From Flavobacteriaceae bacterium (lineage in GTDB: Bacteria > Bacteroidota > Bacteroidia > Flavobacteriales > Flavobacteriaceae), in contig JALQTJ010000007.1 of NCBI GenBank assembly GCA_023264015.1, forward strand, positions 1 through 54,375: DNA of 54,375 nucleotides, read 5' to 3'. The translations under genes and the position numbers were made by a program. Shown here piece by piece: positions 1-54,375 of this stretch (within the stretch, counting starts at the first letter, position 1; each line of letters starts with the position of its first letter). Below the pieces are notes generated by a model. That model ran no database searches, was not told the DNA's origin, and saw only the letters and a list, made by a program, of their open reading frames with translations.

Positions 1-1098
1 CTTTTGATTCTTAACCTGAATGCTAAATGCCTCAGCGCTAAAACGTTTTAGATTTTGTTTCGAATAGGGTAGGACCTCTTCGATTTTAAATAAGCGCGAT
101 GGAAAAGTCGCCACGGGCTCCTTAGAAAAGAGAAGTGTGGGCGTACTGGTGAATCCTAAGTGAAGCGCAGGATGTTCTTCAATCAATTTCTCGGCATAAC
201 GCGATTTGATAAAGGCAGCAGGTAGGTCAATAATGTACTGCGCTTGATCAAGTTCCAACAACGGGAGCGGATTGTTTCGCGTGCTTTCGAATACGCTCGT
301 AAACAGCTGTTTTTCTTCATCTCTATAGAGAAATGCATGGACCAGTGTAACCTCATCTGAAGCTTTTAAAGGGTCTAGCCATAAGAGTAATTCTTTGAGC
401 TCATTCTCCAGTGAAACAAGATCAATGCGCACAAGGTGAGGAAGGTATTTCTGGGCATAACTCAGGTCAATCATCGGAGAAACCTTAATGGCAATTAATC
501 GCGCTTTTGAGATTAAGGATTCATAAAGCTCCACGAGGTTCGGAGCGTAGTGTTCGAACCCGACTCTTCTCGTACCCGTTCGATCACGTCTATCCGGATC
601 GAGGTAAATGAAGTCTACAGCAGGGGTGCGCTCTAAAAACGCTTCTGCTGTAGAAGCCTCAACCTGCACGTGCGTGCGTTGGAGTAGTTTCAAATTGTGA
701 TTTAATAGCGCGTTGAGATGAGGGTCGCATTCTACAGAGACAAAAGTGTCAAAAAGTGTACTGAGTTCGACAGAATCAACGCCAAATCCCGCTGTTAGAT
801 CAATCCCAGATTTCCCCTTTTTAGAAAGAAGCTTCTGACATACTTCGGCCTTATAGGCAGCTGTAAAATGAGAACTCGACTGTTCAATGGCTCTTTTTGG
901 AGGATACACAATTCCCTTGCGAACGGTCCAGTTGGGTAATTTTTTCTTGGCTTTTGATAAGGCCTGTATTTGCTCAATGAGCTCTGCATTGCGCACTCCT
1001 TCAAACACTGAAGGCTGAAACGATAGGGCGTTTAGATCGACAGTTGCCCCGTTATGAACATAATCTTGGACGTCATCCGCAGTAAGGCGAAGATTCAT
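1..1098 (-). CDS. PG_1098-type class I SAM-dependent methyltransferase (THUMP-like), partial
   Basis: The start is the ATG at 1098; the reading frame is open for 366 codons and runs off the left edge, so the C-terminus is missing. A helical N-terminal part (residues 1-75) is followed by a Rossmann methyltransferase core: a glycine-rich SAM loop DLTAGFGVDS (100-109), an acidic strand end VECDP (about 122-126) and a YLDPDRR motif (165-171) where catalytic DPPY-like motifs sit. This layout matches the Bacteroidota family typified by Porphyromonas PG_1098, which carries ferredoxin-like and THUMP-like domains. By family it probably methylates an RNA, but the substrate is unknown. The start codon directly abuts the stop of the upstream permease gene, so it is the last visible member of the tsaD-rsmE-permease operon, which otherwise handles RNA modification. 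Confidence 0.8.
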   Translation of the reverse strand, partial: MNLRLTADDVQDYVHNGATVDLNALSFQPSVFEGVRNAELIEQIQALSKAKKKLPNWTVRKGIVYPPKRAIEQSSSHFTAAYKAEVCQKLLSKKGKSGIDLTAGFGVDSVELSTLFDTFVSVECDPHLNALLNHNLKLLQRTHVQVEASTAEAFLERTPAVDFIYLDPDRRDRTGTRRVGFEHYAPNLVELYESLISKARLIAIKVSPMIDLSYAQKYLPHLVRIDLVSLENELKELLLWLDPLKASDEVTLVHAFLYRDEEKQLFTSVFESTRNNPLPLLELDQAQYIIDLPAAFIKSRYAEKLIEEHPALHLGFTSTPTLLFSKEPVATFPSRLFKIEEVLPYSKQNLKRFSAEAFSIQVKNQK

Positions 1099-2199
1099 CT
1101 AGAGGTTTTTTGTGAGTTTTTCAACCCAATAGTTCTCGCGGTAAAAAACCTTCAAAATGACCCTTATGCTCGTGTATAGCGGCACGGCGATGATGAGACC
1201 TACAACCCCAAAGAGTAACCCAGAACATAAGATTACCAGAAAGATTTCTATGGGGTGAGACTTTACGCTTTTCGCATAGATAAAGGGTTGAGAGAAAAAG
1301 TTGTCAATGAGTTGTCCCACAACAACACCCCCGAGCACAAAAAACAACTTTGGCAAGGTGACGGCCATGAAGTCTACATTTAAATCTCCTATTAAAGTCA
1401 GCAGCAGCATTAGCAAGGCACCAATTAGTGGTCCGATGTAAGGGATGATATTAAAAATGGCACATAAAAAAGCAATCGTAAAGGCATGTTGAACCCCACC
1501 AATCGCCAAGGCTATTGCATACACTGTCAAGAGGATGGTAAGTTGAATAAGTATCCCGACAAAGTATCGACTTAACAGCTTTTCTATGCGATCGATAGAG
1601 TCAAGTGTCATTGCCTCTTTATGGTCGGGGATTAAGGTGAGTACCCCTTTTCTGAAGAGTTGCTGATCTTTTAAAAAGAAAAAGGTGAGAAAGAGTATAG
1701 AAAATACACCTACACTGAAACTCCCAAATGCCGCACCGATTTGTTCAATTAAGCTTGGGATAAAATCAAGATCAAAGGTGCTTAAGAGTCTCGCTTGAAG
1801 TGGAGCTAGGTCAAGTTTTTCACTCAAATAAGGTACTTGCGCTGTGATGGCTTCGGTGAGTTGGCCCACTGCGTCAAATGCGCGATTTGACAAATCTTCG
1901 ACATTCAAAAGCGACAACTGTTCGCCCTGAGTTATAACCACGGGTACCAGAAGGCCAATAAGACCGAAAAACACAAAAAGTTGAGCGGTCAAGGTGAGGG
2001 CGACTGCCAGCGTATTAGGAACCTTTAAACGTCCCGTCAAAAGCTTGACTAAAGGCTTGCCAATGAGACTTAATACCGCGGCAATAATAACGTAGGCGAT
2101 CACCTCGCGTACAAGGTAAATTCCATAAACTAGGGCCGCTATTCCAACGAGTGTTAAAACACTCTTTACGATGGCTTTCGAAAGGTCTTGAGTGCTCAT
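1099..2199 (-). CDS. AI-2E family transporter (YdiK/TqsA/YtvI superfamily permease)
   Basis: A polytopic inner-membrane protein with paired N-terminal hydrophobic helices, a soluble stretch (about 110-165) and a C-terminal helix bundle ending in a conserved hydrophobic VGLIIAVPLY segment typical of the AI-2E/UPF0118 family. Members are called autoinducer-2 exporters or Na+/H+ antiporters; the cargo cannot be told here. The frame is open from 2226, but that start would overlap rsmE by 20 bases. The internal ATG at 2199 (protein beginning MSTQDLSK, 366 residues) leaves a 7-base gap and places the first membrane helix where homologues have it, so I prefer it. It sits between rsmE and the methyltransferase in one operon. 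Confidence 0.85.
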   Translation of the reverse strand: MSTQDLSKAIVKSVLTLVGIAALVYGIYLVREVIAYVIIAAVLSLIGKPLVKLLTGRLKVPNTLAVALTLTAQLFVFFGLIGLLVPVVITQGEQLSLLNVEDLSNRAFDAVGQLTEAITAQVPYLSEKLDLAPLQARLLSTFDLDFIPSLIEQIGAAFGSFSVGVFSILFLTFFFLKDQQLFRKGVLTLIPDHKEAMTLDSIDRIEKLLSRYFVGILIQLTILLTVYAIALAIGGVQHAFTIAFLCAIFNIIPYIGPLIGALLMLLLTLIGDLNVDFMAVTLPKLFFVLGGVVVGQLIDNFFSQPFIYAKSVKSHPIEIFLVILCSGLLFGVVGLIIAVPLYTSIRVILKVFYRENYWVEKLTKNL

Positions 2200-2206
2200 A
2201 AATTGG

Positions 2207-2923
2207 TTATTGTGAAAGTTGCGCACATAAAATACGATTAATCGCTACGATTGCGGCAGTTTCAGTGCGTAATCGCTGTTCTCCAAGGGAGAAAAACTCA
2301 GCCTCATGCTGTTTGGCTAACGAAACCTCACTTCTGCTAAAATCCCCCTCAGGACCTATCATGATGTGATAATCGTTAGAGGTTTTAGCGGTGAAAAATA
2401 AATCCTTCTTTTGAGGTTCCTCGTAGCAATGTCCCATCAAGACAGTTTCTTCGTGATGCGCAGTTAAATAGGCCGATACAGACTGTAAGGGATAGAGTTC
2501 AGGTATAAACGCGTTTAAAGATTGCTTAAAGGCACTTTGCAAGGTGCGTTCTGCGCGCTCTTGGTTGAATTTATTTTTCTCGCAATGTTCACTTATCAGG
2601 GGTGTAATCGAGGCTACCCCGAGTTCGGTGGCCTTTTCAAGACACCATTCAAACCGATCGTTGCTTTTCAAAAGGGCTAAGGCGAGATGTATACGAAAAG
2701 AAGGTTGAGATTCTTTCGAGTGACCTTGAACAGCTAGTCCACATCTCTTGCTATTGGCATCTACGATTACAGCCTCAAAGAGATCTCCATGGCCATTGCC
2801 CAACTCAATACGATCCCCTTCTTTCTTTCTCAGTACCCGCACAAGGTGTTTACTTTCAAAAGGGTCAAGAACATACGAAGATTGATCGACCGTTAGGTCG
2901 GGTGCATAGAAACGTTGACTCAT
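2207..2923 (-). CDS. rsmE: 16S rRNA (uracil(1498)-N(3))-methyltransferase RsmE
   Basis: A 238-residue protein, the usual RsmE length. The N-terminal PUA-like domain (1-70, with HLVRVLRKKEGD) is followed by a SPOUT trefoil-knot methyltransferase domain. Diagnostic motifs are the KATELGV helix (near 140), the IGPEGDFS SAM-binding loop (near 190) and the C-terminal LGEQRLRTETA knot. RsmE makes m3U1498 in 16S rRNA using SAM and acts on the assembled 30S subunit. The start codon overlaps the tsaD stop by four bases (ATGA), indicating translational coupling within a tRNA/rRNA modification operon. Confidence 0.96.
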   Translation of the reverse strand: MSQRFYAPDLTVDQSSYVLDPFESKHLVRVLRKKEGDRIELGNGHGDLFEAVIVDANSKRCGLAVQGHSKESQPSFRIHLALALLKSNDRFEWCLEKATELGVASITPLISEHCEKNKFNQERAERTLQSAFKQSLNAFIPELYPLQSVSAYLTAHHEETVLMGHCYEEPQKKDLFFTAKTSNDYHIMIGPEGDFSRSEVSLAKQHEAEFFSLGEQRLRTETAAIVAINRILCAQLSQ

Positions 2924-3951
2924 GACTGTACAGCATAACGTGCCTCAGCCTGTACAGATAAATCTGCAAAGTCAGAGACTAAATATTTGAAGTATCCTGA
3001 AATACCAATCATTGCGGCATTATCGGTGCAGTACGAGAGTTCTGGCACAAAAAGTTGAAGACTTTTTCTTTCGGCTAAAGCGTTTAATGCCTTTCGGATC
3101 CCAGAATTGGCAGCTACACCTCCGCCGATGGCAATTTGATTAATACCCGTTTCATGTAGCGCTAGTTCTAGTTTTTGAACCAGTATTTCTGTAATAGTGT
3201 ACTGAAGAGAGGCTGCCAAATCTACTTTGTTCTGCTCAATAAAATGGGAGTCTTTCTTCATTTCTTGAGATACCACTCTTGTGAATTGCGTTTTAAGTCC
3301 GCTAAAACTGAAATCTAAACCAGAAACGTTCGGTATACTAAAGGAGAAGGCATTAGGGTCTCCTAGAGCAGCTAACTTGTCTATTTGAGGACCGCCTGGG
3401 TATTCAAATCCGAGCACCTTTGCCGATTTGTCAAAGCATTCTCCGACAGCATCGTCTAAAGTTTGACCTAACAATTCAAATTGATCTGGGGCGTTGACGC
3501 GCACAATTTGAGTATGTCCACCACTTATAGTTAACGCGAGAAATGGAAACTTAGGAGGCTCAGGGTGGGCTTCAGCGATGAAATGTGCTAAAATATGGCC
3601 TTGCATATGATTCACCTCGATTAAGGGAATCGCTAAAGCTTGGGCCAATGATTTTGCAAAGGAGACACCGACTAACAGGGATCCTAAAAGTCCTGGCCCT
3701 TTTGTAAATGCGATTGCTGAGAGGTCATTTTTCGCGATATTTGCCTCGTTTAGGGCCTCATTCACAACCGCTACAATGTGTTGCTGATGAGCCCGAGATG
3801 CTAACTCTGGTACCACACCTCCATAAAGCGCATGCATCTGTTGGGTGGCAACACAGTTTGAAAGCACTTGAGTGCCTCTTAACACAGCAGCAGAAGTATC
3901 GTCGCAAGACGACTCAATTGCCAATATTAATGGGTGTTCTCCAGTGCTCAT
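2920..3951 (-). CDS. tsaD: tRNA N6-adenosine threonylcarbamoyltransferase TsaD
   Basis: A 343-residue member of the Kae1/TsaD family (ASKHA fold). The ATPase-like start AIESSCDDTSAA, the metal-binding pair H115 and H119 in NHMQGH, and SGGHTQI are all present. TsaD, with TsaB and TsaE, transfers threonylcarbamoyl from TC-AMP to A37 of ANN-decoding tRNAs; it is normally essential. The start ATG at 3951 lies only five bases after a perfect -7 box (TATCTTTG, minus strand), so the mRNA is probably leaderless or nearly so. It heads the minus-strand operon tsaD-rsmE-permease-methyltransferase and is divergent from the TamB-like gene, with 27 bases between. Confidence 0.97.
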   Translation of the reverse strand: MSTGEHPLILAIESSCDDTSAAVLRGTQVLSNCVATQQMHALYGGVVPELASRAHQQHIVAVVNEALNEANIAKNDLSAIAFTKGPGLLGSLLVGVSFAKSLAQALAIPLIEVNHMQGHILAHFIAEAHPEPPKFPFLALTISGGHTQIVRVNAPDQFELLGQTLDDAVGECFDKSAKVLGFEYPGGPQIDKLAALGDPNAFSFSIPNVSGLDFSFSGLKTQFTRVVSQEMKKDSHFIEQNKVDLAASLQYTITEILVQKLELALHETGINQIAIGGGVAANSGIRKALNALAERKSLQLFVPELSYCTDNAAMIGISGYFKYLVSDFADLSVQAEARYAVQS

Positions 3952-3956
3952 AGATG

Positions 3957-3964
3957 CAAAGATA
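3957..3964 (-). promoter_or_regulatory. -7 promoter box of the tsaD operon
   Basis: On the minus strand this reads TATCTTTG, a perfect match to the Bacteroidota sigma-A -7 consensus TAnnTTTG. Only five bases (CATCT) separate it from the tsaD ATG, which implies transcription starting at or next to the start codon. A -33 TTG is not obvious. Confidence 0.6.
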
Positions 3965-3978
3965 ACGGCTATTAAACA

Positions 3979-6900
3979 ATGAGAAAAAGACTCTTTTTAG
4001 GACTGCGTATACTGCTTGGCCTTCTTGTGGGACTTTTCTTAATCACCTTAGTTGCATCCACCCCTAGGGTTCAAAATTATTTAGCCCAGCGATTCATTTC
4101 ACAACTCACTACCCAGTACGGTATAGATCTTTCGGTCGATGCGGTTCGCGTAAATCCATTAGCATTCAACGCCACCCTGCAACACCTTTTGATTCCAGAT
4201 CACAAAGGGGATACCCTGATTTATATCCGGTCACTCAGTAGCCGTTTTCGATCTCTGAAAGCACTGTACGCTTCAGCTTCTCAAAGTCAGTATAGGCTAG
4301 GTGAAACACTGGTGAATATCAAGACACATTCGGGTGATTCTTTGTCTAACCTTCAGATGTATTTGAATGAATTACCAAAAGGCTCGGGAAGTGCTTTTGG
4401 TGCAGAACGCATACGAACAGGAGCGCTTAAAGTGAGATATGCCGATGACTCTATCCGAGAGGTACACACCTTAGATTTTAAAAAAATTGACATTCAAAAT
4501 TTGCGCCTGGGGTCAAAACAAATCTCAGGTGCGTTCGAGTTGGCTGGCCATTATGAAAGAAATAAGTCTTTCGTTGAGCCTGATTTTAGTCTTGAAGGTA
4601 AGCTGGAGACGAAGGAGGGGATATTAATGGGATCTCTAATTACGCTGCGTGCTCAAGACGAGGCAATTGAACTCGATTCGCTCACTTACAATTTCAATTC
4701 AGGAAGATGGAATTTCAAGGTTAAAGATGCCTTCATTACTGGACAGCGATTAAAAGCCCTTGGCTTAAATGTTACTGATGTTCCTTCAGTTTATTGGAGT
4801 GGAGGATTAACCCTTCAAGAGGGCAGGCTTGACGCTCAAAAATTGGCGGTGCAATGGGGTGAGAGTACGGCGGTATTGGATGCGCTATTCAACTTCAATA
4901 TTCCGGGCAATTCGTATCGATTGAATTTTACAGATATCGCTGCTTATTGGAAAGACATTAAGGGGTATAGATCGATAGTCAAAACTGAGGGAGTGCAACG
5001 CCTGAACATGTCAAATGCATTGCCATGGACCGGGGCATTAAGCCTTGAAAGAGAAGCGCAAAACTTCTTCTTAGAAGGCTTTTTTGATGTTTCAGGTGCT
5101 TATTTTTCAATAGGCTATAAAAGAAGTAAAAATGAAGAGCTTCTAGATGGAGAGCTCTCAAAAGTGCCCGTTCAATGGGTCTTCCCTGGGGCTACACAGC
5201 TGCTGACTACTTCATTTGAAGGTCGACGAATCAGTTCACAACCCTTCGTTATTGACGGTTCAATTGAATCGCTTCGTTGGCCAAGTGAAAAACAATTGAA
5301 AGAGGTTACCTATTCACTATCGCTCAACTCGAACCAGTACGATGTCGCGTTGAGGAGCGCTGTCAAAGGGCAGAATTTCACCACAAACTTCAGCTTAGAG
5401 CGCATGAAAAACTCATGGTCCATTGAGGGGAACGCCGATTTCAGAAGATTTGATGCGCTCTTCTCGAAGACATCAAGTACAGCAGCGGTTATGAGTACGG
5501 TGGCGGACTTCTCTGTATGGGGAAGTTCATGGATTGATTTGCAAGGAACTATTTCTCTAGATGGTTTGCGCTTTTATACACCTTCTCAAGAGGTGATTGA
5601 AGTTGGAGGAGTACAAATGAGTTTAACAGTTGACCAAGAAAGAGACCATCTTTTTAGGGTGGTCTCTGAAGATTTTGTGAACCTCGTAGTTTCTGGAAAT
5701 TATCACCTATTTGATTGGCAAAAGGCTTTAAGAGAACTTCGATTGCCAGATGATTTTGAATTAGACGCTGATATGCAAACGGGAACGCGTTGGGTAGATT
5801 TAATCGAAGGCTCAACGGTATTACCTGAGATTACGGGCTACATACGGTATTCAAAGGGTCAATTTGATTCAGATATTCGCCTCTCACGCTTTCGCTATGA
5901 CGCGTTTGATTTGAAAGAATTACACGGATTTACAGATAATGCCGGCAACTTTAATATTGAAGCAGAGTCATTGAATTCTCCGTTTTTCGATCTTTCTTCT
6001 TTACGTGCAGACATTGGAGCTTCAAAGTTGTCTCTGATGGCTTCAACTGCTGGTGAAACCCCTGATCGATTTGCCTTTAACTTCAGCTGGAATCGTCCCT
6101 CGGAGGATCACATTAAGCTTTACATCGAACCTTCAAGTTTTACTTTAAAGCAATACCAATGGGCCATTGATAAATCCTCTGAAATAGACCTAGATATTGT
6201 TCGTAAAAGTATCACCTTTAATCGTCTCGATCTAAGGACTTTAGATGACGGCTATTTATCATTACAAGGGGCGTATCAAGACAATGAGAATTACACGTTT
6301 AGCTTAGAACTAGAAAATGCTCCCTTAGAAACGATAACTCCAAAAATCAAGAACTTAGAACTAAAGGGAGGCTCTACAGGTTTTTTACAATTCAAACGAC
6401 AGAACGGTAGGTACGATCCGCGCTTTAACTTGAGTATAGAAGATTTACTGGTGAATTCAAAATTTGTTGGCTTTTTCAATGGGGTAGTCAACGGTAGCAG
6501 TAATGCCGATGTGTTTACACTTCAAGCAGACATCTTAAATACCGGTTCTCCTACACTAGAATTATCTGGAATACTTAACCAGACTGAAAATGGCCAATTT
6601 ACACTAGACGCGGATGCGCGATTTTCTCGCTTTGACATCTCTCCTTTTTCAGCCCTTGGAACTACTACTTTTTCTGATTTAAGAGGCGCGGCATCAGGGG
6701 TTGTGAGCTTGACGAATACCTTAGATTCACCTGAGCTTTTAGGAGAACTTGTACTTGATTCATCAGGATTGACCTTTCCATACCTAGGAGTAGATTTTGA
6801 TGTTGCGGGCCAGCCGACTATCCGGCTGAACCGCAACGATTTTTATTTTGACCATTTTCGGCTGAAAGACACTTCTTTTCAAACGGAAATAGAAATTGAT

Positions 6901-8208
6901 GGATTTTTTAGGCATTCAGGATTGAAGAATTTTCAATTTGACCTTGGAGTTGCTACCCTGAGCGAGTCTTCGCTGGTGTTAAAAACTGAAGCCTCAGAAG
7001 ATGCATTGTATTACGGAACTGGTTTTGTTTCAGGATCAGGGAGTATTAAAGGGACCCCTGCTTCAACGCTTATAAAGGTAGATGCTGAAACTAAAAAGGG
7101 GAGTAGTTTGATTATTCCATTGAATTCTGACAGCGTTGATTTTAGTGATGATTTGGTGCGTTTTGTCAACAGTGAACCTGTATCAGAAGTGGAACGATCA
7201 TTCACCCCAATAGAGTCGCAAAAAGGAATCAGTTTAGATTTCAATTTGGTGGTTACCCCAGAAGCAATGGTTGAAGTGATCGTCGATCCTGAATCTGGTT
7301 CCACCTTAAGAGGTAACGGCACAGGCTTATTTCGACTTCAAGTAGCTCCGGGAGACGAGTTCAATATTTTTGGTGAGTACGCGCTTGCGTCCGGAACGTA
7401 CAATTATCGCTTTGGTGGCTTAATTGACAAAGGATTTAGTTTGGCTCAGGGGGGTAATCTGACCTGGAACGGGGATCCGTACGATGCAGACATCAATCTA
7501 GAGGCCGTTTACAGTTTAAGTGCCAACCCAGCGCCATTACTAGACTCTAGTTCCTTTCCTAGACCGGTTCAAACCGATGTACTTATACAATTAGGGGGTA
7601 AACTACTCAATCCAGCCATAGATTTTTCGCTGCGCTTTCCAACTCTTAATTCGGTGGTACGAAGTGAGATTGAGTACCGCTTACAAGATCGTTCTACGCT
7701 TGAGCGAAATGTGTTTTTCCTTTTGGCTCAGGGTAATTTTGTAAATGAGCAAATGGGACTTTCTCAGCAAGCGTTGACGGGAAACTTACTGCAATCGGCT
7801 TCAGGTTTACTAGAAGAGGTCTTAGGGGCTTCAGAAGTTTTAGATCTAGGATTGTCTTACGAACAGGGATATAGAAATCCAAATGCCAATGTTGCTATTG
7901 AAGATCGCATAGGGGTAACGCTGAGCACCCAATTGGGAAATCGCTTGATGTTCAACGGTAAATTAGGTGTGCCAGTGGGTCGTGTAACAGAGACCGTAGT
8001 CGCTGGCGATGTTGAGTTGCAACTTATTTTAAATGAAGAAGGCACGCTAAGTGCGAAGATCTTTAACCGAGAGAATACCCTAAGCCAATTTTTGGCAAGT
8101 ATGCCTGGATATACCCAAGGTATAGGTCTGAGTTACCAGGTAGACTTTGATAATTTTAAAGATTTGATAAGAAGGGTATTAAAATCGACAAACACTACTG
8201 AAGAATAA
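3979..8208 (+). CDS. TamB-like translocation/assembly module (DUF490)
   Basis: A 1409-residue protein with a single N-terminal membrane anchor (residues about 5-27), then a very long beta-rich periplasmic body of repeating amphipathic strands, and a C-terminal DUF490/TamB domain (roughly 1000-1380). TamB-like and AsmA-like proteins span the periplasm as hydrophobic beta-taco grooves and are implicated in phospholipid transport and outer-membrane biogenesis, usually with a TamA/BamA partner. No tamA is visible alongside. The length fits Bacteroidota TamB-like proteins. It is transcribed divergently from tsaD across a 27-base gap, so its promoter must lie inside tsaD; pfkA follows after 32 bases. 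Confidence 0.85.
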   Translation: MRKRLFLGLRILLGLLVGLFLITLVASTPRVQNYLAQRFISQLTTQYGIDLSVDAVRVNPLAFNATLQHLLIPDHKGDTLIYIRSLSSRFRSLKALYASASQSQYRLGETLVNIKTHSGDSLSNLQMYLNELPKGSGSAFGAERIRTGALKVRYADDSIREVHTLDFKKIDIQNLRLGSKQISGAFELAGHYERNKSFVEPDFSLEGKLETKEGILMGSLITLRAQDEAIELDSLTYNFNSGRWNFKVKDAFITGQRLKALGLNVTDVPSVYWSGGLTLQEGRLDAQKLAVQWGESTAVLDALFNFNIPGNSYRLNFTDIAAYWKDIKGYRSIVKTEGVQRLNMSNALPWTGALSLEREAQNFFLEGFFDVSGAYFSIGYKRSKNEELLDGELSKVPVQWVFPGATQLLTTSFEGRRISSQPFVIDGSIESLRWPSEKQLKEVTYSLSLNSNQYDVALRSAVKGQNFTTNFSLERMKNSWSIEGNADFRRFDALFSKTSSTAAVMSTVADFSVWGSSWIDLQGTISLDGLRFYTPSQEVIEVGGVQMSLTVDQERDHLFRVVSEDFVNLVVSGNYHLFDWQKALRELRLPDDFELDADMQTGTRWVDLIEGSTVLPEITGYIRYSKGQFDSDIRLSRFRYDAFDLKELHGFTDNAGNFNIEAESLNSPFFDLSSLRADIGASKLSLMASTAGETPDRFAFNFSWNRPSEDHIKLYIEPSSFTLKQYQWAIDKSSEIDLDIVRKSITFNRLDLRTLDDGYLSLQGAYQDNENYTFSLELENAPLETITPKIKNLELKGGSTGFLQFKRQNGRYDPRFNLSIEDLLVNSKFVGFFNGVVNGSSNADVFTLQADILNTGSPTLELSGILNQTENGQFTLDADARFSRFDISPFSALGTTTFSDLRGAASGVVSLTNTLDSPELLGELVLDSSGLTFPYLGVDFDVAGQPTIRLNRNDFYFDHFRLKDTSFQTEIEIDGFFRHSGLKNFQFDLGVATLSESSLVLKTEASEDALYYGTGFVSGSGSIKGTPASTLIKVDAETKKGSSLIIPLNSDSVDFSDDLVRFVNSEPVSEVERSFTPIESQKGISLDFNLVVTPEAMVEVIVDPESGSTLRGNGTGLFRLQVAPGDEFNIFGEYALASGTYNYRFGGLIDKGFSLAQGGNLTWNGDPYDADINLEAVYSLSANPAPLLDSSSFPRPVQTDVLIQLGGKLLNPAIDFSLRFPTLNSVVRSEIEYRLQDRSTLERNVFFLLAQGNFVNEQMGLSQQALTGNLLQSASGLLEEVLGASEVLDLGLSYEQGYRNPNANVAIEDRIGVTLSTQLGNRLMFNGKLGVPVGRVTETVVAGDVELQLILNEEGTLSAKIFNRENTLSQFLASMPGYTQGIGLSYQVDFDNFKDLIRRVLKSTNTTEE

Positions 8209-8240
8209 ACACTATTTCTTAGATTTGGCGCGTTAAACTT

Positions 8241-9227
8241 ATGAATCAATCAATTAAACGAATCGGAGTACTCACCTCAGGTGGGGATTCTCCAGGAATG
8301 AACGCTGCAATTCGCTCTGTGGTCAGAACGACTATGTACCATGGCTTAGAGTGTACAGCCATTTACAGAGGATATCAAGGCCTTATTGAAGGTGATTTTG
8401 AAGACTTTACAGCTAGAAGCGTTAATAACATCATCAATAAAGGGGGTACTATCCTTAAATCAGCGCGCTGCGAGCAATTCAGAGAGAAAGAAGGAAGAGC
8501 CACGGCTTTTCAGCAAGCGAAAAATGCCGGTATCGATGCCTTGGTGGTAATTGGTGGTAACGGATCTCTAACGGGTGCGTTAAAATTGAATCAGGAATTT
8601 GGAATGCCTATCATGGGAATTCCTGGTACCATTGATAACGATATTCTAGGAACAGATTACACTATTGGCTTTGACACCGCGATTAACACGGTAGTTGAGG
8701 CTATTGATAAAATTCGTGATACTGCCAGTTCACACAACCGTCTTTTCTTTGTTGAGGTGATGGGCCGTGATGTAGGCCTAGTAGCTTTAAACAGTGGTGT
8801 AGGTGCTGGTGCAGAAGAAATCTTAATCCCAGAACAAAACTTGGGCTTAGAGCGACTACTGGATTCATTGAAGCGCAGTAAAGCTTCAGGAAAATCATCA
8901 AGTATAGTGGTTGTTGCCGAGGGAGATAAAACGGGTAAAAACGTTTTTGAACTCAAAGAATACGTGGAAACACACCTTCCGATTTACGATGTAAGAGTCT
9001 CAGTTTTGGGGCATATGCAACGTGGAGGTAGCCCGACCTGTTTTGACCGCGTTCTCGCTAGCCGCATGGGGGTTAAGGCTGTAGAGTCTTTGCTTGATGG
9101 TCAGTCAAACTTTATGGTGGGGGTAGAGTCGAATAAAATGATTCTGACACCAATCGAGAAGGCCATTAGCGGGCTTAGCGAAATAGACGAAGAACTTATC
9201 CGAGTATCGGATATCATGAGTATTTAA
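8241..9227 (+). CDS. pfkA: ATP-dependent 6-phosphofructokinase
   Basis: A 328-residue bacterial PfkA. GGDSPGMNAAIR (13-25) is the ATP-binding loop, followed by GGNGSLTGA and the catalytic loop PGTIDND...GTD..IGFDTA. The Gly just before TIDND, instead of the Lys of PPi-dependent enzymes, argues for ATP as the phosphoryl donor. It converts fructose-6-phosphate to fructose-1,6-bisphosphate, the committing step of glycolysis. It is followed after 22 bases by gap and then by a sugar-kinase-like gene, so three sugar-metabolism genes lie together and are probably co-transcribed. Confidence 0.96.
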   Translation: MNQSIKRIGVLTSGGDSPGMNAAIRSVVRTTMYHGLECTAIYRGYQGLIEGDFEDFTARSVNNIINKGGTILKSARCEQFREKEGRATAFQQAKNAGIDALVVIGGNGSLTGALKLNQEFGMPIMGIPGTIDNDILGTDYTIGFDTAINTVVEAIDKIRDTASSHNRLFFVEVMGRDVGLVALNSGVGAGAEEILIPEQNLGLERLLDSLKRSKASGKSSSIVVVAEGDKTGKNVFELKEYVETHLPIYDVRVSVLGHMQRGGSPTCFDRVLASRMGVKAVESLLDGQSNFMVGVESNKMILTPIEKAISGLSEIDEELIRVSDIMSI

Positions 9228-9234
9228 TCACTAA

Positions 9235-10251
<1,017 letters not shown>

Positions 10252-10264
10252 TTTCTCGATTAAA

Positions 10265-11116
10265 ATGATTCTCATTGTAGATAGTGGGGCGACTAAATCA
10301 GATTGGATCGCCCTAAATCCTGATGGTAGCGAGTTTTTTGCCACTCAGACGCTTGGGCTTTCTCCAGAAGTATTGACGAGAGAAGTGATTGAAGATCGCC
10401 TCGCGAACAACTTTGAAATCTCGAAGCACAGACAAAAAGTAACGCAACTCTATTTCTACGGAGCAGGCTGCGGTACAGATCGTATGAAACGCTTTCTTTC
10501 AGAGATCTTTAAAGCCTTTTTTCCGAAGGCTAAGGTAGATGTGAAAGAGGATACCTATGCCGCAATTTATGCCACTACTCAGATTGGCAAGCAGGGCATT
10601 GTCTGTATTTTGGGTACAGGATCTAACTGTTCGTATTACGACGGGCATCAGCCTTTCCAAAAAGTCGTTTCATTGGGGTACATCTTAATGGACGATGCGA
10701 GCGGAAATTACTTTGGAAGAAAATTATTGAGAGACTTGTATTTTCACAAGATTCCTCAAGATTTAGCCTTACGCTTCTCAAAGGAATACGACCTAGAGGC
10801 CGATACCATTAAAGAACACTTGTACAAGCAACCTAACCCGAATACCTATTTGGCTACATTTGCACGCTTTTTAATTGAAAATAAAGAGCATAGCTACTGC
10901 AAAGGTGTGATTATGAAAGGCTTACAGCAATTTGTAAACAATTATATTATGCAGTTTGAATTGGCCACTAAGGTTCCATGTCATTTCGTCGGAAGCATCG
11001 CTTATTTCTTGAAAGATGAGCTGCAACAAGTGCTCCATAATAATGATTTGGTAATGGGAAATGTACAACGCCGTCCTATTGAAGGTTTAGTGGAGTTTCA
11101 CAAGAGTATGATTTAG
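10265..11116 (+). CDS. BadF/BadG/BcrA/BcrD-type ATPase, N-acetylglucosamine kinase-like
   Basis: A 283-residue ASKHA-fold protein. The phosphate-1 loop DSGATKSDWI (6-15) and the adenosine-region loop GTGSNCSYYDG (about 118-128) match eukaryotic-type N-acetylglucosamine kinases grouped under BadF/BadG. In Flavobacteriales this gene commonly follows pfkA and gap. A role phosphorylating an amino sugar, for example recycled GlcNAc, is plausible by family, but the substrate is inferred. It ends 17 bases before the convergent ridA gene, and no clear terminator hairpin is visible in that gap. Confidence 0.8.
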   Translation: MILIVDSGATKSDWIALNPDGSEFFATQTLGLSPEVLTREVIEDRLANNFEISKHRQKVTQLYFYGAGCGTDRMKRFLSEIFKAFFPKAKVDVKEDTYAAIYATTQIGKQGIVCILGTGSNCSYYDGHQPFQKVVSLGYILMDDASGNYFGRKLLRDLYFHKIPQDLALRFSKEYDLEADTIKEHLYKQPNPNTYLATFARFLIENKEHSYCKGVIMKGLQQFVNNYIMQFELATKVPCHFVGSIAYFLKDELQQVLHNNDLVMGNVQRRPIEGLVEFHKSMI

Positions 11117-11133
11117 CCTTTGCGGTGTTTTGA

Positions 11134-11517
11134 CTAGCGCATAGCAATCACGCTTATTTCGACGTTTGCGCCTTTTGGTAGGGCAGCTACGGCAACCGTC
11201 TCTCTTGCGGGTGCTGTGCATCCTTCAAAAAAGGATCCATAAACCTCGTTAACGGTAATGAAGTCCTCCATGCTTGTTAAGAATATGCTGCTCTTAACAA
11301 TGTGATCTATACTAAATCCGGCTTCAGCCAGGATATGCTTTATGTTTTCAAGGCATTGGCGTGTTTCTTTCACGCGATCTCCTTCTATAAGTTCACCGGT
11401 TGCCGGATCAATGGGGATTTGTCCCGAGACAAATAGCGTATTCTGCTGAAGAATAGCCTGATTATAGGGACCAATGGCAGCTGGAGCTTTTTTAGTAAAT
11501 ATGGCTTGTTTAGGCAT
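11134..11517 (-). CDS. ridA: RidA family 2-iminobutanoate/2-iminopropanoate deaminase
   Basis: A 127-residue RidA/YjgF protein. It hydrolyses reactive enamine/imine intermediates released by PLP enzymes such as threonine dehydratase. Arg105, needed to bind the substrate carboxylate, is present at the expected position (APARETV), with Glu120 in the conserved NVEI segment. These fit the active deaminase subgroup. It starts 11 bases after the lptD stop and is likely its operon partner, an order common in Flavobacteriales without a known functional link. Confidence 0.93.
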   Translation of the reverse strand: MPKQAIFTKKAPAAIGPYNQAILQQNTLFVSGQIPIDPATGELIEGDRVKETRQCLENIKHILAEAGFSIDHIVKSSIFLTSMEDFITVNEVYGSFFEGCTAPARETVAVAALPKGANVEISVIAMR

Positions 11518-11528
11518 AGGTAGGTGTT

Positions 11529-14297
11529 TTAGCGATTAAAATTGCGCTGACTGCGGCTTTCCCACTTCAAGTCAGAGAGCATAGCACTCTTGATACCAAT
11601 AAAGAAATCCCAACGTGCATTTTGACCAAAGGGTACCCAATTAAATCTTAAGTCGAAACTTTTAAGATCGCGCTTGAAACCAATCTGAGTGAGGTTAAAC
11701 CCTTGATTCTTGAAATCATAACCAGACGAGACCCTGAGTTTCCATGCGGGGGTGAGGTCTATGTTTCCTGAAAACATAAGTGAGGCACTCGTAATTTCTT
11801 TTTCGTCTTGAAGGTTAGAGTAGCTGCTATTGAACTGAAGGTTTAGACTCCAGGGTATGCGGTTGACATAAAAGGTGTTGCTTTCAGGTTCTTCTTCTCC
11901 TTCTTCTTGGCTTGCTCCGTTGCGCTCTTCTCCTGGAAAATTATCGGTTAACCCGAAACCAAATAAGTCATTATCTGCTCCACCAGATTGTGCTCTATAG
12001 TCATTATCATAATCTTGATTGTTGCCTCTCGAGCCTTGTTGGGATTCGTCGTCTCTAGGCTTAAAGGTCTCGTTTGAAAGCGCATAGCTGAAATTCAGAC
12101 TCGCTCTAGTGAGTTTGGCCAATTTACCGCTTTGTGCGATATGAAACGTATTGATGCGCGTACCGTCAGCGGTAGTGACATAAGGATCTAAGGTTCCACT
12201 CATATTCACACGCATTTCTTGATTGAAAAGTGCGGTTGCTGCATTAAAGCTCACGGGACTCAGTCGTAAAGAGTCTGCTTCAAGATTGTAGGCACTAGAG
12301 AAATTAAGGTTACTGAGAATAGGAATTTTTCTAGGTTCAGTTTTGGTAGAGTCTTTAGAGGCCATTTTGGCTTCGAGGGTGTTCTGAAGTCCGAACGATA
12401 GACTGTTCGATTTTCCAAGGCTCGGAGATCCATTGAGCGTGCCTTCAAATCTTGAATAACTGACCTCTTGACCGTCAAGATTCGTGTAGGTATCGTAGTA
12501 GCGTTCAAAAGAGGGCCCATAACTCCAGCCCACAGAGGGTCTAGCAACGTGTCGAATTGCTTGCAACTTTTTGCCCTCCTTAAAGGTGTAAGTTCCGTAT
12601 ACCGTAGTTCCGATTGAGCTCGAAACTCCGTAGCGATTAAAGCGATCAAAGCCTCTAACGGTGTCTAAAACGATTTCGCGACTGACATCTGCATTTGGAT
12701 CTTGCCCACGCGTGAAGGTCTCAAAAGTCCATAGGTCTTCATAGTTTGCACCCATCGAAACGCTTAAGAACTTAGCGAGTTTGAAATTGGTACTTAAGGG
12801 TATACTGTGACGCGCTCCAACTTTAGCATCGTCAAACATTTTTGGGGTTAAGAAAAGCGAATCAGTAGTCCTGATCCGGTTTTCAAATCTAGAGGTGTAT
12901 TGAAGGTTGATGTTTTGAATTAGTCCTTTTTTGATGCCTTCTCGCTTGGCAAAAGGAAAAATACGTTCCATATTCACCTGAGCAGTCGGTAATGTGAGAT
13001 TGATCTCTTCGGTGTTCGTATTCTGGTTGTGTGTAGCACTTAGGTTCAGGTTGACTGAAGGGTAGGCCGGAAATGTCTTCGAATACGTGATCGAAGAAGA
13101 GAGGTTGTTGTTTTGAGTCAGCGCAAGGTTTTGTTGGTTTGCAGAATTTCTGAAGTATTTACTACTACCGATGTTGACCGAGGCAGCAAAACGTGAGTTC
13201 GGACTAGCTTTGGGGTCTTGTGAGTGTGATATCTGTAAGTTAAATATGCTATTGCGGCTGTAATCTGCAAATCCTTTCTGAGAAGTAATGAGATTCTCAA
13301 ACCTCAGGTTCACGTTTCCTCTAAATTTATAGCGCTTGGTGTATACCGACTGCGCTCTAAAGCCATAGCTACCATTGGTGAAATAGTCTCCTGTTAGATT
13401 GAGATCGACGTAATCGCTAATCGGAAAATAGTATCCGCCGTTTTGAACCGAGTACCCGCGTTGTGGGTCATTGGTGATGGTCGGAAAGATGAGTCCGCCA
13501 GATCTTCCGCTGGTTAGGGGGAATATGGCAAACGGAAGCGCGATAGGAGTAGGTACATCAACCAAATACATGTTTGAAAAACCTGCGATAATTCTCTTTC
13601 CTGGAATGAATTTGGCTTTACGTACCTTGATATAGTAATCAGGGTCGATCGAGTCTAAGGCAGTGGTCAATTTTCCTTGACTGAAATAGAAGACCGAATC
13701 GTTTTCTTTCTTCGTTTTTTCGGTAACCACCTTCATGGTTTCTCCTCCACCCATACCACCGATTCCAGCTCCTTGTTCAGTACGCGAGTTGAAAATTAGC
13801 GCCTTTTGAGAGGTGATATTGTATCGAATAGAGTCGGGGATAACCTCATTTTGACCTTGAGTGAATTCTGGAGTTTGACTTTTTTCACCTTTAGAATCGA
13901 CAAATCGCCCCGCTAAAATTTCATTTTTTAGATAGTCAATGGCAATAATACCCGCAGTGAGTTTGGTGTCGGTATAATCGATTGAAGCCTCGTTAGAGAG
14001 GTAGATCTTCTTCTGCGTTTGACTGATTGTAACTGAGTCTTTGGCACTGTACTTGATAAGACTCTCAAGCTTTGAAGAGATCGCGATGTCGGTCTTTTTC
14101 TTCTTTTTAGCTACAAGTGAATCGAGAAGTTGCTGCTTTTCGGCTGAAACCTGCGGGAGTTCAAAACCCTTTGGAAGTTCTGTATACAGCCCCTTTGTCT
14201 TGGGTGACAAGGTAATCGAGTCTTGTTGACCGAATATCACGCCGGGCTGAAGCAAGCACCCCAATAAGAGCACAAAGTAAATTTGCCTGAACTCCAA
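11529..14297 (-). CDS. lptD: LPS-assembly protein LptD (Bacteroidota type)
   Basis: A 922-residue outer-membrane protein. An N-terminal signal peptide (residues 1-23, ending VIFGQQ) is followed by an OstA/LptA-like periplasmic region (about 75-235) and a long C-terminal beta-barrel of alternating aromatic strands. LptD is the terminal translocon placing LPS in the outer leaflet. A Gly-rich patch (GAGIGGMGGGE, near 180) and an acidic low-complexity insertion (near 800-815) lie between structured parts. No in-frame ATG exists near the 5' end; the only start preserving the signal peptide is the TTG at 14297. Upstream are a -7 box and a 7-bp inverted repeat. Confidence 0.88.
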   Translation of the reverse strand: MEFRQIYFVLLLGCLLQPGVIFGQQDSITLSPKTKGLYTELPKGFELPQVSAEKQQLLDSLVAKKKKKTDIAISSKLESLIKYSAKDSVTISQTQKKIYLSNEASIDYTDTKLTAGIIAIDYLKNEILAGRFVDSKGEKSQTPEFTQGQNEVIPDSIRYNITSQKALIFNSRTEQGAGIGGMGGGETMKVVTEKTKKENDSVFYFSQGKLTTALDSIDPDYYIKVRKAKFIPGKRIIAGFSNMYLVDVPTPIALPFAIFPLTSGRSGGLIFPTITNDPQRGYSVQNGGYYFPISDYVDLNLTGDYFTNGSYGFRAQSVYTKRYKFRGNVNLRFENLITSQKGFADYSRNSIFNLQISHSQDPKASPNSRFAASVNIGSSKYFRNSANQQNLALTQNNNLSSSITYSKTFPAYPSVNLNLSATHNQNTNTEEINLTLPTAQVNMERIFPFAKREGIKKGLIQNINLQYTSRFENRIRTTDSLFLTPKMFDDAKVGARHSIPLSTNFKLAKFLSVSMGANYEDLWTFETFTRGQDPNADVSREIVLDTVRGFDRFNRYGVSSSIGTTVYGTYTFKEGKKLQAIRHVARPSVGWSYGPSFERYYDTYTNLDGQEVSYSRFEGTLNGSPSLGKSNSLSFGLQNTLEAKMASKDSTKTEPRKIPILSNLNFSSAYNLEADSLRLSPVSFNAATALFNQEMRVNMSGTLDPYVTTADGTRINTFHIAQSGKLAKLTRASLNFSYALSNETFKPRDDESQQGSRGNNQDYDNDYRAQSGGADNDLFGFGLTDNFPGEERNGASQEEGEEEPESNTFYVNRIPWSLNLQFNSSYSNLQDEKEITSASLMFSGNIDLTPAWKLRVSSGYDFKNQGFNLTQIGFKRDLKSFDLRFNWVPFGQNARWDFFIGIKSAMLSDLKWESRSQRNFNR

Positions 14298-14320
14298 TAC
14301 GAAAGCCTTGGTTTTACTGA

Positions 14321-14337
14321 GTTTAAAGCATTTAAAC
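14321..14337. promoter_or_regulatory. Perfect inverted repeat in the lptD leader
   Basis: GTTTAAA-GCA-TTTAAAC is a perfect 7-bp inverted repeat with a 3-base centre. It lies between the lptD -7 box and the lptD start, about where transcription should begin. It is a candidate operator; it has no T tract, so it is not a terminator. Confidence 0.4.
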
Positions 14338-14343
14338 CCGGTT

Positions 14344-14351
14344 CAAACTTA
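14344..14351 (-). promoter_or_regulatory. -7 promoter box of lptD
   Basis: Minus strand TAAGTTTG matches TAnnTTTG exactly and lies 46 bases upstream of the lptD TTG start, inside the 121-base divergent region shared with the amidase gene. Confidence 0.5.
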
Positions 14352-14418
14352 CGCAATATTTGTGGTAACTCTTTGTGATTGCTTAATTTTACAATACATC
14401 GATGACTCCTGTTAACAC

Positions 14419-15414
14419 GTGATTAAGACTACCCTTAAGACTGTTTTATACCTCTGCATGCTCTCTGCCTCTTTACTTCAGGCACAGACAGAACAGAATT
14501 TCACGGTATTTATTGATCCTGGCCATGGCGGAAAAGACCCAGGTAACATGCATAATGGCTATGTCGAGAAAAAAATTACGCTTGCCATTGCCCTAAAACT
14601 TGGAAAACTGCTCGCTAAGGAAGAAGGTATTACGGTGCATTATTCGCGTAAGGACGATCGATCGGTGAATTTATATGCCAGAGGCCCTATGGCAAATCGT
14701 GTAGGAGCAGATGTTTTTGTTTCTATTCACTGTGATGCACATACCTCTTCGGCCTTTGGTGCAGGGACCTTTGTATTAGGCTTGCATCGTGCCGATAAAA
14801 ATTTAGCAGTCGCTCAACGAGAGAACGCTGCTATGTATCAAGAAGATAATTATCAATCCAATTACCAAGGCCTCACCAATGTTATTGGTTTAAGCGCAAT
14901 TCAAGAAGAAAATCTTGATCAAAGCATTAAACTCGCGGCCTATGTGCAACAAGAGATGGTTACAACTGCAAAACGCAGAGACAGGCTGGTAAAACAAGCG
15001 GGTTTTGTTGTGTTGTATGAGACTATCATGCCTTCAATACTTGTAGAAACAGGTTTTTTATCTAATGCCAATGAGGGAGCTTTTTTGAATTCTGATCAGG
15101 GGCAAGAGAGCATTGCGAAAGCCATGGCTAATGCGATACTTAAATACAGAGACGAGTTCGCTATGAACTCTCTGATGATTGGTCCTGCTCCTGGAAAAGA
15201 AGTCTTTAGCGTTCAGCTTTTCGCGACCGATAAAACACATTCAAATACGGCGTCTGTTTTTAAGGGTCTAAAACCTGTATGGTATGAAGAGAAAGATGGT
15301 TTAAAGCGTTATTTTTACGGAGAGGCAACCTCTCAAGCTTCTGCGAATGATCTTAGGTTAAGAGCTGTTCAAAAAGGTTTCAAGGACGCTTTTGTAGTAA
15401 AGAAAATGCGCTAA
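14419..15414 (+). CDS. N-acetylmuramoyl-L-alanine amidase (Amidase_3) with C-terminal SPOR-like domain
   Basis: A 331-residue exported cell-wall amidase that cleaves the lactyl-amide bond between MurNAc and the stem peptide, typically at division septa. A signal peptide (1-22, ending LLQAQ) precedes the zinc amidase domain: DPGHGGKDPG (about 33-42, zinc His), a conserved Glu in YVEKKITLA, SIHCDAH (zinc His) and VETGFLSN with the catalytic Glu. The last 75 residues look like a SPOR-type peptidoglycan-binding domain. The start is the GTG at 14419; the next in-frame ATG would delete half the signal peptide. The gene is divergent from lptD and leads the mlaD and Fe-S genes. Confidence 0.9.
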   Translation: MIKTTLKTVLYLCMLSASLLQAQTEQNFTVFIDPGHGGKDPGNMHNGYVEKKITLAIALKLGKLLAKEEGITVHYSRKDDRSVNLYARGPMANRVGADVFVSIHCDAHTSSAFGAGTFVLGLHRADKNLAVAQRENAAMYQEDNYQSNYQGLTNVIGLSAIQEENLDQSIKLAAYVQQEMVTTAKRRDRLVKQAGFVVLYETIMPSILVETGFLSNANEGAFLNSDQGQESIAKAMANAILKYRDEFAMNSLMIGPAPGKEVFSVQLFATDKTHSNTASVFKGLKPVWYEEKDGLKRYFYGEATSQASANDLRLRAVQKGFKDAFVVKKMR

Positions 15415-15423
15415 TAGTAGCTT

Positions 15424-16404
15424 ATGAAAAAGAAATTTACCCTAACTCTTTCGAATGAATTAAAGGCGGGAATTGTAGTGTTGGCCGGTGTCTCCGCTCT
15501 AATTTTGGGTTTCAGTTATTTGAAGTCAACTTCAATCTTTGGTCCTTCAAAAACTTTATACGCTGTATATGACAATGTAGGTGGGCTTCAAACGGGTACA
15601 ACGGTTAGTCTAAACGGTTATGCGGTAGGAACGGTTGACGCCATCGACTTTCTACCCTCTGGTAAATTACTCGTCAGTTTTACCCTTTTAACAGATTATG
15701 CTTTTTCTAAGAATTCTACAGCCCAGCTATATGATACTTCGGTACTAGGAGGAAAGGGGCTTCAAATTGTCGTGGCAAATGATGATGCTAGGCCCGTTCA
15801 ATCAGGAGACACTTTGCCAGCTGCTGTTGAGGTAGGAATGCTCAACAAGGTAGAGACCATCCTTGACCCCTTAGAGCAAAAGGTGAGCCAGGCACTCATC
15901 GAGACTGAGATTTTGGTGAGAGGGCTAAACGAGGTCTTAGATGAAGAGACTCAACGAAATTTACGCACCACCTTAGGCCAACTAAGTGAAACCTCTGTTA
16001 CTTTGAATGCGGCAACCGCCTCGTTTAAGGATATTTTAAAAGAAAACGCGGCGGCAATAGATACCACATTGCAAAGCACTGCAAAGCTTTCAAAAAGTCT
16101 AGCTGAGGCCACCAGTGGAATGGAATCTGAGGCTTTATCTACCTCAATTACAAGGCTCAATGCCTCACTTTCGGCATTAGAATCTTTTTTAAACGGTTTA
16201 AATTCAGGAGAGGGATCTTTGGGGCAATTGACTAAAGATCAAGCCTTGTATTCAAGTTTAGTCTCTAACCTAGAGCAACTCGAGTTGTTGTTGCAGGACA
16301 TGCGACTGAACCCTAAACGTTATTTGTCGGTTTCTGTATTTGGAAAAAAACAAAAAGAATACGTGCTACCGACTGAGGATCCTGCTGATACCAAAAAACA
16401 ATAG
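15424..16404 (+). CDS. MlaD/MCE family protein
   Basis: A 326-residue protein with one N-terminal membrane anchor (about 12-33), one MCE domain (about 38-118, with GLQTGTTVSLNGYAVGTV) and a long alpha-helical C-terminal half rich in Ala, Leu, Ser and Glu that probably forms a coiled coil. MCE proteins form hexameric rings that move phospholipids across the periplasm with an MlaEF ABC transporter; no mlaE or mlaF is visible here. It begins 9 bases after the amidase stop, in an order (lptD, amidase, MCE, Fe-S proteins) recurrent in flavobacteria and centred on envelope maintenance. Confidence 0.88.
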   Translation: MKKKFTLTLSNELKAGIVVLAGVSALILGFSYLKSTSIFGPSKTLYAVYDNVGGLQTGTTVSLNGYAVGTVDAIDFLPSGKLLVSFTLLTDYAFSKNSTAQLYDTSVLGGKGLQIVVANDDARPVQSGDTLPAAVEVGMLNKVETILDPLEQKVSQALIETEILVRGLNEVLDEETQRNLRTTLGQLSETSVTLNAATASFKDILKENAAAIDTTLQSTAKLSKSLAEATSGMESEALSTSITRLNASLSALESFLNGLNSGEGSLGQLTKDQALYSSLVSNLEQLELLLQDMRLNPKRYLSVSVFGKKQKEYVLPTEDPADTKKQ

Positions 16405-16409
16405 ATTAA

Positions 16410-17699
16410 ATGGGACTTCAGCAACTGCTCTTCTCTGCCATTTTGCTTTTGGGTATAGGCTTCTTTGCTTTCAATGTTAAGCGATTGATACGAAGTATTC
16501 GCCAAGGAAAGCCTGTAGATGTTATTGACCGAAAAAAGGAGAGAACGTTTGCGATGATCCGATTGGCCTTTGGCCAACAGAAGATGCAGCGAAACGTGCT
16601 AGTAGGGGTGTTGCACCTAGTCGTTTACTTAGGATTCCTAATTATTAATGTAGAGCTCATAGAAATTATTATAGATGGTGTTTTTGGTACCCATCGAGCA
16701 CTTTCATTTTTAGGGGCTGGCTACGACCTAGCTATTGCGTTATTTGAGCTTTTTGCTTTTGCAGTGATTGTGTCAGTGGTGGTTTTTTGGATCCGTCGTA
16801 ACCTGATGCACATCAAAAGATTTAGGAGTGCTGAACTTAAAGGTTGGCCAAAACTTGATGCCAATCTCATCTTGATCATAGAACTGGTGTTGATGTTTCT
16901 GTTTCTTGGAATGAATGCTGCAGATTATGCACTTCAACTTCGCGGGGTTGCTCACTATAGTCCAGCAGGGTCTTTTCCGATAAGTAGTTGGATTACACCG
17001 ATTTTTAATAGCTGGTCTGATGGCCATGTCATTGCAATTGAAAGAGGATTGTGGTGGGCTCACATCGCAGGTATACTTGGTTTTTTGAATTACCTCTATT
17101 ATTCAAAACACCTCCACATCTTGCTCGCTTTTCCGAATACGTTTTATGCTTCTTTAGATCCTAAGGGAAAATTTGAGAACAATGCTACTGTAACTCGTGA
17201 AGTTAAAGCCATGCTGGCTATGGAAGCAGCAGACCCTAATCAAGAAATTGAGCGCTTTGGGGCAAAGGATAGTACCGATTTGACCTGGGTTCAGCTTATG
17301 AATGCCTACAGCTGTACCGAATGCGGACGTTGTACTGCAGCATGTCCGGCTAACCAAACCGGAAAGTTATTGTCACCTCGGAAAATAATGATGGATACTC
17401 GAGATCGTGCCACCGAGATCAGTAGCTCTAAAGGTGTCAAAGACGTAGCAGAGCATACGTTGTTAGATCACTACATTTCTAGAGAAGAGCTCTGGGCCTG
17501 CACAAGCTGCAACGCTTGCGTTGAGGCCTGCCCAATAGGTATTGACCCTTTGTCTATTATCATGAAAATGAGACAATACATCGTCATGGAAGAGTCAGCC
17601 GCACCGGGCGATCTTAATGCGATGATGACGAATATAGAGAACAATGGTGCCCCATGGGCATTCAATGCTCAAGACCGATTGAACTGGGTGTCAGATTAA
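16410..17699 (+). CDS. Membrane (Fe-S)-binding protein, HdrC/GlpC-like, two 4Fe-4S clusters
   Basis: A 429-residue protein with an N-terminal membrane domain of about five helices (4-22, 63-90, 103-127, 152-173, 213-235) containing several His that could hold haem. A cytoplasmic ferredoxin-like domain follows with two 4Fe-4S motifs, CTECGRCTAACP (302-313) and CTSCNACVEACP (364-375). The arrangement resembles the membrane and ferredoxin portions of heterodisulfide-reductase-like or DsrMK-like complexes that pass electrons between quinones and a soluble partner. The downstream CCG-domain gene is the obvious partner, 10 bases away. The true substrate is unknown. Confidence 0.85.
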   Translation: MGLQQLLFSAILLLGIGFFAFNVKRLIRSIRQGKPVDVIDRKKERTFAMIRLAFGQQKMQRNVLVGVLHLVVYLGFLIINVELIEIIIDGVFGTHRALSFLGAGYDLAIALFELFAFAVIVSVVVFWIRRNLMHIKRFRSAELKGWPKLDANLILIIELVLMFLFLGMNAADYALQLRGVAHYSPAGSFPISSWITPIFNSWSDGHVIAIERGLWWAHIAGILGFLNYLYYSKHLHILLAFPNTFYASLDPKGKFENNATVTREVKAMLAMEAADPNQEIERFGAKDSTDLTWVQLMNAYSCTECGRCTAACPANQTGKLLSPRKIMMDTRDRATEISSSKGVKDVAEHTLLDHYISREELWACTSCNACVEACPIGIDPLSIIMKMRQYIVMEESAAPGDLNAMMTNIENNGAPWAFNAQDRLNWVSD

Positions 17700-17709
17700 A
17701 CTATGAGCT

Positions 17710-18492
17710 ATGAGTGAGTTGAAAATCAAAACAATGGCAGAATTCCTTGCCGAAGGCCAAGCCCCAGAAGTGCTCTTCTGGGTGGGTTGTGCGGGGAGCT
17801 TTGACGATAGGGCAAAAAAGGTGACAAAGGCTTTCGCTAAGTTGTTGCATAATGCCCAGGTGTCTTTTGCTGTTTTGGGTAAAGAAGAATCGTGCACCGG
17901 AGACCCAGCGAAGCGATCTGGAAACGAGTTTTTATTTCAAATGCAAGCCATGGCTAATATTGAGGTGCTTAATGCCTACGAAATCAAAACTATCGTAACC
18001 ACATGCCCTCATTGCTTCAATACTTTAAAAAACGAATACCCTTCGCTTGGAGGACACTATGAGGTACTGCACCACACTCAATTTCTCAAGCAGCTTATTG
18101 AAAATGGACGTTTAAGCGTATCCGGTGGAACTTTTAAAGGTAAGCGTATAACCTACCACGACCCTTGTTACCTCGGTCGTGCCAATGAAATTTACGAGGC
18201 TCCTAGAGCCTTGATTGCTAAGCTAGACGCTGAATTAGTTGAAATGAAGCGTTGCAAACGCGATGCGTTGTGCTGTGGAGCTGGAGGTGCACAAATGTTT
18301 AAAGAACCTGAAAAAGGAAACAAGGACATTAATATCGAGCGCTCAGCTGAAGCACTAGAAACAAAGGCAGATATTGTAGCAGCGGCCTGTCCGTTTTGCA
18401 ACACGATGATGAATGATGGAATTACCCAACACAATGGATCTTCAGCGGTTAAAGATGTAGCTCAATTGATTGCTGAAGCAAAAGACCTCTAA
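17710..18492 (+). CDS. (Fe-S)-binding protein with two CCG domains (HdrB/HdrD-like)
   Basis: A 260-residue soluble protein made of two cysteine-rich CCG (DUF224) halves. Cysteines are at 27 (WVGCAGS), 62, 99 and 102 (CPHC), then 153 (HDPCYLG), 188-189 (CCGAGG) and 227 and 230 (CPFC). In heterodisulfide reductases this pattern binds the catalytic non-cubane 4Fe-4S clusters. It most likely forms the catalytic subunit of a two-component redox enzyme with the upstream membrane Fe-S protein. The ATG at 17710 is preferred over one 7 bases earlier, which is out of frame. Confidence 0.85.
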   Translation: MSELKIKTMAEFLAEGQAPEVLFWVGCAGSFDDRAKKVTKAFAKLLHNAQVSFAVLGKEESCTGDPAKRSGNEFLFQMQAMANIEVLNAYEIKTIVTTCPHCFNTLKNEYPSLGGHYEVLHHTQFLKQLIENGRLSVSGGTFKGKRITYHDPCYLGRANEIYEAPRALIAKLDAELVEMKRCKRDALCCGAGGAQMFKEPEKGNKDINIERSAEALETKADIVAAACPFCNTMMNDGITQHNGSSAVKDVAQLIAEAKDL

Positions 18493-18496
18493 AGTT

Positions 18497-18979
18497 ATGC
18501 ATGTACCCTTTGAAGAGTTGGCAGAAGATGCCAGAATCTGGATCTATCCGTCTGATACCCCTTTTAAAGAGGAGGATATGGAAAGCTTAGAACAGCGACT
18601 GAAAGATTTTATCAACCAGTGGACGGTCCATAACAAATCCTTAAAGGCATCATTCACAATTCCTTACAGGAGATTTATTGTGCTGGCGGTAGATACCGCA
18701 TTCAATCAGGTTTCTGGCTGTTCTATCGACAGTTCGGTTCGATTTATTCAAGAACTAGAGCAAGAATTTTCGAAGGTGCTTTTAGACAAGATGAATGTCA
18801 CCTTTAAGCAAGGAGAATATTTGGTTCACAAGGATCTCAAAGATTTTAAGGCACTTGTGAAGAGTAAATCGGTAAGTCCAGAAACCATTGTTTTTAATAA
18901 TTTGATTACGACAAAATCAGAATTGGATTCCCACTGGGAGGTGCCCGCTAAAGAAAGTTGGCATCAACGTTATTTTTAA
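18497..18979 (+). CDS. Conserved flavobacterial protein of unknown function (160 aa, often misnamed ABC transporter ATPase)
   Basis: A 160-residue soluble protein starting at the ATG at 18497, four bases after the CCG-domain stop; an earlier in-frame start at 18470 would overlap the upstream gene and adds unrelated residues. It contains no Walker A, signature or Walker B motif, so the database name carried by some homologues cannot be right. It is compact and mixed alpha/beta, with IWIYPSDTPF near the start (13-22) and WHQRYF at the end. Its fixed place right after the two Fe-S genes suggests a role with that redox complex, which is inference only. Confidence 0.75.
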   Translation: MHVPFEELAEDARIWIYPSDTPFKEEDMESLEQRLKDFINQWTVHNKSLKASFTIPYRRFIVLAVDTAFNQVSGCSIDSSVRFIQELEQEFSKVLLDKMNVTFKQGEYLVHKDLKDFKALVKSKSVSPETIVFNNLITTKSELDSHWEVPAKESWHQRYF

Positions 18980-18980
18980 T

Positions 18981-21884
18981 ATGAGAACTCTCCTAATCAG
19001 CTTTGCGCTACTCGTTTCGAGTGCGGCTATCTCTCAACAAAAAGGCAAAGACCCACTTCAAGCAGCCGATACTAAGGCGCAATTAGAATGGGTAAACGCG
19101 ACTTACGAATCTCTAAGTTTAGAGGAGCGTATTGGTCAATTGATTTTTGTTTTTACGGATTCAAAAGGAAATCCAACTGAAAAGGAGAAAATTAGCGGAT
19201 TGATCGAGGATTACGCCATTGGAGGCCTTTTGTTTTCAGTAGGTGATCCGCTTACACAGCTTCAACTTACGAATCATTACCAAGCGCTTTCATCCACCAA
19301 ATTAATGATTACGATGGATGCTGAGTGGGGGCTTTCGATGCGTTTGAAGGATGCCTTTTCGTTTCCGTATAACATGACTTTAGGAGCTGTCGAAGACGAA
19401 CAGCTGGTTTATAGGGTAGGAGAGCGCCTAGGTGCTCATTCTAGACGTGTGGGAGTGCATATGAATTATGCCCCAGTAGCCGATATTAATACCGATCCTA
19501 GAAACCCTATCATTGGTAATCGTTCTTTCGGAAGTGATTCAGATCGCGTGGGGCGTTTGGCGGTGGCCTTGGCTCGGGGTTTACAAAGTCAAGGAGTTTT
19601 GGGTTCTGCCAAGCATTTTCCGGGACATGGAGATACCGCCACAGATTCTCACGTAAACTTACCTGTTATTGAAGCCGACTACAAACGCTTGCAAAATGAA
19701 GAACTGGTTCCTTTTAAAGCCCTTATAAAGGAAGGTATTGCGTCTGTTATGGTGGCTCATATTGCCTTAGAGGCAATCACTGGTGATCTGCAGTCTCCGG
19801 CATCGCTCTCTTCAAAGGTAACCACAGCACTTCTTCAAGAAGATCTAGGGTATAATGGTCTTGTAATCACCGATGCCCTCAACATGAAGGGAGTGAGCAA
19901 ATACGTTGATCCTGATCATGTCGCTCTTGAAGCCTTTAAGGCAGGAGCAGATATTCTTTTGTATCCTGAAAATGTTGCTGCTTCTATAGCCGTGTTAAAA
20001 GAAGCCTATGAGCTTGGTAGACTTAGCGAAGAGCGATTAGCGCATTCTGTCAAGAAAATTTTAAAAGCTAAATACCTAGTTGGGCTGCATCAATTTGAGC
20101 CTTTAAAAGAAGCGGATTTATTAGAAGATATAAACGCCTTAGAAGACCAGATGTTAAGTGAAGAACTCTATGAGGCTGCCATAACTACGGTTCAAAACGA
20201 AAACGAACTCTTGCCTTTGTCTCCTAGTCTAAGCTATGGGTTTTTAGCCCTTGGTGAGCAGTCAAATAAAGCAGATGTTTTTCTTGAAATGCTTCAGAGG
20301 TATGCACAGGTTAAAGCATTAGACCCTGATACTTCATATGATGATCTTGACTTTGATGCCATTATTGTAGGTCATTTCGGAAACACCGATACGCCATGGA
20401 AAAACAGTAAGCTTAGCGCTGAGCTATGGGATAAGGTGTATGCGTTATCTGCTAGAGAGACACCTGTAGTATTAGTTCATTTTGGCACTCCCTATACCTT
20501 ACTTGACATTCAATGGGAGCAAGCGCCTGAATCGGTAGTAATCGCCTATCAGAATAGAGAAGAGGCTCAAAGATCGGCTGCTCAAGTGCTGTTCGGTGCT
20601 TTGCCAAGTATAGGAACACTTCCTGTTGAGATTTTGAAAAATGGAGAACCCTTAGAATCCATCCGCTTAAATGACCTCCCGCTATTGAGTTATTCAGAGA
20701 TTCCTGAAAGAGAAGGATTGTCTTCGGAACAACTTAAACGCGTTAGTGCTTTATTGGATACAATAGTCACTCAAGAAATGAGCCCTGGGGGGCAGCTGGT
20801 TGTTGCGCGCAATGCAAAGGTCATCTACGAACGCAATTTCGGATTTCATACCTACCAAAAGCAACAGCCTGTTCGATGGAATTCTATTTACGATGTTGCT
20901 TCAGTAACTAAAATTGCTGCAACACTTCCCTTATTCATGCATAAGACTGAGGTTGGAGAAGTCTCATTGTCAGATCGCTTTAAGGATTGGTTCGATGAAT
21001 TAAAAGATAAGCCGATTGGAGAGGTCAACCTCATTGCTGCGCTTTCGCACAATGCGCGACTTCCTGCCTGGATTCCTTTTTATAAAGAAACACTTGACGA
21101 TCAGGAACAACCACTTCAGACCCTTTACGCGCGTACTTTCTCTGAGGAGTATCCTACCCAAGTGGCAGATTCGTTATTTCTTATCAAGGATTACCGAGAT
21201 AAGATTTTCGATACCATTTTCAACGTTCCCTTAGAATCAAAGCAATACCGCTACAGTGATTTACCTTATTACATCATAGCACGTTACCTCAATAAGGATA
21301 CGGATCCGTTTGAACAGCAGATCGACCGTTTTTTATACAAGCCTCTTGGGGCGACAATGACAGGCTATCATCCGCTTCAGCGTTTTGACAAAAAGGCAAT
21401 TGTACCTAGTGAAATCGACAGGTATTTCAGACAAGACACCATTCAAGGCTTTGTGCATGATATGGGCGCTGCTATGCTCGGCGGAGTCAGTGGGCATGCT
21501 GGCTTATTTAGCAATGCCAATGATATCACTAAGATCATGCAGATGTTCTTGCAAGGAGGGGTCTATGGTAGTAAGCGCTTATTGAGTACAGAGACGATTC
21601 GTCGCTTCAATACCTGTTACTACTGCAATAGCGAAAATAGAAGGGGAGTAGGATTTGACAAGCCACAATTAGAAGGCAGAGGCTCTACCTGCGGATGCGT
21701 TTCACACCAATCGTTTGGACATTTAGGATTTACCGGAATCTATGCCTGGGCCGATCCTGAAACTCAAATTACCATGGTCTTTTTGTCGAACAGAACGTAT
21801 CCGACTATGGAGAATAACTTGATGGGCAAAACTGACATGCGCACTCGAATTCAGCAGGCGGTATTTGATTCTAGGCTTTACTAG
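18981..21884 (+). CDS. Glycoside hydrolase family 3 - serine hydrolase (beta-lactamase family) fusion
   Basis: A 967-residue exported protein. Signal peptide 1-19; GH3 N-terminal domain about 40-370; GH3 C-terminal domain about 390-560; beta-lactamase/transpeptidase-like domain about 590-960. The GH3 part has the NagZ-type His-Asp loop KHFPGHGDTATDSH (211-224) and the nucleophile Asp298 in VITDALNMKG, so it probably cleaves beta-N-acetylglucosaminides. The second part has the S641-x-x-K644 pair (SVTK), a YSD-type second motif and an HLGFTG third motif. A periplasmic enzyme attacking both glycan and peptide parts of cell-wall fragments is plausible. It starts two bases after the preceding gene. 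Confidence 0.88.
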   Translation: MRTLLISFALLVSSAAISQQKGKDPLQAADTKAQLEWVNATYESLSLEERIGQLIFVFTDSKGNPTEKEKISGLIEDYAIGGLLFSVGDPLTQLQLTNHYQALSSTKLMITMDAEWGLSMRLKDAFSFPYNMTLGAVEDEQLVYRVGERLGAHSRRVGVHMNYAPVADINTDPRNPIIGNRSFGSDSDRVGRLAVALARGLQSQGVLGSAKHFPGHGDTATDSHVNLPVIEADYKRLQNEELVPFKALIKEGIASVMVAHIALEAITGDLQSPASLSSKVTTALLQEDLGYNGLVITDALNMKGVSKYVDPDHVALEAFKAGADILLYPENVAASIAVLKEAYELGRLSEERLAHSVKKILKAKYLVGLHQFEPLKEADLLEDINALEDQMLSEELYEAAITTVQNENELLPLSPSLSYGFLALGEQSNKADVFLEMLQRYAQVKALDPDTSYDDLDFDAIIVGHFGNTDTPWKNSKLSAELWDKVYALSARETPVVLVHFGTPYTLLDIQWEQAPESVVIAYQNREEAQRSAAQVLFGALPSIGTLPVEILKNGEPLESIRLNDLPLLSYSEIPEREGLSSEQLKRVSALLDTIVTQEMSPGGQLVVARNAKVIYERNFGFHTYQKQQPVRWNSIYDVASVTKIAATLPLFMHKTEVGEVSLSDRFKDWFDELKDKPIGEVNLIAALSHNARLPAWIPFYKETLDDQEQPLQTLYARTFSEEYPTQVADSLFLIKDYRDKIFDTIFNVPLESKQYRYSDLPYYIIARYLNKDTDPFEQQIDRFLYKPLGATMTGYHPLQRFDKKAIVPSEIDRYFRQDTIQGFVHDMGAAMLGGVSGHAGLFSNANDITKIMQMFLQGGVYGSKRLLSTETIRRFNTCYYCNSENRRGVGFDKPQLEGRGSTCGCVSHQSFGHLGFTGIYAWADPETQITMVFLSNRTYPTMENNLMGKTDMRTRIQQAVFDSRLY

Positions 21885-21897
21885 GGATTTGAAATGG

Positions 21898-21905
21898 TAT
21901 CTTTG
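21898..21905 (+). promoter_or_regulatory. -7 promoter box of bshA
   Basis: TATCTTTG matches TAnnTTTG exactly, 17 bases before the bshA ATG in the 38-base gap after the GH3 fusion gene. It implies a very short leader. No clear -33 TTG is seen. Confidence 0.45.
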
Positions 21906-21922
21906 CCTAAAATGTTCCACTC

Positions 21923-23068
21923 ATGAAGATTGCTATAGTATGTTATCCCACCTTTGGTGGTAGTGGTGTTGTAGCGACCGAGTTAGGAATGGCACTAGCT
22001 AAGGTGGGGCATGAGATTCATTTTATCACCTACAGTCAGCCGGTTCGATTAGCCTTACTTGAAAAGAACATTTTTTACCACGAAGTTGATGTGCCTGAGT
22101 ATCCCTTATTCAAGCATCAACCTTACGATTTAGCCTTATCGAGCAAGCTCGTTGACACGATTAAGGCTTATGGGATAGAACTTTTACACGTTCATTACGC
22201 TATTCCTCATGCTTACGCCGGGTATATGGCCAAAAAGATGCTCAAAGAAGAGGACATCTATATTCCGATGATTACCACTTTACACGGAACGGATATCACC
22301 CTTGTAGGTAGCCACCCTTTCTATCGCACGGCTGTCACCTTTAGTATCAATAAATCCGATCGTGTTACTGCCGTATCTGAGAGCCTTAAGCAAACAACCT
22401 TTGAAATGTTTGACATTCATCGTGAGATTGAAGTGGTTCCGAACTTTATCGATGTACGGCGCTATGAAGAGCGTGCAGCCGAGCCTTGTGATCGTTCATT
22501 AATGGCCTTACAATCAGAGACGATTTTTACCCATGTCAGTAATTTTAGAGCCGTAAAAAGAGTGGAGGATGTAGTTGAGATTTTTGCTCGAGTAAACGCA
22601 AAGCATCCTTCCGTATTGATCATGGTCGGAGAAGGCCCAGAGCGCATCAAGGCAGAACGTTTGGCTAAAGAACGTGGAGTATATACTAAAGTGAAATTCT
22701 TAGGAAATAGCGTCGAAATCGACAAGGTACTTTGCATGACCGATATTTTCTTGTTGCCCTCATCAGAAGAAAGCTTTGGTTTGGCCGCTCTAGAGGCTAT
22801 GGCTAATAAGACAGCAGTTATTTCATCTAATGCGGGTGGACTTCCCGAGGTTAATATACACGGTGAAACCGGTTATGTATGTAATGTAGGAGACGTAGAC
22901 AAGATGAGTCATTATGCCTTAGAATTGACAGAGAATACAGATAAACTGCTTCAATTCAAGATAAATGCATTGAATGCCGCCAAACGCTTTGACCTTCCGG
23001 CAATTGTTCCGCTATACGAGCGTTTGTATGAGAGTGCTTACGCCTCTCGTCACAAAAATCAAGATTAA
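21923..23068 (+). CDS. bshA: N-acetyl-alpha-D-glucosaminyl L-malate synthase BshA
   Basis: A 381-residue GT4 glycosyltransferase (GT-B fold). The N-terminus CYPTFGGSGVVATELG, the mid-protein HVHYAIPHAYA and the C-terminal donor loop PSSEESFGLAALEAMA match BshA closely. It joins UDP-GlcNAc and L-malate, the first step of bacillithiol synthesis, the main low-molecular-weight thiol of many Bacteroidota. The second-step enzyme bshB1 is about 26 kb away at 49465; bshC is not in the window. The gene runs towards the epimerase gene, with one base between the stops. Confidence 0.94.
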   Translation: MKIAIVCYPTFGGSGVVATELGMALAKVGHEIHFITYSQPVRLALLEKNIFYHEVDVPEYPLFKHQPYDLALSSKLVDTIKAYGIELLHVHYAIPHAYAGYMAKKMLKEEDIYIPMITTLHGTDITLVGSHPFYRTAVTFSINKSDRVTAVSESLKQTTFEMFDIHREIEVVPNFIDVRRYEERAAEPCDRSLMALQSETIFTHVSNFRAVKRVEDVVEIFARVNAKHPSVLIMVGEGPERIKAERLAKERGVYTKVKFLGNSVEIDKVLCMTDIFLLPSSEESFGLAALEAMANKTAVISSNAGGLPEVNIHGETGYVCNVGDVDKMSHYALELTENTDKLLQFKINALNAAKRFDLPAIVPLYERLYESAYASRHKNQD

Positions 23069-23069
23069 A

Positions 23070-24083
23070 TTAACCGATTCTATACTCGAGATACCATTTG
23101 GCGAATCGCTTCAGGCCCTCTTCGATAGAGGTATTTGGAGCGTATCCATAGTCTTGCTGGAGAGCACTCACATCAGCATACGTTTGACTGACATCACCAG
23201 GCTGCATGGGCAAGTACTCTTTGACCGCTATTTTACCTAGATGCTGTTCTAAGGTCGAGATGAAATCCATCAAAGTCTCGGTCTTGTGATTTCCTATATT
23301 GTATATTTTATAGGCATCTCTATTGCCAATGGGCTGCTCAATAATGCGCTGAACACCCTCGACAATATCATCGATGTAGGTAAAATCTCGTCGCATTTCA
23401 CCTTGATTAAAGACTTTAATAGGTTCCCCCTTTAAGATTGCCTTAGTAAAGAGGTAGTAGGCCATGTCAGGTCTGCCCCATGGTCCATAAACCGTAAAAA
23501 AGCGTAAACCAGTAGTGTTAATGGTATACAAATGACTGTAGGTGTGCGCCATCAGCTCATTCGCTTTCTTTGTGGCTGCGTATAGGCTGATAGGATGGTC
23601 TACCCGTTGGTCTACTTTAAAGGGCACCTCTTGGGTCTCTCCATAAACGCTAGAACTACTGGCGTAAATGAAGTGATCAATCTTATGGTGGCGTACGGCC
23701 TCTAGGAGGTTGCCGAAGGCTACCAAATTACTTTGAATATAAACACTGGGGTTTTCAATACTGTAGCGAACTCCTGCCTGTGCGGCTAGGTGACACACTT
23801 TGTCGAAAGTAGCACGTGTAAACAGTTTTTCTACAGCCGTATTGTCAGCTAGATCGACCTTTACAAAGCTGAAATTCGGATAAAGCTCAGAGCTGCATTC
23901 TAATCCGTCAATGGAGGCGTCTACCTCAGCAACTCCAAGGTCTTTTAGACGCGCATATTTCAAATCAACCGAATAATAGTCGTTTATCGAATCAACCCCT
24001 ATTACGCGATGGTTGGCTTTAAGTAGGCTCTTGCTAAGATGATATCCAATAAAACCTGCTGCTCCTGTAACTAAAATGGTCAT
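23070..24083 (-). CDS. UDP-glucuronate 4-epimerase-like NAD-dependent epimerase
   Basis: A 337-residue extended SDR with the NAD-binding motif TGAAGFIG (6-13), the Ser-x-Tyr region ASSSSVYGET and the catalytic YAATK (Tyr...Lys). It matches the GAE/CapI subgroup that interconverts UDP-glucuronate and UDP-galacturonate. It follows the UDP-glucose 6-dehydrogenase gene by two bases, so the pair would turn UDP-glucose into UDP-galacturonate for surface polysaccharide. The exact epimer specificity is inferred from family and neighbour. Confidence 0.88.
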   Translation of the reverse strand: MTILVTGAAGFIGYHLSKSLLKANHRVIGVDSINDYYSVDLKYARLKDLGVAEVDASIDGLECSSELYPNFSFVKVDLADNTAVEKLFTRATFDKVCHLAAQAGVRYSIENPSVYIQSNLVAFGNLLEAVRHHKIDHFIYASSSSVYGETQEVPFKVDQRVDHPISLYAATKKANELMAHTYSHLYTINTTGLRFFTVYGPWGRPDMAYYLFTKAILKGEPIKVFNQGEMRRDFTYIDDIVEGVQRIIEQPIGNRDAYKIYNIGNHKTETLMDFISTLEQHLGKIAVKEYLPMQPGDVSQTYADVSALQQDYGYAPNTSIEEGLKRFAKWYLEYRIG

Positions 24084-24085
24084 CG

Positions 24086-25480
24086 CTATTCTCCGAGTTT
24101 ATAGGTCTTAAATCCGATACGATCTAAAGCGGCTTTATCGATAATTCTTCTTCCGTCAAATACAAATGCCGGTTTCAACATCTGCGAGTAGATCTTCTCG
24201 TAATCGAGCGTTTTAAACTGGTCCCATTCGGTCATAATGGCAATCGCGTGCGCTTCTCCTGCAGCCTGATAAGGGTCGCTAAGCACCTTTAGATAACGTT
24301 CGTTCTCCTCTTCAGTGCGTGTGCCTAATCTGTTGAGGTCAGTGAGCATTTGAGCTTTACTGACTTTAGGGTCGTAAACATAAATCTCAGCCTTCTCTTC
24401 AATCAGGGCATCTGCTACGTATATCGCGGCAGACTCTCTAGTGTCGTTAGTATCTTTCTTAAAGGCCCATCCGTAAAAGGTGATTTTTTTGCCAGAAACG
24501 GTGTTGTAGAGAGTTTGAATGATGTGATTTGCAAAGCGCCTTTTCTGATAGTTATTCATAAGAACCACTTGTTCCCAATAAGCCGCAACTTCGTCTAGAC
24601 CGTAACTTTTTGCGATGTAAACAAGATTGAGGATGTCTTTTTGAAAACAAGAGCCACCGAATCCGACAGAAGCTTTTAAAAACTTAGGTCCGATTCTACT
24701 GTCTTGACCGATGGCTTTAGCCACCTCATCTACATTGGCATCGGTTTTTTCGCATAATGCAGAAATCGCATTGATTGAAGAAACGCGTTGCGCCAAAAAG
24801 GCATTAGCGACAAGCTTCGATAATTCAGATGACCATACATTGGTCTGAAGAATGCGCTCTTTAGGCAACCAGTGTTCGTATATAGCAGAGAGCGCGTTTT
24901 TCGCATCTTTACCGCTAGGGGTATCGTCGCCTCCAATAAGTACACGATCGGCTTCAAGTAAATCGGTTATAGCCGTTCCTTCTGCTAAAAACTCAGGATT
25001 CGACAAGATTTCGAAATGAACACCGCTGCTTGTATTTTCAAGAATGTTTTTGATGGCTTGTGCCGTTCTGACCGGCAGGGTAGACTTCTCTACTACAATT
25101 TTATCGGTCTTTGAAGCTTTAGCAATGGTGCGTGCCGACAGCTCGATGTATTTTAAATCAGCCGCTTGCCCTTTGCCTTTACCGTAGGTTTTAGTCGGCG
25201 TATTCACTGAGATAAAAATCATATCAGCTTCTTCTATAGCGCCTTCAACGTCAGTAGAGAAAAAGAGGTTTTTACCTCGAGTTTTTTCAACGAGTTCAGC
25301 TAATCCAGGCTCATAAACAGGTAATTGCTCTAAGTCACTATCGTTCCAGCGCGCTATACGCTCTGGATTTATGTCTACAACGGTAACTTTTATTTCGGGG
25401 CATTTGTGGGCTATTACAGTCATCGTTGGGCCGCCAACGTATCCGGCACCGATGCAGCATATCGTCTTGATATCTTTCAT
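24086..25480 (-). CDS. ugd: UDP-glucose 6-dehydrogenase
   Basis: A 464-residue enzyme that oxidises UDP-glucose twice with NAD+ to UDP-glucuronate. The N-terminal Rossmann motif GAGYVGGPT (11-19) is followed by NPEFLAEG and the catalytic Cys278 in [10 protein letters not shown], then the C-terminal UDP-binding domain with [15 protein letters not shown]. The length resembles eukaryotic-type UGDs, as is common in Bacteroidota. It is first in a two-gene unit with the epimerase; the 116 bases upstream hold its presumed promoter and a weak CCTAA/TTAGG repeat. Confidence 0.94.
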
Positions 25481-25596
25481 TAGGGTTGTTTGAAGCCTTA
25501 AAATTACTTAAAAAATGCCCGTTGAGAGGTATACTTCTTAAAGCCTAATCGTTAGGACTATAGATTGAAAGTATTCTTCTTTGTGCTTGAAGGTAG

Positions 25597-26823
25597 CTAA
25601 TTGGATGTTAAAAGGGAGTCGTTCTTATTGTTCATGCGAAGGGCGATGACCAAGGCTGAGATCACTGTCAAAAGACCAACGAATAAAACAGCCCTATCAA
25701 TGCTGTATCTATCTGCAATCCATCCGGTTAAAATAGCGCCAAAGGCGTATCCTAAATCTCTCCATAAGCGAAAAACTCCAAGACTGCTTGGGCGTTGTAT
25801 GGGGTCTGTATTATCAGCTATGGCAGCCATAAAATTTGGATAAACGATTGCAGTACCTATACCCATGGCGCAACTGACAAGCATAAAACTAAAAGGGCTT
25901 GAGGAAATGAGAAGTCCTAAAATCGAAAATCCCTGAATGAGCATTCCCCAAAACAGTAAACGCTTTTTAAGCATGTGATCTCCTAGCTTTCCGGTGATGA
26001 GTTGTCCAAGACCCCATACCATAGGATAAATGGCGACTATTTTTCCGATTTCAGCAAGCTCAAATCCTTTACTTGCGAGTACTAAGGGAAAAATTCCCCA
26101 AACCATAGCATCATTCAAGTTGTTAATTAAGCCTGCTTGGGTGATGCTGCCTAGGTTTGGATGCTGCCATGTGGTAGCCGAAAAAACAGCTGACAACGGT
26201 TTAGCTTTTGAATGGGATTGTTCTGCTTCGATATATCCCTTGGTGTCTCTTACAAACCATAGACTCAAAAACAAGCCTACAAGTGAAAACCCTATCCCGA
26301 GATAAAAAGGATAGGGGCGTATGCCGTATTTACCGGCGATAACTCCTGTAAGTAACGCTGCTAATCCGACCGAAACATACCCTATGGATTCGTTGATCCC
26401 CATCGCAAAGCCTCTGTTTTTTGGTCCAACGAGATCAATCTTCATGATTACAGTGCTACTCCAGGTCAATCCTTGATTGATGCCCAGTAAGATGTTGGCT
26501 CCTATGACCCAATTCCAATTCGGGGCGTAAATAAGGAGAAAGGGGACAGGGAGTGCAAGAATCCATCCAGCTACTAGAAGGCGCTTACGACCGTAACGGT
26601 TCGAATAATGACCAGTAAAAAAGTTGCTGAAGGCTTTGGTTACACCAAAGACGACAATAAAAGAGAGTAATGCCGATTTTGCGGTGATATTAAATTCAGA
26701 TACCGCTAATTCAGGAATGATACTGCGCTCGATTCCTATCATTCCTCCTACAAACCCATTAACCAATACGAGTAGAAGAAATTGACTTAAATTCTCACGT
26801 AAACCTTGCTGGTAGCTATTCAT
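25597..26823 (-). CDS. MFS transporter
   Basis: A 408-residue integral membrane protein with about 12 hydrophobic helices in two halves joined by a charged loop near 195-215 (RDTKGYIEAEQSHSK). The loop after helix 2 carries the MFS signature form SNRYGRKRLLVAG (about 74-86). This is a major facilitator secondary transporter; the substrate cannot be read from sequence. A -7 box lies 11 bases upstream of the start. It is probably a single-gene unit, since mnmE ends 28 bases upstream on the same strand. Confidence 0.88.
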   Translation of the reverse strand: MNSYQQGLRENLSQFLLLVLVNGFVGGMIGIERSIIPELAVSEFNITAKSALLSFIVVFGVTKAFSNFFTGHYSNRYGRKRLLVAGWILALPVPFLLIYAPNWNWVIGANILLGINQGLTWSSTVIMKIDLVGPKNRGFAMGINESIGYVSVGLAALLTGVIAGKYGIRPYPFYLGIGFSLVGLFLSLWFVRDTKGYIEAEQSHSKAKPLSAVFSATTWQHPNLGSITQAGLINNLNDAMVWGIFPLVLASKGFELAEIGKIVAIYPMVWGLGQLITGKLGDHMLKKRLLFWGMLIQGFSILGLLISSSPFSFMLVSCAMGIGTAIVYPNFMAAIADNTDPIQRPSSLGVFRLWRDLGYAFGAILTGWIADRYSIDRAVLFVGLLTVISALVIALRMNNKNDSLLTSN

Positions 26824-26834
26824 GCCGAGGCTAT

Positions 26835-26842
26835 CAAAAGTA
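26835..26842 (-). promoter_or_regulatory. -7 promoter box of the MFS transporter gene
   Basis: Minus strand TACTTTTG matches TAnnTTTG and lies 11 bases upstream of the ATG at 26823. Confidence 0.45.
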
Positions 26843-26850
26843 TTGAGGGA

Positions 26851-28221
26851 TTATTTTCCGATACAGAAGCTCGAAAAAATAGAGCCTAATATGTCGTCGT
26901 TTGTGACCACCCCTGTAATCTCTCCGAGGTGATGAATAATGCTTCTTAACGGAATGGCCAACAGATCTTGGCTTGCCCCGTTTTCTAATTCCTCCTCTAA
27001 GGTATAGATTTCATTCAATGCAGATTGAAGCGATTGAAAATGCCTGCTATTGGTTAAAATGGTGGCGTCGCCAGAGCTTGAGCCTTCTAATACGCGCGCA
27101 GAAATTCTTTCTTTTAGCGCCTCAATGTTTTGGCCTTCTTTAGCTGAAATTTCAATGCTTTCGTATCGGCTCAGGTTTGCGATATCTATGTCTTTAGAAA
27201 GGTCGCTTTTATTTAAAACAATTAAGGTGCGTTCTGGAGTCAAGATTTCGGGTTCGAGTGTCAGAGCCTCTGTATTTGGAGCAGACGCATCGATCACATA
27301 AACGATTAAATGGGCGTTTTGGGCACGTTCTATACTGCGCTCTATCCCCATCTTTTCTACTTGGTTTGAGGTATTGCGTATTCCCGCTGTATCGATAAGT
27401 CTGAAACGAATTCCGTTCAGGGTTAAGAAATCTTCAACGGTGTCTCTAGTGGTGCCGGCCTCATCACTCACTAGTGCTCGTTCTTCGTTTAATAATGCGT
27501 TGAGTAAGGTAGATTTTCCGGCATTAGGTGCACCTATGATAGCAATCGGAATACCTTGTTTGATCACATTACCTAAAGCAAATGAATCGAGCAGCTGCTT
27601 GATGTTTTCTTTTAATGTTTTCAGGAGCTCTTTTAGGCTCGAATAGTCTGCAAACTCGACGTCTTCTCCTGAAAAATCAAGCTCTAATTCAATCATTGAC
27701 GCAAAGTGAAGAAGCTGTGCTCTAATGTTGCTCAGGCTTGTTGCGAATCCTCCGCGCATTTGTTCTAAGGCTATGCGGTGTTCGGCTGCACTCTCGGATG
27801 CAATAAGGTCTGCAACAGCCTCGGCCTCAGAAAGCTTCATTTTGCCATTTTTAAAGGCTCTGAAGGTAAATTCACCCGGTTGAGCCACCCTGCAGGCTTC
27901 AGTCGCAACGAATAGATTCAGAATCTGCTGTTGAATGTAGATAGATCCGTGGCAAGCAATTTCTACTACATTTTCACCGGTATAAGATCGGGGAGCCTTG
28001 AATACACTTACCAATACCTCGTCAACCATTCTTCCTTTGTCATAAAGATCTCCAAGATGAATGCTGTGTGAGGCTACTTCTGTGATAGGTGTCTTTGAAC
28101 GTGGCTTAAAGAAGCGGTCTACAAGGGTTATGGCTTCATTACCTGAAATTCGTATTACCGCAATGGCACCTACACCTTGGGCTGTGGCTAAAGCAATGAT
28201 GGTATCTTGAGCACCATTCAT
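26851..28221 (-). CDS. mnmE: tRNA uridine-5-carboxymethylaminomethyl(34) synthesis GTPase MnmE
   Basis: A 456-residue MnmE/TrmE. An N-terminal tetrahydrofolate-binding domain (1-120) is followed by a helical domain holding a G domain (about 220-375) with Walker A GAPNAGKST, switch GTTRDT, DTAGI and NKSD. It ends exactly in the conserved C-terminal CIGK, whose Cys is required. With MnmG it modifies U34 of tRNAs reading NNA/NNG codons. It starts 10 bases after the dnaN stop and is likely co-transcribed with it. The gene appears complete. Confidence 0.97.
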   Translation of the reverse strand: MNGAQDTIIALATAQGVGAIAVIRISGNEAITLVDRFFKPRSKTPITEVASHSIHLGDLYDKGRMVDEVLVSVFKAPRSYTGENVVEIACHGSIYIQQQILNLFVATEACRVAQPGEFTFRAFKNGKMKLSEAEAVADLIASESAAEHRIALEQMRGGFATSLSNIRAQLLHFASMIELELDFSGEDVEFADYSSLKELLKTLKENIKQLLDSFALGNVIKQGIPIAIIGAPNAGKSTLLNALLNEERALVSDEAGTTRDTVEDFLTLNGIRFRLIDTAGIRNTSNQVEKMGIERSIERAQNAHLIVYVIDASAPNTEALTLEPEILTPERTLIVLNKSDLSKDIDIANLSRYESIEISAKEGQNIEALKERISARVLEGSSSGDATILTNSRHFQSLQSALNEIYTLEEELENGASQDLLAIPLRSIIHHLGEITGVVTNDDILGSIFSSFCIGK

Positions 28222-28231
28222 TTAGAACGTT

Positions 28232-29350
28232 CTAGGCGTTGAGCATTACAGGCATTACCAGCATGGTGATCTGCTCTCCTGGATCAAGATGGTCTAGAGG
28301 TGTCAATAATCCTGCGCGATTTGGGAGACTCATGGCGAGTTGAACTTCGTCGCAATCTAAAGCGCTTAGCATTTCACTCAAGAACCTTGAATTGAATCCG
28401 ATCTGAAGGTCATCTCCTTGATAGGTACAGTTTAGGCGTTCATCAGCTTTGTTGCTGTAGTCAACATCCTCTGCAGAAATTTGGATTTCTGCTCCTGCCA
28501 TTTTCAGGCGTATTTGATGGGTAGTACGGTTAGAGAAAATAGAAACTCTACGTACTGAACTTAAGAATTGGGTTCTCGAAACACTAAGGACATTAGGATT
28601 TTCTTTAGGAATAACCGCTTCATAATTCGGATATTTCCCATCGATGAGACGACTAATAATCTCAATGTTTTCAAAAGAGAAGCTTGCGTTGTTCTCATTG
28701 TAAGTCAAAGAGACCTCAGCTTCACTACCAGCCAAAATTCCTTTAAGGAGGTTTAGTGGTTTTTTAGGCATAATAAACTCCGCTTGAGCCGAAGCCTGAA
28801 TATCAGATCTCTCGTATTTCACCAGCTTATGTGCATCTGTCGCTACAAAAGTGACACCGTTAGGGGTACACTGAAAGAAAACGCCACTCATCACCGGTCT
28901 GAGATCGTCATTTCCGGCGGCAAAAAGGGTCTTACTAATCGCTGTTGCAAGGACGTCACCTTGAAGTTTGATAGAAGAAGAAGCGTCTAGAGCAATAGGT
29001 TTTGGAAAATCTTCTCCAGAAACACTGGCTAATGCGTACTTACCGTTAGAAGCGCTTATCTCAACCGTACCGTTGTCTTCTAAAACAAAGGTTAGTGGTT
29101 GCTCAGGAAACGTTTTAAGCATGTCTAAAAGAAGTTTCGCAGGAAGTGCGATTACCCCCTTGTCGGTAGAACTTACTTCTATTTGGGCTGAAATGGTCGT
29201 CTCTAAATCTGAGGCGATTAAACGCAGCTGGTTTTCACTTAAATCAAAAAGAACGTGATCTAAAATCGGTAAAGTGTTATTGGTCGCAATAACGCCTCCT
29301 AGGATCTGGAGGTACTCCTTTAAATAGGTACTCGAAACTATAAACTTCAT
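28232..29350 (-). CDS. dnaN: DNA polymerase III subunit beta (sliding clamp)
   Basis: A 372-residue beta clamp with three similar clamp domains (about 1-120, 130-245, 250-372) and a C-terminal ITMLVMPVMLNA, the usual last strand. It forms a ring around DNA and gives processivity to DNA polymerase III. It is not next to dnaA here, as is usual in Bacteroidota. A perfect -7 box sits only four bases before the ATG, so its mRNA is probably leaderless. mnmE follows closely. Confidence 0.97.
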   Translation of the reverse strand: MKFIVSSTYLKEYLQILGGVIATNNTLPILDHVLFDLSENQLRLIASDLETTISAQIEVSSTDKGVIALPAKLLLDMLKTFPEQPLTFVLEDNGTVEISASNGKYALASVSGEDFPKPIALDASSSIKLQGDVLATAISKTLFAAGNDDLRPVMSGVFFQCTPNGVTFVATDAHKLVKYERSDIQASAQAEFIMPKKPLNLLKGILAGSEAEVSLTYNENNASFSFENIEIISRLIDGKYPNYEAVIPKENPNVLSVSRTQFLSSVRRVSIFSNRTTHQIRLKMAGAEIQISAEDVDYSNKADERLNCTYQGDDLQIGFNSRFLSEMLSALDCDEVQLAMSLPNRAGLLTPLDHLDPGEQITMLVMPVMLNA

Positions 29351-29354
29351 AACA

Positions 29355-29362
29355 CAAATATA
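29355..29362 (-). promoter_or_regulatory. -7 promoter box of dnaN, next to the start codon
   Basis: Minus strand TATATTTG fits TAnnTTTG exactly and is separated from the dnaN ATG by only TGTT. Transcription would begin at or within a few bases of the ATG. A -33 TTG is not obvious. Confidence 0.55.
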
Positions 29363-29386
29363 TCCTAATTCAGTTCTTTTTTTCTG

Positions 29387-30232
29387 CTACTGAGAATCAG
29401 TTATAAACAAGAGGTCAACACGTGTTCCTAGTTCAAGACCTAAAAGCGAAACTACTGATCCAGTTACTTGAGGAACAGATCCATAGACTGATAGTTGTAA
29501 ATGATTACTTGAATTAAAAAGGGCCAATAATTCACCTTCAGCAGCATTTCTTTTCTTGGTAGATTTGATCATTTTGGCAGCAAAAGACTGGAAGCTGTTT
29601 TCAATTCCCTGTATCGAGTGGGTTCGAGCTTTAATTACAATGGATCGGTCATTGCGACGGACCTCTACATCTTCTTTTTTGATGTTAGTGACTGCATTAC
29701 CAAAATGATCGATATAGATGACTTCTCCTTCAATACGACCCGCATCTTCAGAAAGTCGTGCTTGTCGAGATTGAAGTTGAACAATTTCATCTGTCTCACT
29801 GCCCAGGACAGATAATGCTCCTTCATTAGCGAGGTGTGCTGCTGCTCGCGTAAGGACATCTAATTCGTGAAAGCCTGAAAGGGGCTTAAAAGCTTCAATA
29901 ATTCTAATTGCTTCAATGGCCTCTGAAGAGATGATTTCAGGAATGATTCCATTATCTGGCGCAATGAGAAAGCGCTTATGGGCTACTACCACAAGGAATC
30001 GATTTATCGGGATCAGCGTGTTGTTCAAGGCGATAAGATGTACGCTTCCTTCTGGGAAATCTTGAAAGGTAGATCGGACTAAATACGCAGCGGCTGTTAT
30101 ATTAAAGTGATCTACCTCGTTAGAGATATCAACAACGGTACTTTCAGGAGCGAATTTGAGTAAGGCTGCTTTGATTCGGGCGACGTAATGGTCTTTGGTT
30201 CCAAAGTCTGAGGTAAGAGTAATGACGCCCAT
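29387..30232 (-). CDS. SAM hydroxide adenosyltransferase (DUF62/SAM hydrolase)
   Basis: A 281-residue member of the SAM hydrolase/fluorinase family. The N-terminal TLTSDFGTKDHYVA (5-18), APDNGI (near 102) and YIDHFGNAVTNI (near 178) match the family's SAM-binding motifs. Most non-halogenating members convert SAM and water to adenosine and methionine. The fluorinase- and chlorinase-specific insertions are not seen. Why bacteria keep this enzyme is unclear. It is divergent from phoH and sits 36 bases upstream of dnaN on the same strand. Confidence 0.88.
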   Translation of the reverse strand: MGVITLTSDFGTKDHYVARIKAALLKFAPESTVVDISNEVDHFNITAAAYLVRSTFQDFPEGSVHLIALNNTLIPINRFLVVVAHKRFLIAPDNGIIPEIISSEAIEAIRIIEAFKPLSGFHELDVLTRAAAHLANEGALSVLGSETDEIVQLQSRQARLSEDAGRIEGEVIYIDHFGNAVTNIKKEDVEVRRNDRSIVIKARTHSIQGIENSFQSFAAKMIKSTKKRNAAEGELLALFNSSNHLQLSVYGSVPQVTGSVVSLLGLELGTRVDLLFITDSQ

Positions 30233-30275
30233 TCAATTGTTGATACTTTTGTCCATGGCCAAGAGGTATTTTGGC

Positions 30276-30283
30276 TATGTTTG
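30276..30283 (+). promoter_or_regulatory. -7 promoter box of phoH
   Basis: TATGTTTG matches TAnnTTTG exactly, 29 bases before the phoH start in the 80-base divergent gap. A TTTG at 30248-30251 lies 24 bases upstream, slightly far for a -33 element. Confidence 0.4.
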
Positions 30284-30312
30284 TTTGTAGGTAAAATTAG
30301 TGAAAAGATATT

Positions 30313-31275
30313 TTGAACGAACTTCTTATTGAGCTCACTGATATTAGTGCGCAAGACTTCTTTGGTCTAGAGAATGAAACGGTAAGTCTTTTAAAGAAAT
30401 ACTATCCCAAGCTCAAAATAGTAGCACGCGGCAATAAGCTAAAAGCTTTTGGTGACGAGGAGGAGCTTGAAGCATTTGATGCTCACTTTGATCAGCTTAC
30501 ATCGCATTTTGCCAAATACAATAAACTTGACGAAAATCATATTGAGCGCATCCTGAGTGGTGAAAGCAACAGTAATGAAAATGGCGCATCGAGTACATCA
30601 GTAGATGATTTGATTTTGGTGCATGGGGTAAACGGACGCAAGATTAAAGCACAAACCCTAAATCAGAAGCGATTAGTTGAGGCAGTGCTTAAAAACGATA
30701 TGGTTTTTGCCATTGGTCCTGCTGGTACGGGTAAGACCTACACAGGTGTAGCGATGGCGGTAAGAGCACTTAAAGAAAAGCAAGTACGACGCATCATTTT
30801 GACCCGTCCGGCGGTAGAAGCGGGAGAGAACTTAGGTTTTCTGCCAGGCGACCTGAAAGAGAAGCTAGACCCTTACATGCAACCTTTATACGATGCGTTG
30901 CGCGACATGATCCCTCCAGAGAAATTACAGAATTATATAGAAACAGGAGTGATTCAGATCGCTCCTATGGCATTTATGCGTGGCCGAACCCTTGACGATG
31001 CTTTTGTTATTCTGGATGAGGCGCAGAATACAACGCATGCGCAAATGAAGATGTTCTTAACGCGTATGGGTAAAAATGCCAAGTTTTTACTCACGGGAGA
31101 TCCCGGACAAATTGACTTGCCAAGGAGGGTGATTTCGGGATTGAAAGAAGCGCTTCTGGTACTCAATAAGATTGATGGAATCTCAATTATATACCTTGAC
31201 GACAAAGATGTTATCCGCCATAGACTCGTGAAGAAAGTAATCGATGCCTATAAAAATATCGAGCATCAAAACTAA
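30313..31275 (+). CDS. phoH: PhoH family ATPase
   Basis: A 320-residue PhoH-like protein. A short N-terminal domain (1-75) precedes the P-loop ATPase domain with Walker A GPAGTGKT (135-142) and Walker [10 protein letters not shown]. Homologues are RNA-associated ATPases linked to ribosome-related RNA processing. The start must be the TTG at 30313: an in-frame stop lies 12 bases upstream, the next ATG is about 130 codons in, and the N-terminus ([11 protein letters not shown]) matches the usual beginning of the family. purC follows after 6 bases. Confidence 0.93.
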
Positions 31276-31281
31276 AGATTT

Positions 31282-32241
31282 ATGAAGGCTGTCAATACCC
31301 TAATGCATACTGATTTTTCATTTAAAGGTCAGCGATCTGTTTACCGCGGTAAGGTTAGGGAAGTATATGCCCTCGAAAACGATTTGCTCGTAATGGTCGC
31401 TTCAGACCGCTTATCTGCCTTTGATGTGGTCATGCCAAAGGGTATTCCTTTCAAAGGACAGATTTTAAATCAGATTGCGACAAAAATGCTCCATTATACC
31501 TCGGATAGTGTTCCGAATTGGCTCATCGCGTCACCCGATCCTAACGTGGCTATCGGAAAAGCTTGTGAGCCAGTGAAAATTGAAATGGTGATTCGGGGCT
31601 ATTTAGCTGGTCATGCGGCAAGAGAATATGCTGCAGGTAAGCGCAGTTTATGTGGGGTAGAGATGCCAAACGGAATGCGTGAGAACGATGCATTTGAGAG
31701 ACCAATCATTACTCCGGCTACTAAAGCGGATCAAGGCGAGCATGATGAAGACATTTCTGTAGAAGGTATACTAGAACGCGGCTTAGTATCTGAGGATGAT
31801 TACCGCACTCTTGAACGCTACACACGTCTTCTTTTTGAAAAAGGAAGTACTCTTGCTCAAGAAGCAGGTTTGATTTTAGTGGATACGAAATACGAATTCG
31901 GACGCACCGCTGATGGTGAGCTCGTACTCATTGATGAGGTGCATACTCCTGATTCTTCGCGGTATTTTTATGCCGACACCTATGAGGAACTTCAGCGCAA
32001 AGGGGAGCCTCAAAAACAACTTTCAAAAGAATTTGTGCGCAGATGGCTCATTGAAAACGGATTTCAAGGTAAGCCTGGTCAGACAGTTCCTGAAATGTCT
32101 GATAGCTACATCGAAGGGGTTTCAAATAGGTACATAGAATTGTACGAGGCTATACTTCAAGAAAGCTTTGACAAGGCAGACACTTCAGACCTTCATCACA
32201 GGATTGAGAAAAACGTGAATGATTTTTTGTCTACCTACTAG
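31282..32241 (+). CDS. purC: Phosphoribosylaminoimidazole-succinocarboxamide synthase
   Basis: A 319-residue SAICAR synthetase of the longer form found in Bacteroidota and yeast. The ATP-grasp-like start [11 protein letters not shown] (20-30), SDRLSAFDV (about 41-49), and the [13 protein letters not shown] and [12 protein letters not shown] motifs are intact. It couples CAIR with aspartate using ATP, step 7 of purine synthesis. It begins six bases after phoH, so the pair is likely co-transcribed. No strong terminator is visible in the 100 bases before csp. Confidence 0.96.
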
Positions 32242-32341
32242 GCTATCTTATTCATCTACAGGAATTTATTTTTTAGATTTTTCTGTCGAATCTCTTTAAT
32301 TCTAAGATAAATAGCTTTCTTTTGCAGTAGATTTTTAAATT

Positions 32342-32533
32342 ATGAATGGTACAGTAAAATTTTTCAATGAAACCAAAGGTTTTGGTTTTATCACTAACGA
32401 CGAAACTGGCGAAGACGTTTTCGTTCACGTAACTGCTTTAAAAGGCCTATCTATTAAAGAAGGAGACGCTGTTTCTTACAGCGAAGAGCAAGGTAAAAAA
32501 GGTCTTCAAGCTGCGAATATAGAATTGCTTTAA
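32342..32533 (+). CDS. Cold-shock domain protein (CspA family)
   Basis: A 63-residue single-domain cold-shock protein, an RNA chaperone that binds single-stranded nucleic acid. RNP1 KGFGFIT (12-18) and RNP2 VFVHV (26-30) are both present. It has its own 100-base AT-rich upstream region, which may act as a regulatory 5' leader as in other csp genes, and is followed by a strong intrinsic terminator. Codons are biased in the way expected for a highly expressed gene. Confidence 0.95.
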   Translation: MNGTVKFFNETKGFGFITNDETGEDVFVHVTALKGLSIKEGDAVSYSEEQGKKGLQAANIELL

Positions 32534-32557
32534 ACGACTAAAATATATTTGCTTAAT

Positions 32558-32588
32558 AAAAGGCAGCCCGTTGAGGGCTGCCTTTTTT
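32558..32588 (+). terminator. Intrinsic terminator of csp
   Basis: A perfect 12-bp hairpin (AAAAGGCAGCCC paired with GGGCTGCCTTTT, loop GTTGA) ends in a run of six T. It begins 25 bases after the csp stop codon. Confidence 0.9.
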
Positions 32589-32599
32589 GTTTTCATGTA

Positions 32600-32714
32600 T
32601 GCTGCGCACCGCTTTGTGATCTATGACTCATCACTCACCCTATTCGGGTAAGTGATGAGTCCCTATGGGGGAAACTTACAACAAAATCAACCACTTGCTG
32701 TGCTGCGCACCGCT
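32600..32714. repeat. 14-bp direct repeat flanking a 16-bp hairpin
   Basis: TGCTGCGCACCGCT occurs at 32600-32613 and again, identical, at 32701-32714. Between them lies an inverted repeat: GACTCATCACTCACCC (32625-32640) pairs with 32646-32661 at 15 of 16 positions around the loop TATTC. No T tract follows, so it is not an ordinary terminator. The stretch has no ORF and its role is unknown. Confidence 0.6.
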
Positions 32715-32721
32715 AGCTATC

Positions 32722-32772
32722 TTTTTATTTACATAAAGCTTCGAGCAAGCTCAATCTTTCTGTAAATAAAAA
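32722..32772. repeat. 12-bp inverted repeat beyond the tRNA-Met terminator
   Basis: TTTTTATTTACA (32722-32733) is perfectly complementary to TGTAAATAAAAA (32761-32772). The intervening 27 bases contain nested short pairs such as GAGC-AA-GCTC. It could fold as a long hairpin at the 3' end of the tRNA-Met transcript or act as an AT-rich end signal for transcription from either side. Confidence 0.5.
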
Positions 32773-32800
32773 ACCACCTTGTTCATTGAACAAAGTGGTT
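32763..32800 (-). terminator. Intrinsic terminator of tRNA-Met
   Basis: In the minus-strand transcript AACCACTTTGTTC (32800-32788) pairs with GAACAAGGTGGTT (32784-32772) with one G-U, then a T-rich tail (TTTTTTATT). It begins 10 bases after the tRNA 3' end. Confidence 0.8.
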
Positions 32801-32810
32801 GCTTTTGTTG

Positions 32811-32884
32811 TAGCGAGGGGGGGAATTGAACCCCCGACCTCAGGGTTATGAATCCTGCGCTCTAACCGCCTGAGCTACCTCGCC
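32811..32884 (-). tRNA. tRNA-Met (anticodon CAT)
   Basis: A 74-base cloverleaf on the minus strand: acceptor GGCGAGG/CCTCGCT (G1 opposite U72 is a wobble), D arm GCTC/GAGC, anticodon arm CAGGA-TTCATAA-CCCTG with CAT, T arm GGGGG-TTCAATT-CCCCC and discriminator A. CCA is not encoded. The innermost anticodon-stem pair is A-C. The sequence fits an elongator Met tRNA; a lysidine-modified Ile tRNA is less likely but not excluded. A -7 box lies 22 bases upstream and a terminator follows. Confidence 0.9.
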
Positions 32885-32905
32885 TCACGGTTTCTAAAGT
32901 GGCTG

Positions 32906-32913
32906 CAAATATA
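32906..32913 (-). promoter_or_regulatory. -7 promoter box of tRNA-Met
   Basis: Minus strand TATATTTG matches TAnnTTTG exactly, with 21 bases before the tRNA 5' end. Confidence 0.5.
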
Positions 32914-32975
32914 AAGAGTAATTTTTTTTAATCTCTACTTTTTGGTTAATTTGCTCAAATGCCTAAAGCTATATT

Positions 32976-33362
32976 ATGAGCGCTAAGACGAAGTTTGAGA
33001 TGGAATTTGTTTTTCAGGCATCTCCACAACTTTTATATCAATATATTTCCACGGCTTCAGGTCTCTCTGAATGGTACGCTGATAACGTGAATTCGCGAAG
33101 TGAGAAGTTTACCTTCATTTGGGATGAAAATGAAGAAGAGGCGATTTTGCTTAAAAAGAAGTCTGACCAATACGTACGTTTTCAATGGAGTCATGCAGAT
33201 AGTCCTGAGGAGTATTTCGAATTACGTATTGTAGTCGATGAAATTACAAAGGATGTATCTCTCTTTGTGACAGACTTTGCCGAGGAGGATGAAGTAGAAG
33301 AGACCAAAATGCTCTGGGAAAATCAAATTGATGACCTTAAGCACGTACTAGGTTCTGCATAA
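32976..33362 (+). CDS. START-like (AHSA1/SRPBCC-type) domain protein
   Basis: A 128-residue protein with the helix-grip fold pattern of START-like/AHSA1 proteins: an opening amphipathic segment FEMEFVFQASPQLLYQYIS, the GLSEWYADNV turn typical of AHSA1-like domains, and a C-terminal helix (about 110-127) over a seven-strand sheet. Such proteins bind hydrophobic ligands or act as co-chaperones; no ligand can be assigned. The acidic C-terminal half (EEDEVEETKMLWE) is notable. It precedes the class-IV aminotransferase-like gene by 15 bases. Confidence 0.8.
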   Translation: MSAKTKFEMEFVFQASPQLLYQYISTASGLSEWYADNVNSRSEKFTFIWDENEEEAILLKKKSDQYVRFQWSHADSPEEYFELRIVVDEITKDVSLFVTDFAEEDEVEETKMLWENQIDDLKHVLGSA

Positions 33363-33377
33363 AATCCTCTAACCCTT

Positions 33378-34181
33378 ATGGTGCTAAATGTAAATGGGGT
33401 CTTGATCTCTGAATCAGATCCTTACTTTTCTTTTTCCCAGTTTATTTCTAATTCTTCAGTAACTGTAGAAGAACGACTTTTCTTCGATTCAGACCAGTGC
33501 AAGGATTTCGAACGCCATTATTTTGGTATTATGTCTGCTATGCGCATTTATAAGCGGCGTATTCCCATGGAGTATACCCCGGAATTTATTGAAGAAGAGA
33601 TCAAAAAGACCATAGTGGCCAATAGAATTAACGGAAAGGTCCTCGTTCATTTTTACGCTTCCCTTTCTGAGAGTCATACGCCTTTATTTCTGGTGGCTTT
33701 AAAACCTTTGAAAGCTAATCATTGGATCAAAAAATCAATGGAGGAGTTAGATCTTTTCAAGGAGTTTTATTGGTCTGACGATTTTTTGAATGGGGTAAAA
33801 ACACCTTCTTCACCTATTCATAGTGTTGCGCGGGCGTATTGCAATGATCACGATTTCGAAGACTGTTTTATTCTGAATGCTCGTAAGGAGATAGTGATGA
33901 CCTTAAACGGTTATGTATTTCTGCGCTTTGGTAATACCCTTAAAACTCCTTCTGAAAAATCAGGAGTGTATAGAGAGACCTTAAGAGGAATTTTTATTGA
34001 ATCGATTAAGGAGATAGAGGATTATACAGTAGAAGAAACTGAAATGAACCCCTTTGATGTGCAGCGGGCAGACGAGTTGATAATTATAAGTCCTGACAAA
34101 GGATTGATAGGGGTTGAACGTTTCAGAAAAACAACTTACTCGTCTAAAGCGGTAGATGCTATCGCCGATATGCTTCATTAG
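33378..34181 (+). CDS. Aminotransferase class IV-like protein, active site partly lost
   Basis: A 267-residue protein with the fold-type IV PLP aminotransferase layout. The probable Schiff-base Lys is K141 in NGVKTPSSP. The Glu that normally contacts the pyridine nitrogen, in the motif before LNG.vFL, is replaced by Met174 (EIVMTLNGYVFL). The TP-x-x-x-G substrate loop survives as TPSEKSG (190-196). It may be a diverged enzyme or a protein that no longer transaminates; branched-chain, D-amino-acid or ADC-lyase activity cannot be assigned. A terminator hairpin shared with HU follows 20 bases after the stop. Confidence 0.7.
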   Translation: MVLNVNGVLISESDPYFSFSQFISNSSVTVEERLFFDSDQCKDFERHYFGIMSAMRIYKRRIPMEYTPEFIEEEIKKTIVANRINGKVLVHFYASLSESHTPLFLVALKPLKANHWIKKSMEELDLFKEFYWSDDFLNGVKTPSSPIHSVARAYCNDHDFEDCFILNARKEIVMTLNGYVFLRFGNTLKTPSEKSGVYRETLRGIFIESIKEIEDYTVEETEMNPFDVQRADELIIISPDKGLIGVERFRKTTYSSKAVDAIADMLH

Positions 34182-34201
34182 AGGTAAGTTATGATCAAAA
34201 A

Positions 34202-34222
34202 AAAGCGCCTTAAAGGCGCTTT
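34202..34222 (-). terminator. Intrinsic terminator of HU, possibly bidirectional
   Basis: AAAGCGCCTT pairs perfectly with AAGGCGCTTT around a one-base centre, so the real loop is about five bases. On the minus strand it ends in eight T after GGCGC, a strong terminator for HU. On the plus strand the tail is weaker (TTTAATTT) but could serve the aminotransferase-like gene. Confidence 0.8.
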
Positions 34223-34244
34223 AATTTCAACTTTTTTGGTTGTA

Positions 34245-34517
34245 TTAGTTTACTGCAGATGATAATTCAGCTCCTGCTTTAAACTTCACTACATTTTTAG
34301 CAGCGATTTTGATCGTTGCACCAGTTTGTGGGTTTCTTCCTTCTCTTGCGCTTCTCTTAGATACAGACCAAGATCCGAAACCTACTAAAGAAACACGTCC
34401 ACCTTTTTTCAAAGATCCTTCGATGTTTCCTAAGAAAGATTCTAATGCTTTTTTTGCAGCAGCTTTTGTGATACCGGCATCAGCAGCCATTGCATCGATT
34501 AATTCAGTTTTGTTCAT
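34245..34517 (-). CDS. HU family DNA-binding protein
   Basis: A 90-residue HU/IHF-type nucleoid protein. MNKTELIDAMAADAG begins the helical dimerisation part, and the DNA-binding arm carries the diagnostic GRNPQTG (about 60-66). It bends and compacts DNA as a homodimer. It is a single-gene unit with a promoter in the 155-base upstream gap and a strong terminator just downstream. Codon usage is that of a highly expressed gene. Confidence 0.96.
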   Translation of the reverse strand: MNKTELIDAMAADAGITKAAAKKALESFLGNIEGSLKKGGRVSLVGFGSWSVSKRSAREGRNPQTGATIKIAAKNVVKFKAGAELSSAVN

Positions 34518-34556
34518 AGTAAATTAATTTTAAGGGTTATTGTTTGATAACGCACT

Positions 34557-34564
34557 CAAATATA
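34557..34564 (-). promoter_or_regulatory. -7 promoter box of HU
   Basis: Minus strand TATATTTG matches TAnnTTTG exactly, 39 bases upstream of the HU ATG. The rest of the gap to fmt (34565-34672) is AT-rich and shows no other gene. Confidence 0.55.
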
Positions 34565-34672
34565 GTCGGAAATCCCTGTAAATGGCCTATTTACGGGGTT
34601 TTGCCTCTATTTTGTTAATAAGTTTAATGGTTTATTAACATTTCTTGCTCTAAAAATGGACTTTTTGAGCCT

Positions 34673-35623
34673 TTAAAACAGTTCAACGCCTTGATTTAAG
34701 CGATGTCCGTTGAGAAAATCCTTAACCAAAACGGCTTTTTTTGCCGGAAATTGCCACTTGATTATCTCAACAGAGCCTTGGTTTAATCCTAAATACACTT
34801 TACCATCTTCCTCAATCAATGCATGCTTCTTTATGTTTTGTTTCGATGACTCTTGCACCTCATAAATCTTTATGGATATCTCTTTATCGCCATCTTTCAA
34901 TAAGGCATATGCACCGGGGTACGGATCTAAGCTTCTAACCATAGCGCAAAAACCTGATGGTGATTGGTTGAGATCAATCCTCATATTTTCTTTGGTAAGC
35001 TTAGGAGCCTCTTTGAGGGGAATAGAAGTGTCTTGGATGAGCGGTGTGATTTTGCTCTCAGCTAATCCTTCTAGGGTTTCTGCTATGAGTTTTGGTCCCA
35101 GCTCCATCAGGCGGTCATGAAGCGCTGCAGCATTATCCTTAGGGGTAATAGTGCATTTCGTTTGTCTCAAGATGGCACCTGTGTCTATGTGTTCGTCTAT
35201 TAAAAACGTACTTAGTCCTGTTTCTGTCTCTTGATTTCTCAAGGCCCATTGAATGGGTGCCGCTCCTCTGTAATTTGGTAACAGAGAGGCGTGCAGATTA
35301 AAAGTGCCTAGGCGAGCCGCCCCCCAAATAACTTTCGGTAGCATTCTAAAGGCAACTACTATCGCACAATCAATTTCCAAGTCAATGTACTTTTTGACAA
35401 ACTCTTCTGCCTTCAGGTTTTCTGGCTGTTCAAGGGGTAACTGATGAGCCAAGGCGATTTTTTTAACGGCAGAAGACTGAATAGCCTTACCACGTCCTGC
35501 GGGTCGGTCAGGGGCTGTGATTACCACAGTGATCGTGTATCCTTCAGTGATTAGAAAGTGCAACTGATGAGCAGCGAATTCTGGGGTGCCGAAAAAAGCT
35601 ATTTTTAGCGCTTTGGGATTCAT
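34673..35623 (-). CDS. fmt: Methionyl-tRNA formyltransferase
   Basis: A 316-residue Fmt. The N-terminal formyltransferase domain has FFGTPEFAA (11-19) and the folate-binding HASLLPNYRGAAPIQWA (about 110-126, with the catalytic Asn/His/Asp set), and a C-terminal OB-like domain follows. It formylates initiator Met-tRNA for translation start. The start overlaps the recQ stop by four bases, so fmt, recQ and the P-loop kinase gene form one coupled operon. Confidence 0.96.
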   Translation of the reverse strand: MNPKALKIAFFGTPEFAAHQLHFLITEGYTITVVITAPDRPAGRGKAIQSSAVKKIALAHQLPLEQPENLKAEEFVKKYIDLEIDCAIVVAFRMLPKVIWGAARLGTFNLHASLLPNYRGAAPIQWALRNQETETGLSTFLIDEHIDTGAILRQTKCTITPKDNAAALHDRLMELGPKLIAETLEGLAESKITPLIQDTSIPLKEAPKLTKENMRIDLNQSPSGFCAMVRSLDPYPGAYALLKDGDKEISIKIYEVQESSKQNIKKHALIEEDGKVYLGLNQGSVEIIKWQFPAKKAVLVKDFLNGHRLNQGVELF

Positions 35624-37452
35624 TTAGTATAGAATTTAGCCTCGTTGTTTACACCGATTAATCCTTCGGATTCTAATTCGCCTAGGTAAATTCTAAGGTG
35701 TTGCGGGCTGCATTCAAAGGTACTAATGAAGTCGGAAAAGCTTCTTGGTGTAGTGCAAAATCTCAGAAGATCTTCATGGAGAAGGGTTGATTTTGTGCAT
35801 ACATCACAAATTCCGCATGGAGCCGTTTCTTGACCAAAATGCTCGGCAATCAACTGCATGGCACATTGGTCTTGGTTTTCGAGAAACTCCTGCATTTTAT
35901 TCGCATGTTCTTGGCATCGTTCGATGTAGGGTTGATGATGTGTTCTCAGCAACTTCTTTACGAATTGATCCTCGCGAGGAATAGCCCAATGAATGGTATA
36001 GCTATCAGTGGTAGAATCCAATTTGATCTTTGATCGTTTTGCGGCAGACTCAGCGGCCCTTAGCATTTTTGAAGAGTTGAATCTATACCTAAATGTTGAG
36101 CTTTTACCTTCGTGATACTTTTGCGATAGCGTTCTAAAAAGCAAATCATCCTCTGGGCGATCTATTGATCCGTAGCGTGAGGGTTCAAAAGTGATAAGCC
36201 ACTCTTTTCTATGGGTCTCTCCAAATTGTAGAATGCCATATTTTTCAAGAGATCGAATGCCTAGATACCAATTCCGTGGTTTTATTCCAGCCTTATGTGC
36301 ACTTTCTGCCAATCCTATGGTGTAGGTCTGATCTGTAAGTTCTCCTGAGGCTATTTGAAAAAGCCCTACCAATTTCTTGTAGATTTCATAGAGTTGGTCA
36401 ACGGTAGGATGCGATGCAAGTGCGGTATCAGTAAATTTTAAAATGCGCTCTTCTTCAGAGATTAATAATGCTGTGGCCCTCTTATGATCACGACCTGCAC
36501 GACCGATTTCTTGATAGTATTGTTCTAGACTTTCAGGAATATCGTAATGGATCACTAATCTTACATCTTGCCTATCGATTCCCATTCCGAAGGCGCTAGT
36601 ACACACCATGATGGGGTGGGCAGCTGTTGTAAAATACTTTAGGCGTTTTGATTTTTCTTCAGGACTTAGACCTGCGTGATAATAAGAGCAATCGTACCCC
36701 TCAGTTTTTAACTGTTGACTTAGTTTTTCGGCTTTAGAACGACTTCTTACATAGATCAAAATGCATTTCTGGGGATTCCGCTTTAAGGCAATACTCAATA
36801 AAAGGTCCTTATTGACGTAATAATACCTTTTGATAGCGAGTGCTGAGCGCACCACTGGACCTAAATATTCTTGTAGATCATCGAGGAGCAAATTCGTGCG
36901 AATGTCTTCAATCACTTTAGGTGTTGCTGTCGCCGTTACGGCGAGTATAGGCAATTTATTCATCTGAGCCCTAAACCTTCCTATTGATCGATAAGATGGC
37001 CTAAAATCATGTCCCCATTGTGATATACAGTGTGCTTCATCTACTGCCAAAAATGAGAGCTCAATTTGAGCGAAGCGTTCAGTGACAATAGGGTTTTGAA
37101 GACGCTCTGGGGCGATAAAGACAATTTTATAGTTCCCATAACTGATGTTGTCAAGGCGTTGGATCAGGCTGTCTTCGCTCAGAGGTCCGTATAATCCCAT
37201 GGCCTTAATCCCCTTGGTCTTTAACTCTAAGAGCTGATCTTCCATGAGCGCTATCAAGGGTGAAACCACCAAGCAAACGCCAGGCAACAGCATCGCAGGA
37301 AGTTGATAACAAAGAGACTTTCCGGCACCTGTTGACAATACAGCCAAGGTGTCTTTCTTTTTTAAAACGGATTGAATGATCTCAGACTGTAGTGGTCTTA
37401 ATTGATCAAAACCCCAATATTTTTTTAAGATGTCTTGAATTTCTTGAATCAA
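35620..37452 (-). CDS. recQ: ATP-dependent DNA helicase RecQ
   Basis: A 610-residue superfamily 2 helicase. Walker A STGAGKSLCYQLP (near 40), DEAHCISQWGHDF (near 137) and motif VI QEIGRAGRDH (near 325) are intact. They are followed by a RecQ C-terminal zinc/winged-helix region with CGICDVC (near 545). A clear HRDC domain is not visible, making it shorter than E. coli RecQ's three-domain plan. It unwinds DNA 3' to 5' in recombination repair. The only upstream start is the TTG at 37452, overlapping the preceding TGA. An adjacent fmt is common in related genomes. Confidence 0.92.
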   Translation of the reverse strand: MIQEIQDILKKYWGFDQLRPLQSEIIQSVLKKKDTLAVLSTGAGKSLCYQLPAMLLPGVCLVVSPLIALMEDQLLELKTKGIKAMGLYGPLSEDSLIQRLDNISYGNYKIVFIAPERLQNPIVTERFAQIELSFLAVDEAHCISQWGHDFRPSYRSIGRFRAQMNKLPILAVTATATPKVIEDIRTNLLLDDLQEYLGPVVRSALAIKRYYYVNKDLLLSIALKRNPQKCILIYVRSRSKAEKLSQQLKTEGYDCSYYHAGLSPEEKSKRLKYFTTAAHPIMVCTSAFGMGIDRQDVRLVIHYDIPESLEQYYQEIGRAGRDHKRATALLISEEERILKFTDTALASHPTVDQLYEIYKKLVGLFQIASGELTDQTYTIGLAESAHKAGIKPRNWYLGIRSLEKYGILQFGETHRKEWLITFEPSRYGSIDRPEDDLLFRTLSQKYHEGKSSTFRYRFNSSKMLRAAESAAKRSKIKLDSTTDSYTIHWAIPREDQFVKKLLRTHHQPYIERCQEHANKMQEFLENQDQCAMQLIAEHFGQETAPCGICDVCTKSTLLHEDLLRFCTTPRSFSDFISTFECSPQHLRIYLGELESEGLIGVNNEAKFYTK

Positions 37453-38000
37453 CGCATCAGATGTTTTTCTATAAATGCAACACGCTCCTCAACGGTTCCT
37501 ACAGGTACAGTGACAGGCGTGTAGCCGAGGCAAGTATAGTGTTCTTTTAAGGTCGTATTCAAGTTTAAAACGTCTTTAAACGTTTCTAAGCGTTCTGAAT
37601 CCTTTTTGTAAATCTCTTCCCAAGGATCAAAATAAAACAAGAGATCGTACCTGAATTGTTCGCAGTAAGCTTTAAAGTATTTAGGTGGGGTTTGATTGAA
37701 AAAGTCCATATAAGCCACTACATCCACGAAAGAACGATCGTAAAAGGAGTGCGGAGTAGGGGTAGAATGAAAGAAATCCTGAAGCCTGGCAAAAAAGAGT
37801 CGCTCATTGAAATCCACATAATCGTCAAGTGCTTCGAGGGGATTGCGATAGTTCTCTTTTTGTTTTGATTGAAGCAGTTCTTGAGTTAATTCTCTTATGA
37901 CTTCATGATAGACCCGATGACCGCGTGCTTCGAGGGCAGAAATGACCGTTGATTTTCCGCTTCCTGGGGCACCGCTAATCAGTATTCTTTTATGGCTCAT
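37449..38000 (-). CDS. P-loop ATPase/kinase (AAA_28 type)
   Basis: A 183-residue single-domain P-loop protein with Walker A GAPGSGKST (10-18) and the acidic FYDRSFVDVVAYMDFF region that acts as Walker B and lid in AAA_28/NadR-like kinases. The substrate is unknown; nucleotide or nicotinamide-riboside-type phosphorylation is possible by fold only. The stop overlaps the recQ start, so the two are translationally coupled. It shares a short divergent promoter region with the DUF493 gene. Confidence 0.8.
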   Translation of the reverse strand: MSHKRILISGAPGSGKSTVISALEARGHRVYHEVIRELTQELLQSKQKENYRNPLEALDDYVDFNERLFFARLQDFFHSTPTPHSFYDRSFVDVVAYMDFFNQTPPKYFKAYCEQFRYDLLFYFDPWEEIYKKDSERLETFKDVLNLNTTLKEHYTCLGYTPVTVPVGTVEERVAFIEKHLMR

Positions 38001-38028
38001 GTCAAAGAATGTATCTTTGACAAAAATA
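38001..38028. promoter_or_regulatory. Overlapping divergent promoters with an 8-bp inverted repeat
   Basis: GTCAAAGA-N5-TCTTTGAC (38001-38021) is a perfect inverted repeat. Its right half includes the plus-strand -7 box TATCTTTG (38012-38019) for the DUF493 gene. A minus-strand box TATTTTTG (38028-38021) for the P-loop/recQ/fmt operon overlaps the repeat edge. Only 34 bases separate the two start codons, so the promoters cannot be occupied at once. Confidence 0.55.
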
Positions 38029-38034
38029 CACCGA

Positions 38035-38322
38035 ATGAGTGCTTCAAAGGAAGACGAATTTTATTCCAATCTTAAACAAAAGCTTAACGATCAAACGGCA
38101 TGGCCATCGATATATCTGTTTAAATTCATTGTAAAAACGGATGAAGAAAAGGTTGAGGCCTTGACAAAGGTTTTTGAAAAAGAAAAAAATGACATCACAT
38201 TAAAACCCTCGAGTGCTGGAAAATATGTGAGTTTCAGTGTGAAGACAATGATGCTTAATGCCGATTCGGTTATCACGAAATATAAAGAGGTAGGAAAAAT
38301 AGAGGGAGTTATAGCCCTTTAA
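38035..38322 (+). CDS. DUF493 family protein (YbeD-like)
   Basis: A 95-residue protein starting MSASKEDEFY, chosen over an earlier in-frame start at 37942 that would reach into the divergent gene. It has the small ACT-like alpha/beta fold and length of DUF493/YbeD proteins, with the conserved PSIYLFKFIV strand and SSAGKYVSFSVK. E. coli YbeD lies next to lipB; its role there is unsettled, and none of that context is present here. DUF4290 and murA follow on the same strand. Confidence 0.85.
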   Translation: MSASKEDEFYSNLKQKLNDQTAWPSIYLFKFIVKTDEEKVEALTKVFEKEKNDITLKPSSAGKYVSFSVKTMMLNADSVITKYKEVGKIEGVIAL

Positions 38323-38349
38323 CTCATCTCAATACCTTAATTTACCCCC

Positions 38350-39003
38350 ATGAATTTAGAAGCTTTAGAACATCTACAATACAACACATCACGCTCTCAA
38401 TTGATTATTCCTGAGAATGGAAGACATTTTCAGAAGATGATAGACCAGGCCCTCGAGGTTGAAGCCCGTGATGAACGAAACAAAATGGCTCATGCCATTG
38501 TCAGCGTAATGGGTAATATGCATCCACATTTAAGAGATGTGCCTGATTTTCAGCACAAATTATGGGACCAGTTATTTATCATGTCTGATTTTAAGTTGGA
38601 TGTAGACGCACCGTTCCCTAAACCTTCTAAGGAAGAACTCAGTCAAAAACCTGAAGCCCTTCCTTATCCTCAAAATTTTCCGAAATACCGTTTTTATGGC
38701 AATAATATCAAAAGAATGATTGATATAGCCGTAGACTGGGAAGAATCAGACAAGCGTGAGGCTTTGGCCCTAGCCATAGCCAATCACATGAAAAAATGTT
38801 ATCTCAACTGGAATAAAGACACGGTTGAGGATACCGTAATCTTTGAACACCTATTTGAACTAAGCGAAGGGAAGCTTAATTTAAAAAATCAAAAAGAGGC
38901 ACTGACCGACAGTGAAGACATTTTGAGATTTGCGAACCAAAAGCACCAGAAATCTAATTACTCGAAAAAGAACAATCGTTCTAATCGAAATAAAAAGAAG
39001 TAA
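38350..39003 (+). CDS. DUF4290 domain protein
   Basis: A 217-residue soluble, mainly helical protein of the Bacteroidota-specific DUF4290 family (LEALEHLQYNTSRSQLIIPENGR at the start). The last 40 residues are a highly basic, Asn/Lys/Ser-rich tail (SNYSKKNNRSNRNKKK), probably unstructured and able to bind nucleic acid or phospholipid. Function is unknown; the constant place just before murA (5 bases) suggests a link to cell-wall synthesis or simple co-transcription. Confidence 0.85.
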   Translation: MNLEALEHLQYNTSRSQLIIPENGRHFQKMIDQALEVEARDERNKMAHAIVSVMGNMHPHLRDVPDFQHKLWDQLFIMSDFKLDVDAPFPKPSKEELSQKPEALPYPQNFPKYRFYGNNIKRMIDIAVDWEESDKREALALAIANHMKKCYLNWNKDTVEDTVIFEHLFELSEGKLNLKNQKEALTDSEDILRFANQKHQKSNYSKKNNRSNRNKKK

Positions 39004-39008
39004 GCTGC

Positions 39009-40319
39009 ATGGGTAGTTTCGTTATCGAAGGAGGCCACCGATTAAAAGGTGAAGTAATTCCTCAGGGAGCCAAAAACGAAGCGCTTCAAATCATTTGTGC
39101 GGTACTGTTGACCGATGAACGGGTAGTTATTGAAAATATTCCGCAGATCATCGATGTCATGCGCCTTATAGATATCCTGAAACAACTCAGAGTAAAGGTA
39201 GAGCAGATTGATGAGCACACCTTTGGCTTTGATGCCTCAGGCGCTTCTCCGGATTATTTGTTTTCTGAAGGATTTAAAAGAGAAGCAGCAGGATTACGCG
39301 GTTCGATCATGCTAGTAGGCCCAATGCTCGCGCGTTTTGGTAAGGGGTACATTCCAAAGCCCGGAGGAGACAAGATCGGCAGAAGACGATTAGATACCCA
39401 TTTTGAAGGGTTCATGAAATTGGGGGCGCAATTCAGGTATAACGATGAAGAAGATTTCTACGGTGTAGAAGCTACTCGCCTTAGTGGGACGTATATGTTA
39501 CTTGATGAGGCCTCAGTGACAGGTACCGCTAATATTATAATGGCCGCGGTCTTAGCAGAGGGTGATACGGTAATATACAACGCCGCTTGCGAGCCCTATA
39601 TACAGCAATTGTGTAAGATGCTTATCGCAATGGGAGCGCAAATTGAAGGGGTGGGGTCAAATTTGATCACTGTTCACGGTGTTGATACGCTTCATGGTAC
39701 TACGCATAGACTACTGTCTGATATGGTTGAGGTGGGTTCTTGGATCGGACTTGCGGCGGTGACCCGATCAGAAATAAAGATTAAAAACGTAGGTTGGGAT
39801 CACCTAGGTCAACTTCCGCGCGTTTTTGAACGCCTGGGCGTAAAGCTTATTAAAGAAGGAGATGATCTGATTGTGCCGTCTCATTCAGAGGGTTATGAGG
39901 TGCAATCCTTTATCGACGGATCCTTAATGACTATTTCAGACGCCCCTTGGCCGGGTTTAACACCTGATATTTTAAGTGTACTACTCGTGGTGGCTACTCA
40001 GGCGAATGGATCTGTGCTTATTCATCAAAAAATGTTCGAAAGCAGATTGTTTTTTGTAGATAAACTAATCGATATGGGCGCCCAGATTATTCTTTGTGAT
40101 CCGCATCGTGCGACTGTTATTGGTCAGAATTTTAGTACGCCACTTAGAGCTACCCAATTGAGTTCACCCGATATTAGAGCGGGTATGGCGTTACTTATTG
40201 CAGCGCTTTCGGCAAAAGGAACTTCGGTTATTCACAATATTGAGCAAATAGATAGAGGCTATCAATTTATTGAACAGCGTCTGAAACAGCTAGGGGCTGT
40301 GATTGAAAGAAGAGCTTAA
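39009..40319 (+). CDS. murA: UDP-N-acetylglucosamine 1-carboxyvinyltransferase
   Basis: A 436-residue MurA that transfers enolpyruvate from PEP to UDP-GlcNAc, the first committed step of peptidoglycan synthesis. The N-terminal GAKNEAL (20-26) and the inside-out alpha/beta barrel repeats are clear. The catalytic loop reads KPGGDKIGRRRLDTH: the usual Cys of GGCxIG (Cys115 in E. coli) is Asp121. An Asp there is known to keep activity but prevent covalent binding of fosfomycin. The gene follows DUF4290 closely and converges on the BLUF gene. Confidence 0.96.
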   Translation: MGSFVIEGGHRLKGEVIPQGAKNEALQIICAVLLTDERVVIENIPQIIDVMRLIDILKQLRVKVEQIDEHTFGFDASGASPDYLFSEGFKREAAGLRGSIMLVGPMLARFGKGYIPKPGGDKIGRRRLDTHFEGFMKLGAQFRYNDEEDFYGVEATRLSGTYMLLDEASVTGTANIIMAAVLAEGDTVIYNAACEPYIQQLCKMLIAMGAQIEGVGSNLITVHGVDTLHGTTHRLLSDMVEVGSWIGLAAVTRSEIKIKNVGWDHLGQLPRVFERLGVKLIKEGDDLIVPSHSEGYEVQSFIDGSLMTISDAPWPGLTPDILSVLLVVATQANGSVLIHQKMFESRLFFVDKLIDMGAQIILCDPHRATVIGQNFSTPLRATQLSSPDIRAGMALLIAALSAKGTSVIHNIEQIDRGYQFIEQRLKQLGAVIERRA

Positions 40320-40320
40320 G

Positions 40321-40752
40321 TTATAGAGCTGAATCAAGTAATATTTCTCGAACCACTCCAAAATAATCGTTAGTTAGTTTGCTCGATTTTTCGAATGCTT
40401 TAGAGGCCTCGAAGAAACTATCGATCTGTCCTAGTTTGTGTTGAGCAGAAAGGCGGAGATTGCCGTAATCGTAAAAGGCCATACTCCAGCGATCAAAAAT
40501 GCGATCTTCACGTTCTTCTGTTCTTAAAACGGTGACATTTTGGTGTCTCTGATCTGACTCGATCGCATTAAACAAGCTAATGACCTTAGGTTTTTCTCCT
40601 TCTAGTAACTGCAGAAATTTTCTGTCGTGATACAATAGACAGCCCGTGATGTGATGCTCGGCATTAAAGTCTCTTGCGTCGCTGAGCATTTTATAAATGT
40701 CAGAATCAATAAAACTTTCCTTGGCTACCGAGCGATAGATTAAGGAAAACAT
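40321..40752 (-). CDS. BLUF domain blue-light sensor
   Basis: A 143-residue stand-alone BLUF protein that binds FAD and senses blue light. The photoactive residues are in place: Tyr6 (SLIYRS), Asn30 (DFNAEHHITG), Gln48 (FLQLLEG), Trp89 and Met91 (RWSMAF). After the sensor domain (1-95) only about 45 residues remain, with no recognisable output domain, so it probably signals by protein contact. It lies in the minus-strand run pirin, photolyase, SDR, SRPBCC, which fits a blue-light stress response. It has its own promoter. Confidence 0.93.
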   Translation of the reverse strand: MFSLIYRSVAKESFIDSDIYKMLSDARDFNAEHHITGCLLYHDRKFLQLLEGEKPKVISLFNAIESDQRHQNVTVLRTEEREDRIFDRWSMAFYDYGNLRLSAQHKLGQIDSFFEASKAFEKSSKLTNDYFGVVREILLDSAL

Positions 40753-40771
40753 ATGGTCTTGGTTGCTTTCC

Positions 40772-40804
40772 TAAAGTTATCTAATTAATTGATTTTCAAC
40801 TAAT
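40772..40804 (-). promoter_or_regulatory. Candidate BLUF promoter with an overlapping imperfect palindrome
   Basis: On the minus strand a TTG (40799-40797), 17 bases, then TAACTTTA (40779-40772), one mismatch from TAnnTTTG. An imperfect palindrome ATTAGTTGA-AAA-TCAATTAAT (40804-40784) covers the TTG and reaches the pirin stop codon. Confidence 0.45.
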
Positions 40805-41794
40805 TTGATTTGGTAATTTGATATATCCGTCTGGATATTGTGCAAAACGTCCGCGGCCCGCGTCATGAACGTGTTCGGCGGTAGGCCAAGGCCATCCACC
40901 AAATTCAGTTCGCCTATAGTTTTGGATGACTTGTTCTATTTCTTGAGAGGTATTCATTACAAAAGGTCCGTATTTAGCAACGGGTTCACCAATGGGTTTA
41001 CCTTGCATAAGGATAAAATAAACCGGACTTTCAGAACAGTTTATAATGGTCAATTTTTCGTGCTCTTCAATAAACACTCCGGTTCCTTCCTCAAACGCTT
41101 GACCGTTGATTTCAGCGCTTCCTTTGTATTGATATAAGGCACGATTTAACGGCTCATTGGTGCTAGGCAATTGAAGGGTAGCCCCTGGATCGAGAATGTA
41201 CTGTACTAACTGCAATTGATTCTGGTGATCTGCTGCCCATGAATTCGGAGGACATACGGATTGCTTGTATTCATCGATTTGTCCATAGATAAGGCGTGTA
41301 AAGACCCCGCTGATCTTCCATTGTGGAATTTCATCTTCCCATATCATTTCGAAATGTGCGTCTACCTGTTTAGAACGCGCAGGTAAGTTCAGCCATATTT
41401 GAAAGAGCTCTAAGCGGTTCTCATTATCAGATTGGAGCATGGGAAACATTTCACTGTGTTGCACTCCAGACCCTGCAGTCATCCATTGAACATCACCTTC
41501 TCCGAATCGAGCCGAAGCCCCTAAGGAATCACTGTGATCTATAAATCCTTCTGTGACCAAGGTAATGGTTTCAAATCCACAATGAGGATGGTACGGAAAT
41601 CCAGGGATCTGCTTTCCGTGATACATGCGAAAGCCATCTTTTTTTTCAAAATCGCTTCCTAGGGCCCTTCCTCCAAGTTGATCTCTGTCGATTCCTAGTT
41701 GTTCATTTCCAGAAGGATAGATGTCTTGGTGGTGTGCACAAAAAAGAAAGGGGTCAAAGGTTTGCCAAGGAAAACCCATTTGAAATGTTTTCAT
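40796..41794 (-). CDS. Pirin family protein
   Basis: A bicupin of 332 residues. The N-terminal cupin has the metal-binding set HPHCGFETI...HSE expected of pirins; the C-terminal cupin is degenerate. Some pirins are quercetinases or redox-linked transcription cofactors, and the role here is unknown. A longer frame begins with GTG at 41800, but the ATG at 41794 (MKTFQMGF) is the more likely start, 13 bases after a perfect -7 box. It lies between the photolyase and BLUF genes. Confidence 0.88.
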   Translation of the reverse strand: MKTFQMGFPWQTFDPFLFCAHHQDIYPSGNEQLGIDRDQLGGRALGSDFEKKDGFRMYHGKQIPGFPYHPHCGFETITLVTEGFIDHSDSLGASARFGEGDVQWMTAGSGVQHSEMFPMLQSDNENRLELFQIWLNLPARSKQVDAHFEMIWEDEIPQWKISGVFTRLIYGQIDEYKQSVCPPNSWAADHQNQLQLVQYILDPGATLQLPSTNEPLNRALYQYKGSAEINGQAFEEGTGVFIEEHEKLTIINCSESPVYFILMQGKPIGEPVAKYGPFVMNTSQEIEQVIQNYRRTEFGGWPWPTAEHVHDAGRGRFAQYPDGYIKLPNQIS

Positions 41795-41807
41795 AGTCAC
41801 TTTTTTA

Positions 41808-41815
41808 CAAAGGTA
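41808..41815 (-). promoter_or_regulatory. -7 promoter box of pirin
   Basis: Minus strand TACCTTTG matches TAnnTTTG exactly, 13 bases before the ATG at 41794, in the gap after the photolyase stop. It suggests pirin can be transcribed apart from the photolyase operon. Confidence 0.45.
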
Positions 41816-41848
41816 AAACCAACCTTTTAACCGGTCGCTTATACTGGG

Positions 41849-43159
41849 TTAAGAATTAGGCTTTAATGCTGCATTGTAGGTCGCTAAGCACCGCTCCCTA
41901 GCCATCTTGTGATCTACCATAGGGCTCGGATAGGTTAACTCCTGATGTTCAGGCACCCATTTATTGATGTATTTCAATTGTTTGTCAAACTTTTGAATTT
42001 GAGTGGTGGGATTAAATATTCTAAAATAAGGCGCTGCATCTACTCCAGACCCTGCTGCCCACTGCCAATTTCCGACATTACTTGCCAATTCAAAATCGAA
42101 TAATTTTTTCGCAAAATAAGCCTCTCCCCAACGCCAATCGATGAGTAAATGTTTACATAGAAAACTCGCCGTGAGCATACGAACCCGATTGTGCATATAG
42201 CCGGTTTGATTGAGTTCTCTCATCCCTGCATCTACCAAAGGGTATCCGGTGTTTCCGGAACACCATTTTTCAAAATCGTCACGGCTGTTACTCCACTTTA
42301 TTTGGTCATAAGGAGCCTTAAAGCTTTGACTTACCGTTTTCGGAAAATGCCATAGAATTTGTTGAAAGAATTCGCGCCAAATTAGTTCGCTTAAGAAGGT
42401 ATGGTTCTTGGCTTTAAAAGCGGATTGCACTACGGCTCGAGTAGAGACCGTTCCGAATCGCAAATACGTTCCGAGTTTGGATGTTCCATCGGCGTCCATA
42501 AAGTTTCGAGTAGCTTCATAGGCTTCAATGCGCTGCGAGGAGAGATTATACTGAGGTGCCTTAAGTAAGGCCACCTTTTTATTGAAATCCTTTAGGTGTG
42601 AAACTTGATAGGAAGTAAATGCTAATGGAGCTAAGCGATTTAAGTAGGCTGAAGTGTCATAAGTCGCGCAATGCTGCTCTAGATTAAAGTGATTCAACCA
42701 TCTACGTTTGTAGGGGGTAAAAACGACGTAGGGACTATGATCGTCTTTTACAATTTCATCACGCTCGAAGATTACATGATCCTTGGGTCGGTGAAAGGCA
42801 ATCCCTTTTGCCGTACAGAGGTCATAAATCTTCTTATCTCTAAGACGCGCATAGGGCTCATAATCGGCATTGGTGTATAAGGCGTCTATTTTAATTTCTT
42901 CAAAAAGTGCTTTAAAAATGGTCTCCGGATCACCCTTGTAATATCGAATGAGTTGTTGCCCTCCAAGTAATTGATTAAGGTGTTCTAAGGTCTCGTAAAT
43001 GAAGGTGAGACGATGGTCGTCTTCTTCTAACTCATCTATGATGGTTTCGTCGAAAATAAAGAGAGGAAACACCTTGTCATTTTCAGAGAGTGCTTTGAAT
43101 AATCCGTGATTGTCTTCTACTCTTAGATCTCTTCTAAACCAAAATACAGCTTGCTTCAT
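41849..43159 (-). CDS. phrB: Deoxyribodipyrimidine photolyase (class I, cryptochrome/photolyase family)
   Basis: A 436-residue photolyase that repairs UV-induced cyclobutane pyrimidine dimers using FADH- and blue light. The N-terminal antenna domain begins VFWFRRDLRVEDN; the C-terminal FAD domain has ELIWREFF, GYPLVDAGMREL and WQWAAGSGVDAAPYFRIFNP. The electron-transfer Trp triad maps to W299, W342 and W365, and Asn361, the residue near flavin N5 in CPD photolyases, is kept. This favours a repair enzyme over a pure cryptochrome. It is third in the SRPBCC-SDR-phrB operon, five bases after SDR. Confidence 0.94.
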   Translation of the reverse strand: MKQAVFWFRRDLRVEDNHGLFKALSENDKVFPLFIFDETIIDELEEDDHRLTFIYETLEHLNQLLGGQQLIRYYKGDPETIFKALFEEIKIDALYTNADYEPYARLRDKKIYDLCTAKGIAFHRPKDHVIFERDEIVKDDHSPYVVFTPYKRRWLNHFNLEQHCATYDTSAYLNRLAPLAFTSYQVSHLKDFNKKVALLKAPQYNLSSQRIEAYEATRNFMDADGTSKLGTYLRFGTVSTRAVVQSAFKAKNHTFLSELIWREFFQQILWHFPKTVSQSFKAPYDQIKWSNSRDDFEKWCSGNTGYPLVDAGMRELNQTGYMHNRVRMLTASFLCKHLLIDWRWGEAYFAKKLFDFELASNVGNWQWAAGSGVDAAPYFRIFNPTTQIQKFDKQLKYINKWVPEHQELTYPSPMVDHKMARERCLATYNAALKPNS

Positions 43160-43163
43160 AAGA

Positions 43164-43850
43164 CTAAACGCTCAACGATGATTTTCCGCCATCAACGCCT
43201 AAGATTTGACCGGTAATCCAAGAATTCTTTTCGTCTAATAAGAAAGTTACGGCAGAGGCCAGCTCATCAGCATTTCCAATACGTTTTAAGGGGTGCCTGT
43301 CGGCTATCATTTCAACCTTCTTTTCATTGTTTAGAAGTCTTGAGGCAAGTGGGGTGTCTACGATCGAAGGTGCGATTGCATTTACACGAACCTTTGGGGC
43401 CAACTCTGCGGCTAAAGCTCTGGTAAACCCTTCAATCGCTCCTTTTGCAGCTGAGATAGAACTGTGAAAGGGCATACCTGTTTGGACAGCAACAGTTGAA
43501 AAGAACACCATGCTACTTTGTTCGCTCATCTGATTTAAAATGGCTTTGACCGTACCAACTAATCCAAAGAAATTCAACTCCATTTCTTCTTTAAATTGCT
43601 CTAGTTTGAGCATAGAAAGGGGTTTTAGATTAATACTTCCAGGTAAATAAACAAATTTGTCAATCGTACCGAGCGCCTGTAATGCCTCAAAATTGGGCTG
43701 AAGCACATCGTAGGGGAGGTGTTGAATGTTCGGATGTGAAAACGTTGGTGCCGTGCGTGACGCTACTGTAATGTGATGCGTATCGCTTAAGTTCTTAATG
43801 AGTTCAAGTCCGATTCCTTTAGATCCTCCTATACACAGTAGTTTTTTCAT
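43164..43850 (-). CDS. SDR family protein lacking the catalytic Tyr
   Basis: A 228-residue classical-size short-chain dehydrogenase/reductase with the NAD(P) loop GGSKGIG (8-14) and the C-terminal ITGQILGVDGG. The catalytic YxxxK reads I132-S-A-A-K136 (FHSSISAAKGA): Lys is kept, Tyr is gone. From memory, photolyase-linked flavobacterial homologues share this, so it looks like a family trait rather than a defect. Either another residue takes the acid role or the protein is a cofactor-binding sensor. It is coupled to SRPBCC (2-base gap) and phrB. Confidence 0.87.
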   Translation of the reverse strand: MKKLLCIGGSKGIGLELIKNLSDTHHITVASRTAPTFSHPNIQHLPYDVLQPNFEALQALGTIDKFVYLPGSINLKPLSMLKLEQFKEEMELNFFGLVGTVKAILNQMSEQSSMVFFSTVAVQTGMPFHSSISAAKGAIEGFTRALAAELAPKVRVNAIAPSIVDTPLASRLLNNEKKVEMIADRHPLKRIGNADELASAVTFLLDEKNSWITGQILGVDGGKSSLSV

Positions 43851-43852
43851 AA

Positions 43853-44362
43853 TCAGGCATTTAACGGTTTTAATGTGAGTTGATAATTCAGATGTGTTTC
43901 ATTTTGGATGAGTACATCGAGTTGTCTTTTTCTATAGGTAAAGGCTTTCAAAAGCTCCTTTTTGACATAGAGATGAAAGAGTAAGGTTCCCAAAATCCCG
44001 AAGGGTAATTCGAAGTAAATCTCATCGACAATCGTGCATCCCTTGTTTTCTGTGTTTTTGACGATCCGATGTTCATGAATCCATGAGCTATAAGGGCCTT
44101 TGAGCTGTGTATCACAAAATCTTTGTGGTGGCTCGAATGCGCTTATTTCACTAACCCACAGGGTCTTGAAGAAGGGTAGTGGTCGTATAGAATACACTAG
44201 AATGCTTCCCAAAGACAATGGCTTATCAGAATCTCCTAAGAACTTAAATTTCATTTTAGGAGGAGTCATTCGCTCTAAATTCGCGACATCATTCAAGAAT
44301 TCCCACGCCTCTAATGGATCAAGGCGTGTTTCGTGTGCTACATTAAGTCGAAACCAGGGCAT
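43853..44362 (-). CDS. SRPBCC family ligand-binding protein, photolyase-linked
   Basis: A 169-residue helix-grip protein. ERMTPPKMKFKFLG, GPYSSWIHEHRI and DEIYFELPFGILG match the SRPBCC subgroup often found beside SDR and photolyase genes, sometimes labelled cell-division inhibitor without good proof. It probably binds a hydrophobic small molecule. It is the first gene of the light-linked operon. Its ATG lies four bases after a perfect -7 box, with a 10-bp inverted repeat around the -33 element, so its mRNA is probably leaderless and regulated. Confidence 0.88.
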   Translation of the reverse strand: MPWFRLNVAHETRLDPLEAWEFLNDVANLERMTPPKMKFKFLGDSDKPLSLGSILVYSIRPLPFFKTLWVSEISAFEPPQRFCDTQLKGPYSSWIHEHRIVKNTENKGCTIVDEIYFELPFGILGTLLFHLYVKKELLKAFTYRKRQLDVLIQNETHLNYQLTLKPLNA

Positions 44363-44366
44363 GACT

Positions 44367-44410
44367 CAAAGATACATCTTGTTTAATTTTTACAAGGAAT
44401 AATTAAACAA
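44367..44410 (-). promoter_or_regulatory. Promoter and palindromic operator of the SRPBCC-SDR-photolyase operon
   Basis: On the minus strand: TTG (44395-44393), 18 bases, then TATCTTTG (44374-44367), followed by AGTC and the ATG. A perfect inverted repeat TTGTTTAATT-N12-AATTAAACAA (44410-44401 and 44388-44379) brackets the -33 element. There is no T tract, so a terminator for maf is less likely than an operator. Confidence 0.6.
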
Positions 44411-44411
44411 A

Positions 44412-45008
44412 TTAATCTTCAATCCATTCTTTCAACAGGGAGTACAAGAGATGGGTAGGAAGTCCCATTACGTTGAAATAAGAGCCTATGAGTTGTTGCA
44501 CCCCTATAAGACCGATCCAGTCTTGAATGCCATAGGCCCCTGCCTTATCCATTACTTCGTGGTGTGCAACGTAGTAATGTATCTCTTCTTGGCTTAGCGT
44601 TTTAAAACATACTTGGGTACAATCGACCTTAGAGCGCATTTGTTTACGGTCGCTAATGCTTATGGCCGAATACACCTCATGCATTTTGCCCGATAAAAAG
44701 GACAGCATTTCAATGGCCTCTTTAGAAGTTTGAGGTTTTTCAAGAGATTGCTCATCACACCACACCACCGTATCACTTGTGATCAACAGTTCATTGTTAT
44801 GCAGGTCAGATTGCAGCGCCCGTGCCTTTAGTTCGGCGAGATAGGTAGCAATAGCTCCCGCCTTTAAATGACTCGGATACGTTTCATCAACACTACTAGC
44901 TTTTTGACTGAAGGTTAAGCCAAGGTCTTTTAAAAGGGCAGCTCTTCGCGGAGAGTTTGAGCCTAGAACTAGTTTGAGCTGTTTATGCGCTAGTCGTTCT
45001 GCTATCAT
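44412..45008 (-). CDS. maf: Maf family nucleotide pyrophosphatase
   Basis: A 198-residue Maf/HAM1-like protein with the N-terminal GSNSPRR (16-22) and the DTVVWCDE core. Maf proteins hydrolyse non-canonical or modified NTPs (such as dTTP, UTP, m5U-type) to monophosphates, and some influence division. The start at 45008 overlaps the KdsC-like gene by 26 bases, a deep coupling; there is no other Met before the conserved motif. It is the last of three minus-strand genes with DUF2520 and KdsC. Confidence 0.92.
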   Translation of the reverse strand: MIAERLAHKQLKLVLGSNSPRRAALLKDLGLTFSQKASSVDETYPSHLKAGAIATYLAELKARALQSDLHNNELLITSDTVVWCDEQSLEKPQTSKEAIEMLSFLSGKMHEVYSAISISDRKQMRSKVDCTQVCFKTLSQEEIHYYVAHHEVMDKAGAYGIQDWIGLIGVQQLIGSYFNVMGLPTHLLYSLLKEWIED

Positions 45009-45510
45009 GCTTCCAATCTCCTTTGACCTTCATTACTTGTTCGATGACTTCCCTGACGCAGCCTTCTCCACCTTTAAAAGGCGATACATGGTCAGCAATA
45101 GTCCTAATTTCTTGAACTGCATCTGCCGGACAAGTGGCTAAATGACAATACTGCATTGCGTCTATATCCGGAATGTCATCACCCATATAAAGGGTGTGTT
45201 CGGCGCTTATGTTGTGCGTTTCAAAGTGCTCCTTTAGTACCTCTAACTTGTGATGTGCTCCGAGGTAAATGGAGTGAATACCCAGATCTTGCAAACGAGT
45301 TTTTACTTGGGTATTGGTTCCGCCAGTAATCACTACAATTTCATAGCCAGCATTTAGAGCTTGTTTGAGGGCGTATCCGTCTTTAACGTTCATCTTGCGT
45401 ACGAGTTCGCCATTAGAGTCTAAGTATAATGATCCATCGGTCATAACACCGTCTACATCGAATACAAAGCAACGAATAAGGTGTAATTCTTCTTTAAAGC
45501 TCTTTTTCAT
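44983..45510 (-). CDS. KdsC-like HAD-IIIA phosphatase (3-deoxy-D-manno-octulosonate 8-phosphate phosphatase)
   Basis: A 175-residue HAD hydrolase of the minimal-cap KdsC group: nucleophile loop FDVDGVMTDGS (about 17-27), motif II VITGG, and the C-terminal MGDDIPDIDAM. KdsC removes phosphate from Kdo-8-phosphate for LPS inner core, which fits the presence of lptD in this genome. Related HADs act on other sugar phosphates, so the assignment is family-level. It overlaps DUF2520 by 17 and maf by 26 bases. Confidence 0.85.
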   Translation of the reverse strand: MKKSFKEELHLIRCFVFDVDGVMTDGSLYLDSNGELVRKMNVKDGYALKQALNAGYEIVVITGGTNTQVKTRLQDLGIHSIYLGAHHKLEVLKEHFETHNISAEHTLYMGDDIPDIDAMQYCHLATCPADAVQEIRTIADHVSPFKGGEGCVREVIEQVMKVKGDWKHDSRTTSA

Positions 45511-46252
45511 ATAGCTGTTGAATTGAGGTAGTCATTGAATGGTATAGTTCAAGCAAAGTTAGGTGGTCCTTTAATAATGCTCGGTGCTTTTCAAGTGTTT
45601 TGAAATCGTTTCGTTTGGCAGGGCCCGATTGCGTCTCAACAGCATTTGATTGAAGCGTACGAATCAAAGACCCCTTTAGCATGGGTTTGATCCATTCAAA
45701 ATCAAGTCCTTGCTCGCTGCAATATCTTTCGCTCAAAGCATACATATGATTACTAAAATTCTGACTAATAACAGCAGCCAAATGTAATTTGGCCCTAGAA
45801 TCACTTGAAAGAGGAATCACCTTAGGCGAAAGTGCTTTGGCAATCTGTTCCAGAACTGTTTGACCCTCTTCAGAAGAGGCTTCAATAAAAAAGGGGGTAC
45901 TTTTTAGTTCGGTTGGGAGGGACTTATTGAAACTGTTGAGAGGATAGAACACCCCCGAATCTCCGACCGTTCTTTGAATCAAAGGTGTTATGCCACTGCA
46001 ATGAGCTACCATTCCTTTAAAGCGATCTAAACGTTCGTACAGCGCCATGATGCTGTCATCGGGCACTGCCAAAAGGATCAAATCGCTTTGTAAGACCTTC
46101 TCCCACTGTGTGATCCAATACGTTCCGAAGTGAGTCGCATCATCTATATTTCTACCGAAAACCCCTTGAAAGGCCATAGAGGGCAGTGAACTCATGGCCG
46201 CAAAGAGGCTTCTTGAAAGTGCACCTGAACCAATTATAGAGACTGAGATCAT
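45494..46252 (-). CDS. Rossmann-like protein with DUF2520
   Basis: A 252-residue protein with an N-terminal Rossmann fold (VSIIGSGALSRSLFAAM, 3-19) and a C-terminal all-helical DUF2520 domain, resembling the 6-phosphogluconate/F420-dependent NADP reductase architecture. The cofactor and substrate are unknown. It heads the DUF2520-KdsC-maf operon, an order frequent in Bacteroidota, and is divergent from ccsA with 73 bases between. Confidence 0.83.
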   Translation of the reverse strand: MISVSIIGSGALSRSLFAAMSSLPSMAFQGVFGRNIDDATHFGTYWITQWEKVLQSDLILLAVPDDSIMALYERLDRFKGMVAHCSGITPLIQRTVGDSGVFYPLNSFNKSLPTELKSTPFFIEASSEEGQTVLEQIAKALSPKVIPLSSDSRAKLHLAAVISQNFSNHMYALSERYCSEQGLDFEWIKPMLKGSLIRTLQSNAVETQSGPAKRNDFKTLEKHRALLKDHLTLLELYHSMTTSIQQLYEKEL

Positions 46253-46298
46253 AAGAACAATTGACCCTCGAAACTAGTGTTTTTAGGCCAAAAGGTGA

Positions 46299-46306
46299 TA
46301 ATTTTG
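46299..46306 (+). promoter_or_regulatory. -7 promoter box of resB-ccsA
   Basis: TAATTTTG matches TAnnTTTG exactly and ends 19 bases before the ATG at 46326. Confidence 0.5.
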
Positions 46307-46325
46307 CTCCCCAAAGAATCGTTAC

Positions 46326-49300
46326 ATGCGTTCGTTCTCACTTTTAAAATTTCTTGTTTCAACACGTTTAATGGCTGCGCTCTTCATTGCTTTTGCCCTG
46401 GCAATGGCAGTGGGAACCTTTATAGAGAGCATGTACTCGACCGCTACCGCGCGTATCTACATCTACAACGCGCGCTGGTTTGAGTTAATGATGTTGTTGT
46501 TTGTGATCAACTTTATCGGAAACATCAATAGATACAAGCTATGGAAGTGGAGTAAATGGCCCCTTTTAGCGTTACACCTATCGTGGATTTTAATCATTCT
46601 TGGTGCAGGCGTTACGCGTTATATCAGCTTTGAAGGAATGATGCCAATAGCCGAAGGCGAAGCTTCTTCGAGTTTTTATTCTGATAAGACATTTCTTACG
46701 ACCTATATCGATGGAGATTTAGAGGGATCTCGTAAGCGAAAAGTACTCGAAGACGACATGATTTTTAGTGGAGAAGGGCGCAAGTCATCACTTCCGTGGT
46801 CTACGAAGTTCGGAAGTACTCCAGTTGAAATCAACTATGTAGATTTTATACCGCATGCGGTTGAAGGGGTGGTTGAAGATGCCACTGCTCCTTACATTTT
46901 GAAGATTGTCGAATCAGGAGACGGGGCAAGGCACGACCATTTCATTCAAGAAGGTGAGGTGGCTAATATTCACAATGTCTTATTCTCGTTCAATCAGCCT
47001 ACGCCAGGAGCCATTGAGATTAGCTTCGACGGCAATACCTATGGTATTAAATCTCCTTTTGACGCGCAGTTCATGCGCATGGCTGACCAATTTCAAGGGC
47101 AGGTAAAGGCAGAAGAGCCTAACGAGTTACTTCTAAGATCACTCTATACCATAGGAGAATTTGGTTTTGTGATTCCAGACCCTGCAATTCGCGGAAGGGT
47201 TGATGTAATAGAAGCGAATAAAGACAGCGCTGAAGAGACAAAAGAAGCTTTAGTAGTAGAAGTAAATGTTGCCGGAAACTCAAAGAGAGTGACCTTGATG
47301 GGAGGGCAGGGATACACCGACTTTCAGCCTTCATTTGAGTGGGAAGGTTTAACGTTTACCATGCGATACGGTTCTAAAGAATACGAATTGCCTTTCGCCA
47401 TCAAGTTGAATGATTTTATCGCAGAAAAATATCCTGGAACTGAAGCCAATTATGCCTCTTTTATGAGTAGAATCGAAGTACAAGACGATCCTTCATTCGA
47501 TTACGATATCTACATGAACCATGTACTTGACCATAAAGGCTATCGCTTTTTTCAATCGAGTTTCTTTCCTGATGAATCGGGTACGGTACTTTCAGTGAAT
47601 CACGATCAATGGGGAACTTGGATCACCTATATAGGATACTTTTTGTTGTATGCCGGTCTCATGGGCCTCATTTTCTTCGGTGATACACGGTTTAAAGTTT
47701 TGGCAAAGTCTTTAAAGAAGTTGAATCAAAAGAAGTCTGCGCTGCTAACGGTTCTTCTCCTGGGATTCGGATTAAGTTCTTGGGGGCAAGAAAATCAATT
47801 GCCTAGTCAGGAGGTCGTTGATTCTTTAATCCTTTCTAATGTGGTTTCACAGGAGCACGCGTCAAAGTTTGCTTCACTGGTTATTCAAGACGACAACGGT
47901 CGGATGAAACCCGTACATACCTTTGCTTCTGAGCTTTTGCGAAAAATAAGCCTGAGGGATTCTTACAAGGGGCTAAGTGCAGAACAGGTATTTCTTTCGA
48001 TGATGCTCTATCCCGGCCTGTGGTATAATACTGAGTTTATTGCTTTAGATAAAAAGGCTCAGAACGATAGTATTCGTTCTATAATTGGTGTCCCTAAAGC
48101 AAAGCGGTATGTGAAAGTGACCGACTTTTTTGATGAAGAAGGAAACAATAAACTGCGGCCTTACCTCGTCGAAGCCTTTGCGACCAATACGCCCAATAAA
48201 TTTCAGCAGGATTTTAAGGACGCCTCAAACAGATTGGCTTTGCTCAATCGTGCTTTGAGTGGAGAAATACTTCGCATTTTTCCGGTCCCTACAGATGAAA
48301 ACAATAAATGGACTTCTGCCTTAGAATATCGTTCTGGTGTGGTTCAGCTTAACGACACCCTGTATGGAAGCTTTGTGGCCAATTCAATTCCGCTCTATCT
48401 ACAGTACGTTGATGGAGGGGTGCAAGAAGGGGATTATCAGAAAGCAGATCAGTTGCTAGAGAGTTTGAAAAAGAGCCAACGTCAGTTGGGCTTCGAAGTG
48501 ATTCCTGCGGAATCAAAAATTCAAACCGAGATACGCTATAACCGCTGGGATATCTTCAATAGACTCTACAAATATTATTCGCTTTTTGGAGTGGTGTTAT
48601 TTTTCATTGTGGTGGCACGCATTTACAAAGAGCGCAAGGCTTTAAGAGTGACGGTTAGCCTTTTTAAAACAGCCATTTACGCCTTGTTTTTATTACACAC
48701 AGTTGGTTTAGGGGTGAGATGGTATATCAGTGGTCATGCTCCTTGGAGCGACGCCTACGAAAGTATATTGTATGTCTCATGGGCTACCCTAGGAATTGGA
48801 TTGTGGTTAGGTAAAAAAAGTGACTTCACCATTGCTTCAAGTGCCTTTGTAAGTGCTATGTTACTCTGGATCGCACATCAAAACTGGGTAGATCCTGCAG
48901 TGGCTAACCTTCAACCTGTTCTGGATAGTTATTGGTTAATGATTCACGTAGCGGTCATTGTGGGCTCTTATGGACCCTTAACGGTGGGAATGATTTTAGG
49001 GGTGGTCACCTTGATTCTTATGCTACTGAGCAACGCCTCTAACAAAGAGCGCATGAAGTTATCGATCAAAGAATTGACCGTCATTAATGAGCTTTCACTT
49101 ACCATCGGGCTCATCATGCTCACTATCGGAAACTTCTTGGGAGGACAATGGGCCAATGAATCTTGGGGACGGTATTGGGGATGGGATCCTAAAGAAACCT
49201 GGGCTTTAATTTCTATTTTGGTGTATGCTTTTGTACTTCACATGAGGCTTGTTCCTGGTCTTAAAGGAAGATGGGCCTTTAATTTTGCAAGTGTAGTGGC

Positions 49301-49478
49301 GTTTTCAAGTATTATGATGACGTACTTTGGAGTAAACTTTTATTTAGTTGGATTGCATAGTTATGCCGCTGGTGATCAGGTAATCACACCTTCGTTTATC
49401 TACTATACGGCAGCTGGAGTACTTCTTTTAGGGATGCTTAGCTTTGTTAAATACAAACGGATCTATGGAACAGCTTAA
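46326..49478 (+). CDS. ccsA: Cytochrome c biogenesis ResB-CcsA fusion protein
   Basis: A 1050-residue fused system II cytochrome c synthetase. The ResB-like N-terminal half has three early membrane helices (about 10-105), a large periplasmic domain and another helix near 435. A second periplasmic region (about 480-735) is followed by a multi-helix CcsA half. The haem-handling tryptophan-rich WWD motif is seen in WANESWGRYWGWDPKETW, flanked by conserved His residues. It attaches haem to CXXCH motifs of exported apocytochromes c. The fusion is typical of Bacteroidota and epsilon-type systems. Its end overlaps bshB1 by 14 bases. Confidence 0.93.
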   Translation: MRSFSLLKFLVSTRLMAALFIAFALAMAVGTFIESMYSTATARIYIYNARWFELMMLLFVINFIGNINRYKLWKWSKWPLLALHLSWILIILGAGVTRYISFEGMMPIAEGEASSSFYSDKTFLTTYIDGDLEGSRKRKVLEDDMIFSGEGRKSSLPWSTKFGSTPVEINYVDFIPHAVEGVVEDATAPYILKIVESGDGARHDHFIQEGEVANIHNVLFSFNQPTPGAIEISFDGNTYGIKSPFDAQFMRMADQFQGQVKAEEPNELLLRSLYTIGEFGFVIPDPAIRGRVDVIEANKDSAEETKEALVVEVNVAGNSKRVTLMGGQGYTDFQPSFEWEGLTFTMRYGSKEYELPFAIKLNDFIAEKYPGTEANYASFMSRIEVQDDPSFDYDIYMNHVLDHKGYRFFQSSFFPDESGTVLSVNHDQWGTWITYIGYFLLYAGLMGLIFFGDTRFKVLAKSLKKLNQKKSALLTVLLLGFGLSSWGQENQLPSQEVVDSLILSNVVSQEHASKFASLVIQDDNGRMKPVHTFASELLRKISLRDSYKGLSAEQVFLSMMLYPGLWYNTEFIALDKKAQNDSIRSIIGVPKAKRYVKVTDFFDEEGNNKLRPYLVEAFATNTPNKFQQDFKDASNRLALLNRALSGEILRIFPVPTDENNKWTSALEYRSGVVQLNDTLYGSFVANSIPLYLQYVDGGVQEGDYQKADQLLESLKKSQRQLGFEVIPAESKIQTEIRYNRWDIFNRLYKYYSLFGVVLFFIVVARIYKERKALRVTVSLFKTAIYALFLLHTVGLGVRWYISGHAPWSDAYESILYVSWATLGIGLWLGKKSDFTIASSAFVSAMLLWIAHQNWVDPAVANLQPVLDSYWLMIHVAVIVGSYGPLTVGMILGVVTLILMLLSNASNKERMKLSIKELTVINELSLTIGLIMLTIGNFLGGQWANESWGRYWGWDPKETWALISILVYAFVLHMRLVPGLKGRWAFNFASVVAFSSIMMTYFGVNFYLVGLHSYAAGDQVITPSFIYYTAAGVLLLGMLSFVKYKRIYGTA

Positions 49479-50193
49479 ACTTGATATTTTGGTGCTTGCG
49501 GCTCATCCTGACGATGCCGAGTTAGGAGCGGGAGCAACCATTGCTAAAGAGGTAAGCTTAGGAAAGAAAGTCGGTATAATCGATTTCACACGTGGCGAAC
49601 TAGGAACAAGGGGTACGGTGGAGACTCGTGACAAAGAAAGTGCCCTTGCAGCTGATATTTTAGGCGTTTCTGTTAGAGAGAATATGAACTTCAGAGATGG
49701 CTTTTTTGTCAATGATGAGAACCATCAGTTAGCCCTGATCCAGAAAATAAGAAAGTACCGCCCAGAAATTGTTATCTGTAACGCAGTTTCAGATCGGCAT
49801 ATTGATCATGCTAAGGGAAGTAAATTAGCAAGTGATGCATGCTTTTTAAGCGGACTTGTAAAAATTGAAACGACAGATGACAAGGGTAAACCCCAATCGG
49901 CTTGGCGCCCCAATGCTGTGTATCACATGATACAGTGGACAGATTTAGAACCGGACTTTGTCGTTGATGTATCTCAGTATATCGATCAAAAGTTTGAAGC
50001 GATTAAAGCTTACGCCACTCAATTCTATGACCCAAAGAGCGGAGAGCCAGAAACCCCGATTAGTTCGCAAAACTTTTTAGAATCTGTACGTTATCGCGCA
50101 CAAAATCTTGGAAGGCTTACTGGGGTGGCTTTCGGTGAAGGATTTACTGTAGAACGCTATCCGTTAATCGATCGTTTGGATGCACTAAAATAA
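49465..50193 (+). CDS. bshB1: Bacillithiol biosynthesis deacetylase BshB1
   Basis: A 242-residue LmbE-like zinc deacetylase. The metal motif AAHPDDAELG (about 11-20) and the distal VSDRHIDH (about 113-120) are intact. It removes the acetyl group from GlcNAc-malate, step two of bacillithiol synthesis, using the product of bshA at 21923. The ATG at 49465 is preferred to an earlier start because homologues begin just before LDILVLAAHPDD; it overlaps the ccsA end by 14 bases. tRNA-His follows 67 bases after the stop. Confidence 0.93.
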   Translation: MEQLKLDILVLAAHPDDAELGAGATIAKEVSLGKKVGIIDFTRGELGTRGTVETRDKESALAADILGVSVRENMNFRDGFFVNDENHQLALIQKIRKYRPEIVICNAVSDRHIDHAKGSKLASDACFLSGLVKIETTDDKGKPQSAWRPNAVYHMIQWTDLEPDFVVDVSQYIDQKFEAIKAYATQFYDPKSGEPETPISSQNFLESVRYRAQNLGRLTGVAFGEGFTVERYPLIDRLDALK

Positions 50194-50214
50194 GTGTAGT
50201 CAATTGTTTTGATA

Positions 50215-50245
50215 TTGATAAACAATCGAAAATAAACTACATTTG
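50215..50245 (+). promoter_or_regulatory. Promoter of tRNA-His
   Basis: A TTG (50215-50217), 20 bases, then TACATTTG (50238-50245), an exact TAnnTTTG box ending 15 bases before the tRNA. Both elements and spacing fit the Bacteroidota consensus. Confidence 0.65.
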
Positions 50246-50260
50246 CCAACCAATTTAAAT

Positions 50261-50335
50261 GGTGGTTGTAGCTCAGTTGGTTAGAGCGCTAGATTGTGGT
50301 TCTAGAGGTCGCCGGTTCGAACCCGGTCTTCCACC
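50261..50335 (+). tRNA. tRNA-His (anticodon GTG)
   Basis: A cloverleaf with the extra 5' G typical of tRNA-His (50261), D arm GCTC/GAGC, anticodon arm CTAGA-TTGTGGT-TCTAG, T arm GCCGG-TTCGAAC-CCGGT and a C discriminator opposite G-1. CCA is not encoded. The acceptor stem GTGGTTG/CTTCCAC has two adjacent T-T mismatches (pairs 5-68 and 6-67). Everything else is canonical. Confidence 0.92.
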
Positions 50336-50336
50336 C

Positions 50337-50363
50337 AAAAAAGCCCGCATTGCGGGCTTTTTT
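50337..50363. terminator. Bidirectional terminator between tRNA-His and the M28 peptidase
   Basis: AAAAAAGCCCGCA pairs perfectly with TGCGGGCTTTTTT around a single T, with T runs on both strands. It can stop tRNA-His transcription rightward and the peptidase gene leftward. Confidence 0.9.
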
Positions 50364-50382
50364 ATTCTTAATAAATTATTCT

Positions 50383-51933
50383 TTATTCTATCGGCGCTTT
50401 ATCCACAACGGGCCTATTCTCACGATTTGCCACTTCTAAAAGGGTGTGAAAAACCAGACGTGTTCTATTCTCTAATAAATCGTAATTTATTTTATCTGGT
50501 GTATCGGTATGTGCATGATAGTCGTCATGGGTACCATTGAAATAAAAGATGATCGGAATGTTGTTTTTGGCAAAATTGTAATGATCTGAACGGTAATAGA
50601 AACGGTTAGGGTCGTTTTCGTCGTTATAGGTATAGTCTAATTCGATTTGGGTGAACTTCTCGTTTACCGCTTCTGACAATTCGTGCAGTTCAGTACTCAA
50701 TTTATCCGATCCTATAAGGTAGATGTAATTTCTATCGCCTTCTCTCTTGGGATCTATACGCCCAATCATATCGATATTCAAGTTGGTTACCGTTTGAGCA
50801 AGGGGATATAAAGGTTCGCGATCTGCATAATACTCAGATCCTAGCAGTCCTTTTTCTTCTCCAGTGACATGAAGAAAAACCACGGATCTTCTCGGACCCT
50901 TACCCTCTTTTTTTGCTGCAAGAAGAGCGTCTGCGAGCTCTAACATGGCTACCGTACCTGATCCGTCGTCATCTGCACCGTTGTTAACACGTCCTTCGGC
51001 ATCAATTCCGATATGGTCTAAATGAGAAGATACGATGACATATTCATCGGGTTTTTCAATTCCTTCAATGATCGCAACAACATTTTCGGTATCTATTGTT
51101 TCAGATCCTCCTTCGACAGCCATTTCTATGGTTAGGTCTAATGCAGAAGGTTCAGTAGTTGATCCAATAATAGCTGTGGCTTTTTCTGGGTGCATAATGG
51201 CTGAGAAAAGAGTCTCTTCTTCGCTAAGTCTCATTTGTCCGCTGTTATTGCGCTTCATGTAAGTGTAATACCGTGCATATCGCTCAAAGTTTGTGGCATC
51301 AACAAAGATCAATCCTGCTGCTCCATGCTTTTTGGCCGCCTCTACTCTCTTGGGAAGCGCCTCAGAGGTATTGCTCCATTTCGAATATTCAGAGGTTTGA
51401 GTAAGTACATAAGTTCCATCTTCATTCTTGGGTTCACCGGCTATCGCGATTACTACCTTTCCGGTTACATCTAGGTCTGCGTAATTAGAGTAGGCCTCAG
51501 TGTCAATTCCATAACTGACATATACAGATGCAAACCTTCCGTTGGCAGCAGAAAAAGTGACAAAATCTTCACCAATAGTAAAGGACTGGTCTCCAATAGT
51601 GAGAGACCCTTCAGGAGCTGTCGTATAGGTGACAGGTACTTTTTGAATATAGTTTTCGGTGCCTTGAGCCATAGAAATACCCAAAGAGTCATAAAATGAA
51701 GTGAGATAAGCTACCGCCTTTTTTTGACCAGGTTTTCCGGTTTCTCTGCCTTCAAATGCGTCAGAAGCATAGGTGTAGAGATGGGTTTTTAAATCTTCTT
51801 CGGTGATGCGAGAAGCAAGGTCAGCTTGTTCTTGATCTGAAGGTAAAAGAACAACGGCAGTCTTCTCAGGTGCATTTTGACAAGAGAAGAGAAAAGCGCT
51901 ACTAAAAAGAAGCGCAACAACAGCTTTTTTCAT
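50383..51933 (-). CDS. M28 family zinc metallopeptidase, lipoprotein
   Basis: A 516-residue exported lipoprotein: signal MKKAVVALLFSSAFLFS with lipobox Cys18. A PA (protease-associated) domain spans about 140-270. The M28 catalytic domain has the zinc ligands in SSHLDHIG (His), GADDDGSG (Asp), GEEKGLLGSEYY (Glu-Glu), NLNIDMIG (Asp) and YRSDHYNF (His). It probably acts as an aminopeptidase at the cell surface for nutrient peptides. The gene appears complete and ends beside the terminator shared with tRNA-His. Confidence 0.92.
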   Translation of the reverse strand: MKKAVVALLFSSAFLFSCQNAPEKTAVVLLPSDQEQADLASRITEEDLKTHLYTYASDAFEGRETGKPGQKKAVAYLTSFYDSLGISMAQGTENYIQKVPVTYTTAPEGSLTIGDQSFTIGEDFVTFSAANGRFASVYVSYGIDTEAYSNYADLDVTGKVVIAIAGEPKNEDGTYVLTQTSEYSKWSNTSEALPKRVEAAKKHGAAGLIFVDATNFERYARYYTYMKRNNSGQMRLSEEETLFSAIMHPEKATAIIGSTTEPSALDLTIEMAVEGGSETIDTENVVAIIEGIEKPDEYVIVSSHLDHIGIDAEGRVNNGADDDGSGTVAMLELADALLAAKKEGKGPRRSVVFLHVTGEEKGLLGSEYYADREPLYPLAQTVTNLNIDMIGRIDPKREGDRNYIYLIGSDKLSTELHELSEAVNEKFTQIELDYTYNDENDPNRFYYRSDHYNFAKNNIPIIFYFNGTHDDYHAHTDTPDKINYDLLENRTRLVFHTLLEVANRENRPVVDKAPIE

Positions 51934-51991
51934 GAAGTTAAATTTTGGAATGAAGATAGCGTAAATTCAATCGTTTCAGGTATTAAAGCGG

Positions 51992-51999
51992 TATTTTTG
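51992..51999 (+). promoter_or_regulatory. -7 promoter box of the secreted hypothetical gene, next to its start
   Basis: TATTTTTG matches TAnnTTTG exactly, and only AGGT separates it from the ATG at 52004, implying a leaderless transcript. Confidence 0.5.
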
Positions 52000-52003
52000 A
52001 GGT

Positions 52004-52891
52004 ATGAAAGGGATCTGGGCATTTATACTTCTTCTATGTTCTAGTTGGCTCCAAGCCCAGTTTGAAGAAATAAAGTACGTCTCAGATTTTGAGCTCAATG
52101 GTCGCGTGGAGCGCTGTGAGGTTTTGACCCCTTACGGCAGAGAGATTTTAGCGTTTAATCCAGACCAGTCCTTAAAGCAAATTACCACTATTTTCAATGA
52201 TGAAGATCAAGAGGTGGTAACCTTTACTTACGAGCAAGGATTGCTAAAAGAAAAGTCAATCGAAGTGGTAAAGGGAGGAGCGTTACAACCCTCGGTTTCC
52301 TTTTACCACACCTACACGCAGCGTGATACTATCACCGAAGAAATAGTATTCTCTTTTGACGGTCAGTTTCAGGCCCAAAACCGAAAGGTCACAGATAGCA
52401 TGGGTTCGCCAAAAACCTTAGAGCTGCGAACCAAGAGCAGTCGGGCCCTGTATCGTTATGAATTGATGCATGGAGAGACTCGTGACAGCTTGTTTACCTA
52501 TTTAGATCAAGAACTCATCCGTCTAGAAATTACCGACAAATCATTCAAATCTGAGATTCGTAAAAGCGATGTGAGCTACACTGACTCTCTTGTGACTTCG
52601 ATTCATTGGCGGGCCTACGACCTGAAGGATAATATAATGCGAGAGGTTGATTCGATTTTTGATTACAATTCAGACCTTGTCGATAGAACCGAAAAAACCT
52701 ATTTATACAGAGAAGGTCTATTGGAGGTATGGAAAGAAATGAGATTGAATCAAACCAAAACCAAGCGCTTTATTTATCAGCTTGACAATCATACTCCTCC
52801 CAATTGGGTGAAACGGATTGAACAACCTTCGAATGCCTATACTACAAGAATAATCACCTATTTTGATCCAAATGACAGCAACCCTAGATGA
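52004..52891 (+). CDS. Secreted protein of unknown function
   Basis: A 295-residue protein with a clear signal peptide (1-18, ending LQAQF). The mature part is strand-rich with repeated short segments of the type LxxxxxYxxxG..xxR, including YEQGLLKEKS, YLYREGLLEVWKE and a final TTRIITYFDPNDSNPR. This resembles the loose repeats of secreted YD/RHS-like or toxin-antidote-type bacteroidetal proteins, but I do not recognise a family. Its promoter box touches the start, and its end overlaps the thioesterase gene by 20 bases, suggesting co-transcription with menI and menF-like genes by chance or design. Confidence 0.7.
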   Translation: MKGIWAFILLLCSSWLQAQFEEIKYVSDFELNGRVERCEVLTPYGREILAFNPDQSLKQITTIFNDEDQEVVTFTYEQGLLKEKSIEVVKGGALQPSVSFYHTYTQRDTITEEIVFSFDGQFQAQNRKVTDSMGSPKTLELRTKSSRALYRYELMHGETRDSLFTYLDQELIRLEITDKSFKSEIRKSDVSYTDSLVTSIHWRAYDLKDNIMREVDSIFDYNSDLVDRTEKTYLYREGLLEVWKEMRLNQTKTKRFIYQLDNHTPPNWVKRIEQPSNAYTTRIITYFDPNDSNPR

Positions 52892-53303
52892 AAAAGAAAT
52901 TTTAGCCCGCTGTAATGCCCGTAGAGAAGGGACATTAATGCAAACGCTAAACATTGAGTTCGTTGGTGTAGATAAAGAAAGTATTACCGCCAAAATGCCG
53001 GTTAACGCATCTGTCTATCAGCCCGATGGTGTGTTGCATGGAGGGGCGACTGCAGCGCTACTCGAAACGGTAGGAAGCGTGGCTGTTTTTGTTTTTAAAG
53101 ACACCACAGATTTGATGGTTAGAGGAATTGAATTAAGTATCAATCATCTGAAGGGCGTGAAATCAGGTCACGTTTACGCCACAGCTAAGGCTATTCATTT
53201 AGGACGCACCACACAATTGTGGGAGGTTAAGGTTACAGATGAGGATAACAATCTTATTTCAGTTGGAAAGTTAACCACACTGACCCTGCAAAAAAAGGCG
53301 TGA
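52872..53303 (+). CDS. Hotdog-fold thioesterase, probably DHNA-CoA hydrolase (MenI)
   Basis: A 143-residue PaaI/MenI-type hotdog protein with the signature QPDGVLHGGATAALLETVGS (catalytic Glu in LLETVGS). The frame extends to a TTG at 52863, but the ATG at 52872 is the better start. It overlaps the upstream gene by 20 bases and the next start by one. The following isochorismate synthase fragment supports a role in menaquinone synthesis, hydrolysing 1,4-dihydroxy-2-naphthoyl-CoA; other acyl-CoA substrates remain possible. Confidence 0.87.
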   Translation: MTATLDEKEILARCNARREGTLMQTLNIEFVGVDKESITAKMPVNASVYQPDGVLHGGATAALLETVGSVAVFVFKDTTDLMVRGIELSINHLKGVKSGHVYATAKAIHLGRTTQLWEVKVTDEDNNLISVGKLTTLTLQKKA

Positions 53304-53572
53304 TGAAACGTCTAGAATGGTTGCTGCTTTTAGAAGAATGGCTTGAGCATCCACATCCTTTTTTGATGTGTGTGCGTCCTGAAAGTAGGGTTTTGGAGTT
53401 TTTTAGATTGAGGAGAGGACCTGATGCTACGTCGGTTTCTTCTGCTGAAAATCAAGACGAAATGTTCGTGATTCATCCGTTTAATCAAGAAGAGAACGCT
53501 TATTTTTACAGTCTTGACCCTATTGATACTTTTGAGCTCTTAGCAGAATCTAGAGGATGCTGTGGTCTCTGA
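53303..53572 (+). pseudogene. Isochorismate synthase-like N-terminal fragment, broken at an assembly junction
   Basis: The reading frame gives 89 residues from the ATG at 53303, overlapping the thioesterase stop by one base. HPFLMCVRPESRVLEFF, FVIHPF and ENAYFYSLDP match the start of Bacteroidota MenF-type chorismate-binding enzymes, normally about 350-400 residues. After roughly residue 80 (near 53545) similarity ends, the last residues AESRGCCGL look random and a stop follows. The catalytic chorismate-binding domain is absent. This is probably a real gene truncated by a contig misjoin, not a functional short protein. Confidence 0.65.
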
Positions 53573-53609
53573 ACTCGCGCAACGCTTCAATAGCTTCTAT
53601 GCTCAATAG
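53544..53609 (+). CDS. C-terminal tail of an unidentified ORF (partial, from the joined sequence)
   Basis: A third reading frame, not that of the isochorismate synthase, reads QNLEDAVVSELAQRFNSFY and then AQ before TAG at 53607-53609. An in-frame stop at 53541 shows it cannot extend further left in this assembly. It looks like the natural end of a helical protein that lay upstream of the DUF4892 gene in its source genome. The family is not recognised. Confidence 0.35.
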   Translation, partial: QNLEDAVVSELAQRFNSFYAQ

Positions 53610-53635
53610 TAATGTTAGTTAAATTTGAGAGAGTC

Positions 53636-54375
53636 ATGAGAACGCTACTGTTTACCCTGTTTGTTATGATCACCACATCGGTTTGGGCTGATCAGGGGGC
53701 TATCTCTGTTGTGAATCCAGGTCCTCTCGCAAAGCTCGATAAAGAGATGCAGCAGCAGACGAATGACTATCGTTTGGCACTGGGTGCGGTAGTGAAGATC
53801 AATCGTACCATTCGTATTGGTAACGAGATGCGCCTATCCGGTGAGTTGAGTCGAGTGACCTGGGAGTATCCTAAGTCTCATGAGCCTGCAGAGGCGCTTG
53901 AGTCAGTGCGTGAGCAGCTTCTTGCTGTTGGCGCTGAGCTGTTATTTGAGTGTGAAGGTCGAGATTGTGGTGCCAGCAATATCTGGGCAAATGATCTGTT
54001 CCAAAATCCAGCTCTCTATGGTCGTGATGATTTTCAACGTTATGTAGCACTGCAGCTCAATGGCGACTTCTACTCAATCTACGCTAACCGTCGCGGCAAT
54101 CAGCGCGTTTACCTGCATATAGATCAGATAAAACAGGGTAGTGATACCACAGCGTGGATCAATCTTTTGAGTGAGCGTGGCTGGGTGAAGCTACCCGATC
54201 TCAAAGAGACCACCGTGAATCAGCTCGCTACAATGTTGAAAGCATCCACAAGTGTTATCCGTCTTGTTGGGCATCAGGCGGGATTGGATCAATCCCTAGC
54301 ACAGCGCGAGTCTGAGGCGATGGTAGATCAACTGGCAGAAAAACTTATTGCGGCTGGAGTATCGAAAGATGCGAT
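53636..54375 (+). CDS. DUF4892 domain protein of gammaproteobacterial type, partial
   Basis: The frame opens with ATG at 53636, preceded by a GAGAG ribosome-binding site unlike the rest of the window, and continues to the right edge (246 codons). A signal peptide (1-18, ending VWA) is followed by a DUF4892 domain with CEGRDCGASN-IWANDLF (106-122) and LYGRDDFQRYVA. The end begins to resemble an OmpA-like C-terminal segment (RLVGHQAGLDQSLAQRE). The family is known mainly from Gammaproteobacteria such as Pseudomonas and Marinobacter. Codons use CTG and CAG far more than the flavobacterial part. Confidence 0.8.
   Translation, partial: MRTLLFTLFVMITTSVWADQGAISVVNPGPLAKLDKEMQQQTNDYRLALGAVVKINRTIRIGNEMRLSGELSRVTWEYPKSHEPAEALESVREQLLAVGAELLFECEGRDCGASNIWANDLFQNPALYGRDDFQRYVALQLNGDFYSIYANRRGNQRVYLHIDQIKQGSDTTAWINLLSERGWVKLPDLKETTVNQLATMLKASTSVIRLVGHQAGLDQSLAQRESEAMVDQLAEKLIAAGVSKDA

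Follow-up and report, generated by a model that had tools for sequence, protein, structure and literature searches.

The right end of this contig raises the question of whether the break in a menF-type gene of a member of the Flavobacteriaceae, followed directly by DNA of gammaproteobacterial type, records a horizontal transfer or an artefact. The window, by which we mean the whole stretch of 54,375 nucleotides analysed, is contig C126 in full; the draft genome to which it belongs (G000) has 1,570,315 bases in 148 contigs, with ratings of 97.2% completeness and 2.47% contamination. An earlier note, made from the letters alone, had considered a chimeric or misassembled contig simpler than horizontal transfer, and the present analysis upholds that view: a separate close relative was found for each side, and the native locus continues on another contig, C79. 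The contig end is almost certainly an interspecies chimera, that is, an artefact and not horizontal transfer.

Two parts of one contig

Searched separately, as the earlier note had proposed, the left side led to G008, a genome of the same genus, and the right side to G110. Positions 1-53563 align by BLASTN to G008:C11:22605-76167 as one stretch with 90.5% identity, and positions 53548-54375 align to G110:C1 without gaps at 94.6% identity (783/828), spanning the boundary between a hydrolase gene and a DUF4892 gene. With the G110 alignment beginning at 53548 and the G008 alignment extending as far as 53563, the join lies inside these 16 bases, and the foreign side, measured from 53548, takes up the last 828 bases of the contig. 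The parts are as follows.

1..53547 (no strand): native sequence, from the genus of G008 and G005; a single BLASTN stretch to G008:C11
53548..53563 (no strand): join, similar to both parents (exact to G110; to G008 with a 1-base gap and a mismatch)
53548..54375 (no strand): foreign tail, 828 bases; gapless 94.6% match to G110:C1, and composition

Each side thus has a parent genome of its own, and the foreign side is colinear with G110 through the join. A composition check, also proposed in the note, placed both the GC content and the tetranucleotides of the tail outside the range of windows from the left part. GC was 0.483 in the tail compared to 0.423 in the left part, with a maximum of 0.466 among 828-base left windows (step 100). 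For tetranucleotides, the tail correlated with the left part at 0.26, where 176 left windows gave a mean of 0.73 and a minimum of 0.50, and with a 12-kb stretch of G110, from which the homologue of the tail was excluded, at 0.70.

These matches also bear on the idea that the tail is native but divergent sequence and that no chimera is involved. Nothing was found in its favour, and both the gapless 94.6% identity to G110 over 828 bases and the existence of two colinear sister genomes lacking the tail argue against it, leaving it with a negligible probability.

The native side and its continuation

Because the match to G008 is a single stretch and gene order is shared, the left 53.5 kb is, as judged by alignment, native in both order and content. 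In G008 and G005, a 295-aa frame, a thioesterase-type frame and an intact menF frame of 353 aa stand in the same order as in the window and are followed by a menD-type frame. Next to the join, the window carries two native features.

52863..53303 (+): native gene of the 4HBT thioesterase family, next upstream of menF; PF03061 66 bits, order the same in G008 and G005
53303..53547 (+): 5' fragment of a menF-type isochorismate synthase gene, about 81 codons, cut by the join; protein identity 75% to the start of the 353-aa frame in G008 and 60% to that in G005

The earlier note had seen the menF frame stop after about 80 codons near 53545, which fits the boundaries obtained here: the frame, starting at 53300 or 53303, is native for about 81 codons up to the join at 53548-53563, and then reaches a TGA at 53570-53572. 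The fragment gave no Pfam match at E 0.1 and is without the Chorismate_bind domain; the name MenF is based on the intact G008 protein, which matches PF00425 with 182.2 bits over residues 98-341, and on the adjoining menD-type gene. The name menD is based in turn on PF02776 in the N-terminal part of the G008 protein and on its position beside menF. A search with the menF fragment in 59 genomes (the draft itself and 58 others) matched five, all in the genus of the draft: the draft itself, G008 (75% identity), G005 (60%), G003 (33%) and G001 (27%). The remainder of menF was not found in the draft, which has gaps, and the sole PF00425 match there is a 480-aa frame on C63.

When G008 sequence from beyond the join was used to search the draft, bases 814-10283 of C79 (10,283 bases) matched G008:C11:86817-77348 at 89.2%, and this match runs flush to the end of the contig, within the menD-type gene. 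By this alignment, the native locus continues elsewhere in the draft, on C79. About 1.2 kb of G008 between the native end of the window and C79, covering the remainder of menF and the beginning of the menD-type gene, was matched nowhere in the draft. A search of the draft with PF16582 (MenD) found nothing, although most of the menD-type gene is on C79 by DNA comparison, so that this empty search is no evidence. Synteny with the same G008 contig places one end of C59 at 20865, before the window start at 22605, and one end of C60 at 90050, past C79.

The foreign tail and its parent

The tail holds the end of one gene and a second gene that the contig end interrupts, both on the forward strand.

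53548..53609 (+): last residues of an alpha/beta hydrolase, foreign (LEDAVVSELAQRFNSFYAQ, then stop); the G110 hydrolase preceding DUF4892 has the same C-terminus
53636..54375 (+): foreign DUF4892 gene, cut by the contig end; PF16234 104.5 bits, 96% protein identity to G110:C1:895296-896033

Three readings of the earlier note concerned this part, namely an ORF tail in another frame ending at 53609, a DUF4892 gene starting at 53636 behind GAGAG, and a gammaproteobacterial origin of the right side, and each agrees with what we found. The frame ending in QNLEDAVVSELAQRFNSFYAQ, other than that of menF, terminates with TAG at 53607-53609. DUF4892 in G110 is preceded by a frame for an alpha/beta hydrolase (PF00561, 91.7 bits) with the C-terminus HHLHLEDAVVSELAQRFNSFYAQ, which the window retains from LED onward; this accounts for the ORF tail as the end of such a hydrolase. 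The ATG at 53636 is preceded by GAGAGAG, and the frame that it opens scores well above the curated cut-off of 28.8 bits for DUF4892 (PF16234).

A scan of a contig database gave nine protein relatives of the DUF4892 frame, with 39-54% identity and titled Marinobacterium or Oceanospirillaceae (Gammaproteobacteria), and in 9/9 of their loci a frame with a C-terminus of the type GGHH(L/P)H(L/M)E, recognized by eye, precedes DUF4892. We then searched the family of G059, the genome with the Marinobacterium sp. xm-d-530 locus, which also includes G110. DUF4892 matches were present in 103 of its 116 genomes; G110 matched with 96% identity over the whole 246-aa query, and all others with 54% at most. 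The 12-kb stretch of G110, compared to the draft, matched only at the tail of C126 and over 107 bases of 69% identity on C33.

Chimera or horizontal transfer

In a real horizontal transfer, DNA from a relative of G110 would have been inserted into menF of this strain, and both the position of the join in continuous sequence and the 94.6% identity to G110, which is also expected of a recent transfer, are compatible with such an event. However, an insertion would break menF, the remainder of which was not found in the gapped draft, and the foreign DNA starts within the hydrolase gene and comprises 828 bases without a mobile gene. The resumption of the menD-type gene flush at the end of C79 likewise argues against transfer, as does the finding that the join is common to none of 58 relatives. 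The earlier note had named the same arrangement in a related genome as what would speak against a chimera; the junction 30-mer (allowing at most 3 mismatches) was present in the draft and absent from 58/58 other genomes. Its remark that no mobile element accompanies the join also holds, the tail having just the hydrolase end and DUF4892. No mobile gene or integration site was found at the visible boundary, the two tRNAs of the window being at 32810 and 50262, and since the contig stops within the foreign DUF4892 gene, a single boundary is visible.

We consider horizontal transfer very unlikely, and its more specific form, a recent transfer from a G110 relative (Marinobacterium family) by illegitimate recombination at a short similarity, which would have inactivated menF, less likely still. 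In keeping with the reading of the contig end as an interspecies artefact, we infer that the join exists in no cell. The relevance of the finding is curatorial only: the last 828 bases should be trimmed, at 53547, which avoids crediting DUF4892 to this organism, inferring gene transfer and calling menF a pseudogene. Short foreign tails may slip past genome-wide ratings such as the completeness and contamination values of this draft.

Possible origin of the join

The native contig runs to about 53547 inside menF, with the next 1.2 kb or so of native sequence left unassembled, and a molecule or graph path linking menF to DNA of a G110 relative of the Marinobacterium family would have supplied the 828 bases. 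The join itself could have come from template switching at a short similarity, during amplification or library preparation, or from a wrong assembler overlap.

Between these two sources of an artefact, we lean slightly towards a chimera made in vitro by a template switch and not by the assembler. G008, as the presumed native continuation, resembles G110 right at the join (ATCAGAGGGTGCTGT versus ATCTAGAGGATGCTGT), and a prefix similarity as good as this, with a fixed start, was obtained for 1 of 20,000 random position pairs, a comparison that suggests a template switch at a short similar stretch. In contrast, G005 lacks the similarity by eye, and the species' own sequence past 53547 could hold a longer exact overlap, as an assembler needs. 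We gave up the argument that the similarity at the join is incompatible with an exact assembler overlap, given G005 and given that G008 is only a stand-in past 53547.

According to the passages of PMC6515389 that describe it, a chimera-detection pipeline for amplified DNA seeks overlaps of up to 30 bases at the join. The multiple displacement amplification chimeras treated in those passages resemble C126 in joining at a short similarity, as suggested here, and differ in that they lie within the human genome, 25 to 5000 bases apart, whereas C126 joins two species. Chimeric contigs are a recognized type of database error, as set out under issue 7 of PMC10978663; the chimeric contamination outlined there likewise has sequences of different organisms in one contig and is sought contig by contig, and in that outline it shows no difference in kind from the present case. 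In C126, a close relative is known for each side, the join is placed within 16 bases and another contig of the draft carries the native continuation. The case is nothing new in kind and belongs to a known class of artefact.

Other contig ends in the draft and in a sister genome

A survey of contig ends covered 43 draft contigs with 84 ends, compared to 850,914 bases of G008 (about half of about 1.6 Mb) with matches of at least 800 bases and at least 80% identity. It yielded 29 testable ends; 50 were on stretches without a match, and for five the compared G008 sequence stops at or soon after the match. Native sequence reached to within 3 bases of the end in 22/29, and the right end of C70, matching at 79.9% to the very end, raises this to 23/29. 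Since most testable ends are native, chimerism does not run through the whole draft. The 50 ends lacking a match are partly expected from the partial G008 sequence and are more than the unsampled half suggests, so that contaminant contigs are possible; 11 further contigs of less than 1 kb were also without a G008 match.

Six of the 29 testable ends were unmatched: C126 right, C79 left, C72 right, C70 left, C58 right and C72 left. The unmatched length of C126 right was 812 bases in the survey and 828 bases by the G110 match. In a reverse control with the ends of G008, 12/15 testable ends were native to within 1 base and 3/15 were unmatched, indicating that an unmatched end alone proves little and is not peculiar to this draft, and weakening the notion of unmatched ends as its special defect. 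The three G008 ends, the left ends of C12, C13 and C16 (232, 827 and 1,967 bases without a match in the part of the draft compared), may be foreign ends or a difference between the genomes. For C126, the only one of these ends shown to be foreign by its parent, it is the match to G110, and not the unmatched end, that counts.

The draft probably has a second foreign end, at the left of C79. Bases 1-813 depart from G008 synteny inside a 563-aa frame, which we take to be an ABC-type ATPase, and a foreign origin of the tail is supported by a phage-type frame that interrupts this frame, which is intact in G008. The interrupting frame hits phrog_27932 (baseplate hub and tail lysozyme) with E 2.6e-21. 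It matched 26 phage records, each with less than 60% identity and none over 80% of the query, and a search for a phage parent in IMG/VR returned five stretches with the pattern, none of them a relative.

The other unmatched ends are more varied. The right end of C58 (19341-20000) has 660 bases that lack a G008 match and show short repeats by eye; it is probably a native repeat, and we do not call it foreign. The left end of C70 (1-284) has 284 bases with no clear reading frame and GC 0.36 compared to 0.47 in the rest of the contig, and G008 continues differently there. The right end of C72 (13680-13898), 219 bases with GC 0.53, leaves G008 synteny with the start of an HxlR-type regulator. The left end of the same contig (1-2231), 2,231 bases with GC 0.51, may be a chimera or a real island; it includes the last part of a DDE transposase (PF13701) as well as a long frame, dGTPase-like by eye.
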